A stretch of DNA of 64,000 nucleotides from Rhodocyclaceae bacterium (GTDB taxonomy: Bacteria > Pseudomonadota > Gammaproteobacteria > Burkholderiales > Rhodocyclaceae), in contig VMSX01000011.1 in the NCBI GenBank assembly GCA_013791905.1, positions 62,001-126,000 of the forward strand. The letters run 5' to 3'. The position numbers and the translations under genes were made by a program. Positions 1-64,000 of this stretch are shown here, piece after piece; position 1 is the first letter of the stretch, and each line of letters begins with the position of its first letter. The notes under the pieces were generated by a model. That model worked only from the letters and a program-made list of their open reading frames with translations, had not been told where the DNA came from and ran no database searches.

Positions 1-821
1 AGATCGATCTCAGTGGGTACGGACACGGTCTGGCCAGCACAAATGGCATCGAGGTCGGGCAGCCGGTCAAGGCTGTCGATGAAGGCGGCGCACTCGATAC
101 CCGCCGCGTGACCGACGCAGGCGGCCAGCGCGCCGCCGAGCAATTCGGGATGATCACCGAACTTCCGCAGCGCGCGGTGGGCGAATTCCCAGGAGCGCGG
201 GCTGGGGAAAGCCATCTCGCCGCCGGCGTTCTTCGCCGGGTCGAAAGCGAAAATCAGTTCGGGCTTGAAGCGCAAAAAGGCGATCAACCCCTCGTCAATG
301 CCGTTGGCGTAGGCCCAGGCCGCCCAGTCATCGAGATTGACATCCACCTCGTAGTGAGAAAAACGATTGGCCAGCGGCGCCGGCATCGCATAGGTGACGC
401 CGCGGTCGCCCTGGCGGTTGCCGGCGGCGAAGATCGCCCAGCCATCGGGCACCCGGTAGTCGCCCAGCCGCCGGTCGAGAATCAGCTGATAGGCGGCCGC
501 TGAAACGGCCGGCGGCGCCGAGGTGATCTCGTCGAGAAAGAGCACGCCGTCCGGGCCGTGGCGCGTGGCATCGGGCAACATGGACGGCGTTGCCCATTCG
601 ACATGATCGCCGACGCGAAAGGGGATGCCGCGCAGATCGGAGGGTTCCATCTGCGACAGCCGGATATCGACCACCGGTACGTCGTGGCGTGCCGCGACCT
701 GGGCGACGATCTGCGACTTGCCGACCCCCGGCGGCCCCCACAACATCACAGGAGTGTGGTGACCGGCGGCAGTGCTCTGAAATTCACGATCGAGGACAAA
801 GGAAAGTTGGGCAGGGCGCAT
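1..821 (-). CDS. MoxR-type AAA+ ATPase, 3' part cut by the window edge
   Basis: The reading frame runs leftward from an ATG at 819-821 and stays open to base 1, so 273 residues are visible and the C-terminus is missing. It has a Walker A motif GPPGVGKS (about residues 29-36), a Walker B motif VLFLDEI (93-99) and a sensor-like FAAGN. This is the layout of MoxR-family AAA+ chaperone ATPases, which typically work with a von Willebrand factor A protein to mature or activate metalloenzymes. The partner gene would be expected to the left of the window. The target is unknown. CbbQ/NorQ is a related alternative, but the pattern fits the general MoxR group better. Confidence 0.85.
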   Translation of the reverse strand, partial: MRPAQLSFVLDREFQSTAAGHHTPVMLWGPPGVGKSQIVAQVAARHDVPVVDIRLSQMEPSDLRGIPFRVGDHVEWATPSMLPDATRHGPDGVLFLDEITSAPPAVSAAAYQLILDRRLGDYRVPDGWAIFAAGNRQGDRGVTYAMPAPLANRFSHYEVDVNLDDWAAWAYANGIDEGLIAFLRFKPELIFAFDPAKNAGGEMAFPSPRSWEFAHRALRKFGDHPELLGGALAACVGHAAGIECAAFIDSLDRLPDLDAICAGQTVSVPTEID

Positions 822-829
822 AAGGGTCA

Positions 830-930
830 ATGTCCGCGAAGGGCCGCCCCGAGAGGACGGCGCGCCCCAGTGGAGGGCAACGAAAAGGGTTTGTGAGCAC
901 AGAAGATCCCCGCGGAATGAGCGTGGAGGG
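830..930. repeat. REP-like intergenic element, copy A
   Basis: This stretch between two leftward genes begins with GGGCCGCCCCGAG and ends with TGAGCGTGGAGGGCCA. The same borders, with variable middles, occur at 60817-60942 and, on the other strand, inside dabA near 28339-28415. The middle is GC-rich and partly self-complementary. It contains no convincing gene. Confidence 0.5.
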
Positions 931-934
931 CCAT

Positions 935-2407
935 TTAGCTTGACTCATAGTGCAGTTGTGCGGCGGGTAACCCGCCAGCCATCAGCGCCTTGCATGCCGC
1001 TTCGACAAAATCGGCAGGGCCGGAAACATATACCTCGCGCCGGACGGAACCTGCCTCGGCAAGCAGGCGCGTTACGGCAGCCGCACCGGCTGCGGGCCGG
1101 TCGTTCGCTTTCAGCGTGAAAAAACTGAAGGTATCGAGCGCGTCTGCCCAGGCGCGGCACTGGTTTTCGAGATAATGGCCGTTGTCGCGGGTCGCCGCCC
1201 AGATCAGCTGCAACGCACCCGGCATGTCCGCGGCGACGGCACTCTCGATCAAGCTCTTCGCCGGCGCAAAGCCAGAGTCGCAAACGATAAAGGCAATATC
1301 GGTGACCACATCTTTCCGTAGGACGAAATCGCCAAACGGGCCGAACAGACTGACCGGATCATTGGCCTTGATCACCCCGGCAAACAGGCTGCGCGCAAAA
1401 TCGTCCTCCGGGTTATTGCAAATGTGGAAGTGCAGATTGCGATCGTCGCAAGGGCATGAGGCAATCGGGTAATCGCCGCGGAAATTGGCGGAAAGTCCCG
1501 ACACGCTCAACGTGACGCGCTGCCCGGCCAGAAAGCGCAACCGGCTGGTGCGCGGCGTTTGCAGATGCAGCAGCATGATATCGGTCGCCAGCGGCTCGAT
1601 CTTCCTCACCGTGGCGACAATCTCCTGCTCGGGAATGTCGGACGGCAGGTTCGCTTCGAGCATCTCGATCTCCAGATCGGTAACCGCCGTGTGCGAACAG
1701 AGCAGCGTATGCCCCTGGGCGCGTTCGCTGGCCGACAGCGGGTAGTCGGTGTGGTGCACCTGCTTGGTGCGTCCCGAGACAATCCGCGCCTTGCACAAGC
1801 CGCAATTGCCGTTGCGGCAACCATACGATGGCGCCAGACCAGCGCGCAATGCTGCCTCGAGAACCGTTTCATTGCCCTCGACGAAGAATTCGCGGCCCGA
1901 AGGCTTGACCTTCACATGGGCCGTCATGACACGTAGTACATCATCAAGCACCTCCAGTGTATCCGCGGGCTCATCACTGCCCAGTACCCCGGCGAGTCCT
2001 TGGTCGATGAACTCACCCAGCGCGGTGAGCTGCTCCGAGGGCGAAGCAGCCACCATCAAGTCAATCCGCTCGCGCAAGGCCCCGATGAGATCATGGTAGC
2101 TGGTGAGATGGCGCCGCACTTCGGCCAGTTCTTCGCTCTGCGCGGTCAGTCGCTGCGCCAGCACCTCCTGATTGGGCAAGATGCGCTCGCGGATGCGCCG
2201 GCCGAATGCTTCCTCGCGAATCTTGGCGATACGCTCGAAGGCGCCGGAATCTTCCAACCGCACATCGGGGAATACCTTCAGCAGATTTTCGGTTGTCACC
2301 ATCCCATCGTGCGATGGCAGAGCGCCGCTGGCGATATGCTTTTGCATATCCGCGCGTGTCACGCCGGTCAGATGCGCCGCGCGTGAAACCGTCAGCAAAT
2401 GTGACAC
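935..2407 (-). CDS. 2Fe-2S/FAD oxidoreductase with HTH-like, coiled-coil N-terminus
   Basis: 490 residues. Residues 1-50 resemble a MerR/excisionase-type helix-turn-helix, followed by a charged, coiled-coil-like stretch (about 55-125). A plant-type ferredoxin domain follows (about 160-250), with the ligand pattern C-x4-C-x2-C (CRNGNCGLC) and a distal Cys in LLCSH. The C-terminal half is a ferredoxin-NADP reductase-type FAD/NAD module ending in YVSGPADFVE. The C-terminal part resembles CDP-6-deoxyglucose reductase and oxygenase reductases, which pass electrons from NAD(P)H through FAD and 2Fe-2S to a partner. The N-terminal extension is unusual and could be a docking or regulatory module. The electron acceptor is unknown. 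Confidence 0.8.
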   Translation of the reverse strand: MSHLLTVSRAAHLTGVTRADMQKHIASGALPSHDGMVTTENLLKVFPDVRLEDSGAFERIAKIREEAFGRRIRERILPNQEVLAQRLTAQSEELAEVRRHLTSYHDLIGALRERIDLMVAASPSEQLTALGEFIDQGLAGVLGSDEPADTLEVLDDVLRVMTAHVKVKPSGREFFVEGNETVLEAALRAGLAPSYGCRNGNCGLCKARIVSGRTKQVHHTDYPLSASERAQGHTLLCSHTAVTDLEIEMLEANLPSDIPEQEIVATVRKIEPLATDIMLLHLQTPRTSRLRFLAGQRVTLSVSGLSANFRGDYPIASCPCDDRNLHFHICNNPEDDFARSLFAGVIKANDPVSLFGPFGDFVLRKDVVTDIAFIVCDSGFAPAKSLIESAVAADMPGALQLIWAATRDNGHYLENQCRAWADALDTFSFFTLKANDRPAAGAAAVTRLLAEAGSVRREVYVSGPADFVEAACKALMAGGLPAAQLHYESS

Positions 2408-2548
2408 ATTAGCTCCTCCAGAGGATTGACTGCTATTCCGTACACTCTCTTATATATCTTCATTCTCTCAGCGATTGTTGATTATTTCAATTTTTAGACA
2501 ATGATGACCATTTGCTAAAATGGCCAACTACACCAACAAATCGCGCCC

Positions 2549-5143
2549 ATGCGCTACCTACGTCACCTGCCACCCCTGCACTTCTGGCTACCCTTTCTGA
2601 AATGGTGGCCGACGGTCGGACGCGCTACCCTGCGCGACGATCTCATCGCCGGCTTCACCGGCGCACTGATCGTACTGCCGCAAGGCGTAGCCTTTGCCAC
2701 CATCGCCGGACTGCCGCCGCAGTATGGCCTCTACGCCGCCATGGTGCCGACCATCATCGCCGCGTTGTTCGGTTCATCCTGGCACCTCGTCTCCGGCCCC
2801 ACCACCGCCATTTCCATTGTGGTGTTTGCCTCGCTCGCGCACCAGGCGGTGCCCGGCTCGGCGCAGTACATCAGTATGGTCCTCACGCTGACATTCCTGG
2901 TTGGCCTGTTTCAACTCATCCTGGGTCTGGCACGCATGGGCGTGCTGGTGAATTTCATTTCACACACCGTGGTGATCGGCTTCACCGCCGGGGCCGCCAT
3001 CCTGATCGGCGCCAGCCAGGTCAAGAGTTTCTTCGGCATCGATATCCCGCGCGGCACTCCCTTCTACGAGACGCTTCACCAGCTCTACGTGCAGTTCGCC
3101 AACATCAATCCCTGGGTCACGGCCATTGCCGTCATCACGCTGGCGAGCGGCATCCTGGCGCGGCGCTACTTGAAGAAGCTGCCCTACATGATCCTGGCGA
3201 TGATCGTCGGCAGCCTCGTCGCCGAGATTCTCAATCGCTGGCTGGGCCAAAGTGCCACTGGCATTACAACCCTCGGTGCCCTGCCGGCACATTTGCCGCC
3301 GCTCTCGGCGCCGAATTTCTCGCTTGACGCGCTGCGCCACACCCTCGGCCCGGCACTGATCATCACCATGCTGGCGCTTACCGAGGCAGTCTCAATCAGC
3401 CGCGCCATCGCCGTGCGTTCCGAACAACGCATCGACGGCAACCAGGAATTCATCGGTCAGGGTCTGGCCAACATTGTCGGCTCATTCTTCTCAGCCTACG
3501 CATCCTCAGGTTCGTTCAACCGCAGCGGCGTCAATTACGAAGGTGGCGCCAAAACCCCGCTGGCCCCGGTGTTCGCCTCGATCTTCCTGGTACTGGTACT
3601 GCTGCTTGTCGCCCCGCTCGCTGCCTACCTGCCCACTGCGGCCATGGCCGGCATCCTCTTTCTGGTTGCCTGGGGCCTGATCGACTTCCATCACATCGGC
3701 CATATCTGGCACACCAGCAAGTCCGAATCACTGATCCTTGCCACCACGCTGATCGGCACCCTGATCAACCTCGAGATGGGCATCTTCCTTGGCGTGTTTC
3801 TGTCACTGGTGATCTATCTGTACCGCTCTTCGAAACCCGAGATGGTCCCCGTGGTACCGGCGCCCGAGGCAGGCGCCTACCACTTCGTCAATGCCAAGGG
3901 TCGTCCGGAATGCCCGCAGATGCGCATCTTGCGCATCAATGGTTCCGTCTATTTTGGTGCGGCAAACTTTGTACAGCGGGTCTTGCAGCAAGTTGACGAG
4001 GATAACCCGCTGCAGAAATCGGTCCTGATCAATGCCAACAGCCTCAATACCATCGACATCGCCGGGGCCGAGGTCCTGGCCCAGGAAGCGCGGCGGCGGC
4101 GGCGTCTCGGCGGTGGCCTTTACTTCTATCGGCTGAACCAGTCGAGCTACCAGCTTCTGCGCCAGGGGGGCTACACGCGCGACATCGGCGAAGGAGCCTT
4201 TTTCCCGGTGATGACCGATGTCACCCGGGCCCTGTACTGGACATTCGACCCACACGTCTGCCGCAACTGCAAAGCGCGCATTTTCAAGGAATGCAACAGC
4301 GGCTTCCTGCCGGATGGCTTCCGCCGGCAGCGCCTGCTGCTGGCCACGGACGGCAGTGAGTTCAGCCACGCACCCCAGGAAATCGCCATTGCACTGGCCC
4401 GCAGCTTCGCGGTTACGCTTGACGTCATGACCTCGGTCCCTTCGCCGGACGAGCAAGAATTCGCCAAAGCCCGCCTGGCAATAGCAAGTCACGCCGCGCG
4501 GGTGGCAGGCGTCGATACCGAGGAAATCATTCGTCACGGCAAACAGCCCGTGGCGGAAGTCGTCGCCGCCACGGTCGCCGCCGCTACCAAAGTCCTGATC
4601 ATCGGCCGCCGCCCGCCGCGCGGCGATCTCAAGGAACGGCTGGTCGGTGACATCGCCACCAACATCCTGGATCAGGTGCCCTGCCATGTGCTGATCGCCG
4701 GCTGGCAATCGCGCATGTGGAGCAAGCGCATCCTCCTTGCCAGCGAAGCTTCGGCAACCGGTGATGTCGCCATCGAACTTTGCGCCCAGATTGCCAAGGT
4801 TACCGGAGTCCCGGTGACCATCGTCACCGCAATTGCGAACGACAAGGATCGCCATGAAGCCGAACTCGATACGGCGCACAAGGTCGGCCTGATCAGGCTT
4901 GAGGGGGTCGCCTGCGATGTCCGCATCGTCAGCGGCCCGCCCGACCAGGCCATTATCGATGCCGCGCGGGAGCTCGGCGCCGACCTGGTCGTGGTCGGCC
5001 ATCACCGTGGCAAGGGGCTGAATCGCATGGTCGCCGGCAGCGTTACCGACCGGGTGATCGGTGCGGTCACCTGCCCCGTTCTGGTGGTCAAACCCGCCTC
5101 GGAAGCCGGCGACATTGCAGCCGCCATTGCCAAGCAATCCTAA
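2549..5143 (+). CDS. SulP anion transporter fused to STAS and two Usp domains
   Basis: 864 residues. Residues 1-400 form a SulP (SLC26) transporter with the family segment LPQGVAFATIAGLPPQYGLYA. A STAS domain follows at about 430-560 (NSLNTIDIAGAEVL). A short cysteine cluster (C571, C574, C582) leads to two universal-stress-protein domains (about 590-710 and 725-860), each with the nucleotide-binding style G-x2-G/G-x9-G[ST] end (LVGDIATNILDQVPCHVLI; MVAGSVTDRVIGAVTCPVLVV). SulP proteins carry sulfate, bicarbonate or other anions; the substrate here is not decided by sequence. The Usp tail suggests control by nucleotide or energy state. ATG 2549 gives the full N-terminal amphipathic helix of the family. 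Confidence 0.9.
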   Translation: MRYLRHLPPLHFWLPFLKWWPTVGRATLRDDLIAGFTGALIVLPQGVAFATIAGLPPQYGLYAAMVPTIIAALFGSSWHLVSGPTTAISIVVFASLAHQAVPGSAQYISMVLTLTFLVGLFQLILGLARMGVLVNFISHTVVIGFTAGAAILIGASQVKSFFGIDIPRGTPFYETLHQLYVQFANINPWVTAIAVITLASGILARRYLKKLPYMILAMIVGSLVAEILNRWLGQSATGITTLGALPAHLPPLSAPNFSLDALRHTLGPALIITMLALTEAVSISRAIAVRSEQRIDGNQEFIGQGLANIVGSFFSAYASSGSFNRSGVNYEGGAKTPLAPVFASIFLVLVLLLVAPLAAYLPTAAMAGILFLVAWGLIDFHHIGHIWHTSKSESLILATTLIGTLINLEMGIFLGVFLSLVIYLYRSSKPEMVPVVPAPEAGAYHFVNAKGRPECPQMRILRINGSVYFGAANFVQRVLQQVDEDNPLQKSVLINANSLNTIDIAGAEVLAQEARRRRRLGGGLYFYRLNQSSYQLLRQGGYTRDIGEGAFFPVMTDVTRALYWTFDPHVCRNCKARIFKECNSGFLPDGFRRQRLLLATDGSEFSHAPQEIAIALARSFAVTLDVMTSVPSPDEQEFAKARLAIASHAARVAGVDTEEIIRHGKQPVAEVVAATVAAATKVLIIGRRPPRGDLKERLVGDIATNILDQVPCHVLIAGWQSRMWSKRILLASEASATGDVAIELCAQIAKVTGVPVTIVTAIANDKDRHEAELDTAHKVGLIRLEGVACDVRIVSGPPDQAIIDAARELGADLVVVGHHRGKGLNRMVAGSVTDRVIGAVTCPVLVVKPASEAGDIAAAIAKQS

Positions 5144-5174
5144 GGCCAAGCAATCCTGAGCAAACGCGTTCCGC

Positions 5175-6380
5175 TCAGCGCTCTTCCGGCGGTTTGAGCT
5201 TGCGGAACGACGCCCATAGCGCCAGATCGTAGCCGATCTTCATCGCCGCGCCGACCACCAGCGGCGCGCCCAAGGCCACCGCGCTCATCAGCCAGCCGGC
5301 AAACGCCGGCGCCACGGCCCAGCCGCCGAGCCGCACCAGATGGGTTAGGCCAGAGGCGAAGGTACGCTCTTCCGGCTTCACCATGGCCATGACATACGAC
5401 TGGCGCGTCGGCACGTCCATCTCCACGAGTCCTTCGCGCAGCAGGAAGAGGATTGCCGCGACTGCAAAATTTGGCGCCAGCGGGATGGTCAGCAGTAACA
5501 AGCTCGACGGAATGTGGGTGAACACCATGGTATTCACCAGCCCGATGCGCACCGCCAGCCAGGCCGCACCAAGATGCGAGAGGGCATTCATCAAACGGGC
5601 GCCAAAAAACAGCAAGCCGATCATCGCTGCCGAAGCGCCGAAACTCTCGAAGAAATACCACGACACCAGCGCCGCGCCCAGAAAGCCGCCGGCTATGCTA
5701 TCGATGGCGAACAGCAGCGAAATCCGCAGCAGAACCTTGCGGCTTTGTGGCGACATCACCAGTCGTTCGACCCGCGCCGGCACTTCGGCCGCCGCCGACA
5801 GCCCGGCATAGAGCGGCAGGCCGGCGGCCAGCAATCCAGCGTAGACGAGGAAGGCGGCGCGATAGGCGGTCAACTCTTCCATCCCGGTGGCAAACACCAG
5901 CAGTTCCGGCAAGGCAGCGGCCAAGGCTCCGAGGCCGTGACCGATATCCATCAACAGGTTGTAGCGGGCGAAGGCCGCGGTGCGTCCGGCATCGTTGGTG
6001 GTTGCCGGCAGGATGGCCTGCTCGATGACCAGCGCCGCGCCACGGTCGCGGCCCATGCCATTCAACATGCCCAGCAACGCTGCGGCGACAATCAGCCAGC
6101 CCTCGCTGCCCAGCGCCAGCAACACCCCGCCGCCTGCGGAGAGAGCCGTCAGCCACAGCAGCGCGCGCCGCCGGCCGATCCGGTCGCCCCACCAAGTGGC
6201 CACCGCCACCGACAGTGTTGCGCCACCCAGCCCGGCACTCAGAATCAGCCCCAGCCAGGTCGCCGACAGACCCAGACGTGCCACATAAAGCCCGAGGAGC
6301 ACGCCTGCCATGCCTGTGGCCAGCGCTCGCAGGAAGGCACCTGAATAGAGCCGCTTTCTATCATTGTCGTTTATATTCAT
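5175..6380 (-). CDS. MFS transporter, 12-TM type
   Basis: 401 residues with the hydrophobic pattern of a major facilitator. The cytoplasmic loop after TM2 reads GDRIGRRRALL, matching the MFS loop 2-3 signature. A conserved segment RIGLVNTMVFTH...EMDVPTRQSYVMAMV is shared with the broken MFS gene at 10453-11674, so the two are paralogues flanking the chromate-type cluster. It is transcribed divergently from chrB across a 96-bp AT-rich region with palindromes, so co-regulation with the chromate genes is likely. The substrate is unknown. Confidence 0.8.
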   Translation of the reverse strand: MNINDNDRKRLYSGAFLRALATGMAGVLLGLYVARLGLSATWLGLILSAGLGGATLSVAVATWWGDRIGRRRALLWLTALSAGGGVLLALGSEGWLIVAAALLGMLNGMGRDRGAALVIEQAILPATTNDAGRTAAFARYNLLMDIGHGLGALAAALPELLVFATGMEELTAYRAAFLVYAGLLAAGLPLYAGLSAAAEVPARVERLVMSPQSRKVLLRISLLFAIDSIAGGFLGAALVSWYFFESFGASAAMIGLLFFGARLMNALSHLGAAWLAVRIGLVNTMVFTHIPSSLLLLTIPLAPNFAVAAILFLLREGLVEMDVPTRQSYVMAMVKPEERTFASGLTHLVRLGGWAVAPAFAGWLMSAVALGAPLVVGAAMKIGYDLALWASFRKLKPPEER

Positions 6381-6478
6381 GATATTAATTTGTTTGTAGT
6401 GATATCTACGATAATGTAGATTACGTTACTAAAATAATTATTACAATACTTATAACAACTATGTAAAGTTCTCTACAT
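6381..6478. promoter_or_regulatory. Divergent control region with three GTAG/CTAC-type palindromes
   Basis: This AT-rich spacer separates the divergent MFS gene and chrB. It holds GTAG-TGATAT-CTAC (6396-6409), the overlapping ATCTAC-GATAAT-GTAGAT (6404-6421) and ATGTA-N8-TACAT (6461-6478), the last including the chrB start codon. The repeated half-site (A)TGTAG/CTACA(T) suggests operators for one repressor acting on both genes. ChrB itself is a plausible regulator because ChrB proteins have been described as chromate-responsive regulators of chr operons. No clear ribosome-binding site precedes chrB. Confidence 0.6.
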
Positions 6479-7400
6479 GATACAACTCGTCGAATGGCTC
6501 GTACTCGTAACCACCCTCCCCACGCGCAATGCCGCGGCACGCATGCGCTTGTGGCGCGCGATCAAGGCGCTCGGCTGCGCTGCCCTGCGGGATGGTGTCT
6601 ATCTGCTGCCGGCACGCGATGAAACCGGCGCGGCGTTGCGCGCGCTGGCCGATGATGTGCGGGACAGCGAGGGCAGCGCCGAGGTGCTGTATGTGGCTGC
6701 CGATGGCGCTCAGGATGAAGCGTTTCGCCGTCTGTTCGACCGCAGCACCGACTACGACGCCTTGATTGCCGGGATGCAGACCACCTTCCCGGATGAAAAA
6801 GCCCTGCGCCGACTGACGCGTGAATTTAACGCGCTGGCCGCAAGCGACTACTTCCCGGATGCAGCCCGCCATCAGGCGCAACAAGCCTTGGCGGATCTTG
6901 CCGCACAGCTGTCACCCAACGAGCCGCAGGCGCATCCCAGTCCGATCCGCCGTCTCGCCAGCGCCGACTTTGTCGGGCGCACCTGGGCGACGCGCAAAAA
7001 CATCTGGGTGGATCGCATGTCCTCCGCCTGGCTGATTCGCCGCTTCATCGACCCCGCGGCAAAATTTCTCTGGCTGGAAACACCGGCCGACTGTCCGCCG
7101 GACGCGCTCGGCTTCGATTTCGACAACGCAGCGTTCACCCACGTCGCCCCGGCCAACAGTTCGCCCGAACTCGTGTCCTTCGAGGTGCTGGCGGCAAGTT
7201 TCGGCCTTGATGCCGACCCAGCCATTGCCCGCATCGGCACCATCGTGCATTACCTCGATGTCGGCGGCACGCCAGTCACCGAGGCAGCGGGAATCGAAGC
7301 CGTACTGGCCGGCCTGCGTGCCGGCGCAATCAACGACGAAGCGCGGCTAACCGAAGCCGGCCGCGTCCTCGACGGCCTCTATACAAACTACCAGCAGTAG
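6477..7400 (+). CDS. chrB: ChrB, chromate resistance/regulatory protein
   Basis: 307 residues. The N-terminal half has the ChrB signature of a short beta strand, LPT, then RMRLWRAIKALGCAALRDG and VYLLP. The C-terminal half is the ChrB C-terminal domain, with WATRKNIWVDRMSSAWLIRR and FDIDNAAFTH-like acidic clusters, followed by a helical end. ChrB senses chromate and controls or assists the efflux protein ChrA. It is the first gene of a rightward cluster with an HD protein, chrA, a rhodanese and a second ChrB-C-like protein. The start is set by homology; a palindrome overlaps it. One copy of the dispersed repeat lies in frame and encodes LASADFVG. Confidence 0.88.
   Translation: MIQLVEWLVLVTTLPTRNAAARMRLWRAIKALGCAALRDGVYLLPARDETGAALRALADDVRDSEGSAEVLYVAADGAQDEAFRRLFDRSTDYDALIAGMQTTFPDEKALRRLTREFNALAASDYFPDAARHQAQQALADLAAQLSPNEPQAHPSPIRRLASADFVGRTWATRKNIWVDRMSSAWLIRRFIDPAAKFLWLETPADCPPDALGFDFDNAAFTHVAPANSSPELVSFEVLAASFGLDADPAIARIGTIVHYLDVGGTPVTEAAGIEAVLAGLRAGAINDEARLTEAGRVLDGLYTNYQQ
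6950..6973 (+). repeat. Dispersed short repeat, copy 1 (in chrB)
   Basis: Matches the window-wide consensus, an about 24-bp motif whose core is GCCAGCGCCGACTTT, usually preceded by CCGTCTC and followed by TG. Here it is read in frame as RLASADFV. Eight copies are listed in this annotation. Confidence 0.7.
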
Positions 7401-7446
7401 CAGCGCCCACCCCCCGTTACCCCTCTATCCAGAAGGAGATTGCGCC

Positions 7447-8292
7447 ATGCCGCCCACCACAAAACATCTACAAACCAGCATTTCCAGAACCGGCAAGGAC
7501 TACGCCGAACTGCACAGCTGGATCGACGATCCGGTACTGAAGAACGAACGTCACGACTTCACGAACATCTGGGATTTCGGTGCCGCCATCAAGGCGAAGT
7601 ATGGCGAGGAAGGCTTGCGCGAATACATCGAGCACCTGCGTGAGGACATGGATGTCAAGCTCATGAAGATCTGGGGCAAGGACGCGGCCGTGCGCGACGA
7701 AGCACTCGACTATTACGGCATTCGCAAGAAGGGGCGCGACTATTCCCTCGACATGGCCGATATCAAGCTGTTGCAGGATGCCGGCATGTCAGCGGAGGAC
7801 CTGGACCATTCGCTGAAGGTCGCCGGCCGGGCGCTGGACATTGCGCGCCGCGTGAAGGCGGACGTCGACATGGAACTGGTCGGCCGCGGTGCCCTCTTCC
7901 ACGACCTCGGCAAGGCGAAGACCCATGCTATCGAGCATGGCCTGATCGGTGCCGAGATGGGCAAGGCCCTCGGACTACCCGACACCATCAACGTCATCAT
8001 GGAAAAACACATCCGTGGCGGCCTGACCGCTGCCGAGGCCACGGAATTTGGCCTGCCGGTCAAGGACTACACCCTCCACAAACTCGAAGAAAGAATCATC
8101 ATCTACGCCGATCGTCTCGTCGATATCATTTACGACGGCCTGGTCAAGGTTGACGGCGCGGCCGATGCCGAGAAACGCTTCGAGGACATTCTGAGCAACG
8201 AGATCAAGTACGGCAAGAACGACATCACCCGTGAGCGTTATTTCGGCTATCACCGCGAAATTCAGGGACTGATGGGCAGCACAGCGCAATAA
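7447..8292 (+). CDS. HD-domain metal-dependent phosphohydrolase
   Basis: 281 residues, preceded by a strong ribosome-binding site (AGAAGGAGA). The HD motif is FHDLGK with H152 and D153, and a later HIRGG and a YADRLVDI give the remaining metal-ligand pattern of HD/HDIG hydrolases. The N-terminal 100 residues have no domain I recognise. HD proteins hydrolyse phosphates of nucleotides or small metabolites. It lies between chrB and chrA with short gaps and probably belongs to the same operon. A role specific to chromate is not established. Confidence 0.8.
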   Translation: MPPTTKHLQTSISRTGKDYAELHSWIDDPVLKNERHDFTNIWDFGAAIKAKYGEEGLREYIEHLREDMDVKLMKIWGKDAAVRDEALDYYGIRKKGRDYSLDMADIKLLQDAGMSAEDLDHSLKVAGRALDIARRVKADVDMELVGRGALFHDLGKAKTHAIEHGLIGAEMGKALGLPDTINVIMEKHIRGGLTAAEATEFGLPVKDYTLHKLEERIIIYADRLVDIIYDGLVKVDGAADAEKRFEDILSNEIKYGKNDITRERYFGYHREIQGLMGSTAQ

Positions 8293-8339
8293 CCAAAACT
8301 ACAACGACAAGTACCACCCCCAGCACGAGGAGATCTGCC

Positions 8340-9677
8340 ATGACCGACATCACCAACGCCGCCCCGCCAACGCCGACTTTGGGTGAGGCTTTCAAGTATT
8401 GGCTCAAGCTCGGCTTCATCGCCTTCGGCGGCCCGGTCGGGCAGATCTCCATGATGCACAACGAGCTGGTCGAACGGCGGCGCTGGCTTTCCGAGCATCG
8501 CTTCCTGCACGCCCTTAACTACTGCATGCTGCTGCCCGGGCCAGAAGCGATCCAGCTCGCCATCTACATCAGCTGGTTGATGCATGGCGTGAAGGGTGCG
8601 GTGATGACTGGCATCCTGTTCTTCATGCCGGCCTTCGTGCTGGTCACCGTGCTGGCGGGCGTCTATCTGGCTTACGGCGATGTGCCGGCCATGCAGGGAA
8701 TCTTCTACGGCATCAAGCCTGCCGTGGTCGCCGTGGTGCTCTTTGCGGCCTGGCGCATCGGCAGCAAGGTGCTGAAGAACGAGGTGCTGATGACGATTGC
8801 CGCACTGGCTTTCATCGGCATCTTTTTCTTCAAGATTGGCTTCCCGTGGATCGTGCTCGCCGCCGGCATCCTGGGCGCCATCGGCGGCAAGCTGATACCG
8901 GCCAAGTTCAAGGCAGGCGGCGGGCATGGCGCCGCCGGCAAGTCGCACGGACCGGCCATCCTCGACGACGACACACCACCCCCGGCGCACGCGAAGTTCT
9001 CCTGGGGCAAGTCCATCATGATGGTCACGATCTTCGTGGCGATCTGGGCTGCTTCCATGCTGGCGCTCCAGGGCTCGCCCGTCCTCTATGACATGGGCGA
9101 GTTCTTCACCAAGGCGGCCTTCCTCACCATCGGCGGCGCCTATGCCGTGCTGCCCTACGTCTATCAAGGGGCGGTCGAACAGTTTGGCTGGCTGACCGGT
9201 CCGCAGATGATGGACGGCCTGGCGCTCGGCGAAACGACACCGGGACCGCTGATCAAGGTCGTCACCTGGATCGGCTATCTCGGTGGCGTCGACCAGGGCG
9301 TCTTTGCCGGCCCGATCGCTGCCGGCATGGCGGGCGCGGCGGTGGCAACCTTCTTCACCTTTCTACCGTCCTTCCTGTTCATCCTTGCCGGCGGCCCGAT
9401 CGTCGAGGCAACGCGCGGTGAACTGAAGTTCACGGCGCCCCTCACGGCGATTACCGCCGCGGTGGTCGGGGTGATCCTGAACCTCGCCACCTTCTTTGCC
9501 TGGCATACCTTCTGGCCCGGGGCTGAAGATATCGCACCCTTCGCCGGGCCGTTCGACATCATTGCGGTAGTCATCGCCATCGCGTCGTTCGTCGCCCTGT
9601 GGAAATACAAAGTCGACATCATGAAGACGATCGGTGTCTGCGCCCTGCTTGGCCTGGCCCTTTCGTTCGTCAAGTGA
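8340..9677 (+). CDS. chrA: Chromate ion transporter ChrA (CHR family, long chain)
   Basis: 445 residues built of two homologous halves. The first half begins FKYWLKLGFIAFGGPVGQISMMHNELV and the second carries FFTKAAFLTIGGAYAVLPYV. Each contains the CHR-family FGGP/GGAY-type segment and a later GPEAIQL or GETTPGPL motif. Two-domain ChrA proteins extrude chromate. CHR-family members also occur as inorganic-carbon transporters in sulfur-oxidising Thiomicrospira relatives, but linkage to chrB favours chromate here. It has a good ribosome-binding site (GAGGAGA). A hydrophilic loop joins the halves (about 195-220). Confidence 0.9.
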   Translation: MTDITNAAPPTPTLGEAFKYWLKLGFIAFGGPVGQISMMHNELVERRRWLSEHRFLHALNYCMLLPGPEAIQLAIYISWLMHGVKGAVMTGILFFMPAFVLVTVLAGVYLAYGDVPAMQGIFYGIKPAVVAVVLFAAWRIGSKVLKNEVLMTIAALAFIGIFFFKIGFPWIVLAAGILGAIGGKLIPAKFKAGGGHGAAGKSHGPAILDDDTPPPAHAKFSWGKSIMMVTIFVAIWAASMLALQGSPVLYDMGEFFTKAAFLTIGGAYAVLPYVYQGAVEQFGWLTGPQMMDGLALGETTPGPLIKVVTWIGYLGGVDQGVFAGPIAAGMAGAAVATFFTFLPSFLFILAGGPIVEATRGELKFTAPLTAITAAVVGVILNLATFFAWHTFWPGAEDIAPFAGPFDIIAVVIAIASFVALWKYKVDIMKTIGVCALLGLALSFVK

Positions 9678-9689
9678 GGATAAATAACC

Positions 9690-10004
9690 ATGGAACGCAC
9701 CATTTCCCCTGCACAACTGCAAACCGAGTACGCCGACAAACTCATTCTCGACGTGCGCCGCAGCAGCGATCTCGCCGCATCGTCCGAACAACTGGCCGGC
9801 GCGCTTTGGCAAGACCCGGAAAAGCTTGCCGACTGGGTAGGCAAGCTGCCGCAGGACAAGGACATCGTCATCTACTGCGTGCGTAGCGGCTCGGTCTCCA
9901 ACGGTGTGATTGACGCGCTGCACGCCAAGGGTCTCAAGGCCCGTTTCATCGCGGGTGGCATCGAAGGCTGGAAAGCCGCCGGCGGCAAGGTCTCGGCAAA
10001 ATGA
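9690..10004 (+). CDS. Single-domain rhodanese
   Basis: 104 residues forming one rhodanese domain, with LILDVRR, an active-site loop CVRSGSVSN holding the catalytic cysteine, and the final GGIEGWKAAGG. It would form a cysteine persulfide for sulfur transfer, or act as a small redox or oxyanion-binding protein. It starts 12 bp after chrA and its stop overlaps the next start as ATGA, so translation is probably coupled. Rhodaneses recur in chr operons. Confidence 0.87.
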   Translation: MERTISPAQLQTEYADKLILDVRRSSDLAASSEQLAGALWQDPEKLADWVGKLPQDKDIVIYCVRSGSVSNGVIDALHAKGLKARFIAGGIEGWKAAGGKVSAK

Positions 10005-10453
10005 AATGGGTGACGCGCGAGCGGCCGAAAATCGACCGCATCGCCTGTCCCTGGCTGGTGGCGCGCTTCGTCGATGAGAGTCCGGAGTTCCTCTATGTAC
10101 CCGGCGGCGAAGTGATGAAGGTCGCCGCCACCGGTGCCATTCCCTACGACGTCTCGGGCGTGGAACTTGGCCATCACGGCGACCACTGCAGCTTCGACGC
10201 ATTCATCGCCAAGTATGCACTGCGTGACAACGCGCTCGACAAGCTCGCCCTGATCGTGCGTGCCGCCGACACCAGTGCACCGCAACTGGCGCAGGAAGCC
10301 GCCGGCCTGCTGGCGATTTCCAAGGGGCTCTCGCTCAACTTCAGCGACGATCATGAGATGCTGAAGCACGGCATGGTGCTGTACGACGCACTGTATGCCT
10401 GGTGCGCCGACACGCCGGCCAGGAAGATCGCCCGTCTCGTCGGCCTGCAATAA
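10001..10453 (+). CDS. ChrB C-terminal-domain protein
   Basis: 150 residues matching only the C-terminal half of ChrB: VTRERPKIDRIACPWLVARFVDESPEF, then a GVELGHHGDHCSFDAF segment with clustered His, Asp and Cys that could bind metal. It partly duplicates the C-terminal part of the full-length ChrB at 6477. It overlaps the upstream rhodanese by 4 bp and the downstream MFS start by 1 bp (TAATG), which places it firmly in the operon. Its separate role is unknown. Confidence 0.8.
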   Translation: MKWVTRERPKIDRIACPWLVARFVDESPEFLYVPGGEVMKVAATGAIPYDVSGVELGHHGDHCSFDAFIAKYALRDNALDKLALIVRAADTSAPQLAQEAAGLLAISKGLSLNFSDDHEMLKHGMVLYDALYAWCADTPARKIARLVGLQ

Positions 10454-11674
10454 TGTTTCTCCCTGCCGGCGTTGCGCCCGAAGCGGGACTGTTGCTCGCC
10501 GGCAAGGCCTTGCGGGCTTTCGTCGACGGCTATGTCGCGATATTGCTGCCCGCCTATCTGCTGGCGCTGGGTTTCGGTACCTGGGAGGTCGGGCTGCTCA
10601 GCACCGCTACCCTGTTGGGCTCGGCACTCGCCACCTTCGCGGTCGGGGCCTGGGGGCATAAATTCCATCACCGCAAGTTGCTGCTTGCCGCCGCCCTGCT
10701 GATGGCGGCAACGGGGCTGGCCTTCGCCGGCCTGTCATCGATCTGGCCCCTGCTGCTGATCGCCTTTGTCGGTACGCTGAATCCCAGCTCTGGCGATGTC
10801 AGCGTATTTCTGCCGGTGGAACATGCGCGTCTGGCAGATGCTGCGCCGGACTTGCTGCGCACTACCTTGTTCGCCCGTTACAGCCTGATCGGCGCCCTGT
10901 GCGGCGCTGTGGGCGCGCTGGCTGCCGGGGGTGCCGGATGCACTGGCGGGGCTTGGCATCGACCGGCTCACCGCCTTGCGCGCCATGTTTGTGGCTTACG
11001 GCGGCGTTGGCTTGGCGGTCTGGCTGTTGTACCGGAAACTGCCCGAGCCGCAGCCGCATGAGCAACCTCGTCCGCCCGCTCCGCTGGGCGCCTCGCGCGG
11101 CGTCGTCATCAGGCTTGCCGCCCTGTTTTCGGTGGATGCCTTTGCCGGCGGGCTGGTGGTTAATTCACTGCTGGCCCTGTGGCTCTTTCAACGCTTCGAG
11201 CTTTCGCTGGCTGCTGCCGGATCGTTCTTTTTCTGGGCCGGCTTGCTTACCGCCGCTTCGCAGTTGGCCGCACCCTGGGTAGCCAAGCGCATCGGTCTGA
11301 TCAACACCATGGTGTTTACCCACACGCCGGCCAGTATCTGCCTGATCCTGGCTGCGTTCGCGGACAGCCTGCCCGTGGCTCTCGGCCTGTTACTGGTGCG
11401 CAGCGCGTTGTCGCAAATGGATGTGCCCACCCGCTCGGCTTTCGTCATGGCCGTCGTCACACCACCGGAACGCGCCGCTGCCGCCAGTTTCACCACCGTG
11501 CCGCGCAGCCTGGCCGCCGCTTTGAGCCCGTCGCTAGGTGGCGCCCTGTTCGCCGCCGGCTGGTTAGCGGCACCGCTGGTCGCTTGTGGTGCGCTGAAGA
11601 TCGCCTATGACCTGGCGCTGTTTGTCGCCTTCCGCCGCCATGAAAAAGAAGCGCAGCAAAAGGTTTCAAGCTAA
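10453..11674 (+). pseudogene. MFS transporter interrupted by a +1 frameshift
   Basis: The frame that starts at ATG 10453 encodes the first six membrane segments, then loses homology after GALAAG. The family sequence resumes in the next frame from about 10931 (VPDALAGLGIDRL) to 11674. The switch falls in a run of five G at about 10927-10931; four G would give one continuous protein of about 406 residues that is a paralogue of the MFS at 5175-6380. This is either a real inactivating indel or a homopolymer sequencing error. A programmed shift or a separately translated GTG-start half is less likely. Confidence 0.75.
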
Positions 11675-11677
11675 ATA

Positions 11678-11701
11678 CAAAAGTCGGCGCTGGCGGGACG
11701 G
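11678..11701 (-). repeat. Dispersed short repeat, copy 2 (intergenic)
   Basis: A 24-bp match to the dispersed consensus, starting 3 bp after the MFS stop codon. It is the only copy that lies wholly outside a gene. It is followed by a GC-rich tract with repeated GCCCCGCA...GGGTA units (11703-11745). Confidence 0.7.
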
Positions 11702-11760
11702 AGTGCCCCGCAGCGGGTATGAAATGCCCCGCATGGGGTACGGCGCAAATCCGTCTCCAT

Positions 11761-11793
11761 AAAACAGAATCCCCGCCTTGGCGGGGACTCTGT
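11761..11793 (-). terminator. Rho-independent terminator for the cytochrome operon
   Basis: A 13-bp stem with one mismatch (CAGAATCCCCGCC pairing with GGCGGGGACTCTG) and a TT loop. On the minus strand it is followed by TTTTAT, so it should end the leftward transcript from 14058. Confidence 0.8.
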
Positions 11794-11825
11794 TCGCTAT
11801 TTCTACAACTGCTGCAAAGCAATCC

Positions 11826-12422
11826 TTAGTGCTTCTCTTCCCAGCCGGTGATCATCGCCTTGATGTGCGCCAGCGGGGTGTGACCCGTGGTGGTCAGGTA
11901 AACATGGACGATGAGGAACAGCAGGATCATGAAGGCACCCAGCACATGCGCAGTGGCTACTAGTTCCAGAGTGAGATCGCCGAATCCCCAGCTAGCCCAG
12001 CTGCCGTAGAAGAGCAGGAACCAGCCAGAAATCCAGATCAGCGGGTTCATGACGAGCAACACCCCAAGGTAGGCCAGACGCTGCAGCGGATTGTGCTTGG
12101 AAAGCGCCGTCTGCTTGAACGGGTGAGCTTCGCCATTGAAAATGCCCACCGTGTAAAAGCGCACCATCTCGGTGACCCGCTTGGTTGTCGGGATGTACTG
12201 CTTCCACTCACCTGTGGTGAAGTGCCAGAACACGGCGAAGGTCCACAAACCGACCAGCGACCAGGCAGCAATGGTGTGGAGCTCTACAGCCTTTTCGAAG
12301 CCGAAATTACTATAAGTGCCGTGAATCTCGAAACCGGTGAGCAGCAGGAACATGATCAGCGCGGCTTGAGCCCAGTGCCAGAAGCGCTCGAATCGCTTGA
12401 AGATATATACACGTTCAACCAT
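11826..12422 (-). CDS. Membrane cytochrome b (Ni-hydrogenase/thiosulfate reductase type)
   Basis: 198 residues with four membrane segments and histidines placed as heme ligands: FWHWAQA near the start, ELHTIAAWSLVG, and the last helix pair HVLGAFMILLFLIVHVYLTTTGH. This is the di-heme cytochrome b561 family that links quinones to periplasmic oxidoreductases. The start ATG at 12420-12422 follows a GAGGAGAAA ribosome-binding site. It lies 10 bp downstream of the octaheme cytochrome gene and is its likely membrane quinone partner. Confidence 0.87.
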   Translation of the reverse strand: MVERVYIFKRFERFWHWAQAALIMFLLLTGFEIHGTYSNFGFEKAVELHTIAAWSLVGLWTFAVFWHFTTGEWKQYIPTTKRVTEMVRFYTVGIFNGEAHPFKQTALSKHNPLQRLAYLGVLLVMNPLIWISGWFLLFYGSWASWGFGDLTLELVATAHVLGAFMILLFLIVHVYLTTTGHTPLAHIKAMITGWEEKH

Positions 12423-12432
12423 CTTTTTCTCC

Positions 12433-14058
12433 TCAGTGTTTCTTGCTAGCAAAGATACGGATCGCGGCATGCACCAGTACGCCGACCAGGGTCAGCAGGG
12501 CAAGCAGCCAGGCGGCTTTATCGATCAGCGGGTTGGCATCGCGGCCGGGAATGTAAATGCCCTTGACGCCATTCAGGCGGCCGTCCTTGGCGTGACACTC
12601 GTTACAGCCCACCGACTTATCCTTGGTCGCCACCATATGCGCTACCGGCCAGTACATCTCGGTATTAATGAAGTCAACCTTACCGGAGAACGGTGCGCCT
12701 CTGTCCTTCATACCTTGCGCAGCGGCCCGTTCCCAGTCGAAGTTGGTCCAGTAGCCGCCATCAGACTTGGGGCCGGCGGTGTGCGGCGTGATCAAGGTAT
12801 GGTTTTCCGGATCGTAGGGTTGCTTACCACGCATCACCTTGAACGGCCAGATCAGCGACTTGCCATCTGTCGGGCTACCCTCGATCTTGTTGATGCCAAC
12901 CGGCTTGTCGCCCTTCTCGATCTTGTCGCCCAGCAACGTGTAGGTCACTCCGCCATTGAACCAGTAATACTCGGGCTTGACGTTTTCACCCAGGATGAAG
13001 TCGCCTTTGCGTGTGTCGTAAATGGCATGGCCGTGGTCGTCTTTCTTGACCATGGGTTTGCCATCCGGCCCCATCTGACCCGCCGTCGACCAGTCCCAAT
13101 TCATCTTGGTAGCAACTCCGCCACGAGCGAAGGCAGGAATATGGCAGGTCTGGCAAGCGAGCTTTTCGGTATGGTTATTCAAGCGTACCGCGTGCTTGTT
13201 CTTGCTGTCCTTGTGCGGCTTGGAATCATGGCAGGCCACACAGGTCGCCGGGTTTTGCCCCTCGCTCTTGCCGCGCATGTGCGCGCCGCCCTTGTCCTTG
13301 GCCGTCGGCGTGTAACGGCTGCCCGGTATGTCGTGACTCGACGTCTGGTGACAGGTGGCGCAGACGAAATTAAGGCCATCCACGTCCATGTGGACATCCA
13401 CATTTTTTTCGGGCGCGTATAGCGAACTATCCATATCGCCATGCTTGACGCCATCGCCGCCGCCGCCAAAGAAGTGACAAACGCCGCAGGTGTCGCGACT
13501 CGACTTGCCTACATTCTGGGCGATATTGCTCAAATTGAGCGCCTTGATAATCTTGCCCGATCCTTTAGGAAACTCCATGTCCTGTCCCACCACATGGCCA
13601 GCCAGACCGGGCTGTTTCGTGTAGGTCAGGGTCGTGTCGTGGCAGACCAGACAGTCGACATTCGCCTCGGATGAGAAATCGAAACTGTCGTCCTTCCAGC
13701 CATAACCGACGTGGCAGGTAGTACAGTACGGCGTGTTTTTACCAGTCGAGATGCAGAAGTTGTTGAGCACGTTCTTCTTGCCCAGTTTCTGGTTCTTCTC
13801 GGTATTGATGAACTCCCAGGTCCAGTGTTTGGTGAGATGCACCTGCTTAGCGGCCTCGGTGTGGCAAGACAGGCAAGCCTTGGTAACCTCGGGGCCAGAC
13901 TTGAATTCCTTCTGCAATTCTTTGAACTTGCTATGGTCAGCCGTGGGGCTCGGTGCGGTCTGTCGCGCAACCGTGGCCTGTGCCAGATTTGTAACAGATA
14001 ATACGGCGCCCAACAGAGCCCCGGCGAATATTGCGACTGCAGAACGCATGCGCAGCAT
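12433..14058 (-). CDS. Octaheme c-type cytochrome, tetrathionate reductase (OTR) family
   Basis: 541 residues with an N-terminal signal-anchor and eight CxxCH motifs: CLSCH (62-66), CTTCH (112-116), CLVCH (136-140), CGVCH (191-195), CATCH (233-237), CVACH (273-277), CQTCH (302-306) and CNECH near residue 500. A C-terminal membrane helix (AAWLLALLTLVGVLVHAAI) anchors it. Eight hemes at this spacing match octaheme tetrathionate reductases, which can act on tetrathionate, nitrite or hydroxylamine in vitro. With the adjacent cytochrome b it probably exchanges electrons with the quinone pool. In a sulfur oxidiser it could run toward reduction or oxidation; the sequence does not decide. Confidence 0.87.
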   Translation of the reverse strand: MLRMRSAVAIFAGALLGAVLSVTNLAQATVARQTAPSPTADHSKFKELQKEFKSGPEVTKACLSCHTEAAKQVHLTKHWTWEFINTEKNQKLGKKNVLNNFCISTGKNTPYCTTCHVGYGWKDDSFDFSSEANVDCLVCHDTTLTYTKQPGLAGHVVGQDMEFPKGSGKIIKALNLSNIAQNVGKSSRDTCGVCHFFGGGGDGVKHGDMDSSLYAPEKNVDVHMDVDGLNFVCATCHQTSSHDIPGSRYTPTAKDKGGAHMRGKSEGQNPATCVACHDSKPHKDSKNKHAVRLNNHTEKLACQTCHIPAFARGGVATKMNWDWSTAGQMGPDGKPMVKKDDHGHAIYDTRKGDFILGENVKPEYYWFNGGVTYTLLGDKIEKGDKPVGINKIEGSPTDGKSLIWPFKVMRGKQPYDPENHTLITPHTAGPKSDGGYWTNFDWERAAAQGMKDRGAPFSGKVDFINTEMYWPVAHMVATKDKSVGCNECHAKDGRLNGVKGIYIPGRDANPLIDKAAWLLALLTLVGVLVHAAIRIFASKKH

Positions 14059-14339
14059 GATGTCTCCCTTTCAGATAGCCAAGCGGGGCGAATTTATTCC
14101 TCTAGTTGCTGCAATGCAACTACCCTTCGGGGCTATAGCTAGCCTAAGGGGTTACAGCATGCCCCTACTCTTCAGGGGTATGCCTTTGGGGGTATGGGTA
14201 GTGGGTAGCCCTCTGAGAATCAGTATTACAAGGGTTAGAATTAAATAGTTGACCTGATTGGCCGATTTATTTTTGGCCGCACTGATGATATTGTTATTAA
14301 CCTAATGTACCGCTTGCACCACCATTAAAGGAGAAGCGC
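14059..14339. promoter_or_regulatory. Divergent promoter region with clustered TACCC repeats
   Basis: The region between the octaheme cytochrome and the monoheme cytochrome. From 14120 to 14210 it carries at least five TACCC/GGGTA units, several of them TACCCNT-like and so similar to NarL-type heptamers. At 14105-14120 lies GTTGC-TGCAAT-GCAAC, a palindrome close to the sites proposed for the sigma-54 activator at 33400, but with a 6-bp spacer. The right half is AT-rich and ends with the ribosome-binding site AAAGGAGAAG before 14340. Confidence 0.55.
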
Positions 14340-14723
14340 ATGAACAGAATTCATCTTACCCTGCCTTTACTTGCTGCCGTCATGTTCGCCCCCGTCGCGC
14401 AAGCTTACGAGCCCGACTGGAAAGTTGGCCGAATCTATTACCGCAGCATCTGCACGGCCTGCCACACCACCGCAAAGATCACGGTTCAGCCGATCGACAG
14501 GACCAAGGCGGAGTGGACGGCTTACTTGCTGGCCGACAAGCACAACAAGGGCAAAGATACGGTGAGCCAGTACTTCAGCAAGCAGTATCGTGACAGCATC
14601 AAGGCCACCAACAAGGCCGCTGCCAAATTTGCCGAACGGCCAGAGCAGGAACTGACTGCTGACGTCAAAACCTTCATCATGAGGAGCTCCAAGGACGGCG
14701 AAGCCCCCGCCAGTTGCAGCTAA
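14340..14723 (+). CDS. Periplasmic monoheme cytochrome c
   Basis: 127 residues with a signal peptide ending at AQAY and one heme site, CTACH (residues 38-42). A distal Met ligand could be the one in FIMRSS near the C-terminus. The rest is helical and charged. It is divergent from the octaheme cytochrome and upstream of the YeeE/YedE and rhodanese genes, so it probably shuttles electrons for this sulfur locus. I do not recognise a specific family name. Confidence 0.8.
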   Translation: MNRIHLTLPLLAAVMFAPVAQAYEPDWKVGRIYYRSICTACHTTAKITVQPIDRTKAEWTAYLLADKHNKGKDTVSQYFSKQYRDSIKATNKAAAKFAERPEQELTADVKTFIMRSSKDGEAPASCS

Positions 14724-14770
14724 GCACTGATTTGTTGATCATTACCTGATTGTCGACTAATCTTCCGCCG

Positions 14771-14796
14771 GCCCGAGCGGATCGGGCAGGTTTTTG
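14771..14796 (+). terminator. Possible terminator after the cytochrome c gene
   Basis: The short stem GCCCGA/TCGGGC (14771-14787) is followed by AGG and TTTTT. The stem is only 6 bp, so it may act as a weak terminator or attenuator ahead of the transporter gene. Confidence 0.45.
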
Positions 14797-14826
14797 TTAG
14801 CAAATAATCATTCCGGAGGGGTGTGC

Positions 14827-16065
14827 ATGAGCACAGAAAGCGGTTGGCTGTCGGGCTTCAAGGCCGATTACGAAAAAATCTTCGTCGAAGAGTGGTCGCA
14901 TTTTCTGGGCGCGATCTTGTTGGTGATGGTGGTTGTCGGACTGATGGTCAGCGGTATGGTCTGGGGCGTCTTTGGCGGCGTCCGCTACTGGGGCGACATC
15001 ATCAACCATGCAATCGGGTTGGGGCCGCTGCTGGATGTGCCGATACCGAAGGAAGACATACTCTCCCACCGCATGTCGCTGATGAACATCATGCTGCTGG
15101 TGGGCGCTTTCGCTGCGGCGCTAATGTCCCGGCAATTCCAGATCAGCCGTCCGCCCAAACTCGAAGTCATCTGGGCGGCACTGGGCGGCAGCCTGATGGG
15201 CATCGGCGCTTCGTTTGCCGGCGGCTGCACGACCGGTGGTTTTTTCAACCCCGTCCTCCATTCATCCCCCGCTGGCTGGACCATGGGGGTCGGGCTACTG
15301 GTTGGCGCGGTGGTCGGCCTGAAACTGCTGCTCTGGACCCTCGAGAATATCGAATGGGGTATGAAAGCGCCGCCCACGTTGAATGCCCCGCAGGGACTTG
15401 TCAATCTCTACCCGTTCATCGGCCTGGCCGTCCTGGTCGGCGTGATCGTTTGGGCGGTCGGCTGGTTTGGCTCGCCCGACACCGTGCTGGCCACCCGCGC
15501 TATCATCGTGCTGTTGGGCTTCGCCATCGGCTTCGTCATGCACCGTTCGCGCCTGTGCTTCGCTCGCGCCTTCCGCGAACCCTTCATGACTGCCGAGGGC
15601 GACATGACCAAGGCCGTCATCCTCGCGCTGGCGATCGGCATTCCGATCGCCGCACTGCTGTTCCAGAAGGGTGTGATCGATCCCTATAGCGCAGTCCCAG
15701 CCACCTTCTGGATCGGCTCGTTGGTCGGCGGGGTGATTTTCGGCATCGGCATGATCTTCGCTGGCGGCTGCGCTTCCGGCTCGCTGTGGCGGATGGGCGA
15801 GGGCCACCTCAAGCTGTGGGTGGCGATGTTCTTCTTCGCCTGGATTGGCTCGATCGCCAGCGCAGTGCTGAAAAGCACCGGCATCACCTCGTTTGACGAT
15901 GAGAACATGGAGAACTACGAAGCCACCGCCGTCGGCTTCCAGGCCTACTGGCCCGAAATGCTGCACGGCTGGGGCTGGACGCTGTTCATCGGCGGCGGTC
16001 TGCTGTTTGCTTGGTACGCGCTCGTGCGCTACAACGAATCGACTGAAAAATTCACTGTTTTGTGA
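14827..16065 (+). CDS. YeeE/YedE-family (TsuA-like) sulfur-compound transporter
   Basis: 412 residues, all membrane segments and short loops, in two related halves. Each half has the hallmark AGGC motif with a conserved cysteine (C134 in AGGCTTGGFFNP; C315 in AGGCASGSLWRMGEG), and the middle has RSRLCFARAFREPF. In the thiosulfate transporter TsuA (YeeE), conserved cysteines in such segments line the substrate path. The family imports thiosulfate or related sulfur species. The ATG at 14827 is chosen because GGAGGGG lies just upstream. The next gene encodes rhodaneses, which fits uptake followed by sulfur transfer. Confidence 0.85.
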   Translation: MSTESGWLSGFKADYEKIFVEEWSHFLGAILLVMVVVGLMVSGMVWGVFGGVRYWGDIINHAIGLGPLLDVPIPKEDILSHRMSLMNIMLLVGAFAAALMSRQFQISRPPKLEVIWAALGGSLMGIGASFAGGCTTGGFFNPVLHSSPAGWTMGVGLLVGAVVGLKLLLWTLENIEWGMKAPPTLNAPQGLVNLYPFIGLAVLVGVIVWAVGWFGSPDTVLATRAIIVLLGFAIGFVMHRSRLCFARAFREPFMTAEGDMTKAVILALAIGIPIAALLFQKGVIDPYSAVPATFWIGSLVGGVIFGIGMIFAGGCASGSLWRMGEGHLKLWVAMFFFAWIGSIASAVLKSTGITSFDDENMENYEATAVGFQAYWPEMLHGWGWTLFIGGGLLFAWYALVRYNESTEKFTVL

Positions 16066-16087
16066 TTCACAACCAAGGAGCTAACAC

Positions 16088-17269
16088 ATGATGAAGCTTA
16101 AATTACTTGCCGTTGTTGTTTCCGTAGCCTTTTCTGCCGGTTGCGCGCAGATGGCGCAAAGTCCCGGTGGCGAGGCCAAGCCTGCGGCTCCTGCAGCGGC
16201 GGCGCATAAGTTCACCCAGTGGAAAAACATAGTCGACTACGCCTATGTCAAGCCGCATGCTTCACTGCCCCGCGAAAGAAGCGCCGGCGCACTGGTGATC
16301 GACTCGCGCCCGGCCGCACGCCGTTATGACGATGGCCACATTCCCGCCGCTATCAGCATTCCGGATTCGAGCTTTGACAAGATGACCGCCAAGTTGCCGG
16401 CCGACAAGAACCGGGAACTGATCTTTTACTGTGGCGGCTTTGAATGTGAACTGTCCCACAGCTCCGCCTTCAAGGCTGACAAGCTTGGCTACAAGAACAT
16501 CAAGGTCTATGCGGCTGGCGAACCCGACTGGGCTGCCAAAGGCGAGCTTCTGTCGGTCAGCGCCGAATACATCAAGAAGCAGCTCGACGCCAAGGCCAAC
16601 CTCGTCCTGATCGATTCACGTCCCGAGCGCCCCTTCGCGCAAGGCACCATCCCCGGCTCCATCAACATCTCGGACTCCAAGTTCGACAAGATGACCGACA
16701 AGCTGCCGAAGGACAAGGCAACTCCGATGGTTTTCTTCTGCGGTGGCCTGGCGTGCGATCTTTCCGAAAAATCGGCGAAGAAGGCCAAGGCCCTCGGCTA
16801 CACGAATGTCAGGAAATACACCGAAGGCTATCCTGAATGGGCCGCCAAATTTGGCGCCGCACCGGCTGCTGCTGCACCTGCCGCCGCCCCAGCCGCTGCC
16901 GCCGCTGCGCCGGCAAAAACCGGTGCGCTGGACATCCAGCCCGGCAAGGAAAAGGGCAGCATCAGCGTCGCTTCCTTCGAGCGCATCCTGAAAGAGAACC
17001 CCTCGCAGATTCTGATAGTGGATGTCCGCGCCGCCAAAGAATTCGCGCTGGGTTCCTTCCCTGGCGCGATCAACATCCCGGTAGCCGAGGTCGAGGACAA
17101 GTTCGCCACCATACCGCGAGGCAAGCCCGTGGTATTCACATGCGCAACCGGTGCCCGCTCCGGCGAAGCGTATGACACGACGAACTTCCTCGATGGGAAA
17201 TTCAACGCTTACTTCCTTGATGCGAACGTGAAGTTCGCGGACGGCAAGTACACCATTACCGGCCGTTGA
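16088..17269 (+). CDS. Lipoprotein with three rhodanese domains
   Basis: 393 residues. A lipoprotein signal (VSVAFSAGCAQ) puts it at a membrane, outside the cytoplasm. Three rhodanese domains follow with loop cysteines at C115 (CGGFECELS), C218 (CGGLACDLS) and C352 (CATGARSGE). An Ala/Pro-rich linker (about 256-280) separates domains 2 and 3. Domains 1 and 2 share an unusual CGG-x2-C loop and are a recent duplication, while domain 3 is of the common type. It likely accepts sulfane sulfur in the periplasm, together with the YeeE/YedE transporter 22 bp upstream. It ends at a strong terminator. Confidence 0.87.
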   Translation: MMKLKLLAVVVSVAFSAGCAQMAQSPGGEAKPAAPAAAAHKFTQWKNIVDYAYVKPHASLPRERSAGALVIDSRPAARRYDDGHIPAAISIPDSSFDKMTAKLPADKNRELIFYCGGFECELSHSSAFKADKLGYKNIKVYAAGEPDWAAKGELLSVSAEYIKKQLDAKANLVLIDSRPERPFAQGTIPGSINISDSKFDKMTDKLPKDKATPMVFFCGGLACDLSEKSAKKAKALGYTNVRKYTEGYPEWAAKFGAAPAAAAPAAAPAAAAAAPAKTGALDIQPGKEKGSISVASFERILKENPSQILIVDVRAAKEFALGSFPGAINIPVAEVEDKFATIPRGKPVVFTCATGARSGEAYDTTNFLDGKFNAYFLDANVKFADGKYTITGR

Positions 17270-17273
17270 TACA

Positions 17274-17313
17274 AAAAGCCCGCCCCGCTGGTCATCGCGG
17301 GGCGGGCTTTTTT
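17274..17313 (+). terminator. Strong rho-independent terminator
   Basis: A 14-bp GC-rich stem (AAAGCCCGCCCCGC with its complement), a 7-base loop and a run of seven T. It ends the rightward cytochrome/YeeE/rhodanese unit. Confidence 0.9.
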
Positions 17314-17382
17314 TCGTCCTTAATAAACGGTGTTGCGTTTATTGGTTTTTGCGCGACCGCCGACCGCCAGAAACAGCGTCAA

Positions 17383-18240
17383 TCAGAACAGCACCTCATG
17401 CCAGCGGTCACTGTCCTGCAAGGATTTTTTCACTTTTGCCCACGCGGCAACGGAACCGGCAATCCCGGCCAGCGCCTTTTCAACAAGCGGCAACATGTCG
17501 TTTACGCCTGCCACATAGACATGGGTATCCGGGCTTTGCACCATTTCCCACACCTCGGCAGCATTCTGCTCCAGCGCCTTGTCCAGTTCGGCTGGAACGT
17601 CAAACGCCGGACGCGGACTAATGGCCTGAAAAGCCTTGAAAGTAGGTTGATAGACATATTGCGCCAGATCCTTGTTTGCATCGTTCATGTAAAGCATTTC
17701 GAGGCCGCTCTTCGCGCCGTAGAAGAGACGCACCTTGCCTTCCCAACTGCCATACTTCTCATAGATCGTGCGAATCATCACCCGGAACGGCGCGATGCCC
17801 GTTCCCATGCCGATCATGATGATGCCCGCCTTGCGGCTCTCCGGCATGGTGAATGGATAACCGACGGGACCGGAAAACTCGACCGTTGCGCCGACCGGCA
17901 GATCACACAGATAGTTGGAAGCGATACCCGGATAACGCTCGCCATTGAAGTCGTCAATGTAGTTGTGGCGCTTCACGCAAATGGCAAACTCGGTGCCATC
18001 ATCGTGCTCGCTGCCCGGCTCGGCGATCAGGTACAGGCGCGGGTGATACTTGTTGCCATATTGCCCCGGCGCCATGACGCGGATGCACTGCCCCATCTTG
18101 CCGTCAAACGCTTTGCCATCGCGGTGCAGCACCAAGTGGCGCACTTCTTCCGGGGAATCCGGTGGAGTGATGCGCTGCGAGCGCACGAGGGTGGCGGTGT
18201 ACAACTTGCTGGCGGCAGCATCATCTGGCGTGGTTTGCAT
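17383..18240 (-). CDS. Ferredoxin-NADP reductase-like flavoprotein
   Basis: 285 residues. The FAD segment is HPRLYLIAEPG (position of the family RxYS motif), a NAD(P) loop reads GMGTGIAPFRVMI, and the end reads YVAGVNDMLP followed by a C-terminal Trp/His region. It would transfer electrons between NADPH and ferredoxin or another one-electron carrier. The start ATG 18238-18240 follows an AAAGGAATC ribosome-binding site. It is convergent with the rhodanese gene and divergent from the alcohol dehydrogenase gene. The physiological partner is unknown. Confidence 0.85.
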   Translation of the reverse strand: MQTTPDDAAASKLYTATLVRSQRITPPDSPEEVRHLVLHRDGKAFDGKMGQCIRVMAPGQYGNKYHPRLYLIAEPGSEHDDGTEFAICVKRHNYIDDFNGERYPGIASNYLCDLPVGATVEFSGPVGYPFTMPESRKAGIIMIGMGTGIAPFRVMIRTIYEKYGSWEGKVRLFYGAKSGLEMLYMNDANKDLAQYVYQPTFKAFQAISPRPAFDVPAELDKALEQNAAEVWEMVQSPDTHVYVAGVNDMLPLVEKALAGIAGSVAAWAKVKKSLQDSDRWHEVLF

Positions 18241-18310
18241 CGCGATTCCTTTCGGGATTTGGGTTGCAGCGATGATACCCGAGCTGCGCATTTTCACGCA
18301 TGAACCGCAC

Positions 18311-19486
18311 ATGATTTCCGCCTTCTCCATCGCCCGTTTGCCACGCATCGAATTCGGCAGTGGCAGCCTGGCCAAAGTCCCCGAAATTGCTGCTGGTTAC
18401 GGCACGCATCTGCTGCTGGTCACCGGCGCACAGAGCTTTCTCGCTTCGTCCCATACCAGCAAACTGCTCGATGCCCTGCGTCAGCGCGGCTGCAGTTGGG
18501 AAATCATCAAAGTCGCCGTCGAGCCAGCGCCGACTTTTATCGACGCCACCGTCGCCGCATTGCGCGACACGCCATTTGACGCAGTGATCGGGATCGGCGG
18601 CGGCAGCGCACTCGATGCGGCCAAGGCGATCGCTGGCCTGCTCAAGCCCGGCAACTCGATAATGGATCACCTCGAAGGGGTTGGTCCCGAACTCACCTAC
18701 CGTGGCCCGGCGACACCCTTTATCGCCGTGCCGACCACGGCCGGCACCGGCTCAGAGGCAACCAGGAACGCTGTACTGTCGCTCGAAGGCCAGTTCAAGA
18801 AATCCTTCCGTGACGACAAACTGGTCGCGGAGTGGGCCATCGTCGATCCCGACCTGATCGCCACCTGTCCGCCACAACAGATCGCCGCCAACGGCATGGA
18901 CGCTTTCACCCAATTGCTCGAATCCTTCGTGTCGACACGCGCCAATCCGCTGACCGATGCACTGGCGCGCTCCGGCATCATGGCCGTGAAAGATGCACTT
19001 ATCTCCCTGTATGACGAGCAGTCGGCGGCAGCCCGCGAGAAGATGGCCTATGCCTCATTGACATCGGGCATCTGCCTCGCGCAAACCGGTCTGGGTGCCG
19101 TGCATGGCCTGGCCGCCCCGCTCGGTGCCTTTTTCCCGATTCCGCATGGGGTGGCCTGCGGCGCACTGCTCGCCAGCGCCACGGCGGTGAATATCAAGGC
19201 GCTGGAAGAGCGCGCGCCCGATCATCCGGCCTTGCCGAAATATGCCGAGATCGGCCGTCGCTTCGCCATGCAAAAGGGGCTGAATGGTGCTGCGGCACGC
19301 GCCTTTCTGCTCGATACCCTGTTTCAATGGCAGGCCCACCTCGCCCTGCCTCGTCTTTCCGATTACCGCATCACCCGCAGCGACCTGCCCCGCATAGTCG
19401 CCGCCAGCCGCGGCAACAGCATGAAAACCAACCCGATCACGCTGACCGATGCTGAAATTACCAGCATCCTTGAAGCGCAACTTTAG
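18311..19486 (+). CDS. Iron-containing alcohol dehydrogenase family protein
   Basis: 391 residues with the group III dehydrogenase pattern: GIGGGSALDAAKAIAGL for nucleotide binding, PTTAGTGSEATRNAVL, and metal-ligand regions around GMDAFTQLLES and AVHGLAAPLGAFFPIPHG. These enzymes reduce aldehydes or oxidise alcohols with NAD(P)H and Fe2+ or Zn2+. ATG 18311 fits the usual family N-terminus; an ATG at 18272 is possible, and neither has a good ribosome-binding site. It is followed after 8 bp by the carbonic anhydrase-like gene, so the two are cotranscribed. The substrate is unknown. Confidence 0.85.
   Translation: MISAFSIARLPRIEFGSGSLAKVPEIAAGYGTHLLLVTGAQSFLASSHTSKLLDALRQRGCSWEIIKVAVEPAPTFIDATVAALRDTPFDAVIGIGGGSALDAAKAIAGLLKPGNSIMDHLEGVGPELTYRGPATPFIAVPTTAGTGSEATRNAVLSLEGQFKKSFRDDKLVAEWAIVDPDLIATCPPQQIAANGMDAFTQLLESFVSTRANPLTDALARSGIMAVKDALISLYDEQSAAAREKMAYASLTSGICLAQTGLGAVHGLAAPLGAFFPIPHGVACGALLASATAVNIKALEERAPDHPALPKYAEIGRRFAMQKGLNGAAARAFLLDTLFQWQAHLALPRLSDYRITRSDLPRIVAASRGNSMKTNPITLTDAEITSILEAQL
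18516..18539 (+). repeat. Dispersed short repeat, copy 3 (in the alcohol dehydrogenase gene)
   Basis: Matches the repeat consensus, with GAG in place of CTC in the 5' arm. Read in frame as EPAPTFI, a different frame from the chrB copy. Confidence 0.65.
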
Positions 19487-19494
19487 GAGACAAC

Positions 19495-20595
19495 ATGGAC
19501 ATCCACAGCAAACCCATTCAGCAGCGCATCGACTGGGTATTCGATCTCGCTGATCGCCACGGCGCCGACTTCCGCAGCCCGGAGGCCTGCCTGGCAAGAG
19601 AGCGCTACTTTGCCGAGCATCCCACTGCCATCGCCGCGCTCAAGTGCATGGACGGGCGTGTCAACATCCCTGCCGCCACCAATACTCCGGTAGGCATCCT
19701 GTTGCCATTCCGCAACCTCGGCGGTATTTTCGATCTGGGCTGGCCGCATCTGGGCGAAGTCGTAGCGCACCATGTGCATCGCATGGTTAGCAGCGGTCGT
19801 CGTGTACTGTTTCTCATCAATTACCATTACTCCAAGGGCAGTCCCGAGCGTGGCTGTGCCGGCTTCAATTACGATACCGAGGCGGCCATTGCGCATATGT
19901 ACAATATCCGCCGCCAGATCCAGCACATCTTCGGGGCGGCACACCGTACCGTGTATCCCCTGGTATGCGGCTTCGAAACCGATGAGGATGCGTTGATCGT
20001 GCATGGTGTCAATGGCGAGAAATTGGACCTATCCACGCTCACGGAAAAGGAGCGTGGCGAATTGGGACCACGACTCGCCACGATTTTGCCTGACATGCCG
20101 GAGCAGATGCGCAACGATCTCCTGCCGTTGCTCTACGGCAACTTGAAACGAATTGATTCGGTGCGTGAGCAAATTCAGCGCAACGAACGCCATCTGGACA
20201 TTGAACACCGCGAATGGATGATCTGCGTCGGTCGCGGCTTCGACTTCCTGCACACCCCCAACCTGGCGTTGATCATCGGTCCCTACAGCCCGAATCTCGG
20301 TCAGCCGATCCGCCGTGCCGCTGGCATCATCCAGGCCAACATGCAAGCCGGCCGCATTCCGGACGACGGCTTTTTGCTGTTCAGTTCGGTGCTCTACGAT
20401 GACATCGGCGTCGACCGGGCTCGCGCCGAAATCAAGAGCCGCTTCCTGGCGCAATTCGCCATCGATATCATCAAGGCCGACTTTCCGGAACTCGCCAGCA
20501 AGATGGCGACGCGTACCGCCGTTCTTGACTGGCGCTCGCGCACGCTGGAAGCAATTGCACCCAGAAAAGTGGCGATGCAATTCGCAACAAATTGA
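19495..20595 (+). CDS. Beta-carbonic anhydrase-like protein (CsoSCA-like ligand pattern)
   Basis: 366 residues. Residues 51-55 read CMDGR, the Cys-x-Asp-x-Arg motif in which beta-carbonic anhydrases hold zinc (Cys) and the Asp-Arg dyad. The other two candidate zinc ligands are H111 and C121 (H-x9-C), a wide spacing closer to carboxysomal CsoSCA (H-x10-C) than to classical H-x2-C enzymes. This suggests a divergent carbonic anhydrase interconverting CO2 and bicarbonate. The start is well set (TTAGGAGACAAC before ATG). It lies beside the DAB bicarbonate-accumulation operon, which supports a role in carbon supply. Activity is not proven by sequence. Confidence 0.65.
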   Translation: MDIHSKPIQQRIDWVFDLADRHGADFRSPEACLARERYFAEHPTAIAALKCMDGRVNIPAATNTPVGILLPFRNLGGIFDLGWPHLGEVVAHHVHRMVSSGRRVLFLINYHYSKGSPERGCAGFNYDTEAAIAHMYNIRRQIQHIFGAAHRTVYPLVCGFETDEDALIVHGVNGEKLDLSTLTEKERGELGPRLATILPDMPEQMRNDLLPLLYGNLKRIDSVREQIQRNERHLDIEHREWMICVGRGFDFLHTPNLALIIGPYSPNLGQPIRRAAGIIQANMQAGRIPDDGFLLFSSVLYDDIGVDRARAEIKSRFLAQFAIDIIKADFPELASKMATRTAVLDWRSRTLEAIAPRKVAMQFATN

Positions 20596-20658
20596 GCAAA
20601 TTGCAACGAAGTTTATATACTTTATAAATCAGGTGGTTATGATCTTATCCGCACATTA

Positions 20659-20712
20659 GCTGCATTTCGCAACGCGAAATAGAAATGTTGCCCATGCTAC
20701 ATTTCTATTTCG
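20659..20712 (+). promoter_or_regulatory. Putative enhancer (activator) sites and a 14-bp palindrome
   Basis: GCTGC-ATTTC-GCAAC (20659-20673) resembles the GTTGC-N5-GCAAC palindrome found near the sigma-54 activator gene. It is followed by a perfect inverted repeat, CGAAATAGAAATGT (20675-20688) pairing with ACATTTCTATTTCG (20699-20712), around a TGCCCATGCT loop. The block ends 30-70 bp upstream of the sigma-54 promoter at 20742, the usual place for enhancer-binding proteins. The hairpin could also attenuate readthrough from the carbonic anhydrase-like gene. Confidence 0.5.
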
Positions 20713-20741
20713 TTTCAACAACATAAATGGATATCTCATGC

Positions 20742-20756
20742 TGGCACGATTTGTGC
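20742..20756 (+). promoter_or_regulatory. Sigma-54 (-24/-12) promoter
   Basis: TGGCACG-ATTT-GTGC matches the RpoN consensus TGGCACG-N4-TTGC with one mismatch and has the required 12-bp step from GG to GC. The expected start site is near 20768, leaving a short leader with AAGGA at 20779-20783 before the ATG at 20792. Confidence 0.75.
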
Positions 20757-20791
20757 GTTTATTTACGTATACATCACTAAGGACCGCCGCC

Positions 20792-21109
20792 ATGAAAACC
20801 ATACTACATGCCTTGAAAAGCTCCTTTGCCTCGCTCCCAACCCATCGCGAGGCGCATCTGCAACTTGGCAACTTCTATGCCGCCCCCGACATCGAAGCGG
20901 TAACAGAAAGTCGGCTCAGTCTTGAACAACAAGCCTCCCCTGTGGCAGGCGGAATCATGTCAACCCGTCGCGAGGCTCATCTGCAACTTGGCAAGATGTA
21001 CACCGAGCAAGGCCGTGCGGCAACGCCGGAACGCCGGCAGCCTCGTGCAAATGTCGCACGCCACCATTTCAATTTGTTCGGCGATAAAATGACGCCTGCG
21101 GCAGGATAA
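20792..21109 (+). CDS. Small repeat protein of unknown function, sigma-54 controlled
   Basis: 105 residues, unrecognised. Two copies of a 12-residue unit occur: HREAHLQLGNFY (18-29) and RREAHLQLGKMY (59-70). The DNA of the unit is almost identical over 27 nt (20846-20872 and 20968-20994), so it is a recent or strongly conserved duplication. The C-terminus is basic. There is no signal peptide or membrane segment. An upstream ATG at 20738 is rejected because it overlaps the sigma-54 promoter, whereas 20792 has a ribosome-binding site. The gene stands alone between the carbonic anhydrase-like gene and the end of the DAB operon. The unit faintly recalls a TPR helix; I assign no function. Confidence 0.7.
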   Translation: MKTILHALKSSFASLPTHREAHLQLGNFYAAPDIEAVTESRLSLEQQASPVAGGIMSTRREAHLQLGKMYTEQGRAATPERRQPRANVARHHFNLFGDKMTPAAG

Positions 21110-21125
21110 GACCGCATCCCCCAGC

Positions 21126-21160
21126 AAAAGGGCGCCGCAACAGCGGCGCCCTTTTCTTTT
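21126..21160. terminator. Bidirectional rho-independent terminator
   Basis: A perfect 13-bp stem, AAAAGGGCGCCGC with its complement around an AACA loop, flanked by A and T runs so it works on both strands. It separates the small repeat gene from the convergent DAB operon. Confidence 0.92.
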
Positions 21161-21162
21161 GG

Positions 21163-22635
21163 TCAACCCAGTCGCCTGATCCAGGCTTCCGCCGCCGGTT
21201 GCATCAGGTCGAGTAGCAACGCCGGGAAAAGCCCAAAGAAAATGATCAGGAGCGCAAAAGTCAGCGCTAACCAGTATTCCCGCGGCCGCAAATCTTCTGC
21301 CTCAATTACGGCTTGTCGGGATGCCGGACCAAAAAATGCACGACGATAGATGCTGAGGAAATAGGCCGCCCCGACCACCATACCAAAAAGGGCAGCAAGC
21401 CCTGCACCGGCGTGGCTTTTAAAGGTAGACATCAAAATAAGGAGTTCCGCAGGAAAACCCGAAGTGCCTGGCAAACCCATGCTCGCCAAGCCATAAAGCA
21501 AAAAGAAACTTGCCAACAGTGGCATGCTGCGTGCGGCGCCGCCGAGGTTGGCGATGTCGGTCGAACCGGTCCGGTGATGCAGATGGCTGGCAAGCAGAAA
21601 GAGTCCGCCGGCAACGATGGCAAAGTTGAGCAGTTGCAGCACTGCACCCTGTAACCCCTGCATGTTGAAGGAAGCCAGCCCGAGCAAGACAAGACCGAGA
21701 TGAGAGAGACTGGCATAGGCAAGCATGCGCCTGAGATTGGTCTGTGCCAGCGCGGCAAGCGCCCCGTAAATGATCGCCACCACGCCGAGCCCCGCCAGCA
21801 GCCAATGCAGATCCTGTGCCGCGGTTGGCGCCAACGGTATGGCAAAGCGAATCAGACCAAAGACACCCAGTTTCATGCCGGTCAGCAGCGCAGCCACCGC
21901 AGCCGGTCCTTCCATCGCGATCAAGGGCAACCAGGTATGCAGCGGAAACAGGGGCACCTTGACACCGAATCCAATCAATAGGAGCAGGAACACGAGGTAT
22001 TGGGTACTGGTCGGCAGCGGCGTCGCCAGCAGCGTCGGCAGATCGAACACCAACGGGCCTCCGGCAGCCGCCGCACCAAAGGCGAGGATAAGGATGCCAA
22101 ACAGCAACGGAATGCCGCCGGCCAGCATCACCAGGGTGTATTTCATCGCGGCATGGCGGCGGTTGGCACCGACACCCCAGAGGCTCACCAGGAAATACAG
22201 CGGCACCAGCGTAAATTCCCAGAAGAGGAAGAACAGCACCGTATCAAGGGCGCAAAACACACCCAGGGTCGCCGTCTCAAGCAGCATCAGCAAGCTGTAG
22301 TAAAGCCGCGGCAGCGTATGCACGCTGTTCCAGGAAGCAAGTATGACGCCGATGAACAGCAGCACCGCAGCCGGCAAAAAGAGAATCGAGATGCCGTCGA
22401 CGCCGACCAGGTAGTGGACATTGAGGCCAGGAATCCAGTCGTATTTCTCAACCAGCTGGAACCCTGATTGCTGGGGATCGAAAAGATACACAGCCGCTAA
22501 CGCAATAACCAGATCAATCAGCGCTGTGGTAAGCGCGATGCCGCGCGCCCACCCCGGCCGCGGCAGCAGCCAAGCCAGCAGCGCACCGCCAGGCAGCGTC
22601 AGGAACAGGAGGGAAAGTACAGGAAAATTATCCAT
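21163..22635 (-). CDS. NuoM-like proton-antiporter-type membrane protein (third of the operon's NuoM-like genes)
   Basis: 490 residues with about 14 membrane helices. The conserved antiporter-subunit segments are present: FFLFWEFTLVPLYFLV with the helix-5 glutamate, and PLFPLHTWLPLIAMEGPAAVAALLTGMKLGVFGLIR with a helix-7 lysine. It belongs to the NuoM/MrpD proton-channel superfamily but sits in a DAB operon, not a complex I operon. ATG 22633-22635 overlaps the upstream gene's end by 8 bp, implying coupled translation. It is the last gene before the terminator. It likely helps couple proton movement to bicarbonate accumulation. Confidence 0.8.
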   Translation of the reverse strand: MDNFPVLSLLFLTLPGGALLAWLLPRPGWARGIALTTALIDLVIALAAVYLFDPQQSGFQLVEKYDWIPGLNVHYLVGVDGISILFLPAAVLLFIGVILASWNSVHTLPRLYYSLLMLLETATLGVFCALDTVLFFLFWEFTLVPLYFLVSLWGVGANRRHAAMKYTLVMLAGGIPLLFGILILAFGAAAAGGPLVFDLPTLLATPLPTSTQYLVFLLLLIGFGVKVPLFPLHTWLPLIAMEGPAAVAALLTGMKLGVFGLIRFAIPLAPTAAQDLHWLLAGLGVVAIIYGALAALAQTNLRRMLAYASLSHLGLVLLGLASFNMQGLQGAVLQLLNFAIVAGGLFLLASHLHHRTGSTDIANLGGAARSMPLLASFFLLYGLASMGLPGTSGFPAELLILMSTFKSHAGAGLAALFGMVVGAAYFLSIYRRAFFGPASRQAVIEAEDLRPREYWLALTFALLIIFFGLFPALLLDLMQPAAEAWIRRLG

Positions 22636-24127
22636 CGCCAAATCGCGCAGCAAGGGCATGGAGCGCAGGCTCGATCAGGTTGAGCCAGGGCTCGAAGTAA
22701 AAGCCAGCCACCAACAATACCGAGACGACAATGCCCCCCACCAGGTATTCCATTGGCAAGGTACGTTCGATGGCTGAACTCTCCCCTTCTGGCCGCGGTG
22801 CCAGGAAGGCTTTCTGAAATGCCCAGAGCAGGAAGCCGGCAGCGATGACGTTACCAAGCGCCGCCGCGACTGTCGGCAATGCACCAAAGCGTTCCATGGC
22901 TGCCTCAAGCACGAAATGAACGGCATCGAATCCCGGTGTGCCGGGCATGCCGACAATGGAAAACCCCCCAACGAGAAAGCAGAACGCAATGAAGGGAATT
23001 CGCTCGAAAAGGCCACCAAGCTTGGCCAGGTCGGTCGTGCGCGTCCGCCGGTATACGAAACCGACCATGAACAGCATCACCGTCACAGCCAGACCGAAGT
23101 TTACTGTCAGCAACACCGCTCCGGTCAAGCCCAGTGGATGCAGGCTGAATAGCCCGATCACGATGAGCCCGGTGTGGCTGATTACGGCGAATGACAGCAG
23201 GCGGCGTAGGTTGGTTTGCAGGAAGGCCAGGATCGCTGCATAGAAAACGCCGACCATGGCGAAGCCGACAATGGCGTTCTGCCAGACCTGCACGGCCTCC
23301 GCAGTCAGTGGCAAAAGGAACCGCAACATGCCGTAGATGCCGATCTTGACACCCAGCAACAGAGAGGGAGCGATTGCGACCATGCCGCGATGGGCGACAT
23401 GTGGCAGCCAACCGTGCAGCGGGAACAGCGGAGTTCGTACTGCCAGACCGAAGAACAGCAGAAAGAAGGCGACTGACTGGAAACGCCTTTGCGCCGACGC
23501 CTTGCTGAGGTCAAACAAGTCGAAGCTCCAGTAGCCGGTAACGCTGGCATGATCCCAGGCAAGGATGAACACGCCCCCCACCAGGAGCAGCACCCCGACA
23601 CCCTGGAACTGCAGGAAGCGGGTCATGGCCAACAGGCGATTTTCCCTGGTTGAAGTCGACCAGTGGCCAATCAAATAACCGGCCAAGGCCAGTTCGACTA
23701 CCGAGAACAGCACGAACCACAATAGATTCATCGTGACCAGCATGGCCATCAATGCCGCCTCGGCAAGCAAGATCAGCGCCATCAACCGGCCGGGCTGAGC
23801 CAGGCCACGGACCAGACCGTAAAGAGTCATCAGCACGGCGATCAGCGCTGTCAGCAACACGAACAGGGCCGTGATGCCGTCGGCGGCGACATGGTAGCCG
23901 AGCCTGTCGATGCGCTCGGCCAACTGCATTGCCGGTTCTGCCGCGTCGATATGCTGATAGAGAATGAAACCAAGCCACAACTCTGCCAGTGCAACAACGC
24001 GCCCCAAAGCCACAGCAATGGTGCGTTCGCCCAGCGCAAGAATGATGATCGCTCCGGCGAGCGGCAGCAACTGCAGCAACGCAAGAATCGGCCAACTAGC
24101 CTGCTGTGTCCAGAGAATCTCGGTCAC
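22628..24127 (-). CDS. NuoM-like proton-antiporter-type membrane protein (second)
   Basis: 499 residues from a GTG at 24125-24127 that follows GGAGGCAAG; earlier in-frame starts would add a hydrophilic leader untypical of the family. It has PLFPLHGWLPHVAHRGMVAIAPSLLLGVKIGIYGMLR around helix 7 and a helix-5 SVVELALAGY segment in which the glutamate is kept but the usual FWE becomes VVE. This is the most divergent of the four antiporter-like subunits. It follows the NuoL-like gene after an 88-bp gap. It probably forms part of the membrane sector of the DAB-type complex. Confidence 0.78.
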   Translation of the reverse strand: MTEILWTQQASWPILALLQLLPLAGAIIILALGERTIAVALGRVVALAELWLGFILYQHIDAAEPAMQLAERIDRLGYHVAADGITALFVLLTALIAVLMTLYGLVRGLAQPGRLMALILLAEAALMAMLVTMNLLWFVLFSVVELALAGYLIGHWSTSTRENRLLAMTRFLQFQGVGVLLLVGGVFILAWDHASVTGYWSFDLFDLSKASAQRRFQSVAFFLLFFGLAVRTPLFPLHGWLPHVAHRGMVAIAPSLLLGVKIGIYGMLRFLLPLTAEAVQVWQNAIVGFAMVGVFYAAILAFLQTNLRRLLSFAVISHTGLIVIGLFSLHPLGLTGAVLLTVNFGLAVTVMLFMVGFVYRRTRTTDLAKLGGLFERIPFIAFCFLVGGFSIVGMPGTPGFDAVHFVLEAAMERFGALPTVAAALGNVIAAGFLLWAFQKAFLAPRPEGESSAIERTLPMEYLVGGIVVSVLLVAGFYFEPWLNLIEPALHALAARFGDG

Positions 24128-24215
24128 GACCTTGCCTCCAACTGATCGTTTGTGACCAGCAACATTTCCATGCACCTGAAGGCGCACAGAACAGGAAGAA
24201 AAAAGGTTTGGGTGG

Positions 24216-25754
24216 TCATAGGATGATGACGAAGATGGCAACCACCAGCAATATCAAATAGCGTGGCCGTTCCAGCAGTGCCTCCAGGACCAGCAAATAC
24301 TCTCCGGCGCGACGCATCGCACCCACCAAAGGCCCGGCACCCTGCCGCATGACGAGGCGCGATTCGAAACGGTGCAGACGCTCGGCAACCCAAACGAGTA
24401 AGGCACCGGCCAGTCCGTGACCGAGAATCACCTTATCCCGGTCGACCTCGTTGAATGCACCAGCGCGGTGTCGCGCCGGCATGCCAACGAGGTGGGCGAG
24501 CACGTTATCGTCAAAATCGCGCATGTCCCTGCCCACTGCGCGAGTAGGGCGAACCAGGGTACTCACCACCAACTGGTCAAGCCAGAAACGCTGCAGTGCA
24601 GCGGTGTACAGCCACTGCCGGCCGGCCAGCCAGGCGGGTACCGGCCTGGCTTTTTCCGTGACCAGATGCATGTAGGACGGCGCCAACAGAAACTGGTAGG
24701 CGCGCCAGATCGTGTGCAGTCCCATATGCCAGGCGGCGACCTGGAACCAGCCAAGGCCGCAGGCGAGGAACATCAGCCCGACCTGGGTCGTGGTGGCGAA
24801 AATCAGCGAGGATTTGACGTCGGTCTGGACGAGGCCCACCAGCCAACCATAAAGCGCAGTAAGCGCGCCAACTATAGCGAGAGCGACCATCACGCCCGGC
24901 ACATGCAACAACACCGGTTCGAGCCGGAGCACCAGATAGACGCCAGCATGAACCATCACCGCACCGTAGAAAATGGCCGAGGACGGTGTCGGCCCCTCAA
25001 GGGCGCGGGCGATCCACGTTGAAAAAGGGAACTGCGCTGACTTGATCACGGCAGCCAGCAGAAAACCAAACAAAACCAGCCGCGCCGTGACCTTGTCGAA
25101 GACACTGGCATTGTCTGCCCAGTTCCCCAGCTCCGCCCACTCGACCGAGCCCAGCCACCACGCGGCAAGAGCGATGCCCAGAATGAACCCGGCATCGCCA
25201 ATGCGGTTGGTAATGAAGGCCCACAACGCGTTGCCCGTCGCCACTGGCCGGTCATAAGCATAGCCAATCAACAGAAACGAACTGATACCCGCAAACTCCC
25301 AGCCAACGAAGGTCAGTACCGCGTTGCCCGACAACACGATCAACAGCATGCCAGCGAGAAACACGCACATGAAGATGTAAAAACGGTGAAAGCCGGGTTC
25401 GCGATGGAGATAGTGGCGCGAAAAGCGCAAGGTCACCAGGCCAATCAGCGCCACCAGCGTTGCGTAAGACAGGGAAAGGCCATCAAGGACAAAGGAGATC
25501 GGGATAGTAAAGTCGCCACTGGCGAACCAGGTGCCAATGACCATGTGGCCGGGCGCCCCCTCGATCAGTGCCAGCGTATCGAGGCCAAGGAGGCCAAGCA
25601 GCGCGAGCCAAACCGCAGCTTCGGCAAGCCGTGCCGTCGGCGGCTCACCAGCATCGCCCCGCGCCTGTCCGGAAAGGATGTAAGCCGTAATGCCGCCCGC
25701 CGCCAGCAGCGGCAACAGGGGAATCAGTATGACAAGGATGAACAGACAGTTCAT
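24216..25754 (-). CDS. dabB: NuoL-like subunit, probable DabB
   Basis: 512 residues, starting at an ATG that overlaps the dabA stop as ATGA. The NuoL pattern is clear: NAVLTFVGWEFAGISSFLLIGY (helix-5 glutamate), then SAQFPFSTWIARALEGPTPSSAIFYGAVMVHAGVYLVLR. DabB proteins of the two-gene DAB pump (Halothiobacillus DabAB; Tcr_0853-0854 in Hydrogenovibrio) are NuoL-like and conduct the cation that powers DabA, which fits direct coupling to dabA here. The long lateral helix of true NuoL is lacking. Confidence 0.85.
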   Translation of the reverse strand: MNCLFILVILIPLLPLLAAGGITAYILSGQARGDAGEPPTARLAEAAVWLALLGLLGLDTLALIEGAPGHMVIGTWFASGDFTIPISFVLDGLSLSYATLVALIGLVTLRFSRHYLHREPGFHRFYIFMCVFLAGMLLIVLSGNAVLTFVGWEFAGISSFLLIGYAYDRPVATGNALWAFITNRIGDAGFILGIALAAWWLGSVEWAELGNWADNASVFDKVTARLVLFGFLLAAVIKSAQFPFSTWIARALEGPTPSSAIFYGAVMVHAGVYLVLRLEPVLLHVPGVMVALAIVGALTALYGWLVGLVQTDVKSSLIFATTTQVGLMFLACGLGWFQVAAWHMGLHTIWRAYQFLLAPSYMHLVTEKARPVPAWLAGRQWLYTAALQRFWLDQLVVSTLVRPTRAVGRDMRDFDDNVLAHLVGMPARHRAGAFNEVDRDKVILGHGLAGALLVWVAERLHRFESRLVMRQGAGPLVGAMRRAGEYLLVLEALLERPRYLILLVVAIFVIIL

Positions 25755-28700
25755 GGCGTGACAGTCTCCAGCGGACGTTCCAGCAACACCGGCGGCAACG
25801 GCTCGCGATGGCCCGCGAACCAGTCGACTGACTGTTTCACTGTCTCCACCGCAAGCTCGCCTTGCCACGGCAGCCAGCCGCTGGCCGGGTCAAACTGGTG
25901 AATCGCCCCAGTTTGCGGGTCCTTCGCCGCAACGATCACCCAGCCGTTGCCGACCAGTTCCTGCAGCGGCGGCTGGCGCTGGTAAACAGCGGTGATGATG
26001 TCGAGTGTCTGCTCGATCACCACCAGCAGCCGCATCGCCTCGTGCACCTCGATCATCTGTTTCGGCAGCCCCGTCGCGAGATCAGAGGATGCGCCCTGCA
26101 TGACGCCGAAATAACCCGCGACATTGTGGGTGACCTTGCTGCCGCAGCCGAACTGTTCGTTGTTCACCGTCGAGAAAAAATATTCCAGGCTGATGCCGGC
26201 GCCGACCGCGCCGTTGATCAGCAGGTGGCGTTCGAGCACCTTGCCATCCGGGTCCTGCGTTGGATCATAGGAAATCAGAAAAGAGCGGCGGTCAAAGAAG
26301 GCGCCACGGCTCATGGCGCGGCGACCGAAAAAGGCACAGGCATTGGTTGCATGCCCGAGTTCGGGGCGGGCCTGCGACCAGTCGTTGCGGCGCTCCCAGG
26401 CATGGCGCAAGGCGGCGGCCTGGTCCAGATCCAGCGGCGCGGAATAGAGCCGGCGGCAGCGCTCCTGCGCGTGGGCCTGCACCGCCAGGACCAGATCACG
26501 GTCGAGCTGCGCAAAAGTCGGCGCTAGCGAGACGGCGATATCCTCGGTGTCGTACCAGGTGATCAGGTCATCGGTAGTGTTGTGCTCGGCACCGAGAAAC
26601 CAGGTCGTGTCAGGAATGTCGATGCCGCGCCCGCGCATCAGAGCGCGCACTTCAGAGCGATTCGCCATGGCGGCGAAAAGGCGCGCATTGGGACCGGAAT
26701 GGCGACCGGCACAGGCACCGCAATCGTAGGCCGACAGATGCGGATTATTCAGGCTGTTGGCACCGTGGCCCATGATGACCACCAGCGGTGCAAAGCTCTT
26801 CGTCAGGCCCAGGCTGGTAAGGAAGCCGGCAATCCGCTCGGCCTGTTCGCTGTCAGTGAAGCCATCACGGGGAAGTGCCGGCGTCGCCGGTCTGGCATCC
26901 GCGGCCGCATTGAGGTCGAGCTGCGTCGCAACCGGCAAGTCGAAGCTGCGGCGCAAATTGGCACTGATGCGCCCGTAGGCACCCGGAGCGAATGAATGCA
27001 GCAAAGTACCGGCAAAGGCCAGCGGCGACGCCAGAATGGAAAGCAGCGTGCCACCGACCAGGCGTGTGCGCGTCACCTGATGCAGGCGGTCCTGCCAGCG
27101 CAACCGGTACCGGTTGCGCCGGCGGTGCTCTTCAGCCACAGCTGCTGCATCGGCACGTGGCACTTCATGCACATTGTGCGATGGCACGATCACTTCAGGC
27201 ACCACCGGACACAGCGGCGTCGGCTCACTATCGTCCAAACCATAGTAATTCTGGAACACGGCAAAGTGTGCCGCGCCGCCAAGCGTTTCGAGCTGGGGAT
27301 TGACCTCTTCGAGGTGACGGCGCATGCCCTCCTCGCGGTCGTCCATGCAAAAAACCAGTTGCGCGGTCGGGCCACCGCCAGCCTGGTGTCCCGGCCAACG
27401 GCCATGGTTCGCGGCCAGGCCAGCGAAAATCTGTTCGCGGTAATGTCGTTCGTAGGCGTTAAGCCAGACGAAGCCACGCTGGTACTGGTCGAGCCGGTCA
27501 AGGCAAGCCAGCATCGCTTCGGCTCCGCTACGACCAAACGCGCGCAATTCATTGCCGGACAATCCCAGGTGCTGAACCAGCCGGAACAGCGGCCAGACTG
27601 AACGCGGCAAGCTGTGGCTCGCCTGCTGCTCGACCGTCGGCGTCGCGCGCCAAGCCTCGACATGCCTGGCCAGCCACACCCACAAACCGGGCACCTGTGG
27701 CAGCGCGGCATCACCCGTAGCCGGCAGATGCGGGGCAATCAGGTCGAGTAAATACTCCGGCAATTCGCCGCTGTGCACGGCATGACGCACCCATAACTCG
27801 GCAGGATGGCGATGAAAATATTCACCGAGATCGGTCAGATTCAGCTCGACATTCCAGTGGCGACGCGCGCAATCCGCAGCAACCAGGCTCTCGAGCACCA
27901 GCCGCACGGCAAGGTAGTCCATCATCGCCACCGGCACATCTTTGGTACCGGCATACCCTGGATGATTGTGGCGCCAGAGGAACATGCCCGACCAGCCCGG
28001 CAGTTCCAGCGCCAAGCACTCAAGGTAGGCTGGCCAGCGGTCTTCGGGCAAACCCAGCCGGGTCAATACGGCAATGACACAGTCGCCCGCATCGTCCGGC
28101 AGTCGGGAGATTTCTGATCGCGCTTCGGGCAAAGACTCCAGTTCCCAGATGATGTCGCGCTGGGCACTTGCCCGCCAGGCAGCATAGAAACCCTGTGGCC
28201 GTGCCGGATTGTTCCATGGTGCGAGGCCTTGATCGAGATGCGCCCCGAGATGACGCAGCAGAAGCGAGCGCACCCGCTCCAATGCGTCTTCGGCGGTGAG
28301 CGCCTTGAGAAGTGCACCCACCGTCCAGCCAGCGCCGACTTTGTTGGCCCCCCACGCTCGCAACCCCGGCTCGCTGCCCCCCACGGGGGTGCTGGCGTCC
28401 GCTTGGGACGGCCCGGCGCCGACTTTTGCGGCGAGCTCCTGCCACAGTGCAGCGGCGGGAGCGGCAAACCGCTGTCTGGCCTCTGCAATGGCGGCATGAC
28501 CCTCTTCTTCACGGACCGAAAGTTCAAGCAGTTCCTCGGGATGATCGAAGGCATGGTCAAGCTCGAAAACGTCGAGGCAGGCAGCCCAGAGATCGGCAAC
28601 GATGAGCACTTCGCCAGCGCCGCTGGCCAGCAGTCGTTTCCGTGCCGCAGCAGGCACTTCGTCGGCAAGCCGGGTCAGCGCCTGACGCTCCTCGATCTGC

Positions 28701-29101
28701 CACTTGAGCAGGGGAAGTGGAATCGAGCCAAGCGGATAAATCAGACCCGCGCGCAGCACGTCGCGACTGGAAACCGCCGGCGCAGTCAGCAGCACTTCAT
28801 CGATGTCGACACCCCAGTCCGGCGCAAGCTGATTCAATGCGGCATCAAGATCGCCAGCATCGATACGCCCAACACCATACAAACGCCGGCACTCGTCCTC
28901 GGGCAGCCACGCCGCCGCACCGGTCAGCTGGCTGGCGGCGACCAGCGCCTTGGGAAACGGCAGGTGTTGAAAGCCATGCAGCGTATTGTGGTGTACAAAG
29001 TCGCGGAGCGCTGCCTGGCTCGGCAGCACATGTTCGAGGTGATGAACACAGTGTGCCAGGCGCTGGCGGGTATCTTGCGGCATCTCCAGCGGCGGTTCCA
29101 C
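25751..29101 (-). CDS. dabA: DabA, inorganic-carbon accumulation subunit (DUF2309)
   Basis: 1116 residues, in the long class of DabA. The carbonic anhydrase-like zinc site is intact: CMDDR with C585, D587 and R589, and H779 plus C794 in the H-x14-C arrangement (GHGANS...YDCGACAG). DabA is thought to hydrate CO2 vectorially to bicarbonate, driven by its antiporter-like partner, on the cytoplasmic face. The start is a GTG one base after the upstream NuoM-like stop. Residues about 226-258 (KVGAGPSQ...GANKVGAG) are encoded by a REP-like repeat and look like an insertion between two copies of the dispersed repeat. A third dispersed-repeat copy encodes SLAPTFAQ. Confidence 0.9.
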   Translation of the reverse strand: MEPPLEMPQDTRQRLAHCVHHLEHVLPSQAALRDFVHHNTLHGFQHLPFPKALVAASQLTGAAAWLPEDECRRLYGVGRIDAGDLDAALNQLAPDWGVDIDEVLLTAPAVSSRDVLRAGLIYPLGSIPLPLLKWQIEERQALTRLADEVPAAARKRLLASGAGEVLIVADLWAACLDVFELDHAFDHPEELLELSVREEEGHAAIAEARQRFAAPAAALWQELAAKVGAGPSQADASTPVGGSEPGLRAWGANKVGAGWTVGALLKALTAEDALERVRSLLLRHLGAHLDQGLAPWNNPARPQGFYAAWRASAQRDIIWELESLPEARSEISRLPDDAGDCVIAVLTRLGLPEDRWPAYLECLALELPGWSGMFLWRHNHPGYAGTKDVPVAMMDYLAVRLVLESLVAADCARRHWNVELNLTDLGEYFHRHPAELWVRHAVHSGELPEYLLDLIAPHLPATGDAALPQVPGLWVWLARHVEAWRATPTVEQQASHSLPRSVWPLFRLVQHLGLSGNELRAFGRSGAEAMLACLDRLDQYQRGFVWLNAYERHYREQIFAGLAANHGRWPGHQAGGGPTAQLVFCMDDREEGMRRHLEEVNPQLETLGGAAHFAVFQNYYGLDDSEPTPLCPVVPEVIVPSHNVHEVPRADAAAVAEEHRRRNRYRLRWQDRLHQVTRTRLVGGTLLSILASPLAFAGTLLHSFAPGAYGRISANLRRSFDLPVATQLDLNAAADARPATPALPRDGFTDSEQAERIAGFLTSLGLTKSFAPLVVIMGHGANSLNNPHLSAYDCGACAGRHSGPNARLFAAMANRSEVRALMRGRGIDIPDTTWFLGAEHNTTDDLITWYDTEDIAVSLAPTFAQLDRDLVLAVQAHAQERCRRLYSAPLDLDQAAALRHAWERRNDWSQARPELGHATNACAFFGRRAMSRGAFFDRRSFLISYDPTQDPDGKVLERHLLINGAVGAGISLEYFFSTVNNEQFGCGSKVTHNVAGYFGVMQGASSDLATGLPKQMIEVHEAMRLLVVIEQTLDIITAVYQRQPPLQELVGNGWVIVAAKDPQTGAIHQFDPASGWLPWQGELAVETVKQSVDWFAGHREPLPPVLLERPLETVTP
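26512..26535 (-). repeat. Dispersed short repeat, copy 4 (in dabA)
   Basis: One mismatch to the core (CTAGC for CCAGC). Read in the dabA frame as VSLAPTFA. Confidence 0.65.
28321..28428 (-). repeat. REP-like element (copy B) inside dabA, bordered by two dispersed repeats (copies 5 and 6)
   Basis: On the minus strand the block starts with AAAAGTCGGCGCCGGGCCG, continues through GGGGGGCAGCGAGCC and GAGCGTGGGGGGCCA, and ends with ACAAAGTCGGCGCTGGC. The borders GGGCCG...GAGCGTGGGGGGCCA match the intergenic copies at 830-930 and 60817-60942. Its two outer arms are copies of the dispersed repeat and are translated as KVGAG at both ends. It keeps the reading frame, adding about 32 residues to DabA. 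Confidence 0.65.
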
Positions 29102-29102
29102 A

Positions 29103-30566
29103 TCAGGCTCCGAAGTACTGCGCCAGCCGCGCTACCGAGGCTCCGACGAGATTAAGCGCCGGGGCGGGGAAGAGGCCAATGGCGACAATGCCGAATGCAA
29201 GCGCACTGGCCGCCGTCATTTCGGTGCGGCTCAGATCGGGTACGCTTTTCATGGTCGCACTGACCGGTCCGGTGAACAGCCGTCCGACGGTACGGAAAGC
29301 GTAGGCGGCACTGATCAGGAGTGATAGCGACAGCACTACCATCCATAAACCCCAGCGCGCAAAACCGCCAAGCAGCGCGTGCAACTCGGCGATGAATCCT
29401 GCCGTGCCCGGCAAACCAACGGCTGCAGTGAGCGCCAGCACCATGAAAAAGGCGAAGCGCGGCATGGTCCGCACCAGGGATGCGTAATCGCCGATGTCAC
29501 GCGTATGCGTACGCTCGTAGAGCAGTCCAACCAGAAAGAACAACGCGCCCGCGACCAAGCCGTGGGCGATCATCTGCATCGTCGCGCCCGCAAACCCGGC
29601 GGGATTGAGCGCGGCAATGCCCAGCAACACCACCCCCATATGGCTGATCGACGAATAGGCGATCATTTCCTTGAGGTCGCGACTTCTCCAGGCCAGCACA
29701 CCACCGTAGATCATGCTGACGAAGGCGAGCGTGACGAGCAGCGACTGCAACAGCAAGGCCGCACCAGGCAAGGTCTCGACCGCGCGCAGGAGGCCATACG
29801 AGCCCATCTTGAGCAGGATGCCCGAGAGCAGGATCGAGACGGCACTCGGCGCCTCGACGTGGGCAAGCGGCAACCAGCCATGCAGAGGGAAGATCGGCAT
29901 CTTGACGCCAAAACCGATCAACAAGCCGAGGAAGATCCAGACCTGCGTCGCCACCGGCAACCCCGGCGACGCTTCGGCAATCGCGCTCATACTGAAACTG
30001 TGCGTCGGCACCGCATCGTAAAGCAACAGGATCGCGAGCAGCATGAACACTGAACCGCCCATCGTATAGAGCACAAAGTTGAGTGCTGCCTTCTGCCGAC
30101 GCTGACGGTTTTGACCGCCCAGACGGTCGATAAGGAAAAACAGCGGGATCAGCGTCAGTTCCCAGAAAACATAGAACAGCGACCAGTCGCGCGCCATGAA
30201 AACACCCAGCATGGCGGTCTCAAGCAGCAAGAGCAGCGAGAAGTAAAACTTGGCGCCCTGCTTGACGGTACCCGAGGCAACCACGGCCACCGGCATCAAT
30301 AATGTCGCCAGCAGGATCAACGGCAACGAAAAGCCATCGACACCGAGAGAGAAACTTGAGCCGAGACGATCGTGCCAGGCATGGACTTCGTAAAACTGAA
30401 TGTCGGCAACGGCCGGATCAAAATAAACCAGCAGCGACCAGGCAAAGGCCGCTACCACCATGGTCGCCATCAGCGTTATCCGACGGATCAAGGCGGGATC
30501 TAGCACCGGTAGCAAGGCAACCAGAATGGCTCCCACCAGCGGTAATAGCAACAGAGTGCTCAGCAT
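29103..30566 (-). CDS. NuoM-like proton-antiporter-type membrane protein (first)
   Basis: 487 residues, the most NuoM-like of the set: SLFYVFWELTLIPLFFLID with the helix-5 glutamate, PIFPLHGWLPLAHVEAPSAVSILLSGILLKMGSYGLLR with the helix-7 lysine, and a typical YSSISHMGVVLLG. In complex I such a subunit moves one proton. Here it starts 49 bp after the SulP gene and ends one base before dabA. No other Nuo genes are near, so it is a DAB accessory or core subunit and not part of complex I. Confidence 0.82.
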   Translation of the reverse strand: MLSTLLLLPLVGAILVALLPVLDPALIRRITLMATMVVAAFAWSLLVYFDPAVADIQFYEVHAWHDRLGSSFSLGVDGFSLPLILLATLLMPVAVVASGTVKQGAKFYFSLLLLLETAMLGVFMARDWSLFYVFWELTLIPLFFLIDRLGGQNRQRRQKAALNFVLYTMGGSVFMLLAILLLYDAVPTHSFSMSAIAEASPGLPVATQVWIFLGLLIGFGVKMPIFPLHGWLPLAHVEAPSAVSILLSGILLKMGSYGLLRAVETLPGAALLLQSLLVTLAFVSMIYGGVLAWRSRDLKEMIAYSSISHMGVVLLGIAALNPAGFAGATMQMIAHGLVAGALFFLVGLLYERTHTRDIGDYASLVRTMPRFAFFMVLALTAAVGLPGTAGFIAELHALLGGFARWGLWMVVLSLSLLISAAYAFRTVGRLFTGPVSATMKSVPDLSRTEMTAASALAFGIVAIGLFPAPALNLVGASVARLAQYFGA

Positions 30567-30615
30567 CCGGGAATATTAACATCTTCGAATATTGCTGATC
30601 ACCGGCAATTTCTAT

Positions 30616-32787
30616 TCAGTCATGACCGGCGTCGGCGACCAGCGCCGGGCGCACGGCGGGCGCCACCGGTGTCAGGGAAAGCGGTCGCAACGCATCCTGT
30701 GCATCGACATTTTTTGTCACTGCTGAGTAGATTTTCTCAAGCGCCTGATCGGATGTGGCGAAAAAACATTCTTCACCGATCGTTTTGCTCAAACCAGTCT
30801 TGCGAATGACATCCAGGACCTGCTTCTTGAACCCCGAAAACATCATCACCACGCCGATATCGTGAAGCCGCTCGACCAGATGATGAATGACTTCCTCGCC
30901 AGATGCGTCAACCTCGTTGATACCATCACAGACCACAAGCAAATAGGGCGCTTCGGGGTTGGCCGCCACAGCCTCTAGAATGGCATCCTCAAAATATGAA
31001 ACATTGGCGAAATACAACCGGCCATCGAAGCGAACGGCAGTAACGATGTCGGAGGCGGGCAGGTTGTTCACCTTGACATCGCGCAAGGTTCCGTCGCGAT
31101 AACGACCGAGGATGGCAACCCGCGGCGTCATGGTGCGATAGAGATAAAGCACCAAAGCCAATCCAGCACCGACCATGATGCCCTTGTCCAGGTGGGGCGC
31201 AAAAGCCAGGGTAGCGACGAAAGTGACAATGGCGGCGATCCCGTCATGCTTGTTCACAAGCCAGGCATGCTTGATTGCGCTAAAGTTGATCAGACCGACG
31301 ACGGCCATGATGATCACGGCCGCCAGCGCCGCCTGCGGTAGAAAATAAAGCAGCGGCGTCAGGAACAGTAAGGTCAGCAGCACGATAAGGCCGGTGAACA
31401 CCGCCGACATACCAGTCTTGGCACCCGCATTGAAGTTCACCGCCGAGCGCGAAAAAGAGCCTGAAACCGGGAAAGCCTGAGTCGATGCGCCGACAATATT
31501 GGCCAGCCCTTGCCCAATCAGTTCCTGATTGGGGTCAACCTTGTCCTTGGTCTTGGCGGCGATGGCCTTGGCGATGGAAATTGCCTCCATGAAGCCCACC
31601 AGGGAAATCACAAAGGCGGCACCAAGCAGGCTTTTGATCATATCCCAGTTCAGTGTCGGCATCTTGATCGAGGGGAGCCCCTCGGGAATCTTGCCAACCA
31701 CATCGCCACCCCCGACGAGTTTGAAATTCCCGTCCTTGACGCCGCGTAGGTGATAAGTCGCACCATCGTCTTGCAAGCCGGCCGGCAACCGGTTCGCTGC
31801 ATGAATGCCGACGAACTTCCCCTGATCGTCCACCGCGCGAACCACTTGAACGCTCCGCAGGGACTTGTTCAACTCGCCAGCCTCCATTTCAAATATTTCG
31901 ACGGAAATTCGTGTCGCTTCAAGAATGGCGTCGCGCGTCACCGCTTCAGCACTGTGATCGCCTCTGATCTTGTGCGCCTGCTTGGCTTCGGCTGCGGTTA
32001 CCGCCACGACCTTGTTGGCATTGTCGATCCGCCGATTGGCTTCCGCCTGACGGGCGACCTGGGTCTTGAGTTCCTGGTCGGCAATCTGATCGATCGTGCC
32101 GTAAGTATTTCTCTCGAAGTGCAGCGCCCATGAAGCGACACTGGTCACTGCCACTGCAATCAGCACTCCTGGCAATTTTGGCGCCCATCTGCGCGCAGAC
32201 CAGATAATGATGATTGCCACAACCCCCATCGCCAAGGTCGGCAAATGCGTATCCCCTACCTGCTTCATGACCTCCCATATGTCATTAATGAACGACTCGG
32301 AGCGCCCCATCGCAACGCCGAGCAATTTGTTCACCTGGGACAAACCGATAATCATCGCTGCTGCGTTGGTGAAGCCCACAATGACCGGGTGGGAGAGGAA
32401 GTTAACGATCACGCCGAGTTTGAAGATACCGAGGGTTATTTGGACAACCCCGACCAGCAGCGCCATCAGGATCGCCAAGGCGATGAACTGTTCGGAGCCC
32501 GGTACGGCCAATGGGGCTAGCGTTGAAGCGGTCAATAACGACACGACGGCCACCGGTCCGGTGCCGAGTTGGCTTGAGGAGCCCCACAGCGATGCCACCA
32601 TCACCGGCAGAAACGATGCGTAGAGGCCATAGTAGGCTGGCAGTCCAGCCAACTGCGCATAGGCCATCGATTGCGGCACCAGCACCAAGGCAACGGTCAG
32701 GCCGGCAAAGAAATCGGCCTTGAGCGTGTCGCGGCGCAACGGGAACCAGCGGAGAAAAGGGAAGATTTTTTTGATTGAAACAGTCAT
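30616..32787 (-). CDS. SulP anion (probable bicarbonate) transporter with STAS domain
   Basis: 723 residues. The SulP core has VLVPQSMAYAQLAGLPAYYGLYAS and NPVIVGF-like helices, and a STAS domain ends it (DGINEVDASGEEVIHHLVERL). Unlike most SulP proteins it carries an extra hydrophilic block of about 120 residues (roughly 228-350), rich in Ala, Lys and Glu and coiled-coil-like, between membrane segments. The paralogue at 36600 shares this block. SulP includes the bicarbonate transporter BicA, and placement as the second gene of the DAB operon favours bicarbonate. Sulfate remains possible. It is preceded by a small Usp-like gene, 16 bp away. Confidence 0.85.
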   Translation of the reverse strand: MTVSIKKIFPFLRWFPLRRDTLKADFFAGLTVALVLVPQSMAYAQLAGLPAYYGLYASFLPVMVASLWGSSSQLGTGPVAVVSLLTASTLAPLAVPGSEQFIALAILMALLVGVVQITLGIFKLGVIVNFLSHPVIVGFTNAAAMIIGLSQVNKLLGVAMGRSESFINDIWEVMKQVGDTHLPTLAMGVVAIIIIWSARRWAPKLPGVLIAVAVTSVASWALHFERNTYGTIDQIADQELKTQVARQAEANRRIDNANKVVAVTAAEAKQAHKIRGDHSAEAVTRDAILEATRISVEIFEMEAGELNKSLRSVQVVRAVDDQGKFVGIHAANRLPAGLQDDGATYHLRGVKDGNFKLVGGGDVVGKIPEGLPSIKMPTLNWDMIKSLLGAAFVISLVGFMEAISIAKAIAAKTKDKVDPNQELIGQGLANIVGASTQAFPVSGSFSRSAVNFNAGAKTGMSAVFTGLIVLLTLLFLTPLLYFLPQAALAAVIIMAVVGLINFSAIKHAWLVNKHDGIAAIVTFVATLAFAPHLDKGIMVGAGLALVLYLYRTMTPRVAILGRYRDGTLRDVKVNNLPASDIVTAVRFDGRLYFANVSYFEDAILEAVAANPEAPYLLVVCDGINEVDASGEEVIHHLVERLHDIGVVMMFSGFKKQVLDVIRKTGLSKTIGEECFFATSDQALEKIYSAVTKNVDAQDALRPLSLTPVAPAVRPALVADAGHD

Positions 32788-32803
32788 GGCTACATCCTAA
32801 ATA

Positions 32804-33205
32804 TCAGAATCGTGGATCAACTTTGGTTTTGGCCGGCACAACCGTCACAAGCGGGCAAGCCAACTGACGCCATGGATTGTCGCCCTTGAGCGGGGCATCA
32901 GCACCCCAGCCGGCGAGGGAATCGATCATCACGGTGACAATACATTCGTGTGTATTGGCATACCTGACGATGTCCTGCCGCTGTAACTCGGGCATGCGCG
33001 TCAAGGTACAGATTACGCCCGCGTCGCGCATTTCACGCGCAAAGTCAGTTATGGCGACCGGCAGCGAATCGCTCCCGGCAAGCACGAGGATGTCGAGTCC
33101 TGCAGCCATGCGCTGGCACAGGCCGCGCGCCGAAATCAGCAATCGCTGATCGAGTTGACTCGCGCGCACAGCAAGGAGCACCTTGCGTCCGGAACGGTTC
33201 CCCAT
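32804..33205 (-). CDS. Small Usp-like protein heading the DAB operon
   Basis: 133 residues from ATG 33203-33205 (a GTG three bases earlier is also possible). The alternating pattern KVLLAVRAS...LDILVLAGSD...CIVTVMIDSLAGWG...CPLVTVVPA has the fold rhythm of universal stress proteins, without a clear G-x2-G ATP motif. It is first in the leftward operon, 86-90 bp from the predicted sigma-54 start. A regulatory partner of the SulP transporter, like the Usp domains fused to transporters elsewhere in this window, is a reasonable guess. Confidence 0.65.
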   Translation of the reverse strand: MGNRSGRKVLLAVRASQLDQRLLISARGLCQRMAAGLDILVLAGSDSLPVAITDFAREMRDAGVICTLTRMPELQRQDIVRYANTHECIVTVMIDSLAGWGADAPLKGDNPWRQLACPLVTVVPAKTKVDPRF

Positions 33206-33304
33206 CACAGCTCAAAGCTTCCGCCATAAACGGCAGATGGCAAAGGTAAGCAACAGCGGGTGATGCACAGCGGTCCTTCCGGATATAAAAGACATCTATA
33301 GCAT

Positions 33305-33320
33305 AGCAAACCCCGTGCCA
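33305..33320 (-). promoter_or_regulatory. Sigma-54 (-24/-12) promoter of the DAB/SulP operon
   Basis: Read on the minus strand: TGGCACG-GGGT-TTGCT, a full match to the RpoN consensus with correct spacing. The predicted start site is near 33294, about 90 bases before the Usp-like start. The next gene on the other strand belongs to a two-component pair whose regulator has a sigma-54 interaction domain. Confidence 0.88.
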
Positions 33321-33399
33321 TGCTCACGTAAACTGCTCAAGCCAATGAAATATCTGGAGATATATCGCTACGCGCATCAATTGCTTAAACGGCAGGACT

Positions 33400-33501
33400 G
33401 TTGCTTGATGCAACTAGAAATATCGCAAACAGCGAAGACCTCTACAGCATGAGGACTAATGACACATTGCATTAGGCATGTCTATTGTTGCATAATGCAA
33501 T
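33400..33501. promoter_or_regulatory. Three TTGC-N5-GCA palindromes, probable enhancer sites
   Basis: GTTGC-TTGAT-GCAAC (33400-33414, perfect), ATTGC-ATTAG-GCATG (33466-33480) and GTTGC-ATAAT-GCAAT (33487-33501). The first lies 79 bp upstream of the leftward sigma-54 promoter. The last lies 20 bp before the kinase start, so the activator may also control its own gene. No other clear element is visible in the 316-bp spacer between 33205 and 33522 apart from the sigma-54 promoter. Confidence 0.65.
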
Positions 33502-33521
33502 TTCTCTTGATATTCGTCCGC

Positions 33522-34988
33522 ATGAACTCACTCCGCCAGAAACTCTTTTTTGGTTATGCAACGATCGTGGCGCTGGTGGTCGCGCTTTCGCTACTCTCGC
33601 TTATTGAGCTGAAACTGCTGGAGCATAAAATTGTCGCTGGCGAGCGCATCGCCCATTTTTTCGACATCTCGCTGGAGATTCGACGCTTCGAGAAGAACTT
33701 CTTTCTCTACCATCAGGACGCCGATCTCACTGAAAATCGCACCTATGTCCGCCGCGCGAGCGCCATGCTGCGCGAGCACACAGAGGTCTTCGCTGCACTT
33801 GGCAATGCTGCCCGGGTGTCACAACTTCGCGGCGACCTCGATCGCTATACCAGTCTTATGGATCAATACGCTGCAACCCCAACTGCAGGTGACAATGGTA
33901 CGGCTGGGGGAATCCGCAAGATCGGCAAGGAAATCGTCACCATCGCCGAAGACTGGGCCAAGGCCGAGCGCAAGGCGTTGCAGGCGCAACTTGACCGGCA
34001 CCGCCTGATTCTGCTTGGCTCCGTCTCTTTCATCGGCTTGGCGGTGATCGCAATAGGTGGCTTGCTGGCACGGCGAGTGCTCCGCCCGCTCAAGGAAATG
34101 GAGCGGAAGATGAAGGAGGTGGCCAGCGGGCATTTGGCCAAACTTGAGATGTCGAGCGACGAACGCGAGATTGAATCGCTGACCCGCGCCTTCAACCACG
34201 TGCTTCACGAATTGGAAACACACCAGCGACAACTCTTGCACTCCGAGAAGCTCGCTGCGCTCGGCACCTTGCTCTCAGGTGTGGCCCACGAACTCAACAA
34301 CCCACTGTCGAATATCGCCACCTCAACCCAGATTCTCGCTGAGGAAGCCGGCGGTGAAGACAAGACAGGCGAGGCAGCCGAGTTCCGTCGCGAACTCATC
34401 ACCCAAATTGACGAAGAAACATGGCGGGCCCGACGCATCGTGCGTTCGCTGCTTGACTATGCGCGCGACCGCGATTTCCACCGCGAGACCTTGCCGTTAG
34501 CCTCTCTGGTCGAGGATACCCTGCGCCTGATCCGCAGACAGATTCCGGGATCAATTGCCGTCGCCGTGGAGATTCCTGAAGGGCTGGAAGCATCCGGCGA
34601 CCGTCAGCGTCTGCAACAGGTGCTGCTCAACCTGGTGCGTAACGCTGCCGACGCCATGCAGGACGGCGGCGAAGTACGCATCACAGCGCGGCTAACGCAT
34701 GAGGTGTGCGTGGCGCAACCGCCTGACCGGCTGGTCTTCGGTCATTGCAGCAGTGAGGCGGCGGCGGTAGAAATCGAAGTGCGCGACAACGGTTGCGGCA
34801 TTGCATCCGCAACATTACCGCGCATTTTCGATCCATTTTTCACCACCAAGGACGTCGGCAAGGGTATGGGACTGGGGCTGTTCATCGTATTCGAGATCAT
34901 TGAGGAGCATGGCGGATGCATTGCAGTCGAAAGCAAGCCCGGCTGCGGAACATCATTCACTATTCGCCTGCCTCTGGAGAAGTCATGA
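33522..34988 (+). CDS. Sensor histidine kinase partner of the sigma-54 activator
   Basis: 488 residues from ATG 33522. Two membrane helices (about 12-30 and 163-182) enclose a helical periplasmic sensor domain. A HAMP linker follows, then HisKA with GVAHELNNPLSN (H256), and an ATPase domain with NLVRNAADAM, DNGCGI and GMGLGLF. The short all-helical sensor resembles four-helix-bundle ligand domains. It overlaps the regulator gene by 4 bp (ATGA). Its location opposite the DAB operon suggests it senses carbon or anion status, but the signal is not visible in the sequence. Confidence 0.88.
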   Translation: MNSLRQKLFFGYATIVALVVALSLLSLIELKLLEHKIVAGERIAHFFDISLEIRRFEKNFFLYHQDADLTENRTYVRRASAMLREHTEVFAALGNAARVSQLRGDLDRYTSLMDQYAATPTAGDNGTAGGIRKIGKEIVTIAEDWAKAERKALQAQLDRHRLILLGSVSFIGLAVIAIGGLLARRVLRPLKEMERKMKEVASGHLAKLEMSSDEREIESLTRAFNHVLHELETHQRQLLHSEKLAALGTLLSGVAHELNNPLSNIATSTQILAEEAGGEDKTGEAAEFRRELITQIDEETWRARRIVRSLLDYARDRDFHRETLPLASLVEDTLRLIRRQIPGSIAVAVEIPEGLEASGDRQRLQQVLLNLVRNAADAMQDGGEVRITARLTHEVCVAQPPDRLVFGHCSSEAAAVEIEVRDNGCGIASATLPRIFDPFFTTKDVGKGMGLGLFIVFEIIEEHGGCIAVESKPGCGTSFTIRLPLEKS

Positions 34989-36343
34989 GCAAGGGAAGAC
35001 TGTTGATCGTTGACGACGAAAAGGTCGCCGTTAAAAACCTGGAGCACGTACTGAAGAAGGAAGGCTACGATGTGGTCGCCACGCAGAGCGGGGTTAACGC
35101 ACTGGCCCAGCTCGACAAGCAAGCCTTCGACGTGGTCCTCACCGATCTGCGGATGGAGAAGATCGACGGCATGCAGATCCTGCAAAAATGCCGCGAAAAC
35201 CAGCCTGACACCGAGGTGATCCTGATTACGGGCTTTGCCACGCTCGAGTCTGCGGTGGAGGCCATGAAGCACGGCGCCTTTTACTATATTGCGAAGCCAT
35301 TTCGGCTCGACGAGGTGCGCAAGGTGGTGGCCGAAGCGATGGAAAAGGTTCATCTGCGCGCCGAAAATCGCGCGTTGCGCGCGCAGGTTGAAAACTTCCA
35401 GGGCAAGGTACGCATCATCACGCAGAATACAGAGATGCAACGCTTGCTCGAGATGGCGCGACAAATCGCACCAACCGACTGCAACGTGCTGCTCACCGGA
35501 GAATCCGGCACCGGCAAGGAACTGTTTGCCCGCTACCTGCATCACCACAGTCATCGTGGCGGAAGTCCTTTTCTCGCCATCAATTGCGGCGCCTTCAATG
35601 AGGAATTATTGGCCAACGAACTATTCGGCCATGTCAAAGGTGCCTTCACCGGCGCTGCGGCAGACAAAAAAGGCTTACTCGAAGCGGCAGCGGGCGGCAC
35701 CCTGTTCCTCGACGAAATCACCGAGATGTCCCCGACAATGCAGGTCAAGTTGCTGCGCGCGCTTCAGGAACGCGAAGTATTGCCGCTAGGCGCCACCCGC
35801 CCCATCAAGTTAAACGTGCGCTTCGTCGCTGCGACAAACCGCGACGTACCGGAAATGATCAGGAATGGCGAATTCCGACAAGATCTCTGGTTCCGTCTCA
35901 ATGTAGTCAACCTGCACATTCCGCCACTGTCGCAACGGCGCGAGGATATCCCGCTGCTGGCGTACCACTTTCTTGCCAAGTGTGCGGCACGCATGAAAAA
36001 ACGGGTAACCGAAATTGCCCCGCAGGCCATGGATATCCTCAGGACTTACGACTTCCCGGGCAACGTTCGCGAACTTGAGAATATCATCGAGCGCGGCGTC
36101 GCCATTGCCAATGGCGATACCATCGAATCGGCAAATCTGCCCGACGACCTGCGCGAACTGGCAATTCGCACCTTTCGCAAGAAAGATGGGCGATTGCCAT
36201 CTCTTGGCGAGCAGGAACGCGAGTACATCCATTGGGTACTCCAGGAGGCCGGCGGCAACCAGACCCTGGCAGCCCAGATTCTCGGCATTGACCGCGTTTC
36301 TCTGTGGCGCAAACTCAAGCGCTACGAACTGGAAAAGACCTGA
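34985..36343 (+). CDS. NtrC-family sigma-54-dependent response regulator
   Basis: 452 residues in three domains. The receiver has phospho-acceptor D54. The AAA+ domain has Walker A GESGTGKE (172-179), the sigma-54 contact loop GAFTGA (219-224) and LFLDEITEM. The C-terminal Fis-type helix-turn-helix reads GGNQTLAAQILGIDRVSLWRKLKRY. It should oligomerise when phosphorylated and open sigma-54 promoters. Two such promoters lie in this window (20742 and 33320), each with a related palindrome upstream. It is the only sigma-54 activator seen here. Confidence 0.92.
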   Translation: MSKGRLLIVDDEKVAVKNLEHVLKKEGYDVVATQSGVNALAQLDKQAFDVVLTDLRMEKIDGMQILQKCRENQPDTEVILITGFATLESAVEAMKHGAFYYIAKPFRLDEVRKVVAEAMEKVHLRAENRALRAQVENFQGKVRIITQNTEMQRLLEMARQIAPTDCNVLLTGESGTGKELFARYLHHHSHRGGSPFLAINCGAFNEELLANELFGHVKGAFTGAAADKKGLLEAAAGGTLFLDEITEMSPTMQVKLLRALQEREVLPLGATRPIKLNVRFVAATNRDVPEMIRNGEFRQDLWFRLNVVNLHIPPLSQRREDIPLLAYHFLAKCAARMKKRVTEIAPQAMDILRTYDFPGNVRELENIIERGVAIANGDTIESANLPDDLRELAIRTFRKKDGRLPSLGEQEREYIHWVLQEAGGNQTLAAQILGIDRVSLWRKLKRYELEKT

Positions 36344-36599
36344 ATATGCATGGCCACACGGCAGTTAGCGCTTCTCTTATACAACTGCGACTGGTGACGC
36401 GCTTTTAGTTAACGATTGGCATAAGCTAAATAGAAGGCTCCAATAATGCGAATAATATTACTTTATTCTAATATTTTAGATCCACGTTACAATAAGCTAC
36501 ATTTTGCAACGCCACCATTGTTTCCTGCATCGAAACCGGCGAGTTATTTATTAGCCGAGGATGGCGTGATTTTCCACCCTCGCTGATCGAATTGACTCA
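36344..36599 (+). promoter_or_regulatory. AT-rich leader of the second SulP gene
   Basis: 256 bp without a gene. At 36496-36510 GCTAC-ATTTT-GCAAC resembles the proposed activator site. A weak sigma-54-like AGGCTCC-AATA-ATGC (36435-36449) has GG/GC spacing right but only about 7 of 11 consensus bases, and it lies upstream rather than downstream of the site. The tract 36450-36480 is very AT-rich and could hold a sigma-70 -10 element. Confidence 0.4.
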
Positions 36600-38747
36600 A
36601 TGCTTACCAAGCCCTTGTTGTTGCGCTTTTTTCCATTTCTCGCCTGGTTTCCCATCAATTCGATTATCCTGCGCGGCGATCTGATCGCCGGGGTGACCGG
36701 CGCACTGGTGCTGGTGCCAAAGGCCATGGCCTATGCGCAACTCGCTGGCCTGCCAGTGTATTTCGGCCTCTATACCGCATTTGTCCCGGCCATTCTCGGC
36801 ATTCTGTGGGGTTCCAGCCGGCAATTGGCAACCGGCCCCGTCGCTATCGTCTCTCTGATGACTGCCGCAGCCGTGGCACCACTGGCGGCACCGATGAGCG
36901 ATCAATTTGTTGGCCTGGTGCTGCTGCTGACCCTGATGGTCGGTTTCATCCAGTTCGGGCTTGGTGCCCTCAGCCTCGGCACCATCGTCAACTTCGTCTC
37001 GCACCCGGTAATTCTTGGTTTCATGAATGCGGCAGCAATCATCATTGCCCTGTCGCAGGTCGACATGCTGCTGGGCATCCCCAAGGGGCGCAGCGACTCA
37101 TTTCTCAAAGACATCTGGGAGATGTTCGGCCACTTCCCGCTGACACATCTGCCCACACTCGCCATGTCGGTCTTTGCTCTGGTGCTGATGCTGGTATTGA
37201 AAAAGATCTCTTTTTTATCGAAGCCCAGCGTACTGATCGCCGTGGTTGTCACCACTCTGATTAGTTACTCCGTTGGCTACGAGCATCAGTCCAAGAGTAC
37301 GCCTGGAGAGATCGCCGATCCCGGAGTTCAGGCTTTGGTGTCCAGCTACATTCAGACCGACGCCCAAATCACCGCGCTGAACAATGTCATCACAACCCGC
37401 TCGGCTGCACTGCGCGCGGCTGACAAAGAACACAAGGAGCGCACCTCGGTCAATCTGTCGCACCAGATTGACCTGCTGCGCATCGAACTGACAAGCTCAG
37501 AGAAACAAAACATCGAACGCATGCGCCAACTCCGCCGCGTCTACTTCGAGCGCACCAAGGTGCCGGAAAACGAACCGGCGACACTCTACCTGACGGAACA
37601 TGTCCCGGCCGATGTCGAAACCGACGGTCGCCACTGGCATATCAAGAAGATTGAAAAGGGTGAACTGAAGATTGTCGGCGGCGGCGATGTCATCGGCTTG
37701 GTACCCGCCGGCCTGCCATCATTTCGCATCCCCACACTAAGCTTGGACGCCATCCTGTCTCTGCTGTCGGCGGCATTGATCATCTCACTGGTCGCCTTCA
37801 TGGAGTCGATTTCAATGGCCAAGGCCATGGCAGCACAGTCCAAGCAGCGCATCGACCCCAACCAGGAACTGATCGGCCAGGGCCTGTCGAATATTGGCGG
37901 CGCTTTCTTTCAGGCTTATCCGGCGTGCGGATCCTTTACCGGCTCTGCCATCAACCTGCAGGCAGGCGCCAAGACCGGCTTCGCCATGGTATTCAATGGC
38001 CTGTTTGTCGCAGTTACGCTGCTGGTTCTGACCCCCCTTCTCTACCATCTGCCCAAGGCAGTGCTGGCTGTGATCATTCTGTTGGCGGTAGCGGGGCTGA
38101 TCACGCCTGCCGCACTCAAACACACCTGGCAGGCCAGCCGTTACGACGGCGTTACGGCACTGATTACCTTTATCGCCACTCTCATTTTCGCGCCGCATCT
38201 CGACAAGGGCATCATGATTGGCGCCACACTGGCCATCGTCATACATCTCTACCGTACCATGTCACCGCGCGTGGCAATTCTCGGCCGATTCAGAGATGGC
38301 ACACTGCGCGATGCAAGCGTGAACAACCTGCCTCCGTCCGATGTGGTCACCGCAGTGCGCTTTGACGGCAGGCTCTATTTCGCCAATGTCTCCTACTTCG
38401 AAGACGCCATTCTCGAAGCTGTGGCGGCAAACCCTGATGCCCCCTATCTGCTGATTGTCGGTGACGCCATAAATGATATCGACGCCTCTGGCGAGGAAGT
38501 CATCCATCACCTTGTGGACCGTCTCAACGAAGGCGGTACCTACGTAATGTTTGCTGGCCTCAAGAAACAGGTTCTCGACGTTTTGCGGTCAACCGGGCTC
38601 TGGGAAAAGATCGGCGCGGAACATTTTTTCGCTACCGCGGACGAGGCGTTAGCCAATATCTATGCGCGTCCCGAGTACGTCGACAAGGATGACCCATTTA
38701 AAGTATCACCGCGCACCAACGTTCCCGCTACCCAATTGCAGGGTTAA
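36600..38747 (+). CDS. SulP anion transporter with STAS domain, paralogue of the DAB-linked one
   Basis: 715 residues. It shares the SulP core (VLVPKAMAYAQLAGLPVYFGLYTA), the STAS end (DAINDIDASGEEVIHHLVDRL) and the unusual hydrophilic block (about 222-345) with the transporter at 30616, including the shared phrase LKIVGGGDVIG. The block contains a long, heptad-like helix (LRAADKEHKERTSVNLSHQ onward). It follows the two-component genes and precedes a CBS protein and an SLC13 permease, so it forms a second anion-transport unit. Bicarbonate or sulfate are both possible. Confidence 0.85.
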   Translation: MLTKPLLLRFFPFLAWFPINSIILRGDLIAGVTGALVLVPKAMAYAQLAGLPVYFGLYTAFVPAILGILWGSSRQLATGPVAIVSLMTAAAVAPLAAPMSDQFVGLVLLLTLMVGFIQFGLGALSLGTIVNFVSHPVILGFMNAAAIIIALSQVDMLLGIPKGRSDSFLKDIWEMFGHFPLTHLPTLAMSVFALVLMLVLKKISFLSKPSVLIAVVVTTLISYSVGYEHQSKSTPGEIADPGVQALVSSYIQTDAQITALNNVITTRSAALRAADKEHKERTSVNLSHQIDLLRIELTSSEKQNIERMRQLRRVYFERTKVPENEPATLYLTEHVPADVETDGRHWHIKKIEKGELKIVGGGDVIGLVPAGLPSFRIPTLSLDAILSLLSAALIISLVAFMESISMAKAMAAQSKQRIDPNQELIGQGLSNIGGAFFQAYPACGSFTGSAINLQAGAKTGFAMVFNGLFVAVTLLVLTPLLYHLPKAVLAVIILLAVAGLITPAALKHTWQASRYDGVTALITFIATLIFAPHLDKGIMIGATLAIVIHLYRTMSPRVAILGRFRDGTLRDASVNNLPPSDVVTAVRFDGRLYFANVSYFEDAILEAVAANPDAPYLLIVGDAINDIDASGEEVIHHLVDRLNEGGTYVMFAGLKKQVLDVLRSTGLWEKIGAEHFFATADEALANIYARPEYVDKDDPFKVSPRTNVPATQLQG

Positions 38748-38787
38748 TCCTCCGCCCATCGATAACGGTTCCACCCAGGAGATTTTC

Positions 38788-39309
38788 ATGTCACTCACCG
38801 GTACCACCAGGGAACTCCTTATTCCCCTGGCCGATTTCCCCCATGTCCGCAGCGACGCCTCGTTGCGCGACGTGTTTGCCAAGATGCATGCCCTTTCCGG
38901 CACGGCAGAACTTTTTCGCAACGTTCTGGTGGTCGATCACAAGGACCGGTTGATCGGCATACTGGGCCTGAAAAACCTGCTGAACGCCCTGCTGCCGGAC
39001 TACCTGAAAAGCACTTCCCATTTTGAGGGCGCCGGAGAAGATCTCAGCAGCCTGGCCTCGCTGTGGCAGGATGATTGCGAGGAAGCCTGCCGTTCGGCCC
39101 ACAAGATTATTGTCAAAGACTATCTCACGCCGGTGTCCGCAACCATCAAGATCGATGACCCGCTGACCATAGCGGTGTTCCTCTTCGCTACAACGGCAGC
39201 CAACATATTACCGGTGACGGACAACAAAAAACTGGTCGGCGTGCTGCGCCTGGTCGACCTGTTCGACGAAGTGACCAGCGAAGTTCTCTGCCAACAGGTG
39301 ACACGATGA
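38788..39309 (+). CDS. CBS-domain pair protein
   Basis: 173 residues with two CBS motifs: FPHVRSDASLRDVFAKMHAL...VVDHKDRLIGILGLKNLL and VKDYLTPVSATIKIDDPLTIAVF...VTDNKKLVGVLRLVDLF. CBS pairs bind adenine nucleotides and gate transporters or enzymes. ATG 38788 follows CCAGGAGA. Its end overlaps the SLC13 start by ATGA, so it is probably the regulator of that permease, of the upstream SulP, or of both. Confidence 0.85.
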   Translation: MSLTGTTRELLIPLADFPHVRSDASLRDVFAKMHALSGTAELFRNVLVVDHKDRLIGILGLKNLLNALLPDYLKSTSHFEGAGEDLSSLASLWQDDCEEACRSAHKIIVKDYLTPVSATIKIDDPLTIAVFLFATTAANILPVTDNKKLVGVLRLVDLFDEVTSEVLCQQVTR

Positions 39310-40784
39310 GCGACACAACCCTTGTTGAAGCGCCTCCGGCAAGCTTCGACTGGACTAAATGGGTCGCGCTGCTCGGCGGCTTTGGCCTCTTCTTGCTGAT
39401 CTATTTCTCCCCGCCCTGGGGCGTCGCCATCGATCCAGGCGGCAAGGAATTCGTTCTTTCCCAGGAAGGCAAGGCGGCCATCGGCCTATTCCTGATGGCC
39501 GGCATCTGGTGGGTGTTCGAGGTCATCCCCATCGGCATCACGGCCATCGCCATCGGCGTGTTCCAGGCGCTGTTCCTGATCCGCCCGGCCAAGGAGGCGT
39601 TCCGCGACTTCATGGACCCGTCGGTGATGTTCATTTTCGGCTCCATGGTCATCGGCATGGCCTTCACCAAGACCGGACTGACCAAGCGCATTGCCTACAA
39701 GATGCTGGCGGTGGTCGGCGAAAACACCCGCACCATCCTGCTCGGCAGCATGGTCGTCACCGCCCTGCTCGCCCACGTCATGGCACACACGGCGGTCGCC
39801 GCCACCATGTTCCCCATCCTGCTCGCCATCCTCGCCCTCTACAAGGAAGACGAAGGACCGTCGCGCTTCGGCAAGGGCCTGTTCATCGGCATGGCCTGGT
39901 CGGCCGGCGCCGGCAGCATCATCACCCTGCTCGGCGCCGCGCGCGGCCCGGCGGCGGCGGCGATGTTCACCGAGTTCACCGGCCGCCAGGTCGATTTCTT
40001 CGACTTTCCCCTCTACATGGGCATCATCGGTTGGCTCATGGTCTTCATCATCTGGGCCTACATCGCTGTCGTCTTCAAGCCGTCCAAGGCCACCATCCCC
40101 GGCCTGCGCGACAAGGTAGCCAAGCTGTCGCGCGTCCTGGGACCGATGACCGCGAAAGAGAAATTCGTAATCGCCTGCGTCGGCCTCGTCGTCGTCGTGA
40201 TGGCGGCTCAATCGATGGTGCCGGCGCTCAAGGGCATCGACCGCGCCGGTCTGATGCTCACCTCGACGCTGCTGTTCTTCATCTTCGGCGTGTTGAAAGT
40301 GCAAGACCTCGAAGAGATGCCGTGGAACATCATCCTGTTGTTCTCGGGCGCCATGAGCATCGGCTTCTGCCTGTGGAAGACCGGCGCCGCCGAATGGATG
40401 GCGGTGAACTTCCTTACGGCGCTCCAGGGCGGGCATTGGTGGGTGTTCGTCATGGGCGTGTCCGCTTTCATTCTACTCATGACCAACTTCATCATGAACG
40501 TCGCCGCCATCGCTATCGCCCTGCCGGTTTCGCTGGTGATGGCCCGCTATCTCGGCGTCGCGCCCGACGTGATCTTCTTCTCCGCGCTGGTGGTCGCCGG
40601 CATGCCCTTCATGTTGCTGATCGGCGCGGCGCCCAACGCCATCGCCTACGAGTCCAAGCAGTTCACGCCGGGCGAATTTTTCAAGCATGGCATTGCGATG
40701 AGCCTGATCCTGCTGGTGGTGCTCGGCATAGCCTTGGTAACACTCTGGCCGCTGCTCGGAATGCAGATTCTGCTGCCGAGCTGA
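39306..40784 (+). CDS. SLC13/DASS-family anion permease
   Basis: 492 residues with about 12 membrane segments. Family features include GIWWVFEVIPIGITAIAI, the substrate-loop region AHVMAHTAVAATMFPILLAIL and, in the second repeat, TNFIMNVAAIAIALPV. DASS proteins carry dicarboxylates or sulfate with Na+ or H+. Placement after SulP and a CBS protein suggests an inorganic anion such as sulfate. The long alternative frame over this gene is a codon-bias shadow. Confidence 0.85.
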   Translation: MSDTTLVEAPPASFDWTKWVALLGGFGLFLLIYFSPPWGVAIDPGGKEFVLSQEGKAAIGLFLMAGIWWVFEVIPIGITAIAIGVFQALFLIRPAKEAFRDFMDPSVMFIFGSMVIGMAFTKTGLTKRIAYKMLAVVGENTRTILLGSMVVTALLAHVMAHTAVAATMFPILLAILALYKEDEGPSRFGKGLFIGMAWSAGAGSIITLLGAARGPAAAAMFTEFTGRQVDFFDFPLYMGIIGWLMVFIIWAYIAVVFKPSKATIPGLRDKVAKLSRVLGPMTAKEKFVIACVGLVVVVMAAQSMVPALKGIDRAGLMLTSTLLFFIFGVLKVQDLEEMPWNIILLFSGAMSIGFCLWKTGAAEWMAVNFLTALQGGHWWVFVMGVSAFILLMTNFIMNVAAIAIALPVSLVMARYLGVAPDVIFFSALVVAGMPFMLLIGAAPNAIAYESKQFTPGEFFKHGIAMSLILLVVLGIALVTLWPLLGMQILLPS

Positions 40785-40797
40785 GTTAGAGGTATCA

Positions 40798-40827
40798 ATG
40801 GGCGACGCTCGTCAAAGCGTCGCCCAT
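40798..40827. terminator. Perfect 12-bp hairpin after the SLC13 gene
   Basis: ATGGGCGACGCT pairs with AGCGTCGCCCAT around a CGTCAA loop. There is no T run, so it may be a weak terminator or a structural site. The insertion element begins 6 bp later with ATGGTCGCCCC; IS110-family elements can favour hairpins or repeats as targets. Confidence 0.5.
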
Positions 40828-40843
40828 CATAGATGGTCGCCCC

Positions 40844-41173
40844 CATTTTGCCAAGCCTTCATTCGATGTTGTTAAGCAGGTAAAGATTGCAGCCATAGAT
40901 CCGGACTTTGAGTGGAAGGTGAGTTCCTGTCCCTGATGGAATACGCTGGTCGAATCCTTATCATTCCGACGCGCTAGAAGCGCTATGACGAGTACAGGGT
41001 GTTTCGACCACGGTCTGACCTGTTTTGCCAACAAGTTGTGAGTGCCTGTGCAATCGTTGAGGGTCTCCTTTCGAAGGTGGTAGTGAAGCGCTAAAGCTTA
41101 GGGTTTTCCACGGTGCCGCGCATCGTGAGTCCTTCTATAACGGAAGATGCGCGGCACCGTGGGAAACCCGGGT
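40844..41173 (-). ncRNA. Non-coding arm of the IS, candidate bridge RNA region
   Basis: 330 bp without a credible gene, downstream of the transposase. IS110-family elements encode a bridge RNA in such an arm (3' in the IS1111 subgroup) that pairs with donor and target DNA to guide recombination. A large imperfect palindrome adjoins the transposase stop: 24-bp arms at 41101-41124 and 41146-41169 with one mismatch. The RNA itself is a family-based inference; loops complementary to the junctions were not computed. Confidence 0.4.
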
Positions 41174-42196
41174 TCAGGCGTGCGCATAAGTTGGCACATA
41201 GTCGCGCTCATGGGTCAGCATCGACCAGATGACTCGCACATTTTTGTTTGCCAGTGCGACGGCAGCGATGTTCTTGTTGCGTCGCGCGACGAGGGTTTTG
41301 AGCCACGGATCGGCACCGATTTTGTGTTCGCTGACGCGTATCACTGCTCGCGCACCGTGGATGAGCAAGGTCCGCAAGTAACTATCGCCGCGCTTGCTGA
41401 TGCCTTGCAAAACCGTTTTGCCACCGGTGGAATGTTGTCGCGGTACCAGCCCCATCCAAGCTGCCATCTGCCGACCGTTTTTGAAGTTCCTGGCATCGCC
41501 GATGGACGCAACCAGTGCGCTGGCGGTTATCGGTCCTACGCCAGGCACTGTAGCCAATTGTGTGCTCGCGGCACAGTCGCGATGCCAGCACTTGATTTCC
41601 AGCTCCAGCTTGCCAACCTGCTCGTCGAGCGCTTTGAAATGCTCGACGAGCGTTTGCAACAGATGGCGAAAGCTCATCGGTAGCTCATTCTCCTCATCAT
41701 CGACGATGAGCGCGACGCACGACGGAATATGACGAATGCCAACGGGAATAACCAGGCCGTATTCGGCCAACAAGCCGCGAATCTGATTGGCCTGCGCAGT
41801 GCGTGCTTTGACAAAGCCCTGCCGCGCACGATGCACGCTCAAGATGGCTTGTTGCTCAACCGTTTTAATCGGCACACCGGGCATGTTCGGTCGCACCACT
41901 GCTTCGCAAATGGCCTCGGCATCGGCTGCATCATTCTTGTTGCGCTTGACGAATGGCTTGACGTATTGGGGTGGAATCAACTGCACCGTGTGTCCCATCG
42001 CCACCAGCTTCCTCGCCCAGAAATGCGCGCTGCCGCAAGCTTCCATGCCTACCTGACACGGGACTAAATTTACAAAGAACGGCAACACCTGTGCCCGTTT
42101 GAGCTGCTTCCTGAGCACGGTATTTCCTTTGCCATCCGCACCATGAACTTGAATTACGTTCTTTGCCAAATCCATACCAATCGTCTTAAGATTCAT
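41174..42196 (-). CDS. IS110-family transposase (DEDD recombinase)
   Basis: 340 residues. The N-terminal RuvC-like DEDD domain begins MNLKTIGMDLAKNVIQVHGAD and includes KNDAADAEAICEA. The C-terminal Transposase_20 domain has VPGVGPITASALVASIGD and the serine region RQHSTGGKTVLQGISKRGDSYLRTLLIHGA. Length and domain order are normal and the frame is intact, so the element may still be active. Confidence 0.93.
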   Translation of the reverse strand: MNLKTIGMDLAKNVIQVHGADGKGNTVLRKQLKRAQVLPFFVNLVPCQVGMEACGSAHFWARKLVAMGHTVQLIPPQYVKPFVKRNKNDAADAEAICEAVVRPNMPGVPIKTVEQQAILSVHRARQGFVKARTAQANQIRGLLAEYGLVIPVGIRHIPSCVALIVDDEENELPMSFRHLLQTLVEHFKALDEQVGKLELEIKCWHRDCAASTQLATVPGVGPITASALVASIGDARNFKNGRQMAAWMGLVPRQHSTGGKTVLQGISKRGDSYLRTLLIHGARAVIRVSEHKIGADPWLKTLVARRNKNIAAVALANKNVRVIWSMLTHERDYVPTYAHA

Positions 42197-42280
42197 ATCG
42201 GTCGCCCCTTTCGTTTAAGTGTAAGTGTCACGACTTCACTTTGGCACATTGATGCCGTTTAGGGAGGGGCGACCATTCCA

Positions 42281-44857
42281 TTATTCCTGCCCGGCTTTTT
42301 CGTCCTCGATCATTCCTTCCCGAATCAGGCGAATGTCTGCCTGGATTTTTTCCAGATATCTGGAAATAAATGCGTCTTCATTCATCACCATATCCACCTG
42401 ACGGGTGTGGATGAGCAGATAGCCCAAAACAACGAGACGCTCCTTCAGGTAGGGAACCGGTCGTTTCTCGATGCGCGCAGTGAGTGAGTCGTTCTTGATA
42501 TCAACGCGAAAATCCAGTTCGCGCAACATCTCGCCAAGGAGTCGCACGCGCCGCCGGCGCCGCCGCTCGTCGGCGGCGCCACCCTGGAACTGGAAGTTCA
42601 CATAGGACTCGGTGAGCAGCTCCGAAAAGTTAGCCTCGGCCAGGGCAAAGTGATAACCGAGGCGGACGCTCAGATTGCAATATTTCTTCGACAGCAAAAA
42701 ATAGTTCCGACCAGTCATGTTCGAGCGCACCGCAGGGTCGATCTGCGGATTCATGGCCGACTGCGCAATGATGGCGCCGAAGCCGCGCAGACTGACCGGC
42801 GGCGGTCCTTCCCAAGGCACTGCCGTCATGCCCTTCCAGATCGCCAGCATGGGTTCGGAAACGATGTCCTCGATGCGAATGAAGGGGCTGGCTAGGTCCG
42901 TTTCCTCCCGATACCCGTCCTTCAGGTTGATGACCCACCACTGGGATGGCATATCGACCACATATAGCTGTTTGGCGGACTTGTCACGCGAGCCGTAACG
43001 ACGGCCGAAGTTGAACATTTCGGCCAAGGCTTTCTCATGACAGAATCGCGTGATGTCGTGCAGAGTGCGACAGGATGATGGCTTGAAGAAAGGTGAGTCA
43101 GGCACGGTCAGGTGCAACGGTGTAATGTGGGTAAGCGCATCCTTGAGAAGCTTGTGAATCGGGCTGCCCGCCATGAGATTGGGCAGACGGGGCGCAGCCG
43201 CAAGCAGCGCATCGACGCGCCCATCATAAACGCGGCGCGCCGTGGCGCACACCGTCACGACCTGGCCGTTTTCGAGCCCGGCCACGGCGCCCGGAAGATC
43301 GAACAGGGCCGGCACACCGAACTCTCGCGCCACAGTGGCCAAGTGGGTGGCGCTCTGGCCAGTCTCGCTCACCACGGCTACGGCGCGATTCATGAGCACG
43401 GCCCATTCCGGGTAGGGCGTCTCCACCACTAGGACCGCGCCTTTTGGAAACTCGAGCATGTCGAGTGCGCAGAGGACCTTGAATACCTCGCCCGCTGCTG
43501 CACCCCTACTGGCCGTAACCCCACCCGCCAGCAGGGGTGTCTGGTCCTCGGGCTGTCCCACCTCTGGCGCCAATCGCTCCGCTTCCGGCCCGGCAACCCC
43601 GCAACCCGTCGCGGCATCGAGTGGTCGCGCCTGCAAAATGAATAGGGTGCCATGGCGATCAATCGCCCATTCGATATCCTGCGGCGAACCAAAATGGCTC
43701 TCGATACGCAACGACACCAGCGCCAGTTCGCGCGCCTCTTCCTCGGTCAGACAACTCCTGCCGCCAGTCGTATCAGCCAGGTGGGAGAACGTAACAGCGT
43801 GCGGCGCCTCGCGCGATACGAACAGCAGGTCGTAGCTGGAGCTGCCATCAACAATATGGGTGCCCCGCCCCGGCGCTGCGTAGATAACCACCGCGGTACT
43901 TTCCGGATCATCAGCGGGCCGCGAGTAAGCGACACCGCTGGTCTGGGCATCGATCATGACGAGGCAGCCGACACACATGAGCACGTCCTGATGTCGATAG
44001 CCACGCTGCTGATGATAAACAATGGCCTGGCTCTGATACTTGCCGGCCACGATATCCCGGTAAGTTGCCGGAATATCCGCCGCATCGACCCACAGGCGGG
44101 TGCGATATTGTCCGGCGAAGGAGCCCTGCATGCCATCCTCGCCCAGCGCGCTCGAACGCATGGACACGGCAAGCGGCCGCCCCGCCCGTTCGGCCAGCCA
44201 CTCGACTTGCTGCAGGATCGCCCGGTCGAGATCGTCGGGCAACAGGGTGGCCCGAATCAGGTCCTGGATATCCGCGCTTACCGTGTACAGGGATTCCAGG
44301 TTTTCGATGTCGAGGGTTTTCAGGCGGCGATTGATTTCATTCTGAATATGAGTAGATTCCATGAACTGCCGCGCAGCAGTGGCTGTGACCGCAAAACCAT
44401 CGGGAACCCGCAGCCCAAGGTGTTTGCGCATCTCCCCGAGATTGGCCATCTTCGCGCCAACCTGATCGACGACACTACGGTCGATGGCATCGAGGCCCAA
44501 CACCAGAGCGGTGCCAGCGACTACAGGCTGCCGCGAGAGGATGGTCTCGATCTGGGCGGTGATGAGCGCGAATTGGTCGTAGAGACCGCGATAGCGTCCG
44601 TCGGAAAGCACCACCAGACTGTGCACCATCTTGTAGACGTTCACCGTCAGCGCCGTCATTTCGCCCCGCACAAAAGCCATGCCGAATGGCTTGCCCGAAT
44701 GGAGCGTCTCTTCCGCCGACGACATCAACTCCAGCGCGTTATTGTTCGCGGTGAGGAGGGCGCGAAAGTTGCGGAATTGCTCCCGGAAAGCGGATTGGAT
44801 CGCCTCGGCGCCGAGCTTGGGACGCGGTCGAAATAATTTGGCAAGAAATTCGAACAT
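42281..44857 (-). CDS. PEP synthase-like protein lacking the C-terminal barrel
   Basis: 858 residues from ATG 44855-44857 (a GTG 18 bases earlier is possible). After an about 120-residue helical N-terminus comes an ATP-grasp pyruvate-phosphate-dikinase domain (VGAKMANLGEMRKHLGLRVPDGF; about 140-440), then a mobile swivel domain with the phospho-histidine region SETGQSATHLATVAREFGVP. The final 270 residues are not the PEP/pyruvate-binding barrel of PEP synthase but an unrecognised domain. It may phosphorylate another substrate or protein. It is 77 bp after the 229-residue membrane protein and likely shares its operon with the TauE/SafE gene. Confidence 0.75.
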   Translation of the reverse strand: MFEFLAKLFRPRPKLGAEAIQSAFREQFRNFRALLTANNNALELMSSAEETLHSGKPFGMAFVRGEMTALTVNVYKMVHSLVVLSDGRYRGLYDQFALITAQIETILSRQPVVAGTALVLGLDAIDRSVVDQVGAKMANLGEMRKHLGLRVPDGFAVTATAARQFMESTHIQNEINRRLKTLDIENLESLYTVSADIQDLIRATLLPDDLDRAILQQVEWLAERAGRPLAVSMRSSALGEDGMQGSFAGQYRTRLWVDAADIPATYRDIVAGKYQSQAIVYHQQRGYRHQDVLMCVGCLVMIDAQTSGVAYSRPADDPESTAVVIYAAPGRGTHIVDGSSSYDLLFVSREAPHAVTFSHLADTTGGRSCLTEEEARELALVSLRIESHFGSPQDIEWAIDRHGTLFILQARPLDAATGCGVAGPEAERLAPEVGQPEDQTPLLAGGVTASRGAAAGEVFKVLCALDMLEFPKGAVLVVETPYPEWAVLMNRAVAVVSETGQSATHLATVAREFGVPALFDLPGAVAGLENGQVVTVCATARRVYDGRVDALLAAAPRLPNLMAGSPIHKLLKDALTHITPLHLTVPDSPFFKPSSCRTLHDITRFCHEKALAEMFNFGRRYGSRDKSAKQLYVVDMPSQWWVINLKDGYREETDLASPFIRIEDIVSEPMLAIWKGMTAVPWEGPPPVSLRGFGAIIAQSAMNPQIDPAVRSNMTGRNYFLLSKKYCNLSVRLGYHFALAEANFSELLTESYVNFQFQGGAADERRRRRRVRLLGEMLRELDFRVDIKNDSLTARIEKRPVPYLKERLVVLGYLLIHTRQVDMVMNEDAFISRYLEKIQADIRLIREGMIEDEKAGQE

Positions 44858-44934
44858 GGCTACCGGGAAATACACCGAGCCGGGGAGAGGGATCTCACCG
44901 GCCCGGAAAAACCGCTGGGTTCAGTGCCCCAGCC

Positions 44935-45624
44935 TCAGTGTTCCAACTTAAGTCCCCAACCTTCAAAGAGGAACAGGATAGCGTAGCCATACCAGATCGT
45001 GTACACCACATAGCCAACCAAGGCTGCCAGAACCACCCAGAACATGCTGCTCATGGGCACAGCCTCGATCCCATAATAATTGTAGGCTGGCTCCACGCCC
45101 TTGGTCTGTGCGTCACGGACGATTTTGCTCGCGGCGAACTTGCCCTGTTTGTCCAGATCCTTGCTCATTGCACCAAGCGCACGATGCCAGTCGTACAGCG
45201 CGAGCTTGGCCTCGACACCGTACTTGTCCGACACCGCCGTCCCTTCATTCTTGAACATGAGATCGGCATCCGCAAGAACCGCATTGAGTATCTGACCGAG
45301 ATCACCCGAAACTTTAAGTTTCGTAGCGTCGACAACTACGGTGCTGCCCGCGACAGTGAAAAGCTTGTTCATCCGGTCAGCCTGTCCAGCGTCCGCTGCT
45401 GTGACACTGAGCGTAACGGTCGAACCATCGTGTTTTTTGGCTTTTTCGGCGATATCGGAAATGTAATAGGCCGAGTTCTTGGAAATGGAGTTGAACACGC
45501 CGTCCAGATAATCGATGGTGTTTTTGCCGCCTTCGAGCAAGGGGCTGAAGATTGCAAACAGAACGATGAAGAAGCCCGTCAGGAGCACGAGCCCAATGCC
45601 GAATTCTTTTTTGTCGTGAATCAT
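44935..45624 (-). CDS. Membrane protein with extracytoplasmic domain, partner of TauE/SafE
   Basis: 229 residues, family unrecognised. One helix near the N-terminus (FGIGLVLLTGFFIVLFAIFSPLL) and one or two at the C-terminus (SMFWVVLAALVGYVVYTIWYGYAILFLF) bracket a soluble region of about 145 residues that should lie outside the cytoplasm. It begins 2 bp after the TauE/SafE stop codon, so the products probably act together. It is comparable in position to the 54- and 57-residue membrane proteins beside the other two exporters in this window. Confidence 0.6.
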   Translation of the reverse strand: MIHDKKEFGIGLVLLTGFFIVLFAIFSPLLEGGKNTIDYLDGVFNSISKNSAYYISDIAEKAKKHDGSTVTLSVTAADAGQADRMNKLFTVAGSTVVVDATKLKVSGDLGQILNAVLADADLMFKNEGTAVSDKYGVEAKLALYDWHRALGAMSKDLDKQGKFAASKIVRDAQTKGVEPAYNYYGIEAVPMSSMFWVVLAALVGYVVYTIWYGYAILFLFEGWGLKLEH

Positions 45625-45626
45625 GA

Positions 45627-46943
45627 TCAGTCCTCCCGCTTGAGCGTTTTGATGTTGGCAAAGAACGTCCAGAATACCCAGACGGTGAAACTGCTAAGCG
45701 CGACAAAAAAGATGCCGATGCCGATGCGCTCGATGAGTTGGCCGGTCTCCGCGGTCATCGGGATGTAGCCCATGCTGGCGAGTTTGCCGGGCAGAGCGAA
45801 AATCCGGTTGACGAAGGCTGACATCACGGCCAGAGCAAAGAAACCGCGGATGGTCACGCCGGAAACCACCTTGGTGACCAGGGTACCAATCTGGATGCCG
45901 AACAACGAACCCAGCAGCATGCCCATCGCGAGGGTGTAGAAAATGAAGCCGTAGATCGCATATTGGCCGATACCGGCATAGCCAGCGGTGAACACGATCT
46001 GCAGGATGTCGGTGCCCACCGTTGTGGAAGCCGAAACGCCGAGCACATAGACGAAGATCGGGAAGGTGAGAAAGCCACCGCCCACGCCCATGATGGCGGC
46101 GGCAATACCGACGATGAAGCCGCTGATTACGAGGAAATACGCGGAAACCTTGCGACCGCCCGGCACCACGCCCTCATCGAAGTGGATCATGGGTGGCAAA
46201 TTGACGGACTGGACTTTCTTGGCCAGGCCGGTCATGTCGTCAACCACCGCAGCTTTCTTGGTCGCTCCAGCTGACTTGGACGACTTAGCCGACTTAGCCG
46301 ACTTGGCTGGCGCTGCGGCGGCCTTGCGCATCCTGAAATAATCGGCCATGCCATAGAAGCCAAGAAATCCGAGCAGAAAAACATAAATCGTGGTGATGAA
46401 AGTATCGGAAAGCACCGGATTCAACTCGTAGAGCGTACGGTTGATATAACCGCCCAATGTCGCACCGGCAATGGATCCAACCAGAAAGGTAACTGCGAGC
46501 GAGACCGAGATATTGCCGAGCTTGCGATGCAACACGCTGCCCATGATGGCCTTGGCAAAGATGTGAAACAGGTCTGTGCCTACTGCCAGAATGCCCTTGA
46601 CACCAGCACTCATCAATGCCGGCGCGATGATGAAGCCACCACCGGCACCGATGCAACCGGTGATCAACCCGGCGACAACACCAACCGCGATCGAGGCCAG
46701 GAAAATCGTCGTCGTGTAATAAGCCGGGCCGTAGGCCTGCTTGCTGCCCAGCATGCTGGGCAATGCTTCGCTGACCTGATCTGCAAAGGCCACGCCAATC
46801 AGCAAAATAGGCAGCATCAGCAGGCCGAGAATCGCCATGCGGCGACGATCGTGAAGTATCCGTTGCGACGTGTCGATATCCCACTTTGCGTAACTTCGCG
46901 CACCAAACATCATTAATTCGTAAAACTCCCGCAGAACTTTCAT
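45627..46943 (-). CDS. TauE/SafE-family (TSUP) anion exporter
   Basis: 438 residues in two membrane repeats, with GLITGCIGAGGGFIIAPALMSAGVKGILAVGTDLFHIFAK and AAIMGVGGGFLTFPIFVYVLGVSASTTVGTDILQIVF, the glycine-rich signatures of the family. A low-complexity Lys/Ser/Ala loop (about 206-225, KSAKSAKSSKSAG) joins the halves. TSUP proteins move sulfite, thiosulfate, sulfoacetate or other sulfur anions. In a sulfur-oxidising context sulfite export is plausible. It is first in a unit with the 229-residue membrane protein and the PEP synthase-like protein. Confidence 0.85.
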   Translation of the reverse strand: MKVLREFYELMMFGARSYAKWDIDTSQRILHDRRRMAILGLLMLPILLIGVAFADQVSEALPSMLGSKQAYGPAYYTTTIFLASIAVGVVAGLITGCIGAGGGFIIAPALMSAGVKGILAVGTDLFHIFAKAIMGSVLHRKLGNISVSLAVTFLVGSIAGATLGGYINRTLYELNPVLSDTFITTIYVFLLGFLGFYGMADYFRMRKAAAAPAKSAKSAKSSKSAGATKKAAVVDDMTGLAKKVQSVNLPPMIHFDEGVVPGGRKVSAYFLVISGFIVGIAAAIMGVGGGFLTFPIFVYVLGVSASTTVGTDILQIVFTAGYAGIGQYAIYGFIFYTLAMGMLLGSLFGIQIGTLVTKVVSGVTIRGFFALAVMSAFVNRIFALPGKLASMGYIPMTAETGQLIERIGIGIFFVALSSFTVWVFWTFFANIKTLKRED

Positions 46944-47075
46944 TGCCCAGCCCTCTCCTGATTAGTAATTGCTCCACACCCCCGCAAGGCCGCAATAGCC
47001 TGCGAACGATAATTCATTGACGGACCTGCCACGCTTATGCATCTGGCGGCCCACGCTGTTTTGATCCACGCCAGT

Positions 47076-48797
47076 TCATTCCCCAACGCCATCCGACGGC
47101 GGCACCGTCAATGGCAGATGCACCGAGAACACCGCGCCGCACGCTCCAGTGCGGTTAACCACGGTCAATTCACCGCCGAGTCGCGTCATATTGTCCCGCG
47201 ACACGAACAGGCCGAGTCCGGTACCCTTGCCTTTGGGCTTGGTCGTGAAAAATGGATCGTACAAGTGCTCGATCACTTCTGGCGTAAGACCGGGACCGGT
47301 ATCTGCAAAATCAACCACGATGTGCGAAGCATCCCGGCGGCTGGTGATATCGATCTGCCCGTCGCTGCCAATGGCATCCAGCGCATTGTGGAGAATGTTC
47401 AGGACGACCTGCTGGAACTGGCCAATATCAGTATTAACCTCGGGCAAATCTTCCTGGTAATGCCGGATGATGGCGATCCGCTGACGGTCGGCTTCGTGTT
47501 CAAGCAGGGCCGCCGTTTCTTCCACGGCCTGATTGATGTTGATATTGGAGCGCGTATTGTCCAGCGGGTGTGAAAAGCCCAACAGACGCCGGGTAATTAC
47601 GCTGGTACGCCCTACTTGCGTCCGTATCTTGCCGATCGACCGGCGGTAATCCGCAAAGTTAATAATGCTTTGGGGATCTTCTTCATCCATCAACTCGTCG
47701 ATCAGGCCAGCCTGGTCTGAGATGATCTGCAGAGGATTGTTGACCTCATGGGCCACGCTGGCGGACAGACGACCGATCAAGGCAAGTTTCTCCACTTCGC
47801 GTACCTGGTTCGTCAGCATGCTGTGCTCGCGATCCGCGCGCGCCAACCGCCCCACCATGGAATGGGTCAGCAATACCGCAACGAGAATGATGAGTGCCGC
47901 AGCGAAAGCCACGAGTGCGGTATCCAGGTGACGCGCCTTGTCATAGGAGGCAAGTGAAGATGCCACATTGGTTTCCAGCACCAACAACCATTGCCCGCCG
48001 TTCAATGCGATGGCGCCATGAATTCGATCATCCTGCCAGGTCGCCATACCCTCCGACTCAGCCAGGGCGGCAAAATGCTCAAGCTCTTCCTGCGACACCG
48101 CGGTACGGCCCAGACGACTCGGCGTCTGAAATTCCCCGCGCCGGTTAACGATGAATGCATCCCCATCTGGACCCACATTGGCGGTTGCCAGCAAGCTGTT
48201 GAACAGGGTCGAGTTGATCGTGGCCCGCAAAATCCCGGTCCGCGCAGGGTCTGCAACAGCCACGATAAGGTGCGGAACCTTGCGGTAGCCGGTGAAAACA
48301 TCGCTCGCATAACGCCCGTTTTGCATGACCTCGGCAAACCATTCGCTCCCAGCGTAGTTTTTGCCGGCAAGTTCTTTTTCAAACGGCCCACGGTAAGCCA
48401 GATGGTTTCCGTAACGGTCAATCACGCCAAGATCGGTAATCACGCCACTACGATTCATGGCGGCAAACAAGGCCTCAAGTCGTTTGCCTTCGCGTAGCGC
48501 CTGAGGATCGTAAAGCGAAAGAAAACCGGCAAGCTGATCTTCCTGCGTGACCAGGAATCGGTCGATCAGCTCCTTGCGGTCGGTGGCCAGATTGGAGAGT
48601 TCGACAGACGTCTTCTCAATCCAGGATGCCCGATAAAAGCGCGCTGCGTTGTAGTTAAGGATTAGCAGCGGAACAATCGATACAACCACGAACACAAGCG
48701 CAAACAGGTATTTTTGGCGGGCATAGTAAGCATCCCGCAACTCGGCACGGATAGAGTTTCCCGTGGAGTGGGCCAAGTGAGAATTTTCACTACTCAC
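47076..48797 (-). CDS. Sensor histidine kinase with periplasmic Cache-like domain
   Basis: 573 residues from a GTG at 48795-48797 preceded by GAGGGG. Two membrane helices (about 30-50 and 300-320) flank a periplasmic domain of Cache/dCache type (VIDRYGNHLAYRGPF, a typical ligand-binding segment). The kinase core is HisKA SASVAHEVNNPLQII, then NILHNALDAIG, DTGPGL and GKGTGLGLF. It faces a divergent receiver-only regulator at 49199 and lies upstream of the TauE/SafE gene on the same strand (132-bp gap). The ligand is unknown; a small carboxylate or sulfur compound would fit the domain type. Confidence 0.85.
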   Translation of the reverse strand: MSSENSHLAHSTGNSIRAELRDAYYARQKYLFALVFVVVSIVPLLILNYNAARFYRASWIEKTSVELSNLATDRKELIDRFLVTQEDQLAGFLSLYDPQALREGKRLEALFAAMNRSGVITDLGVIDRYGNHLAYRGPFEKELAGKNYAGSEWFAEVMQNGRYASDVFTGYRKVPHLIVAVADPARTGILRATINSTLFNSLLATANVGPDGDAFIVNRRGEFQTPSRLGRTAVSQEELEHFAALAESEGMATWQDDRIHGAIALNGGQWLLVLETNVASSLASYDKARHLDTALVAFAAALIILVAVLLTHSMVGRLARADREHSMLTNQVREVEKLALIGRLSASVAHEVNNPLQIISDQAGLIDELMDEEDPQSIINFADYRRSIGKIRTQVGRTSVITRRLLGFSHPLDNTRSNININQAVEETAALLEHEADRQRIAIIRHYQEDLPEVNTDIGQFQQVVLNILHNALDAIGSDGQIDITSRRDASHIVVDFADTGPGLTPEVIEHLYDPFFTTKPKGKGTGLGLFVSRDNMTRLGGELTVVNRTGACGAVFSVHLPLTVPPSDGVGE

Positions 48798-49198
48798 GCA
48801 GACACCCCTCTGCGTACCAGCTTTCCGGTAACAGAATGACAGCCTCCCCCCGACAGGACCATACGGCCATGACAATTCTCAGTTACATGCTGACCGGCAC
48901 CTCTTTAGGGCACTCCGCTAGGCCAGCAGAAAATTCAAAGCAAGAGGGGAGTCCCCTTGCAAATCCTCCAGTACTGCAACTTCCGACAATTTGCTCGCGA
49001 ACATGGACAAGCCGCTATAAAATGCCGTTATGTTATCCATACAAGAATCTGCGCGCGCAGAATGTTAGAATACTCTTAAGTAGCGGCGCATTAAAATATT
49101 AGTGGGCCTCATTAACTACATACAGTAGCCAATCGGTCAGCAGGCAGATTTCTCTGGATTGACAAGCGCACGTCTGCAGCGAACTGAATCATTCGGAT
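48798..49198. promoter_or_regulatory. Spacer between divergent two-component genes
   Basis: 401 bp with no convincing gene. TTGACA at 49160 could be the -35 of the regulator gene, with a poor -10. TATAAAAT near 49015 could serve the kinase on either strand. A partial hairpin, AGAGGGGAGTCCCCTT (48945-48960), is also visible. Nothing else stands out. Confidence 0.35.
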
Positions 49199-49582
49199 AT
49201 GAAGCAACCAAAAAATATATTGTTGGTGGACGATGAGGAAGAATTCCTCGAAACGACTTCGCGTCGACTTCGGCGCAGGTCTTTTGACGTAAAGACAGCA
49301 ACCCGTTGCGCCGAGGCGATGCCAGAAGTGATTGCCGGCTGGCCGCATGTGGTCGTTCTGGACGTCATGCTGCGTAACACTGATGGAATGGAGTGTTTGC
49401 GCCGCATCAAGCGGCAATCTCCACAACTACCGGTAGTCATGCTTACCGGACACGCCTCGCTGCAGGCGAGCATCCAGGGTCTTGAGCACGGGGCCAGCGA
49501 CTATTGCCTGAAACCGATTGAACTTGATGAACTGGTCGAGAAGATCATCATCGCCTGCAAGGATGCAGACAATCCGGCGTAA
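49199..49582 (+). CDS. Receiver-only response regulator
   Basis: 127 residues, a single CheY-like receiver: acidic pair DDE (11-13), phospho-acceptor D55 in VVVLDVML, T in LTGHAS and K in YCLKPIEL. It has no output domain, so it acts by protein contact or as a phosphate relay. It is divergent from the Cache-type kinase and is its likely partner. Confidence 0.85.
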   Translation: MKQPKNILLVDDEEEFLETTSRRLRRRSFDVKTATRCAEAMPEVIAGWPHVVVLDVMLRNTDGMECLRRIKRQSPQLPVVMLTGHASLQASIQGLEHGASDYCLKPIELDELVEKIIIACKDADNPA

Positions 49583-49636
49583 TCGGTTTTCCGCTCAAGG
49601 CGCGCTCGGGAAAAGCACCGCCAGAATAAATTGCAC

Positions 49637-50200
49637 TTACCCGAAAAACTTGTAGATCAGCAAGATAGCGATAAACAAAAGAAGTGCCAAGGCTTCCATG
49701 CCGACAATGATGAGCGAAATACGGCGTGACATGGGGCTCATGCGTAGCCAGAACCGGTCAAGCAGCCAGCGGCCTAAGCGCGCTTTGCGGTCAGACCGTG
49801 CAGCAAGAGTCAGGTAACCGCCAGCGGCATCGATCCAGAGATTGAGTTCGGCTACACGCCCGATCTCAGGCTGCTCGGCAAACCCCTCGTGGTAGTCAAG
49901 CCGCGTCAGCTTGTCATCCTGTCGATTCCAGTTCAGCGTGATCGACCGGGGTGAATCCCCCTTCAATTCGACAATCCCCCCTGTCTCTGAAAAGTCGGCG
50001 CTGGCGATACGGTACTCGGCTTCAACTTCGCTGCGCTCGTAGCGCACTTTCAATGTGCACTCGTTTGCATCCTTTTTCAGCGTCAGCACTTCCCACTCGG
50101 GATTCAGGCGAAACCATGCCACCCCATCCTGAAAGAATTGCGCCATCAATTCCGGCGGCGCTGCTACCAGGCGGCTGCGCTCAAACAGATATTCAGACAC
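49637..50200 (-). CDS. SRPBCC-like protein with C-terminal membrane anchor
   Basis: 187 residues. The GTG start at 50198-50200 overlaps the upstream Usp stop (GTGTCTGA), so it is translationally coupled. The body has the strand pattern of START/SRPBCC folds (WEVLTLKKDANECTLKVRYERSEVEAEYRI...SITLNWNRQDDKLTRLDYHEGF). A C-terminal helix (ISLIIVGMEALALLLFIAILLIYKFF) anchors it. SRPBCC domains bind hydrophobic ligands or proteins; the function here is unknown. A dispersed-repeat copy encodes RIASADFSE. Confidence 0.6.
   Translation of the reverse strand: MSEYLFERSRLVAAPPELMAQFFQDGVAWFRLNPEWEVLTLKKDANECTLKVRYERSEVEAEYRIASADFSETGGIVELKGDSPRSITLNWNRQDDKLTRLDYHEGFAEQPEIGRVAELNLWIDAAGGYLTLAARSDRKARLGRWLLDRFWLRMSPMSRRISLIIVGMEALALLLFIAILLIYKFFG
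49989..50012 (-). repeat. Dispersed short repeat, copy 7
   Basis: Full match to the core GCCAGCGCCGACTTT on the minus strand, inside the SRPBCC-like gene, read as IASADFS. This is the same frame as the chrB copy. Confidence 0.7.
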
Positions 50201-50645
50201 GGGCCAGCAGCACCGGCACAGAAAGCTTGCCATCCAGCCGGCCAGGTAAATCACGGGAAGTCCAGCGATCGTAGCGGCCATTGAAGCGTTTGCCACCAAG
50301 CACCACCAGATCATAGCCGCCGGCAATCGTCATCCGGGGAATCACCTCTTCCGGCGGGCCGCTTTCCAACAGACGGCCAACAGGAGTGTCCGCTACTGCC
50401 GCTCGTGCAAGCAATTGATCCAGCGCGGCCTCACCCTCGGCAGCCAGACTGCGATCGAGGTGGGCGCGACACTCGTCACGATTTATCGCATAGATTTCAT
50501 CGGTGAATTTTTTTAGATAGGGGTCGACAACGTAAAGCGCGTCGAGAGCCGCTCCGTGCGTGCGTGCGACATCTAACGCCAAATTGATGGCCGCCTCGGT
50601 ATGTGGCTCGCCATCGATGCAAAGCAGAATTCTGGAAAAGGGCAT
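50193..50645 (-). CDS. Universal stress protein
   Basis: 150 residues from ATG 50643-50645. It begins FSRILLCIDGEPHTEAAINLALDVARTHGAALDALYVV and ends YDLVVLGGKRF...LSVPVLLARV, the Usp fold. The ATP loop is only partly kept (GGKRFNGRYDRW). It is coupled to the SRPBCC-like gene and lies just upstream of the YeiH-type exporter's terminator. It probably tunes a neighbouring transporter or stress response. Confidence 0.8.
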   Translation of the reverse strand: MPFSRILLCIDGEPHTEAAINLALDVARTHGAALDALYVVDPYLKKFTDEIYAINRDECRAHLDRSLAAEGEAALDQLLARAAVADTPVGRLLESGPPEEVIPRMTIAGGYDLVVLGGKRFNGRYDRWTSRDLPGRLDGKLSVPVLLARV

Positions 50646-50723
50646 AAAAACCAATGGAGAGAAAACTGGGTTTCGAAGGGCTAGCACGTGGATTGGCTAA
50701 CATTATGCCGGAATGACTAGCCT

Positions 50724-50760
50724 GAAAAAAAACGGGGCATCCGCAGATGCCCCGTTTTCA
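50724..50760 (-). terminator. Rho-independent terminator for the YeiH-type exporter
   Basis: A perfect 13-bp stem, AAAACGGGGCATC with its complement, and a CGCA loop. On the minus strand it is followed by a run of eight T, so it ends the leftward transcript from 52759. Confidence 0.9.
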
Positions 50761-50775
50761 GGTTACCAAGAAGAA

Positions 50776-52143
50776 TCAGCCCTTGACCTTGAAGGCGTCT
50801 GCGCCGATGGCCATGACAGCAACCGCAGCCAGCACAGCCTTGAGCGTCGCAGAAACCACGCCGATCATAAAGGCGGAACCGCCAGCTTTCTTCAGATCAT
50901 CGAAGGCAATGTTGAGACCGACACCCGCGAAGCCAAGAGCGAAAAAGAGCTTCAGCAGGTCGGCAGCCAGGATGCTGCGATGCTCGGGGGCGAAGAAACC
51001 CATTTCGTTCATCGTCACCATGATGAAGAAGCCGAACACGAAAATCGGGAACTTGCTCGTGACGACTTCCCAGACGTTGATCTTCTGGCCTTCGTGTCCC
51101 GCATCGACTGCGGGCTTGACGACATAGAAGTAAATCGCCCACAGCACGATCAGCGGAATAAAGCCGACACGCACAATGTTGATGACGTTGGCCGTCAACA
51201 ACGATTCGTGGCTATACCAGGACGCTGCCGCGACGAGCTGTGCAGTGTTGAGGATGGCTGTACCAACCCACGCACCGAATACCGGATCGCTCATGCCGAG
51301 TGCCTTGCCGATGTAGGGGAAGGTAAACAGCCCGATCGTGCCGAACAACAGGATGGTGCCGATGGCATAGAAGAAGTCGCGCGGCTTGGCATTAACCACC
51401 GGCGCTACTGCCACAGCTGCCGAGACGCCACAAACACCGACACCAGCGCCCATCACTCCGGCAAGACCAGGATCAACCTTGGCGCGCTTGGCCCAGAAAG
51501 AAATGAGCACCTGCGTACCCATGACGAAGGCCACCACCAGTGCCAGGCCGAAGAACCCAACCTTCAGCACGTCGGTCCACATGTAGTAGGCACCGAGAAT
51601 GATGATGCCGGGCTTGATCAGCGGCCGCGCTGCCACCGTGCCCGCCTTGAAGATTTCTGGCAGACCGACGGTATTGCGGATCAGCATGCCGATCAGCAGC
51701 AACATCGCGACATAGGTCAGCTGGAAGGAAATCATCAGGCTGCCAAAGTTCAGCTTGCCGGGAATTGCCTTGGCCTGCGCGATCTGATTGAAATCGGCCT
51801 CCTGGAGCACAACCGGCTTCGAGGGCTTCTTCGGCGCCTTGACGGACTCGTCACCGCTCGCAGCCGCAGCTTTGAACGCTGCCTCGGCGGCCTTGAACTC
51901 CTCCGTCTTTTTGGCAAAGCTGTCTGTGTGCTTCTGCTTGTATTCGGCAAAGCTCGCAGGAGCCTTGCCGTCATTGACCGCCTTCAAAACCTTTTCGGCC
52001 TCCTTGAAGTCGCGGTTCCAACCACTCATCGTGGCATCCCACTGGAGCGCCATCCAGCCGAAGACCGCACAAAGGATCAGCCCCGGCAACATAATGGGCA
52101 GGTTTTTCAGACTGAACTCGACACCGATTCCACCACCGCTCAT
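50776..52143 (-). CDS. YeiH-family putative sulfate exporter
   Basis: 455 residues with about 10 helices. GVMGAGVGVCGVSAAVAVAPVVNAKPRDFFYAIGTILLFGTIGLFTFPYIG matches the YeiH/PSE (UPF0324) family. An added hydrophilic block (about 38-125; rich in Lys, Ala and Glu) follows the first helix and is not usual in the family. The ribosome-binding site is GGGAGA. It is preceded by a 54-residue membrane protein and a Usp. Export or exchange of sulfate or sulfite is suggested by family name and context only. Confidence 0.8.
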   Translation of the reverse strand: MSGGGIGVEFSLKNLPIMLPGLILCAVFGWMALQWDATMSGWNRDFKEAEKVLKAVNDGKAPASFAEYKQKHTDSFAKKTEEFKAAEAAFKAAAASGDESVKAPKKPSKPVVLQEADFNQIAQAKAIPGKLNFGSLMISFQLTYVAMLLLIGMLIRNTVGLPEIFKAGTVAARPLIKPGIIILGAYYMWTDVLKVGFFGLALVVAFVMGTQVLISFWAKRAKVDPGLAGVMGAGVGVCGVSAAVAVAPVVNAKPRDFFYAIGTILLFGTIGLFTFPYIGKALGMSDPVFGAWVGTAILNTAQLVAAASWYSHESLLTANVINIVRVGFIPLIVLWAIYFYVVKPAVDAGHEGQKINVWEVVTSKFPIFVFGFFIMVTMNEMGFFAPEHRSILAADLLKLFFALGFAGVGLNIAFDDLKKAGGSAFMIGVVSATLKAVLAAVAVMAIGADAFKVKG

Positions 52144-52158
52144 TTTATATCTCCCGAA

Positions 52159-52323
52159 TCAGAAGAACAGGGACTTGAAGAAACCGGGGCCGATGGCTCC
52201 AGTCAGCACCAGTGCCACCGTGATGGCAGCGACGATGAGCACGAAATAGTCTTCCTTGCGCTCGGCCGAAAATGTCGATTTTGCCTTTGCTTCGTATGCA
52301 TCATGGGTTGATTGTTCACTCAT
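52159..52323 (-). CDS. Small single-helix membrane protein beside the YeiH-type exporter
   Basis: 54 residues: a charged N-terminus (MSEQSTHDAYEAKAKSTFSA) and one helix (YFVLIVAAITVALVLTGAIGP) ending FFKSLFF. A GGAG ribosome-binding site precedes the ATG. It ends 15 bp before the exporter start, so a small accessory subunit is likely. No family is recognised. Confidence 0.65.
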   Translation of the reverse strand: MSEQSTHDAYEAKAKSTFSAERKEDYFVLIVAAITVALVLTGAIGPGFFKSLFF

Positions 52324-52339
52324 GTTCCATCTCCGATAG

Positions 52340-52759
52340 TTATTTGACAACCGTAACCGTGCAGGGCGCCCACTCGACCACACGCGCCGATACACTGCCC
52401 ATCGCAGCACGTGCCAGACCATGGCGTCCATGCGAAGCGATGAATATTTCCTCCACTCCCTCACGTTTGGCAATATTCACCAAGGTGTCTGCTGGTGAAC
52501 CAGACTCCTGCACAGATTTTGCTTCGATACCTGCCGCCTTGGCCCGGGCCACTGCGGCAGCAATGATCACTGCAGACTCCCGGCGCGACGCATCCTCAAA
52601 TACCTTTGGATCCAGTTCAGTGACGCCAATGGGGCAAAATACTTCGGAAACATTGGCGATGACCAACTGAGCCTTCGCCAGTTGCGCACGAGCAACCGCA
52701 ACATCTACTGCCTTGTCAGACGCTGTAGAACCATCGGAAGCCACCAGAAATGTTTTCAC
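52340..52759 (-). CDS. Universal stress protein
   Basis: 139 residues from GTG 52757-52759 (GGGGAAA just upstream; an ATG 15 bases earlier is the alternative). The Usp fold is clear: TFLVASDGSTASDKAVDVAVARA at the start, ASHGRHGLARAAMGSVSARVVEWAPCTVTVV at the end, including the G-x2-G-x9-GS-like nucleotide loop. It heads the unit with the 54-residue membrane protein and the YeiH-type exporter, repeating the Usp-transporter pairing seen elsewhere here. Confidence 0.82.
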   Translation of the reverse strand: MKTFLVASDGSTASDKAVDVAVARAQLAKAQLVIANVSEVFCPIGVTELDPKVFEDASRRESAVIIAAAVARAKAAGIEAKSVQESGSPADTLVNIAKREGVEEIFIASHGRHGLARAAMGSVSARVVEWAPCTVTVVK

Positions 52760-52956
52760 GATTTCCCCTATCATTATTAAAATAAATTCAAGCTACTTTT
52801 CTTTACATAAAGTGCCGTGATAATGCGCCCCGTGCGTCAACATTGCTATTGGCGGTTCTTTTACTCGACTACACTAATTGGCCAATTTACAAAAGAACAG
52901 TAGTGTGCTAGACGCCTATTCACCCTCCCTTGAGTTTCTTGATCTCCCAGAATTCG

Positions 52957-54726
52957 ATGCCCAGAATATTTCTACTGCTTGTCTGGTTTGCCGTGATGAC
53001 CGGCCTGGCGAATGCGGAAACCAAAGAAGTGGTTCGCGTGGCAGTTCTAGCGGACAAGGGGATCGAATCTGCTGAGCAGGAATGGGCTCATGTCTTCGAC
53101 TGGCTCAACCGCAGCATGCCCGGCCGATCCTTCGTGTTCGTCGGACTCGACCATCCTGAGCTTCGGCAAGCTGTTAATGACCGCAGCGTGAACTTTGTCA
53201 TCACCAACGCGGGGAATTACAGCGAATTGGGGTACAGCAATGGTATTACCCGTATCGCGACCCTCGATTCCCCGCTGGCGCTGTCCCCAACGCTGGCCGT
53301 GGGTTCGGCGATTGTGGCGAGGGCAGATTCCGGTCTGACCCAACTGGCAGATCTGAAGGGAAAACATCTTTTAGCTGCCAGTTCGGAGGCCTTTTGCTGC
53401 TACCAGATCGCTGCCCGCGAGTTGGTCCTGGCCGGGATAGAACCAGAGCGTGACCTAGGTCGCCTGGAATTCATGGGCTTTCCTATTCAGTCAATTGCCC
53501 TTGCAGTACAAAACGGGAAAGCCGATGCCGGAATCATCAAAACCTGCCTGCTCGAACAGATGATTGAGCAAGGGGAAATCCGCCCGCAGGAGCTGCGCGT
53601 GCTGTCTCCCATAGAGGTTCCGGGATTCCCCTGCCAAACTTCTTCGCGGCTTTACCCGGATTGGCCATTCGCTACGCTGACTCACACGTCCGCCGAGCTT
53701 TCCAGAAAAGTAGCTATTGCTCTGCTGGAAATGCCGCGCACTCCGCAAGGCTATCGCTGGACGATCCCGGCGCATTACGTCGTCGTCGACGAGCTATTTC
53801 GCGACCTCAAGCTGGGTCATTACGCCAACTTGCAGCAGGAAACCCTGGAGGCTCTGGTGCGGCGTCATCGTATTGCGCTCTTGGTGGTTGCGTTCCTGAT
53901 CCTTTTCTGGATCATTCATACCATCCGCGTCGATTATCTCGTTTCCCGTCGGACCCGCGAGCTAAAGCAGATGCACGAAGAAAAGCAACGCATGACCGAA
54001 GCGATGCGGGCTCGTCAAAACGACCTCGACCACGCCGGCCGTCTTGCAGTTCTGGGTGGCATGGCCAGCGCAATCGCCCATGAGCTCAGGCAACCCTTGG
54101 CCGCGATCGCCAATTTTGCCCGTGGCATGGATCGGCGCATCGTTGCCGGCCGGTTGGAGCCAGCCGCGTTGCAAGAGGGCTGCCAGGAAATCGTGCAGCA
54201 GAGCGCCCGCGCCGACGCCACCATAGAAAAGATCCGTAACTTCGCAAGAAAAGGGGGCAGCGTAGTGCAGTCGGTGAATCTGGCCAGCTTCGTCAAGGAA
54301 GCGGCCGATTTGTTCAGCGTGGCTCATCCAGAGGCGCGCATCAACTGGAACGACATGAACAACCTTGGCGATGCCCGCGTCATGGCCGATCCGATCCAGA
54401 TCCAGCAAGTCACCTTCAACCTCTTGAAGAATGCATTTGACGCACAATCAGCGCAGGGAAAGCCGCAGTCGCCTGTCGAGGTGGCACTTTCCTACATTAA
54501 CCATGGATACCAGGTCTCGGTACGCGACAAAGGAAGCAGCTTGAAGGATGAGCACATTGCCCACCTCTTCGAGCCTTTCTTTACCACCAAAGCGGACGGT
54601 CTCGGTCTCGGGTTGGCGCTCAGTAAAGGGATTATCGAGTCACATGGGGGCACACTTACATTGATTAAGGAAACCGACGGTGTCTGCGCCAGTTTTTGGC
54701 TACCTGAGGAGCGCGCACATGAATGA
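52957..54726 (+). CDS. Sensor kinase with periplasmic PhnD/TtrS-type binding domain
   Basis: 589 residues. A signal peptide (MPRIFLLLVWFAVMTGLANA) leads to a PhnD-like solute-binding domain (about 28-300; VAVLADKGIESAEQEWAHVFDWLN, FVITNAGNYSEL), then one helix and a HisKA core GGMASAIAHELRQPLAAIANFARG and ATPase motifs ending GLGLGLALSKGI. This layout is that of TtrS, the tetrathionate sensor. Given the octaheme tetrathionate reductase-family cytochrome and other sulfur genes in the window, a sulfur oxyanion is a likely ligand. It overlaps its regulator by 8 bp. Confidence 0.85.
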   Translation: MPRIFLLLVWFAVMTGLANAETKEVVRVAVLADKGIESAEQEWAHVFDWLNRSMPGRSFVFVGLDHPELRQAVNDRSVNFVITNAGNYSELGYSNGITRIATLDSPLALSPTLAVGSAIVARADSGLTQLADLKGKHLLAASSEAFCCYQIAARELVLAGIEPERDLGRLEFMGFPIQSIALAVQNGKADAGIIKTCLLEQMIEQGEIRPQELRVLSPIEVPGFPCQTSSRLYPDWPFATLTHTSAELSRKVAIALLEMPRTPQGYRWTIPAHYVVVDELFRDLKLGHYANLQQETLEALVRRHRIALLVVAFLILFWIIHTIRVDYLVSRRTRELKQMHEEKQRMTEAMRARQNDLDHAGRLAVLGGMASAIAHELRQPLAAIANFARGMDRRIVAGRLEPAALQEGCQEIVQQSARADATIEKIRNFARKGGSVVQSVNLASFVKEAADLFSVAHPEARINWNDMNNLGDARVMADPIQIQQVTFNLLKNAFDAQSAQGKPQSPVEVALSYINHGYQVSVRDKGSSLKDEHIAHLFEPFFTTKADGLGLGLALSKGIIESHGGTLTLIKETDGVCASFWLPEERAHE

Positions 54727-55351
54727 ACAAGACGCCATTATTTATGTCGTTGACGATGACGATGCGATGCGTCGTTCGCTCGTCTACCTCCTTGACTCCG
54801 CCGGTTGGCGGACCCTGCCTTTCACCTCCGGGCGGGATTTCCTCGACCAGTACGATGGCCATGTACCGGGTTGTCTGCTCCTGGATGTCCTGATGCCACT
54901 GATGGGCGGCATGGAGGTGCAGCAAATTCTGGATACACGGGAATTCTGCCTGCCCGTCATCTTTCTCTCCGCACATGGTGACCTGCCGATGGCTGTTCAG
55001 GCGATGAAACGCGGTGCCTTCGACTTTCTGGAGAAACCTTGCAAGGATCACGTATTGCTTGACGTCGTTGGTCGCTCGGTCAGGCACAGCATCAAGCATT
55101 GCATTGGTCAGCAGCAGGTTTTCGCTGCGAATACCCGCCTTAATTCACTCACTGCCCGCGAGCGCGAAGTTGCCGAGTGTTTGGCCGCCGGCGAAAGCAA
55201 TAAGACAATCGCCCGAAAGCTGTCCATCAGCGATAAAACCGTGCAAGTGCATCGGCATAACGCCATGGAAAAGCTACAGATTCATTCCACGGCCGAAATC
55301 GCCCGACTGATTCTTACCGCCAACTCAGTGCGGAACACAACAACGAGCTGA
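54719..55351 (+). CDS. FixJ/TtrR-type response regulator
   Basis: 210 residues. The receiver has YVVDDDDAMRRSL, phospho-acceptor D56 and K in FLEKPCKDH. The output is a LuxR/FixJ helix-turn-helix: LTAREREVAECLAAGESNKTIARKLSISDKTVQVHRHNAMEKL. It is the partner of the TtrS-like kinase and probably controls nearby transporters, for example the convergent TauE-Usp fusion or the YeiH unit. Confidence 0.9.
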   Translation: MNEQDAIIYVVDDDDAMRRSLVYLLDSAGWRTLPFTSGRDFLDQYDGHVPGCLLLDVLMPLMGGMEVQQILDTREFCLPVIFLSAHGDLPMAVQAMKRGAFDFLEKPCKDHVLLDVVGRSVRHSIKHCIGQQQVFAANTRLNSLTAREREVAECLAAGESNKTIARKLSISDKTVQVHRHNAMEKLQIHSTAEIARLILTANSVRNTTTS

Positions 55352-55357
55352 TAAAAA

Positions 55358-55391
55358 CAAATGCGGGGAGCAAACGCTCCCCGCATTTGTT
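55358..55391. terminator. Hairpin terminator after the response regulator
   Basis: A perfect 14-bp stem, CAAATGCGGGGAGC with its complement, and an AAAC loop. It is followed by only short T runs, so termination may be partial in both directions. Confidence 0.75.
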
Positions 55392-55466
55392 GTCTGACGA
55401 CCGTAATGCTGATTACTTGGCGCCCGTTAGCGCGACCGGTCCTTGGCAAGGAACAATTACAATCAA

Positions 55467-57494
55467 TTACCTTTTCACGATTAGCACAGATGCCTGCGAC
55501 GAGTGAGCTGCCACACTGGTGGATAGCCTTCCGAGGAACAGACCGAAGGGAGTCTTGAGGAAGCCTTCCTTCAAGACGATAAGATCAAAGTCACCTTGGA
55601 CGGATTCGCTGAGTATCTCTTCCTCGACGATCCCCTCTCTCAGCCTTACCGTGACCTGCTGCACCCCGGCAGAAATCAATTCATCTTTGATATCGGCAAG
55701 CGCCTTCAGCTCTTTCGCATAAAACTCGGTAAGGAAATCCGTTACCGCCGAATGATCAAATTCAGCAGGCATCTCGGCAGAGTAGGCTGTGTAGAGTGCC
55801 GGCACCGAAGCAACGTAAAGGATTTCCAGCGTTGCGCCAGTGGCCAGCGCAACCTCCTTCGCCATGTTGATCGTAGCCCGGCTGTATGGAACATCGAGGC
55901 AGAGCAAAATCTTGCGCACCTGGTCGCGCCCCTTCACCACCAGCGTGGAGGTTGTCATCCTGCGCACCACCCTGGTGGTGTTATCACCCAGATAAAAACT
56001 CGGCCGCGCGGGGTTAAGTGGCCGCGAACCCATCACGAGGATATGCGCGCCGGCAGACCCGGCGAGAATTTCCTTGTAGGGCGCACCTTGAACGAATTTG
56101 AGGGTAGGCGTGATGCCATGTTTCTCCAGGATCTTCCTGCCTTCCTGGATGTAACTTTCGCAAACACCCGCCTCTTCACAAACCAGTAGCGTGGTCTGTC
56201 CACCCATGCCATGCGCAATCTGCGCGCCCATCCTGATTGCCGGCAAATCGGCTGGCTGACAACTTGCGGCAATGACCATCTGCCCCTTGACCGCCTCCTG
56301 CACGACCGCTTCAACGCTACGCGCCTCAGCGCGCTCGCGCAACACCCCGCGCACCAGCCAGAACATGATCACTGCGCTCAAACCGCAGGCGGAGCCAAGC
56401 ATCAAGTAACCCGAATAGGTCGACCACATCTTGGCCAGTGCTTGCGCCTGTTGAATCGCATCGGGCTGTTGCACCAACCACAGCTTGACCGCTTCCTTGT
56501 TGTTATGCAGCCAGATGCCCAGTTCGATTTTGTCAGTCAGGCCTGAGGTTGCCTTGGCCCATTCGTTGAGGGCAGCCTGATAAACATCCTTGTTTTGCTC
56601 GGAAAGGTGCTTGAAGATGACCGAAACGCCTGCGGCGATCATGGTGTAGGCGAAATAGAGACGAATGATCGTACCGCGTGCATACAACGTTGCAGTGGCG
56701 CCGATCTGGGCACCGATGGCGGCACCGACCAGCATGATGATGGCGGCCAGGATCTCGACCCGGCCCTTCATTCCATAGGAAAATGCGCCATAGGCGCCGG
56801 AGAACATTACCTCGAAGAGATCCGTACCCACCGCCACCTTGGTCGGCGAACCGATGAGATACATCAGGGCGGGCATGCGAATAAAGCCGCCGCCGACACC
56901 CAGAAATCCGGCGAGAAAACCGGTAAGCGCGCCAACACCCAGAATGATCCACAAGGATATCTTGAAACCCGAGACCTTGAGATCGATCATCGGCGGCAAG
57001 TTGATGCTTTGCATCCGTAGCGCCAGTTTTGATTTGCCAACATCAGCCGGCGCGGTTTGTTTGCTCAGTCCCCGGGCATTCTTTATATATTCTGCAAGCA
57101 TAAAGAAGCCGAGGCCGAACAGGAGAATGACGTAGGTTGTCCTGACGATGGGCCCGATGCGCCCGATCTTCTCCAGCCACATGATGAGCGTAGCACCCAG
57201 CTCAATGCCGATGACCGTACCCACTATCATCAGCACGCCGAGCTTGATGTCCACATTGCCGAATTTCCTGTGCTTGGCAGTCGCGACAATCGACTTGCCG
57301 GCAATATGGGCCATGTCGGTGCCGATGGCGTAGGCCATCGGAAAGCCGAACACATTGAGCGCCGGCGTAACCATGAAGGCACCGCCAACACCGAAGAATC
57401 CGCCAATCACCCCTACGGTGAAGCCAAGCAGCACCAAGGCGAAGCCATTGATCTCAGTACCCGAAATGGGCAGATACACAATCCAGTCAAACAT
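55467..57494 (-). CDS. TauE/SafE-family exporter fused to two Usp domains
   Basis: 675 residues. Residues 1-390 are a TSUP transporter (GVIGGFFGVGGAFMVTPALNVFGFPMAYAIGTDMAHIAGK; GFLAGFLGVGGGFIRMPALMYLIGSPTKVAVGTDLFEVMF), with an added hydrophilic block (about 300-350) before the last helix. The C-terminal 270 residues form two Usp-type domains (MVIAASCQPADLPAIRMGAQIAHG and ILLCLDVPYSRATINMAKEVALA), each with a nucleotide-loop remnant. The SulP-Usp2 protein at 2549 has the same architecture on an unrelated transporter. Sulfite or a related anion is the likely substrate. Confidence 0.85.
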   Translation of the reverse strand: MFDWIVYLPISGTEINGFALVLLGFTVGVIGGFFGVGGAFMVTPALNVFGFPMAYAIGTDMAHIAGKSIVATAKHRKFGNVDIKLGVLMIVGTVIGIELGATLIMWLEKIGRIGPIVRTTYVILLFGLGFFMLAEYIKNARGLSKQTAPADVGKSKLALRMQSINLPPMIDLKVSGFKISLWIILGVGALTGFLAGFLGVGGGFIRMPALMYLIGSPTKVAVGTDLFEVMFSGAYGAFSYGMKGRVEILAAIIMLVGAAIGAQIGATATLYARGTIIRLYFAYTMIAAGVSVIFKHLSEQNKDVYQAALNEWAKATSGLTDKIELGIWLHNNKEAVKLWLVQQPDAIQQAQALAKMWSTYSGYLMLGSACGLSAVIMFWLVRGVLRERAEARSVEAVVQEAVKGQMVIAASCQPADLPAIRMGAQIAHGMGGQTTLLVCEEAGVCESYIQEGRKILEKHGITPTLKFVQGAPYKEILAGSAGAHILVMGSRPLNPARPSFYLGDNTTRVVRRMTTSTLVVKGRDQVRKILLCLDVPYSRATINMAKEVALATGATLEILYVASVPALYTAYSAEMPAEFDHSAVTDFLTEFYAKELKALADIKDELISAGVQQVTVRLREGIVEEEILSESVQGDFDLIVLKEGFLKTPFGLFLGRLSTSVAAHSSQASVLIVKR

Positions 57495-57526
57495 GCAGAA
57501 TTCTCCCGGTGACTTGTCTGGGATTC

Positions 57527-57700
57527 TCAGTGATGATGCTCGCCCTTGCCTGACTTGATTCCCAGTGCCTTGAACACCACCTCGGCAATCGCGGCAAAAG
57601 TAATACCTACCCCGGCCATCAGCGCCACGGTGACGAGAGCAAAAGCAAACCGGTTGGTTTCATTCAGATGCGTTGTCCACGCGATGAATTCAGCAAACAT
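57527..57700 (-). CDS. Small single-helix membrane protein beside the TauE-Usp exporter
   Basis: 57 residues: MFAEFIAWTTHLNETNRF, one helix (AFALVTVALMAGVGITFAAIAEVVF) and a basic, His-rich end (KSGKGEHHH). AGGGATAGA lies just before the ATG. It is 32 bp upstream of the exporter gene, matching the position of the 54-residue protein by the YeiH-type exporter. It is probably an accessory subunit. Confidence 0.65.
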   Translation of the reverse strand: MFAEFIAWTTHLNETNRFAFALVTVALMAGVGITFAAIAEVVFKALGIKSGKGEHHH

Positions 57701-57838
57701 TTCTATCCCTTTCTTGAACGAGACCAGAATGAGACCAAGGTCAGATCATAGGCACGCAACGGGAGGAACGTGAATTCAAGATAGCGCAGAACTCCCGCTC
57801 ACGCGAGCGTTTGCCTGCTCAGGTATAAGCATAGTCTT

Positions 57839-60805
57839 TCATAGCGCGGCAATTTCAGACTTGCCGGTCAACCACGAGCGATTGACCTGCTGCCGCGCGC
57901 AAGTGGGGCAAAGTTCCCTTTCCAGATGTGCTGCCATATGGTCATTCATCTGAGCTGCAAGGTGGCTGCTGACAAATAATCGGTGCGCACGCGTTTGAGT
58001 TGCCGCCCCGCATTGCGTACAACGGAGTAGCGGTTGCTCGCGCACCACTGTGCCGGTAATCACGGTACGCCGCACCCCGGCCTCATCCTCGATGCGAATG
58101 GCGCCAGTGGGACAAACCTGCGCACACGCGCCACAGCCAATGCACAGATCCATCGGCCGTGTGAAATCGAAGTAAGCCAGACGGCCGGCCGTAGTGTCGG
58201 CCATGCGCAGTGCCTCAACACCCATTTCGCTGCAGGCAAGCTGGCACAGGCCGCAGCCAATGCAGACATCGCAGCGCAGGCAGCGACTGGCTTCATTACG
58301 CGCCATCGCATCCGTGAGTCCTTGCTCGATCTTCACGTAACTGCCAAAGCCCAAACGTTCCTCGACGGTTTTTTCGGGCATTTCAGCGCGGTGCATGTAG
58401 CTGCGCTCATGAGCCAATACACGCAAAGGGGTCACATCGGCACGCCGGACAGGTTTGCCAATTTGTTCTCCCAAGGGTTCCCCGCGCAGCCAAGTGTCGA
58501 TGGAATGCGCAGCAATCTTGCCCGAACGGATAGCTTCGACAGCAGTACGCGGGCCATGTGCAACGTCGCCACCAGCGAAAACACCGGGAACCTTTGTCAT
58601 CAAGGTACGCGGGTCAGTCACAATGAAACCACGGGTAACCTCCAGCCCACTGCCATCGATGCTGGTGAGATCAGTACCTTGGCCAACCGCCAGAATAACC
58701 TGATCGCCTTCGAGATTCAGAAGCCGCTCAGCATCAAATTTAGGATTGAAACGGCCGGTTTCGTCAAAGACACGGTCGCAGTGGTGGAAGATAACCTTGC
58801 CATCCTCCTCGATGCGCACCGGCCCCCAGCCTGGATACATGGCGACGCCCTCGGCTGCGGCAGTCTCGATTTCATGGTGACTTGCCGGCATTTCGCGACG
58901 CTTTTCCAGACACACCATATCGACGTGCTTGGCACCCTGGCGCAAGGCAGTCAGCGCCACGTCGATGGCAACGTTGCCGCCGCCAATGACGACGACGCGC
59001 GGACCAACCTGAACGTCCTCGCCACCTCTGACATTGCGCAGGAAATCTATGCCGCCCAACACGATGGGTTGATGCACCCCCTCGATCGGGATGAAGCGCG
59101 ACATTTGTGTGCCGAGCCCAAGAAACACAGCATCGTAACCTTTGCGCATGGAATCAAGGCTGTCCACCTTGGCGCTGGTGTGAATCGGGATACCGAGAGC
59201 GGTAATCTGTTCAATTTCCCGATCCAGCAACTCGGGAGGCAAGCGATAGGCTGGAATGCCATAGCGCAACATGCCGCCAGCCAGTTTCTGCGACTCGAAG
59301 ATTTGCACGTCGTGGCCGAGAATGCGCAAATAATAAGCAGCAGTCAGTCCCGCCGGGCCGGAGCCGACAATGCCGATGCGCTTGCCCGTCGGTGGTGCCA
59401 GCGCGGGCCTCGGGTAGCCACCCGCAGAAAGACAGACTTCGGCGGCTTTGGCTTTCATGGGCCGGATGAAAACCGCGCCATTACTGCCGCCGCGCACGCA
59501 GGCCGATTCACAGGGTGCCGGGCACACCAAACCACAGGTCAGCGGCAGGGGATTGTCGCGGGTAATGACCTCGATAGCCTTGTCATAATCGCCATAGCCG
59601 ATGTGCGCCATGAAGCTGGGAATGTCGATGTTGGCCGGGCAGGTGCTGTGACACGGTGCGGCACGACGCTCCAGGCACAATTTTTCGGGACATGACTCGC
59701 GGCGGATGTGCGTCTCCCATTGGCCACGGAAATAGCGCAATGCGCTACCCAGTGGCCAGGCAGCAGCCAATCCCTGTGTTGCAAGTTCAAGTGCAAGTTG
59801 GTCAAGCTCGACAAGATGGCGCGGCTCGCCGCGACCAACGGTAATGTCGGCCACCAGTCGTGCGGCCCGTGCCAACAGCGAGCGAATCGGCTGGGATTCA
59901 TTCTCGGCCAGTTGCCAGTAGCGATACAGTGCGCGGCGCGTCTGCTCGACGAGACATACACCTTCCGCCAGCACCATCAGGCTGGAGGGCGCGGGTGCGA
60001 TGCCCGCAGCGGCAAACGTCAAAGGATGGCAGGACATGTCGGCTTCCGAGAGCGGCAGGAAGCCGCCCATGCCGTTGTCGAACAACAAGACCGCGTCTCG
60101 CCCCTCAACTTCGACGCCACCACCCCAGTCGTAAATCAGGCGCCGCAGCATGTCACTGCGATTAAGTTCGATCAGCCCGCGCTGGTTAAGGCCACGCAAC
60201 AGTGTGAGTAACGCGGCATCATTGTTCACTTCGCCCTGTTCGGCAAATAGCAATGCCACGCGGCACCAGGTCTCCGGCGAATGAATCAGCCGCGCACCGT
60301 CAATTGCATGTCCTTCACCCCATGGACTTGGCAGACAGTCACGCCGCACCTCGACACGAATGCGTCGTCCAGCCAGGAAGCCGCGTGCGCGAATTGTGTC
60401 GATGGCATTGAGTAATCCAGCCTCGCGACCGGTTAATTCCGCTGGCAACAGCAACTCGATTTTTGAGGTATCACGCAGACCGGCCGCGATCAAAAGTCCC
60501 TCGGCCAGCCGCCACGGCGCCCCGTCAAGAACGGCCGCCGTGCCACGCGAACGCGGGTCAAGCCCGGCCGCATCCACGACCAGCACGGAATTGCCATGGC
60601 CGCGCAGGAATTGCCGCCACGCCTGATAAAGCGGCTCGCCGGCAAAACCACATTCGGCCAGGCCACTTTCCTGCAGACGCTGCAGGCGCTGCAGGGGGTT
60701 CAGCGACTGCGCGCGAGCAAGTCCCGGCAGTGCGCCGAGCAAAGTCGGCGCTGGCGAGACGGCGCCCGCATCCAGCCACGCCGGTAACGTAATGAGTTCG
60801 CTCAT
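57839..60805 (-). CDS. NuoF-like/GltD-like iron-sulfur flavoprotein with ferredoxin domain
   Basis: 988 residues; ATG 60803-60805 follows GGGAGACAG. Residues about 40-375 resemble the 51-kDa NuoF subunit but lack its C-x2-C-x2-C cluster motif (the region reads RSLLARAARLVADIT). Then comes a GltD/NfnB-type unit: a cysteine-rich N-part (CHSTCPANIDIPSF, CGLVCPAPCESAC), FAD loop GIVGSGPAGLTAAYY and NAD(P) loop VVVIGGGNVAIDVALT. Two 4Fe-4S motifs follow (CIGCGLCQLACSE, CIGCGACAQVCPTGAI), then two CxxC pairs at the C-terminus. It would carry electrons between NAD(P)H and the molybdenum subunit encoded downstream in the window's coordinates. The N-terminal part includes a dispersed-repeat copy. Confidence 0.8.
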   Translation of the reverse strand: MSELITLPAWLDAGAVSPAPTLLGALPGLARAQSLNPLQRLQRLQESGLAECGFAGEPLYQAWRQFLRGHGNSVLVVDAAGLDPRSRGTAAVLDGAPWRLAEGLLIAAGLRDTSKIELLLPAELTGREAGLLNAIDTIRARGFLAGRRIRVEVRRDCLPSPWGEGHAIDGARLIHSPETWCRVALLFAEQGEVNNDAALLTLLRGLNQRGLIELNRSDMLRRLIYDWGGGVEVEGRDAVLLFDNGMGGFLPLSEADMSCHPLTFAAAGIAPAPSSLMVLAEGVCLVEQTRRALYRYWQLAENESQPIRSLLARAARLVADITVGRGEPRHLVELDQLALELATQGLAAAWPLGSALRYFRGQWETHIRRESCPEKLCLERRAAPCHSTCPANIDIPSFMAHIGYGDYDKAIEVITRDNPLPLTCGLVCPAPCESACVRGGSNGAVFIRPMKAKAAEVCLSAGGYPRPALAPPTGKRIGIVGSGPAGLTAAYYLRILGHDVQIFESQKLAGGMLRYGIPAYRLPPELLDREIEQITALGIPIHTSAKVDSLDSMRKGYDAVFLGLGTQMSRFIPIEGVHQPIVLGGIDFLRNVRGGEDVQVGPRVVVIGGGNVAIDVALTALRQGAKHVDMVCLEKRREMPASHHEIETAAAEGVAMYPGWGPVRIEEDGKVIFHHCDRVFDETGRFNPKFDAERLLNLEGDQVILAVGQGTDLTSIDGSGLEVTRGFIVTDPRTLMTKVPGVFAGGDVAHGPRTAVEAIRSGKIAAHSIDTWLRGEPLGEQIGKPVRRADVTPLRVLAHERSYMHRAEMPEKTVEERLGFGSYVKIEQGLTDAMARNEASRCLRCDVCIGCGLCQLACSEMGVEALRMADTTAGRLAYFDFTRPMDLCIGCGACAQVCPTGAIRIEDEAGVRRTVITGTVVREQPLLRCTQCGAATQTRAHRLFVSSHLAAQMNDHMAAHLERELCPTCARQQVNRSWLTGKSEIAAL
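60739..60762 (-). repeat. Dispersed short repeat, copy 8
   Basis: Full match to core and 5' arm on the minus strand, near the start of the flavoprotein gene, read as AVSPAPTLL. The REP-like element copy C begins about 55 bp away. Confidence 0.7.
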
Positions 60806-60816
60806 AAATCTGTCTC

Positions 60817-60942
60817 CCGACGGGCCGCCCCGAGGGGGGCAGTGAATACAAGGCCGTAGGCCGTAGGACAGCCTAAGGCTGGTCCCGCGTAACGGGATGC
60901 GGCTTTGCCGCACAAAGTGAGCGTGGGGGCCATAGGTTGCCT
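60817..60942. repeat. REP-like intergenic element, copy C
   Basis: Begins GGGCCGCCCCGAGGGGGGCAG and ends TGAGCGTGGGGGCCATAG, matching the borders of the copies at 830-930 and in dabA. The middle has small inverted repeats (CCGTAGGCCGTAGG; GTCCCGCGTAACGGGAT; GCGGCTTTGCCGC). It fills the gap between the 4Fe-4S and flavoprotein genes of one operon, so it would be transcribed and fold. Confidence 0.6.
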
Positions 60943-60952
60943 CTGCGGCTCG

Positions 60953-61471
60953 TTATGTGCCAGGACGAATAGGCGGTTCGGCAGCGATCTGCTGTGCATA
61001 ACGCTCACGACGCGGATCGGGTATTTCGTTGATCACGCCAAAAGACAGGCATCCAGTAACGCACTTGGTAACGCAGGCCGGCTCAAGACCGACATCGATG
61101 CGATCCTTGCAGTAGTCGCACTTGACGACCTTGCGGGTTGCCGGATCCCATTGTGGCGCACCCCAGGGGCAGGCGGTAATGCAGCTCTTGCAGCCGACAC
61201 AAAGATTGGGCTCAACAAAAACAATGCCATCCTTGTCGCGCCGTTGCATGGCACCAGTGGGGCAGGCATTGACGCACCAGGCATCCTCGCAATGGAAACA
61301 GGGCATGAACACGAAACGCACCCGCGGACGGACTGCACTGTTGGGGCCAACAGCGATGATCTTGCACGGGGCAGGCCCGGGGCCGAGATCCTTGTTGGTC
61401 TTGCAGTGGATTTCGCAGGCCTGGCAGCCGATGCAGTTCGCCTCGTCGTGGCGCAGGATGTAGTTACTCAT
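60953..61471 (-). CDS. 4Fe-4S ferredoxin subunit (DmsB/PhsB type)
   Basis: 172 residues with four cysteine clusters: CIGCQACEIHC, CFHCEDAWCVNACPTGA, CVGCKSCITACPWGAP and CDYCKDRI...CVTKCVTGC. This four-cluster layout is typical of the electron-transfer subunit of DMSO-reductase-family enzymes. Its ATG overlaps the molybdopterin gene's stop (ATGA). There is no Tat or Sec signal, so the complex is probably cytoplasmic. Confidence 0.9.
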   Translation of the reverse strand: MSNYILRHDEANCIGCQACEIHCKTNKDLGPGPAPCKIIAVGPNSAVRPRVRFVFMPCFHCEDAWCVNACPTGAMQRRDKDGIVFVEPNLCVGCKSCITACPWGAPQWDPATRKVVKCDYCKDRIDVGLEPACVTKCVTGCLSFGVINEIPDPRRERYAQQIAAEPPIRPGT

Positions 61472-63621
61472 TTTGCAGCTCCCTTAACGGTTTTCGGACG
61501 CACCCGGACCACAGTTTCGGTCATGGCGTTGCCGCCACCGACAGGGTCGAACTCGAAAAGCTTGCCATTTTGCAGGCGCTGATCGGCTACCCCGTACCCA
61601 CAGGCACGCGTGGCCAGCGGCACTGTGGCGCCATAGCCATGAAGCATGAATACGGCATCGGGATGAATCAACGGTGTCACCTTGGCCTTCATGTAGGCGT
61701 GGTAGCGCCCACCGCCATCGATTTCCACCTCGCTGCCATCAGCAATACCGAGCGGTTTGGCCCGGTCGGGATGCATCCAGAGTGTCTGCTCCGGGGCAAT
61801 GTCCTGGAGCACCGGGGTGTTGAGCGACTGGCCGTGCGACAACATCTGCGCCCGGCCGAACAGCAGGAAGAAATTCTCATCCGTGGGCGTCGGTAACGGA
61901 TGGTAAGGCGCCAAGCTTGGAATGCCACCCTTCTTCAACACTTCGCTCTCGAACTCGATCTTGCCTGAAGGTGTCTTGAACTTGAGCTTGTCGCGCGTCT
62001 GGATGAAAGGCACCTTGGCGAGTGAGACTGAACCCTTCTCGCGCATCTGCGCCACGGTGACTCCGGTTCCCTCGAGCTGGTAATCCCACAGTTCCTCGAT
62101 TGTCTCGAAATCGAGAGCTTCATTGACACCCATGCGACGTAATATCTCGCGGAAGATCCACCAGGCCGGACGGCTGTCGAAACGCGGTGCGATGGCCTGA
62201 TCGCGCATGCTGAAACCGGGCTTGGGACCATTGATCTGCGCCAGGATGTTGGCGCGCTCGAGGTAGGTCGCCTCGGGCAGGATGACGTCGGCGAACCAGG
62301 TCGTTTCCGAATAACGCACGTCGATGGCCACCAGCAACTTCAGCTTGTCGAGTACGCGTTGCAGCGCTTCGGGATCGGGCATGCCGGTCAGCGGATCATG
62401 GCGGTAAGCGAAATAGGCGCCTATGCCATAGGGTTGCTTGGTCTCGATCGCGGCGAACATCTGGTGCAGCAGACCGCAAGCAGGATCGGCTCCCGGGAAA
62501 GTAGTGCCGGCGCCGTCAACCCGCGGCTCCTTCACCTTGGGCGAGCGATCGACCAGTTTCTTCAGGCTCTTCTGGCCAACATCTTCCGGCGACTTGGCCA
62601 GAATGATGCCGCCCTTGACCTCAACCGAACCCATCAGCGCGTTGAGGATCAGCGCCGTGCGGCTGACGTAGAACGACTGCTTGTGCCGCGCCACCATCCA
62701 GCCCGGGTGGAAAATCACGTTCGGCGCATCGGCAGCGATTTCCTTGACGAAGGCGCGCAGTTCCGCAGCGGAAATGCCGGTGTGTTGCTCCTGCCACTCA
62801 GGTGTAGTGTCCTTGACGGCCTCGCGCAGGTAATCCATGCCGGTGCAATGCTTTTCAACAAAGTCCTTGTCGTAGACACCCTGCTTGATCACTTCGTGAA
62901 TGATGCCGAGGTTCAGTGCGTAGTCGCTGTTCGGGCGCACCTGCCAGTAACGGGTAGCTTTGCAGGCCGTCACGGTGGCACGCGGGTCGATGTAGGTACA
63001 GCGCATCCCATTCGACAAGGCGGCCATGAATCCCTTGGCTTCCCTGACATGGAACGACTCGATGATGTTGCGCCCGTACAGCACCATGTGCTTGGTATTC
63101 TTCATGTCGAAGCCGACGCCGCCGCGCCCGACACCATAGATCGAGCGCGCTGCGTTATGCGCATTCTGTCCGCAGGAAACGTCGTGATCGACGTAGTTTG
63201 GCGAACCCAGCGCCTGCACAAATGACTTGCTCAGGTCGGTGAAAAGTCCAGCGCGATCGGACAGCGCGATGCCGCGAGCGCCAAACTCGGCAATCACTTC
63301 ACGCAGTTTTTCGGCGATATAGTCGAGCGCCTCGTCCCAGGAAGCACGGCGCCAGTGTCCCGCACCGCGTTCGCCGGTACGGATCATCGGCGTTTGCGGA
63401 CGCTCGTCGTCGTACTCGAATGGCAGGCCGGATGCACCGCGGGCGCACAAACTCGCACCAATAGCCGGATCAGTAATATTGCCCTGAATCCAGTTGACGC
63501 GGCCATCGACGACCTCGACCTGGATCGGGCAACGTGCGGTACACATGCTACACAGGCTATATACCGTGCGGCGACCGGGGCTACCGACACCGCGTGCATT
63601 AGGGGCTTTTACCGAACTCAT
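61468..63621 (-). CDS. Molybdopterin oxidoreductase, polysulfide/thiosulfate reductase-like
   Basis: 717 residues, DMSO-reductase family. The N-terminal 4Fe-4S site uses C24, C27, C31 and C59. The probable molybdenum ligand is C150 (DHDVSCGQNAHN). Molybdopterin-guanine-binding segments include HPGWMVARHK and FGRAQMLSHGQS. No twin-arginine signal precedes it. The family moves oxygen or sulfur atoms; similarity is closest in style to PsrA/PhsA, but the cytoplasmic location and the NAD(P)H-type flavoprotein partner differ from those quinone-linked periplasmic enzymes. Sulfite oxidation, thiosulfate or polysulfide reduction, or another reaction are possible. Confidence 0.82.
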   Translation of the reverse strand: MSSVKAPNARGVGSPGRRTVYSLCSMCTARCPIQVEVVDGRVNWIQGNITDPAIGASLCARGASGLPFEYDDERPQTPMIRTGERGAGHWRRASWDEALDYIAEKLREVIAEFGARGIALSDRAGLFTDLSKSFVQALGSPNYVDHDVSCGQNAHNAARSIYGVGRGGVGFDMKNTKHMVLYGRNIIESFHVREAKGFMAALSNGMRCTYIDPRATVTACKATRYWQVRPNSDYALNLGIIHEVIKQGVYDKDFVEKHCTGMDYLREAVKDTTPEWQEQHTGISAAELRAFVKEIAADAPNVIFHPGWMVARHKQSFYVSRTALILNALMGSVEVKGGIILAKSPEDVGQKSLKKLVDRSPKVKEPRVDGAGTTFPGADPACGLLHQMFAAIETKQPYGIGAYFAYRHDPLTGMPDPEALQRVLDKLKLLVAIDVRYSETTWFADVILPEATYLERANILAQINGPKPGFSMRDQAIAPRFDSRPAWWIFREILRRMGVNEALDFETIEELWDYQLEGTGVTVAQMREKGSVSLAKVPFIQTRDKLKFKTPSGKIEFESEVLKKGGIPSLAPYHPLPTPTDENFFLLFGRAQMLSHGQSLNTPVLQDIAPEQTLWMHPDRAKPLGIADGSEVEIDGGGRYHAYMKAKVTPLIHPDAVFMLHGYGATVPLATRACGYGVADQRLQNGKLFEFDPVGGGNAMTETVVRVRPKTVKGAAK

Positions 63622-63857
63622 TTGTCTCGTCCTTAATCTCTGATGGCCTGACGCTTCACTCTGCCTTGGCGGCGTGTTCAGCGTGCCAATCTGGTTAGGG
63701 CATGGCGCTCATCGCGCTCATTCGAAGCTTTGCTTAATTAAAACTGCTCGATACAACTGGCAGGGCAACTGCTTGCCTTGCTCCCGTCGCGGGTGCGCAA
63801 GATTCTCCCTTGCGCACCCCCATTGGGAAGTACTTCTGGTCAGTGATTCCGTCCTGA
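63622..63857. other. Spacer with perfect 11-bp hairpin
   Basis: 236 bp without a gene. GGGTGCGCAAG (63791-63801) pairs perfectly with CTTGCGCACCC (63809-63819). It lies downstream of the partial gene at the window edge and may end its transcript, although no T run follows. The promoter of the molybdopterin operon should lie between this and 63621. Confidence 0.5.
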
Positions 63858-64000
63858 TCAGAACACGCCGAGCAACGAAAGACCCAGCAGCGACAGACCG
63901 AGCACGGCAACACGCTTCACCCACAACGGATTGATCCGCTTGGCGATCTTCGGCGCGATCCAACCAGCCAGCAGCGCGGCCGGGAACATGACCAGGAACA
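63858..64000 (-). CDS. C-terminus of an integral membrane protein
   Basis: 46 residues visible, ending at a TGA at 63858-63860. Two hydrophobic stretches (FLVMFPAALLAGWIA and VAVLGLSLLGLSLLGVF) flank a basic loop PKIAKRINPLWVKR. This is a polytopic membrane protein end; TauE/SafE is one candidate given the neighbourhood, but too little is visible to assign a family. Confidence 0.55.
   Translation of the reverse strand, partial: FLVMFPAALLAGWIAPKIAKRINPLWVKRVAVLGLSLLGLSLLGVF

What the first reader, a model, noticed from the sequence alone, without database searches (positions are those of the whole stretch)
21163..33205. Enlarged DAB locus with four different antiporter-like subunits
The described DAB pump needs only DabA and one NuoL-like DabB. 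Here dabA lies between a NuoM-like gene and a NuoL-like gene and is followed by two more divergent NuoM-like genes, all tightly spaced, headed by a Usp-like gene and a SulP transporter. The set resembles the proton-pumping arm of complex I attached to a carbonic anhydrase-like subunit. This could let several protons drive each bicarbonate, giving a steeper gradient.
Basis: partly seen in the sequence, partly recalled or inferred. Interest (0 to 1): 0.8.

Follow-up and report, generated by a model that had tools for sequence, protein, structure and literature searches.

The report
Four-antiporter CO2-hydrating membrane complex
Many bacteria carry a fixed five-gene set that joins a carbonic-anhydrase-like protein to four proton-channel proteins like those of respiratory complex I, and its conserved residues suggest that it couples protons to CO2 differently from the known two-protein pump.

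Summary
Usp-like, SulP, M1 (NuoM-like), DabA, DabB (NuoL-like), M2 and M3 (NuoM-like) lie nearly gapless. M1-DabA-DabB-M2-M3 is a conserved unit: exact in 52 of 55 relative loci with enough flanks, the other 3 being variants; 36 of 398 phylum genomes hold M2. M1-M3 are not complex I or hydrogenase remnants: each is its own clade in the NuoM clan. Two genomes with a natural DabB::M2 fusion keep M1 and M3 elsewhere; a third keeps M1-DabB-M2-M3 with DabA on another contig. The zinc site is intact, but the finger Glu essential in DAB2 is missing (0 of 96; 69 of 72 in the comparison set), and DabB keeps a complex-I-type switch Glu (78 of 79 against 1 of 69). Against: L179 has this signature without neighbouring M genes. 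Of 14 genomes with the set or part of it, 13 have RuBisCO but one a carboxysome shell. Best reading: a redox-free complex-I-like arm driving CO2 hydration through several proton channels; stoichiometry and direction are untested. The arrangement, and the idea that subunit number sets ion number, were printed in 2017 (PMC5700660).

The parts
25751..29101 (-). DabA, 1116 aa, beta-carbonic-anhydrase-like cytoplasmic subunit (PF10070); C585, D587, R589, H779, C794 at the DAB2 zinc-site places; finger hairpin with I689 at the place of DabA2 E444; E590 and H917 at DabA2 S356 and L658
   Evidence: PF10070 749 bits; PDB sequence match 9rd0_A E 3.6e-68; residues; AlphaFold model pLDDT 80.8 with helices 650-679 and 681-704
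24216..25754 (-). DabB, NuoL-like subunit, 512 aa (open frame runs up to 25868); keeps the E153/R184/D187/K238 switch residues
   Evidence: PF00361 and PF00662; alignment A1; residue counts; model pLDDT 82.9, last 90 residues about 34-63, best fold match NuoL
29103..30566 (-). M1, NuoM-like antiporter subunit with E136, K222, K253, H309, H335, E394
   Evidence: TIGR01972 477 bits over cut-off 264; own clade; residues
22628..24130 (-). M2, divergent NuoM-like subunit (start unsure, frame open to 24241); TM7 Arg, no TM5 or TM12 Glu, invariant D439/H442/E446 (numbering of the 537-aa frame)
   Evidence: TIGR01972 280 bits; own clade, sister of M3; residues
21163..22659 (-). M3, NuoM-like subunit with E148, K234, K263, H320, E405
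   Evidence: TIGR01972 463 bits; own clade; residues
30616..32787 (-). SulP-family anion transporter with STAS domain, same operon (candidate bicarbonate transporter)
   Evidence: PF00916 and PF01740; an open frame whose best hit is this SulP lies somewhere in 26 of 80 loci, not always next to M1 or on its strand
32804..33208 (-). small protein, Usp-like by eye only
   Evidence: no Pfam or NCBIfam hit at E 0.001; homologue in 7 of 80 loci
33306..33320 (-). exact sigma-54 type promoter site TGGCAC-N5-TTGC (consensus recalled) facing the operon
   Evidence: 0 mismatches; sites with at most 1 mismatch at 4 of 67 relatives, about what the control (125 of 4000) predicts, though all 4 are loci with HK and RR hits
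33459..34988 (+). divergent sensor histidine kinase
   Evidence: HAMP, HisKA, HATPase_c
34916..36343 (+). NtrC-type sigma-54-dependent response regulator
   Evidence: Response_reg, Sigma54_activat, HTH_8
19495..20595 (+). CsoSCA-like carbonic anhydrase gene beside the operon (CxDxR, H and C zinc motif by eye)
   Evidence: CsoSCA_cat 26.5 bits over cut-off 21.5, but below the NCBIfam CsoSCA cut-off (42 of 241 bits); homologue at 12 of 80 loci
36600..38747 (+). second SulP-family transporter beyond the two-component genes (association only)
   Evidence: TIGR00815 392 bits

Best explanation
The five genes encode one membrane complex, a vectorial CO2 hydratase whose proton module is a redox-free, complex-I-like row of four antiporter-type subunits. 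DabA hydrates CO2 at a beta-CA-like zinc site and inserts its hairpin finger into DabB, as in DAB2. In DAB2 the finger's own Glu and a DabB held open make a single proton path. Here the finger Glu is gone and DabB keeps the Glu/Arg/Asp/Lys switch by which complex I subunits are thought to sense a neighbour, so gating is most likely passed sideways from M1/M3, which keep the charged path residues of NuoM, with M2 a modified member beside DabB. Proton flow down the protonmotive force through more than one channel would then drive and rectify hydration. Shown: gene set, conservation, co-retention, residues, phylogeny. Inferred: assembly, lateral coupling, direction, number of protons.
For: Conserved order. 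DabB::M2 fusion in 2 genomes of one genus that keep M1 and M3 elsewhere; G074 keeps M1-DabB-M2-M3 together with DabA on another contig. Finger Glu in 0 of 96 cassette DabA rows (91 distinct; 6 have Asp) against 69 of 72 comparison rows, whose 3 exceptions are L111, L174 and L179, none of them a DabB-before-DabA locus. Zn ligands and the Asp-Arg dyad 96/96 and 72/72. DabB switch Glu/Arg/Asp/Lys 78, 79, 79, 79 of 79 (75 distinct) against 1, 60, 57, 30 of 69, the one Glu being L179. TM5 Glu, TM7 Lys, TM8 Lys and TM12 Glu: M1 82/82 at each; M3 67/67 at three and 66/67 (one gap) at TM12. M1, M2, M3 and DabB four single clades. Mutant data in DAB2 (PMC13144422, section read): E444A or E444Q abolishes activity, I151E halves growth yield.
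Against: No biochemistry and no structure of the assembly. L179 (G248) has the same signature (no finger Glu, TM5 Glu, Glu356, His658) with DabA-DabB and no M1-M3 seen on 20 kb; G330 has M1-DabA without DabB, M2, M3 following; L308 has no DabA on its contig; whether the rest lies elsewhere in these genomes was not searched. The residue contrasts rest on about one evolutionary split, so they are not repeated tests. M2 lacks the usual pump residues and M3 has Arg at TM10 and Phe for the TM11 His, so four working channels is doubtful. Six cassette-type DabAs keep an Asp at the finger site although their genomes also have M1 (two of them away from DabA). 12 of 13 RuBisCO-bearing genomes with the set lack carboxysome shell genes, so pumping bicarbonate is not obviously useful there.
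Confidence: 0.57

Rival explanations
1. The complex works the other way in many hosts: it uses bicarbonate (imported by the SulP partner) and runs dehydration, or otherwise pumps protons outward, supplying CO2 to carboxysome-less RuBisCO or making protonmotive force.
For: Of RuBisCO-bearing genomes, 1 of 13 with the set but 40 of 44 comparison genomes have carboxysome shell genes (Fisher p 3e-8, or 1e-7 without G330; not corrected for kinship). The active site differs: Ser356 to Glu and Leu658 to His in 96/96, Leu658 being the place of the transition-state Gln of beta-CAs (PMC13144422). PMC5700660 proposed outward pumping.
Against: DAB2 takes CO2 and is thought to be blocked in reverse (PMC13144422). 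Free CO2 would leak from a cell without carboxysomes. The window's own genome does have carboxysome shell genes.
Confidence: 0.2
2. DabA and DabB are a two-subunit pump as known, and M1-M3 form a separate proton or cation antiporter, or an accessory, that merely shares the operon.
For: NuoM-like proteins occur in other antiporters; M1 and M3 keep the charged path residues of NuoM; L179 has the same DabA and DabB signature with no M1-M3 seen nearby.
Against: DabB::M2 fusion; DabA relocated while M1-DabB-M2-M3 stay together; the conserved five-gene order; no MrpB/C/E/F/G genes named by Pfam among the operon and other window proteins scanned.
Confidence: 0.14
3. The coupling ion is Na+ rather than H+, as argued for MpsAB.
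For: PF00361 is shared with Mrp; MpsAB is argued to use Na+ (PMC13144422, introduction read).
Against: M1-M3 fall with NuoM, not with MrpA or MrpD; DAB2 needs no Na+ (PMC13144422).
Confidence: 0.06
4. M1-M3 are remnants of complex I or a hydrogenase that landed beside dabA.
For: TIGR01972 (NuoM) hits over the cut-off.
Against: Cassette-only single clades, order conserved across several families and at least two classes, a separate NuoL, NuoM and NuoN on C6 of the same genome.
Confidence: 0.02

Closest known systems
DAB2 / DAC of Halothiobacillus neapolitanus and relatives (DabA2-DabB2, PDB 9rd0)
   Same: PF10070 DabA with the same zinc ligands and Asp-Arg dyad; NuoL-like DabB with altered C-terminal half; finger hairpin predicted
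   Different: DabA before DabB; three added NuoM-like subunits; finger Glu absent; DabB TM5 Glu kept; Ser356 is Glu and Leu658 is His; mostly in genomes without carboxysome shell genes
YbcC (COG3002) 'clade C' neighbourhoods, COGNAT paper PMC5700660 (2017)
   Same: Same gene kinds (ybcC upstream of nuoL, extra NuoM and SulP genes) and the idea that subunit number sets ion number
   Different: In the passages read: function unknown then, no proton-path residues, no link to carbonic anhydrase or RuBisCO, outward pumping proposed; its supplementary figures were not read
Cyanobacterial NDH-1MS (CupA on NdhF3-NdhD3; PMC6981117, passages read)
   Same: Works like it: a zinc CO2 hydratase on a terminal NuoL-type subunit with retained interface ion pairs, next to NuoM-type subunits
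   Different: No redox subunits in the operon; hydratase is DabA, not CupA; energy would come from protonmotive force, not ferredoxin
Membrane arm of respiratory complex I (NuoL/M/N)
   Same: NuoL- and NuoM-type subunits; TM5 Glu, TM7 Lys, TM8 Lys and TM12 Glu in M1 and M3
   Different: No NuoN, NuoJ, NuoK or NuoH seen in the operon; altered NuoL C-terminal half; no electron input

Membership tests
DAB/DAC (DabAB) in the broad sense | PF10070 subunit with Cys-Asp-Arg, His, Cys zinc site | tested here: met
   749 bits; residues 96/96
DAB/DAC (DabAB) in the broad sense | adjacent NuoL-like PF00361 subunit with altered C-terminal half | tested here: met
DAB2-type mechanism | essential Glu444 in the finger | tested here: not met
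   0 of 96 Glu, 6 Asp; comparison set 69 of 72 Glu
DAB2-type mechanism | loss of the NuoL Glu144 equivalent in DabB | tested here: not met
   Glu kept in 78 of 79 cassette DabBs, present in 1 of 69 comparison DabBs (L179)
DAB2-type mechanism | two genes, DabB before DabA (the order seen here in the comparison loci) | tested here: not met
DAB/DAC (DabAB) in the broad sense | rescues CA-deficient E. coli, PMF-dependent | not testable with these tools
   needs the bench
NDH-1MS | CupA hydratase plus complex I redox core | tested here: not met
   Pfam of operon and neighbours shows DabA and no NDH redox subunits; CupA was not searched for by a model of its own
Respiratory complex I remnant | extra subunits group within NuoM sequences of complex I | tested here: not met
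   three separate clades, SH-aLRT 100 each
Mrp antiporter | MrpA/MrpD-type large subunits with small MrpB/C/E/F/G | tested here: not met
   Mrp-type large subunits lie elsewhere in the genome on C26 (label from recall)

The most novel reading that the evidence does not exclude
A distinct architecture of energy-coupled carbonic anhydrase: a complex I membrane arm without electron input, in which DabB's ion-pair switch is thrown sideways by NuoM-type neighbours instead of by a finger Glu, with at least two protons per CO2, serving as the CO2-handling machine of carboxysome-less RuBisCO bacteria together with SulP and a soluble CsoSCA-like enzyme.
Probability: 0.38. Interest if true: 0.85.

Novelty: new variant of a known kind. 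Interest (0 to 1): 0.7.

Why it matters
How charge and proton signals pass sideways between the antiporter-like subunits of complex I is a long-standing open question, always tangled with electron transfer. This set looks like the same subunits coupled to CO2 hydration with no redox chemistry, so the coupling could be studied in isolation, and the number of coupled protons could be varied by deleting subunits. It also points to an unstudied CO2-handling system, mostly in RuBisCO-bearing bacteria without carboxysome shell genes; record titles of carriers include Thiodiazotropha symbionts, Accumulibacter and Magnetococcales.

Tried and rejected
Complex I or hydrogenase remnant: rejected by the tree. 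Mrp origin: rejected by the tree. Chance clustering: rejected by synteny. 'M1 and M3 were lost in the fusion genomes': my first reading, rejected when searches found both elsewhere. Finger Asp as a marker of missing M1/M3: rejected, because all six genomes with Asp have M1. Fold search with the DabA model gave nothing at E 0.001 or better (best E 0.74); no 9rd0 row was among the 50 listed, so this is no evidence about the fold. Fold search with DabB only repeats the NuoL likeness. Sigma-54 site as a general feature: not supported (4 of 67, one of them inside the called start, about 2 expected from the control). Rfam and tRNA scans of the window were empty. No inter-protein coevolution analysis was tried, for too few complete cassettes. 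Row handling: distinct sequences are 91 of 96 DabA, 78 of 82 M1, 75 of 79 DabB, 69 of 73 M2, 63 of 67 M3, since a few contigs were fetched twice. Rows outside length limits and L077 were left out of the alignments. The 72-row DabA comparison set includes L111, L174 and L179; the 69-row DabB comparison set includes L179 but not L111, L154 or L174. The 63 comparison genomes include 3 never fetched (G094, G189, G278) and 2 where no DabB was seen on the stretch (G191, G314); weak RuBisCO-like hits (G202, G266, G314) count as RuBisCO.
Full report
OBSERVATION. The operon runs on the minus strand from 33208 to 21163: Usp-like, SulP, M1, DabA, DabB, M2, M3. I use M1, M2 and M3 for the three NuoM-like genes. 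DabA is 1116 aa and matches PF10070 with 749 bits. M1, M2 and M3 pass the NuoM model TIGR01972 over its cut-off (477, 280 and 463 bits against 264). DabB matches NuoL models best but only over residues 45-405 of the open frame. DabB probably starts at 25754, giving 512 aa and a 4-nt overlap with DabA, as in relative L014.

CONSERVATION. A pattern scan of 84,980 species genomes with DabA gave 271 relatives, of which the best 80 loci were kept. Of the 55 with enough flanking DNA on both sides, 52 have exactly M1-DabA-DabB-M2-M3 and 3 are variants of it. In 369 class genomes 83 have PF10070. I sorted these 83 as 14 with the set or part of it, 2 with a DabB::M2 fusion, 4 odd (G025, G070, G074, G248) and 63 in the comparison group, nearly all DabB-before-DabA two-gene sets (3 of the 63 were not fetched, 2 showed no DabB on the stretch taken). 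Of the 14, 11 show all five genes, 2 are cut by contig ends (G051, G319), and in G330 M1-DabA is followed by other genes. In 398 phylum genomes 36 hold an M2: 35 at 627-748 bits and one broken copy at 371, after which the best is 331 bits, at an M3. Of 14 of those fetched, 11 have the full order, 2 are cut by contig ends and 1 (L308) reads M1-M3-DabB-M2 without DabA on its contig. Many of the 36 lie in other classes of the phylum than the window's, so the set spans at least two classes.

CO-RETENTION WHEN BROKEN UP. In genomes G068 and G199 (one genus) DabB and M2 are one 1045-aa protein beside DabA. M1 and M3 are not beside it but are present elsewhere: M1 738 and 728 bits, M3 688 and 691 bits; in G199 M1 lies about 9 kb from DabA on the same contig. 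In G074 M1-DabB-M2-M3 are contiguous while the genome's only DabA lies on another contig. Keeping all five when linkage is lost argues for joint function, and a fusion argues for contact between DabB and M2.

PHYLOGENY. In a tree of 104 antiporter-like proteins, M1, M2, M3 and cassette DabB are each one side of a branch (SH-aLRT 100 each), and the two-gene DabBs another (99). M1, M2 and M3 lie in the NuoM clan (100), apart from NuoN, Mrp and Hyf; M2 and M3 are sisters (97) (quick search). In the DabA tree of 57 rows one branch of support 100 holds all 23 cassette rows, the 2 fusions and the solo DabA of G074, together with the odd loci L174 and L179; the 28 two-gene rows lie apart (87). L166 branches outside the main cassette group.

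RESIDUES. The DAB2 cryo-EM paper (PMC13144422; introduction and two result sections read) names the zinc ligands C351, H524, C539, the dyad D353/R355, an essential finger Glu444, and DabB residues matching NuoL's switch, with Glu144 replaced by Ile151. Here the zinc ligands and dyad are 96/96 in cassettes and 72/72 in the comparison set. Glu444 is Glu in 0 of 96 cassette rows (Ala 43, Leu 13, Thr 10, Asp 6, others) and in 69 of 72 comparison rows; the exceptions are L111 (Asp), L174 (Pro) and L179 (Leu). No neighbouring column takes over the acid. Ser356 is Glu and Leu658 is His in 96/96, and also in L174 and L179 but in no other comparison row. DabB keeps Glu/Arg/Asp/Lys at the NuoL 144/175/178/229 places in 78, 79, 79, 79 of 79, against 1, 60, 57, 30 of 69; the one Glu is again L179. 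NuoL and MrpA of this genome carry the Glu, so the simplest reading is that the cassette retains it and the two-gene type lost it. M1 and M3 keep TM5 Glu, TM7 Lys, TM8 Lys and TM12 Glu; M3 has Arg at TM10 and Phe for the TM11 His. M2 has Arg at TM7 (73/73), Lys at TM8 (73/73), no Glu at TM5 or TM12, and an invariant D439/H442/E446 (73, 73, 72 of 73). In complex I the TM12 Glu of NuoM (E407) is proposed to open the K229/D178 pair of NuoL (PMC9271201, passages read), which is the coupling proposed here for DabB and an M-type neighbour.

RESULTS AGAINST. L179 (G248) carries the whole signature (no finger Glu, TM5 Glu, Glu356, His658) with DabA before DabB, yet no M1-M3 was found on its 20 kb; it is a very long branch and the rest of that genome was not searched. 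L174 (G070) has DabA, DabB and one weak antiporter-like frame (66 bits). So the signature goes with the DabA-before-DabB type, and with the extra subunits in nearly all but not demonstrably all cases.

ASP AT THE FINGER. Six cassette-type rows have Asp there: L059, L089, L123, L166 and the two fusions. On a FastTree tree of 101 DabA rows the change between acid and none needs 3 steps, and a group of 86 cassette rows has no acid at all. This fits an acidic finger being lost after the extra subunits came, but the tree is quick and the root is chosen by me.

STRUCTURE MODELS. DabA (pLDDT 80.8) has a long helix pair 650-679 and 681-704 that carries I689, the Glu444 place. Foldseek found no PDB match at E 0.001 or better. 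DabB (pLDDT 82.9, last 90 residues poor) matches NuoL best, E 6.6e-20. No multi-chain model could be made.

GENOME CONTEXT. The window's genome has one DabA match, two RuBisCO and two BMC shell matches, one RuBisCO gene and both BMC genes lying within about 6 kb on C26. RuBisCO is present in 13 of the 14 genomes with the set or part of it, BMC shell genes in 1 of 14. In the comparison group it is 44 of 63 and 41 of 63. Among RuBisCO-bearing genomes BMC is found in 1 of 13 against 40 of 44 (Fisher p 3e-8; 1e-7 without G330; not corrected for kinship, and weak RuBisCO-like hits count). The two fusion genomes have neither. So the two-gene type goes with carboxysomes and the five-gene type mostly does not.

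NEIGHBOURS. A CsoSCA-like gene (19495-20595; 26.5 bits against a Pfam cut-off of 21.5, but far below the NCBIfam CsoSCA cut-off) carries the CxDxR, H and C motif by eye and occurs at 12 of 80 loci. The operon faces an exact sigma-54 type site at 33320-33306 and a divergent histidine kinase with an NtrC-type regulator. Sites with at most one mismatch occur upstream of 4 of 67 cassettes, all at loci with both regulator hits; random stretches have them in 125 of 4000, so overall this is no more than about chance.

MECHANISM. The best reading is a redox-free complex-I-like arm: DabA at DabB, DabB gated by NuoM-type neighbours, protons flowing inward through M1, M3 and perhaps others to drive CO2 hydration. 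It works like NDH-1MS (PMC6981117, passages read), where CupA sits on NdhF3, interface ion pairs are kept, and re-protonation is proposed to come from hydration, but with no electron input. Direction and stoichiometry are not shown. The carboxysome-less hosts and the changed active site leave open that it runs toward CO2.

NOVELTY. PMC5700660 (2017; passages read) already described ybcC upstream of nuoL with extra NuoM and SulP genes and proposed that more membrane subunits mean more ions; its supplementary figures were not read. A 2024 review of inorganic-carbon tools (PMC10880623, passages read) does not mention NuoM-like partners in what I saw. My ten searches of the held library listed no residue-level, structural or genome-association treatment of this set, but the library lacks most subscription journals and the 2019 DAB paper (id recalled) is not held. 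I file it as a new variant of the DabA/DAC kind: a broad member, but not DAB2-type in mechanism, since the finger Glu test fails.

Noticed in passing
L111 (G025:C1), DabA 8250-11102 -, antiporters 874-5866 -: A third arrangement: DabA beside small Mrp-like open frames and NuoN-, NuoL- and NuoM-like genes, with Asp at the finger site; that genome has neither RuBisCO nor BMC matches. Mrp labels are by eye.
   Followed up: partly
L179 (G248:C8), DabA 8539-11169 -, DabB 6741-8549 -: A DabA-DabB pair with the cassette residue signature but no M1-M3 seen on 20 kb; a possible minimal or ancestral form.
   Followed up: partly
L159 (G330:C52), M1 6862-8406 +, DabA 8406-11690 +: M1-DabA followed by unrelated genes; DabB, M2 and M3 not found on the stretch.
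   Followed up: no
L077 (Thiothrix sp.), from 8454 onward: Tandem duplication inside the cassette: M1-DabA-DabB-DabA-DabB-M2-M3.
   Followed up: no
L308 (G508:C139), 1567-7530: Order M1-M3-DabB-M2 with no DabA on the contig; whether DabA is elsewhere was not searched.
   Followed up: no
L295 8126-8797 and L297 7389-8072: In the two fusion genomes an open frame with a beta-carbonic-anhydrase-like GCSDSR motif lies beside or near the relocated M3 (label by eye).
   Followed up: no
window 2549-57494: Anion-transporter-rich region: three SulP genes, ChrA, a YeeE-type sulphur transporter, a Na+/sulphate symporter and two TauE genes.
   Followed up: no
G000:C25:270028-274361 (L186): A further set of three antiporter-like genes in the genome that splits over the tree and belongs to none of the named groups.
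   Followed up: no
G620, same genus as the window's genome: Has no M2-type match (best E 2.3e-74, the level of ordinary NuoM), so the set varies within the genus.
   Followed up: no
window 17984-17998 (-): A second exact sigma-54 type site, inside the coding frame 17383-18375.
   Followed up: no
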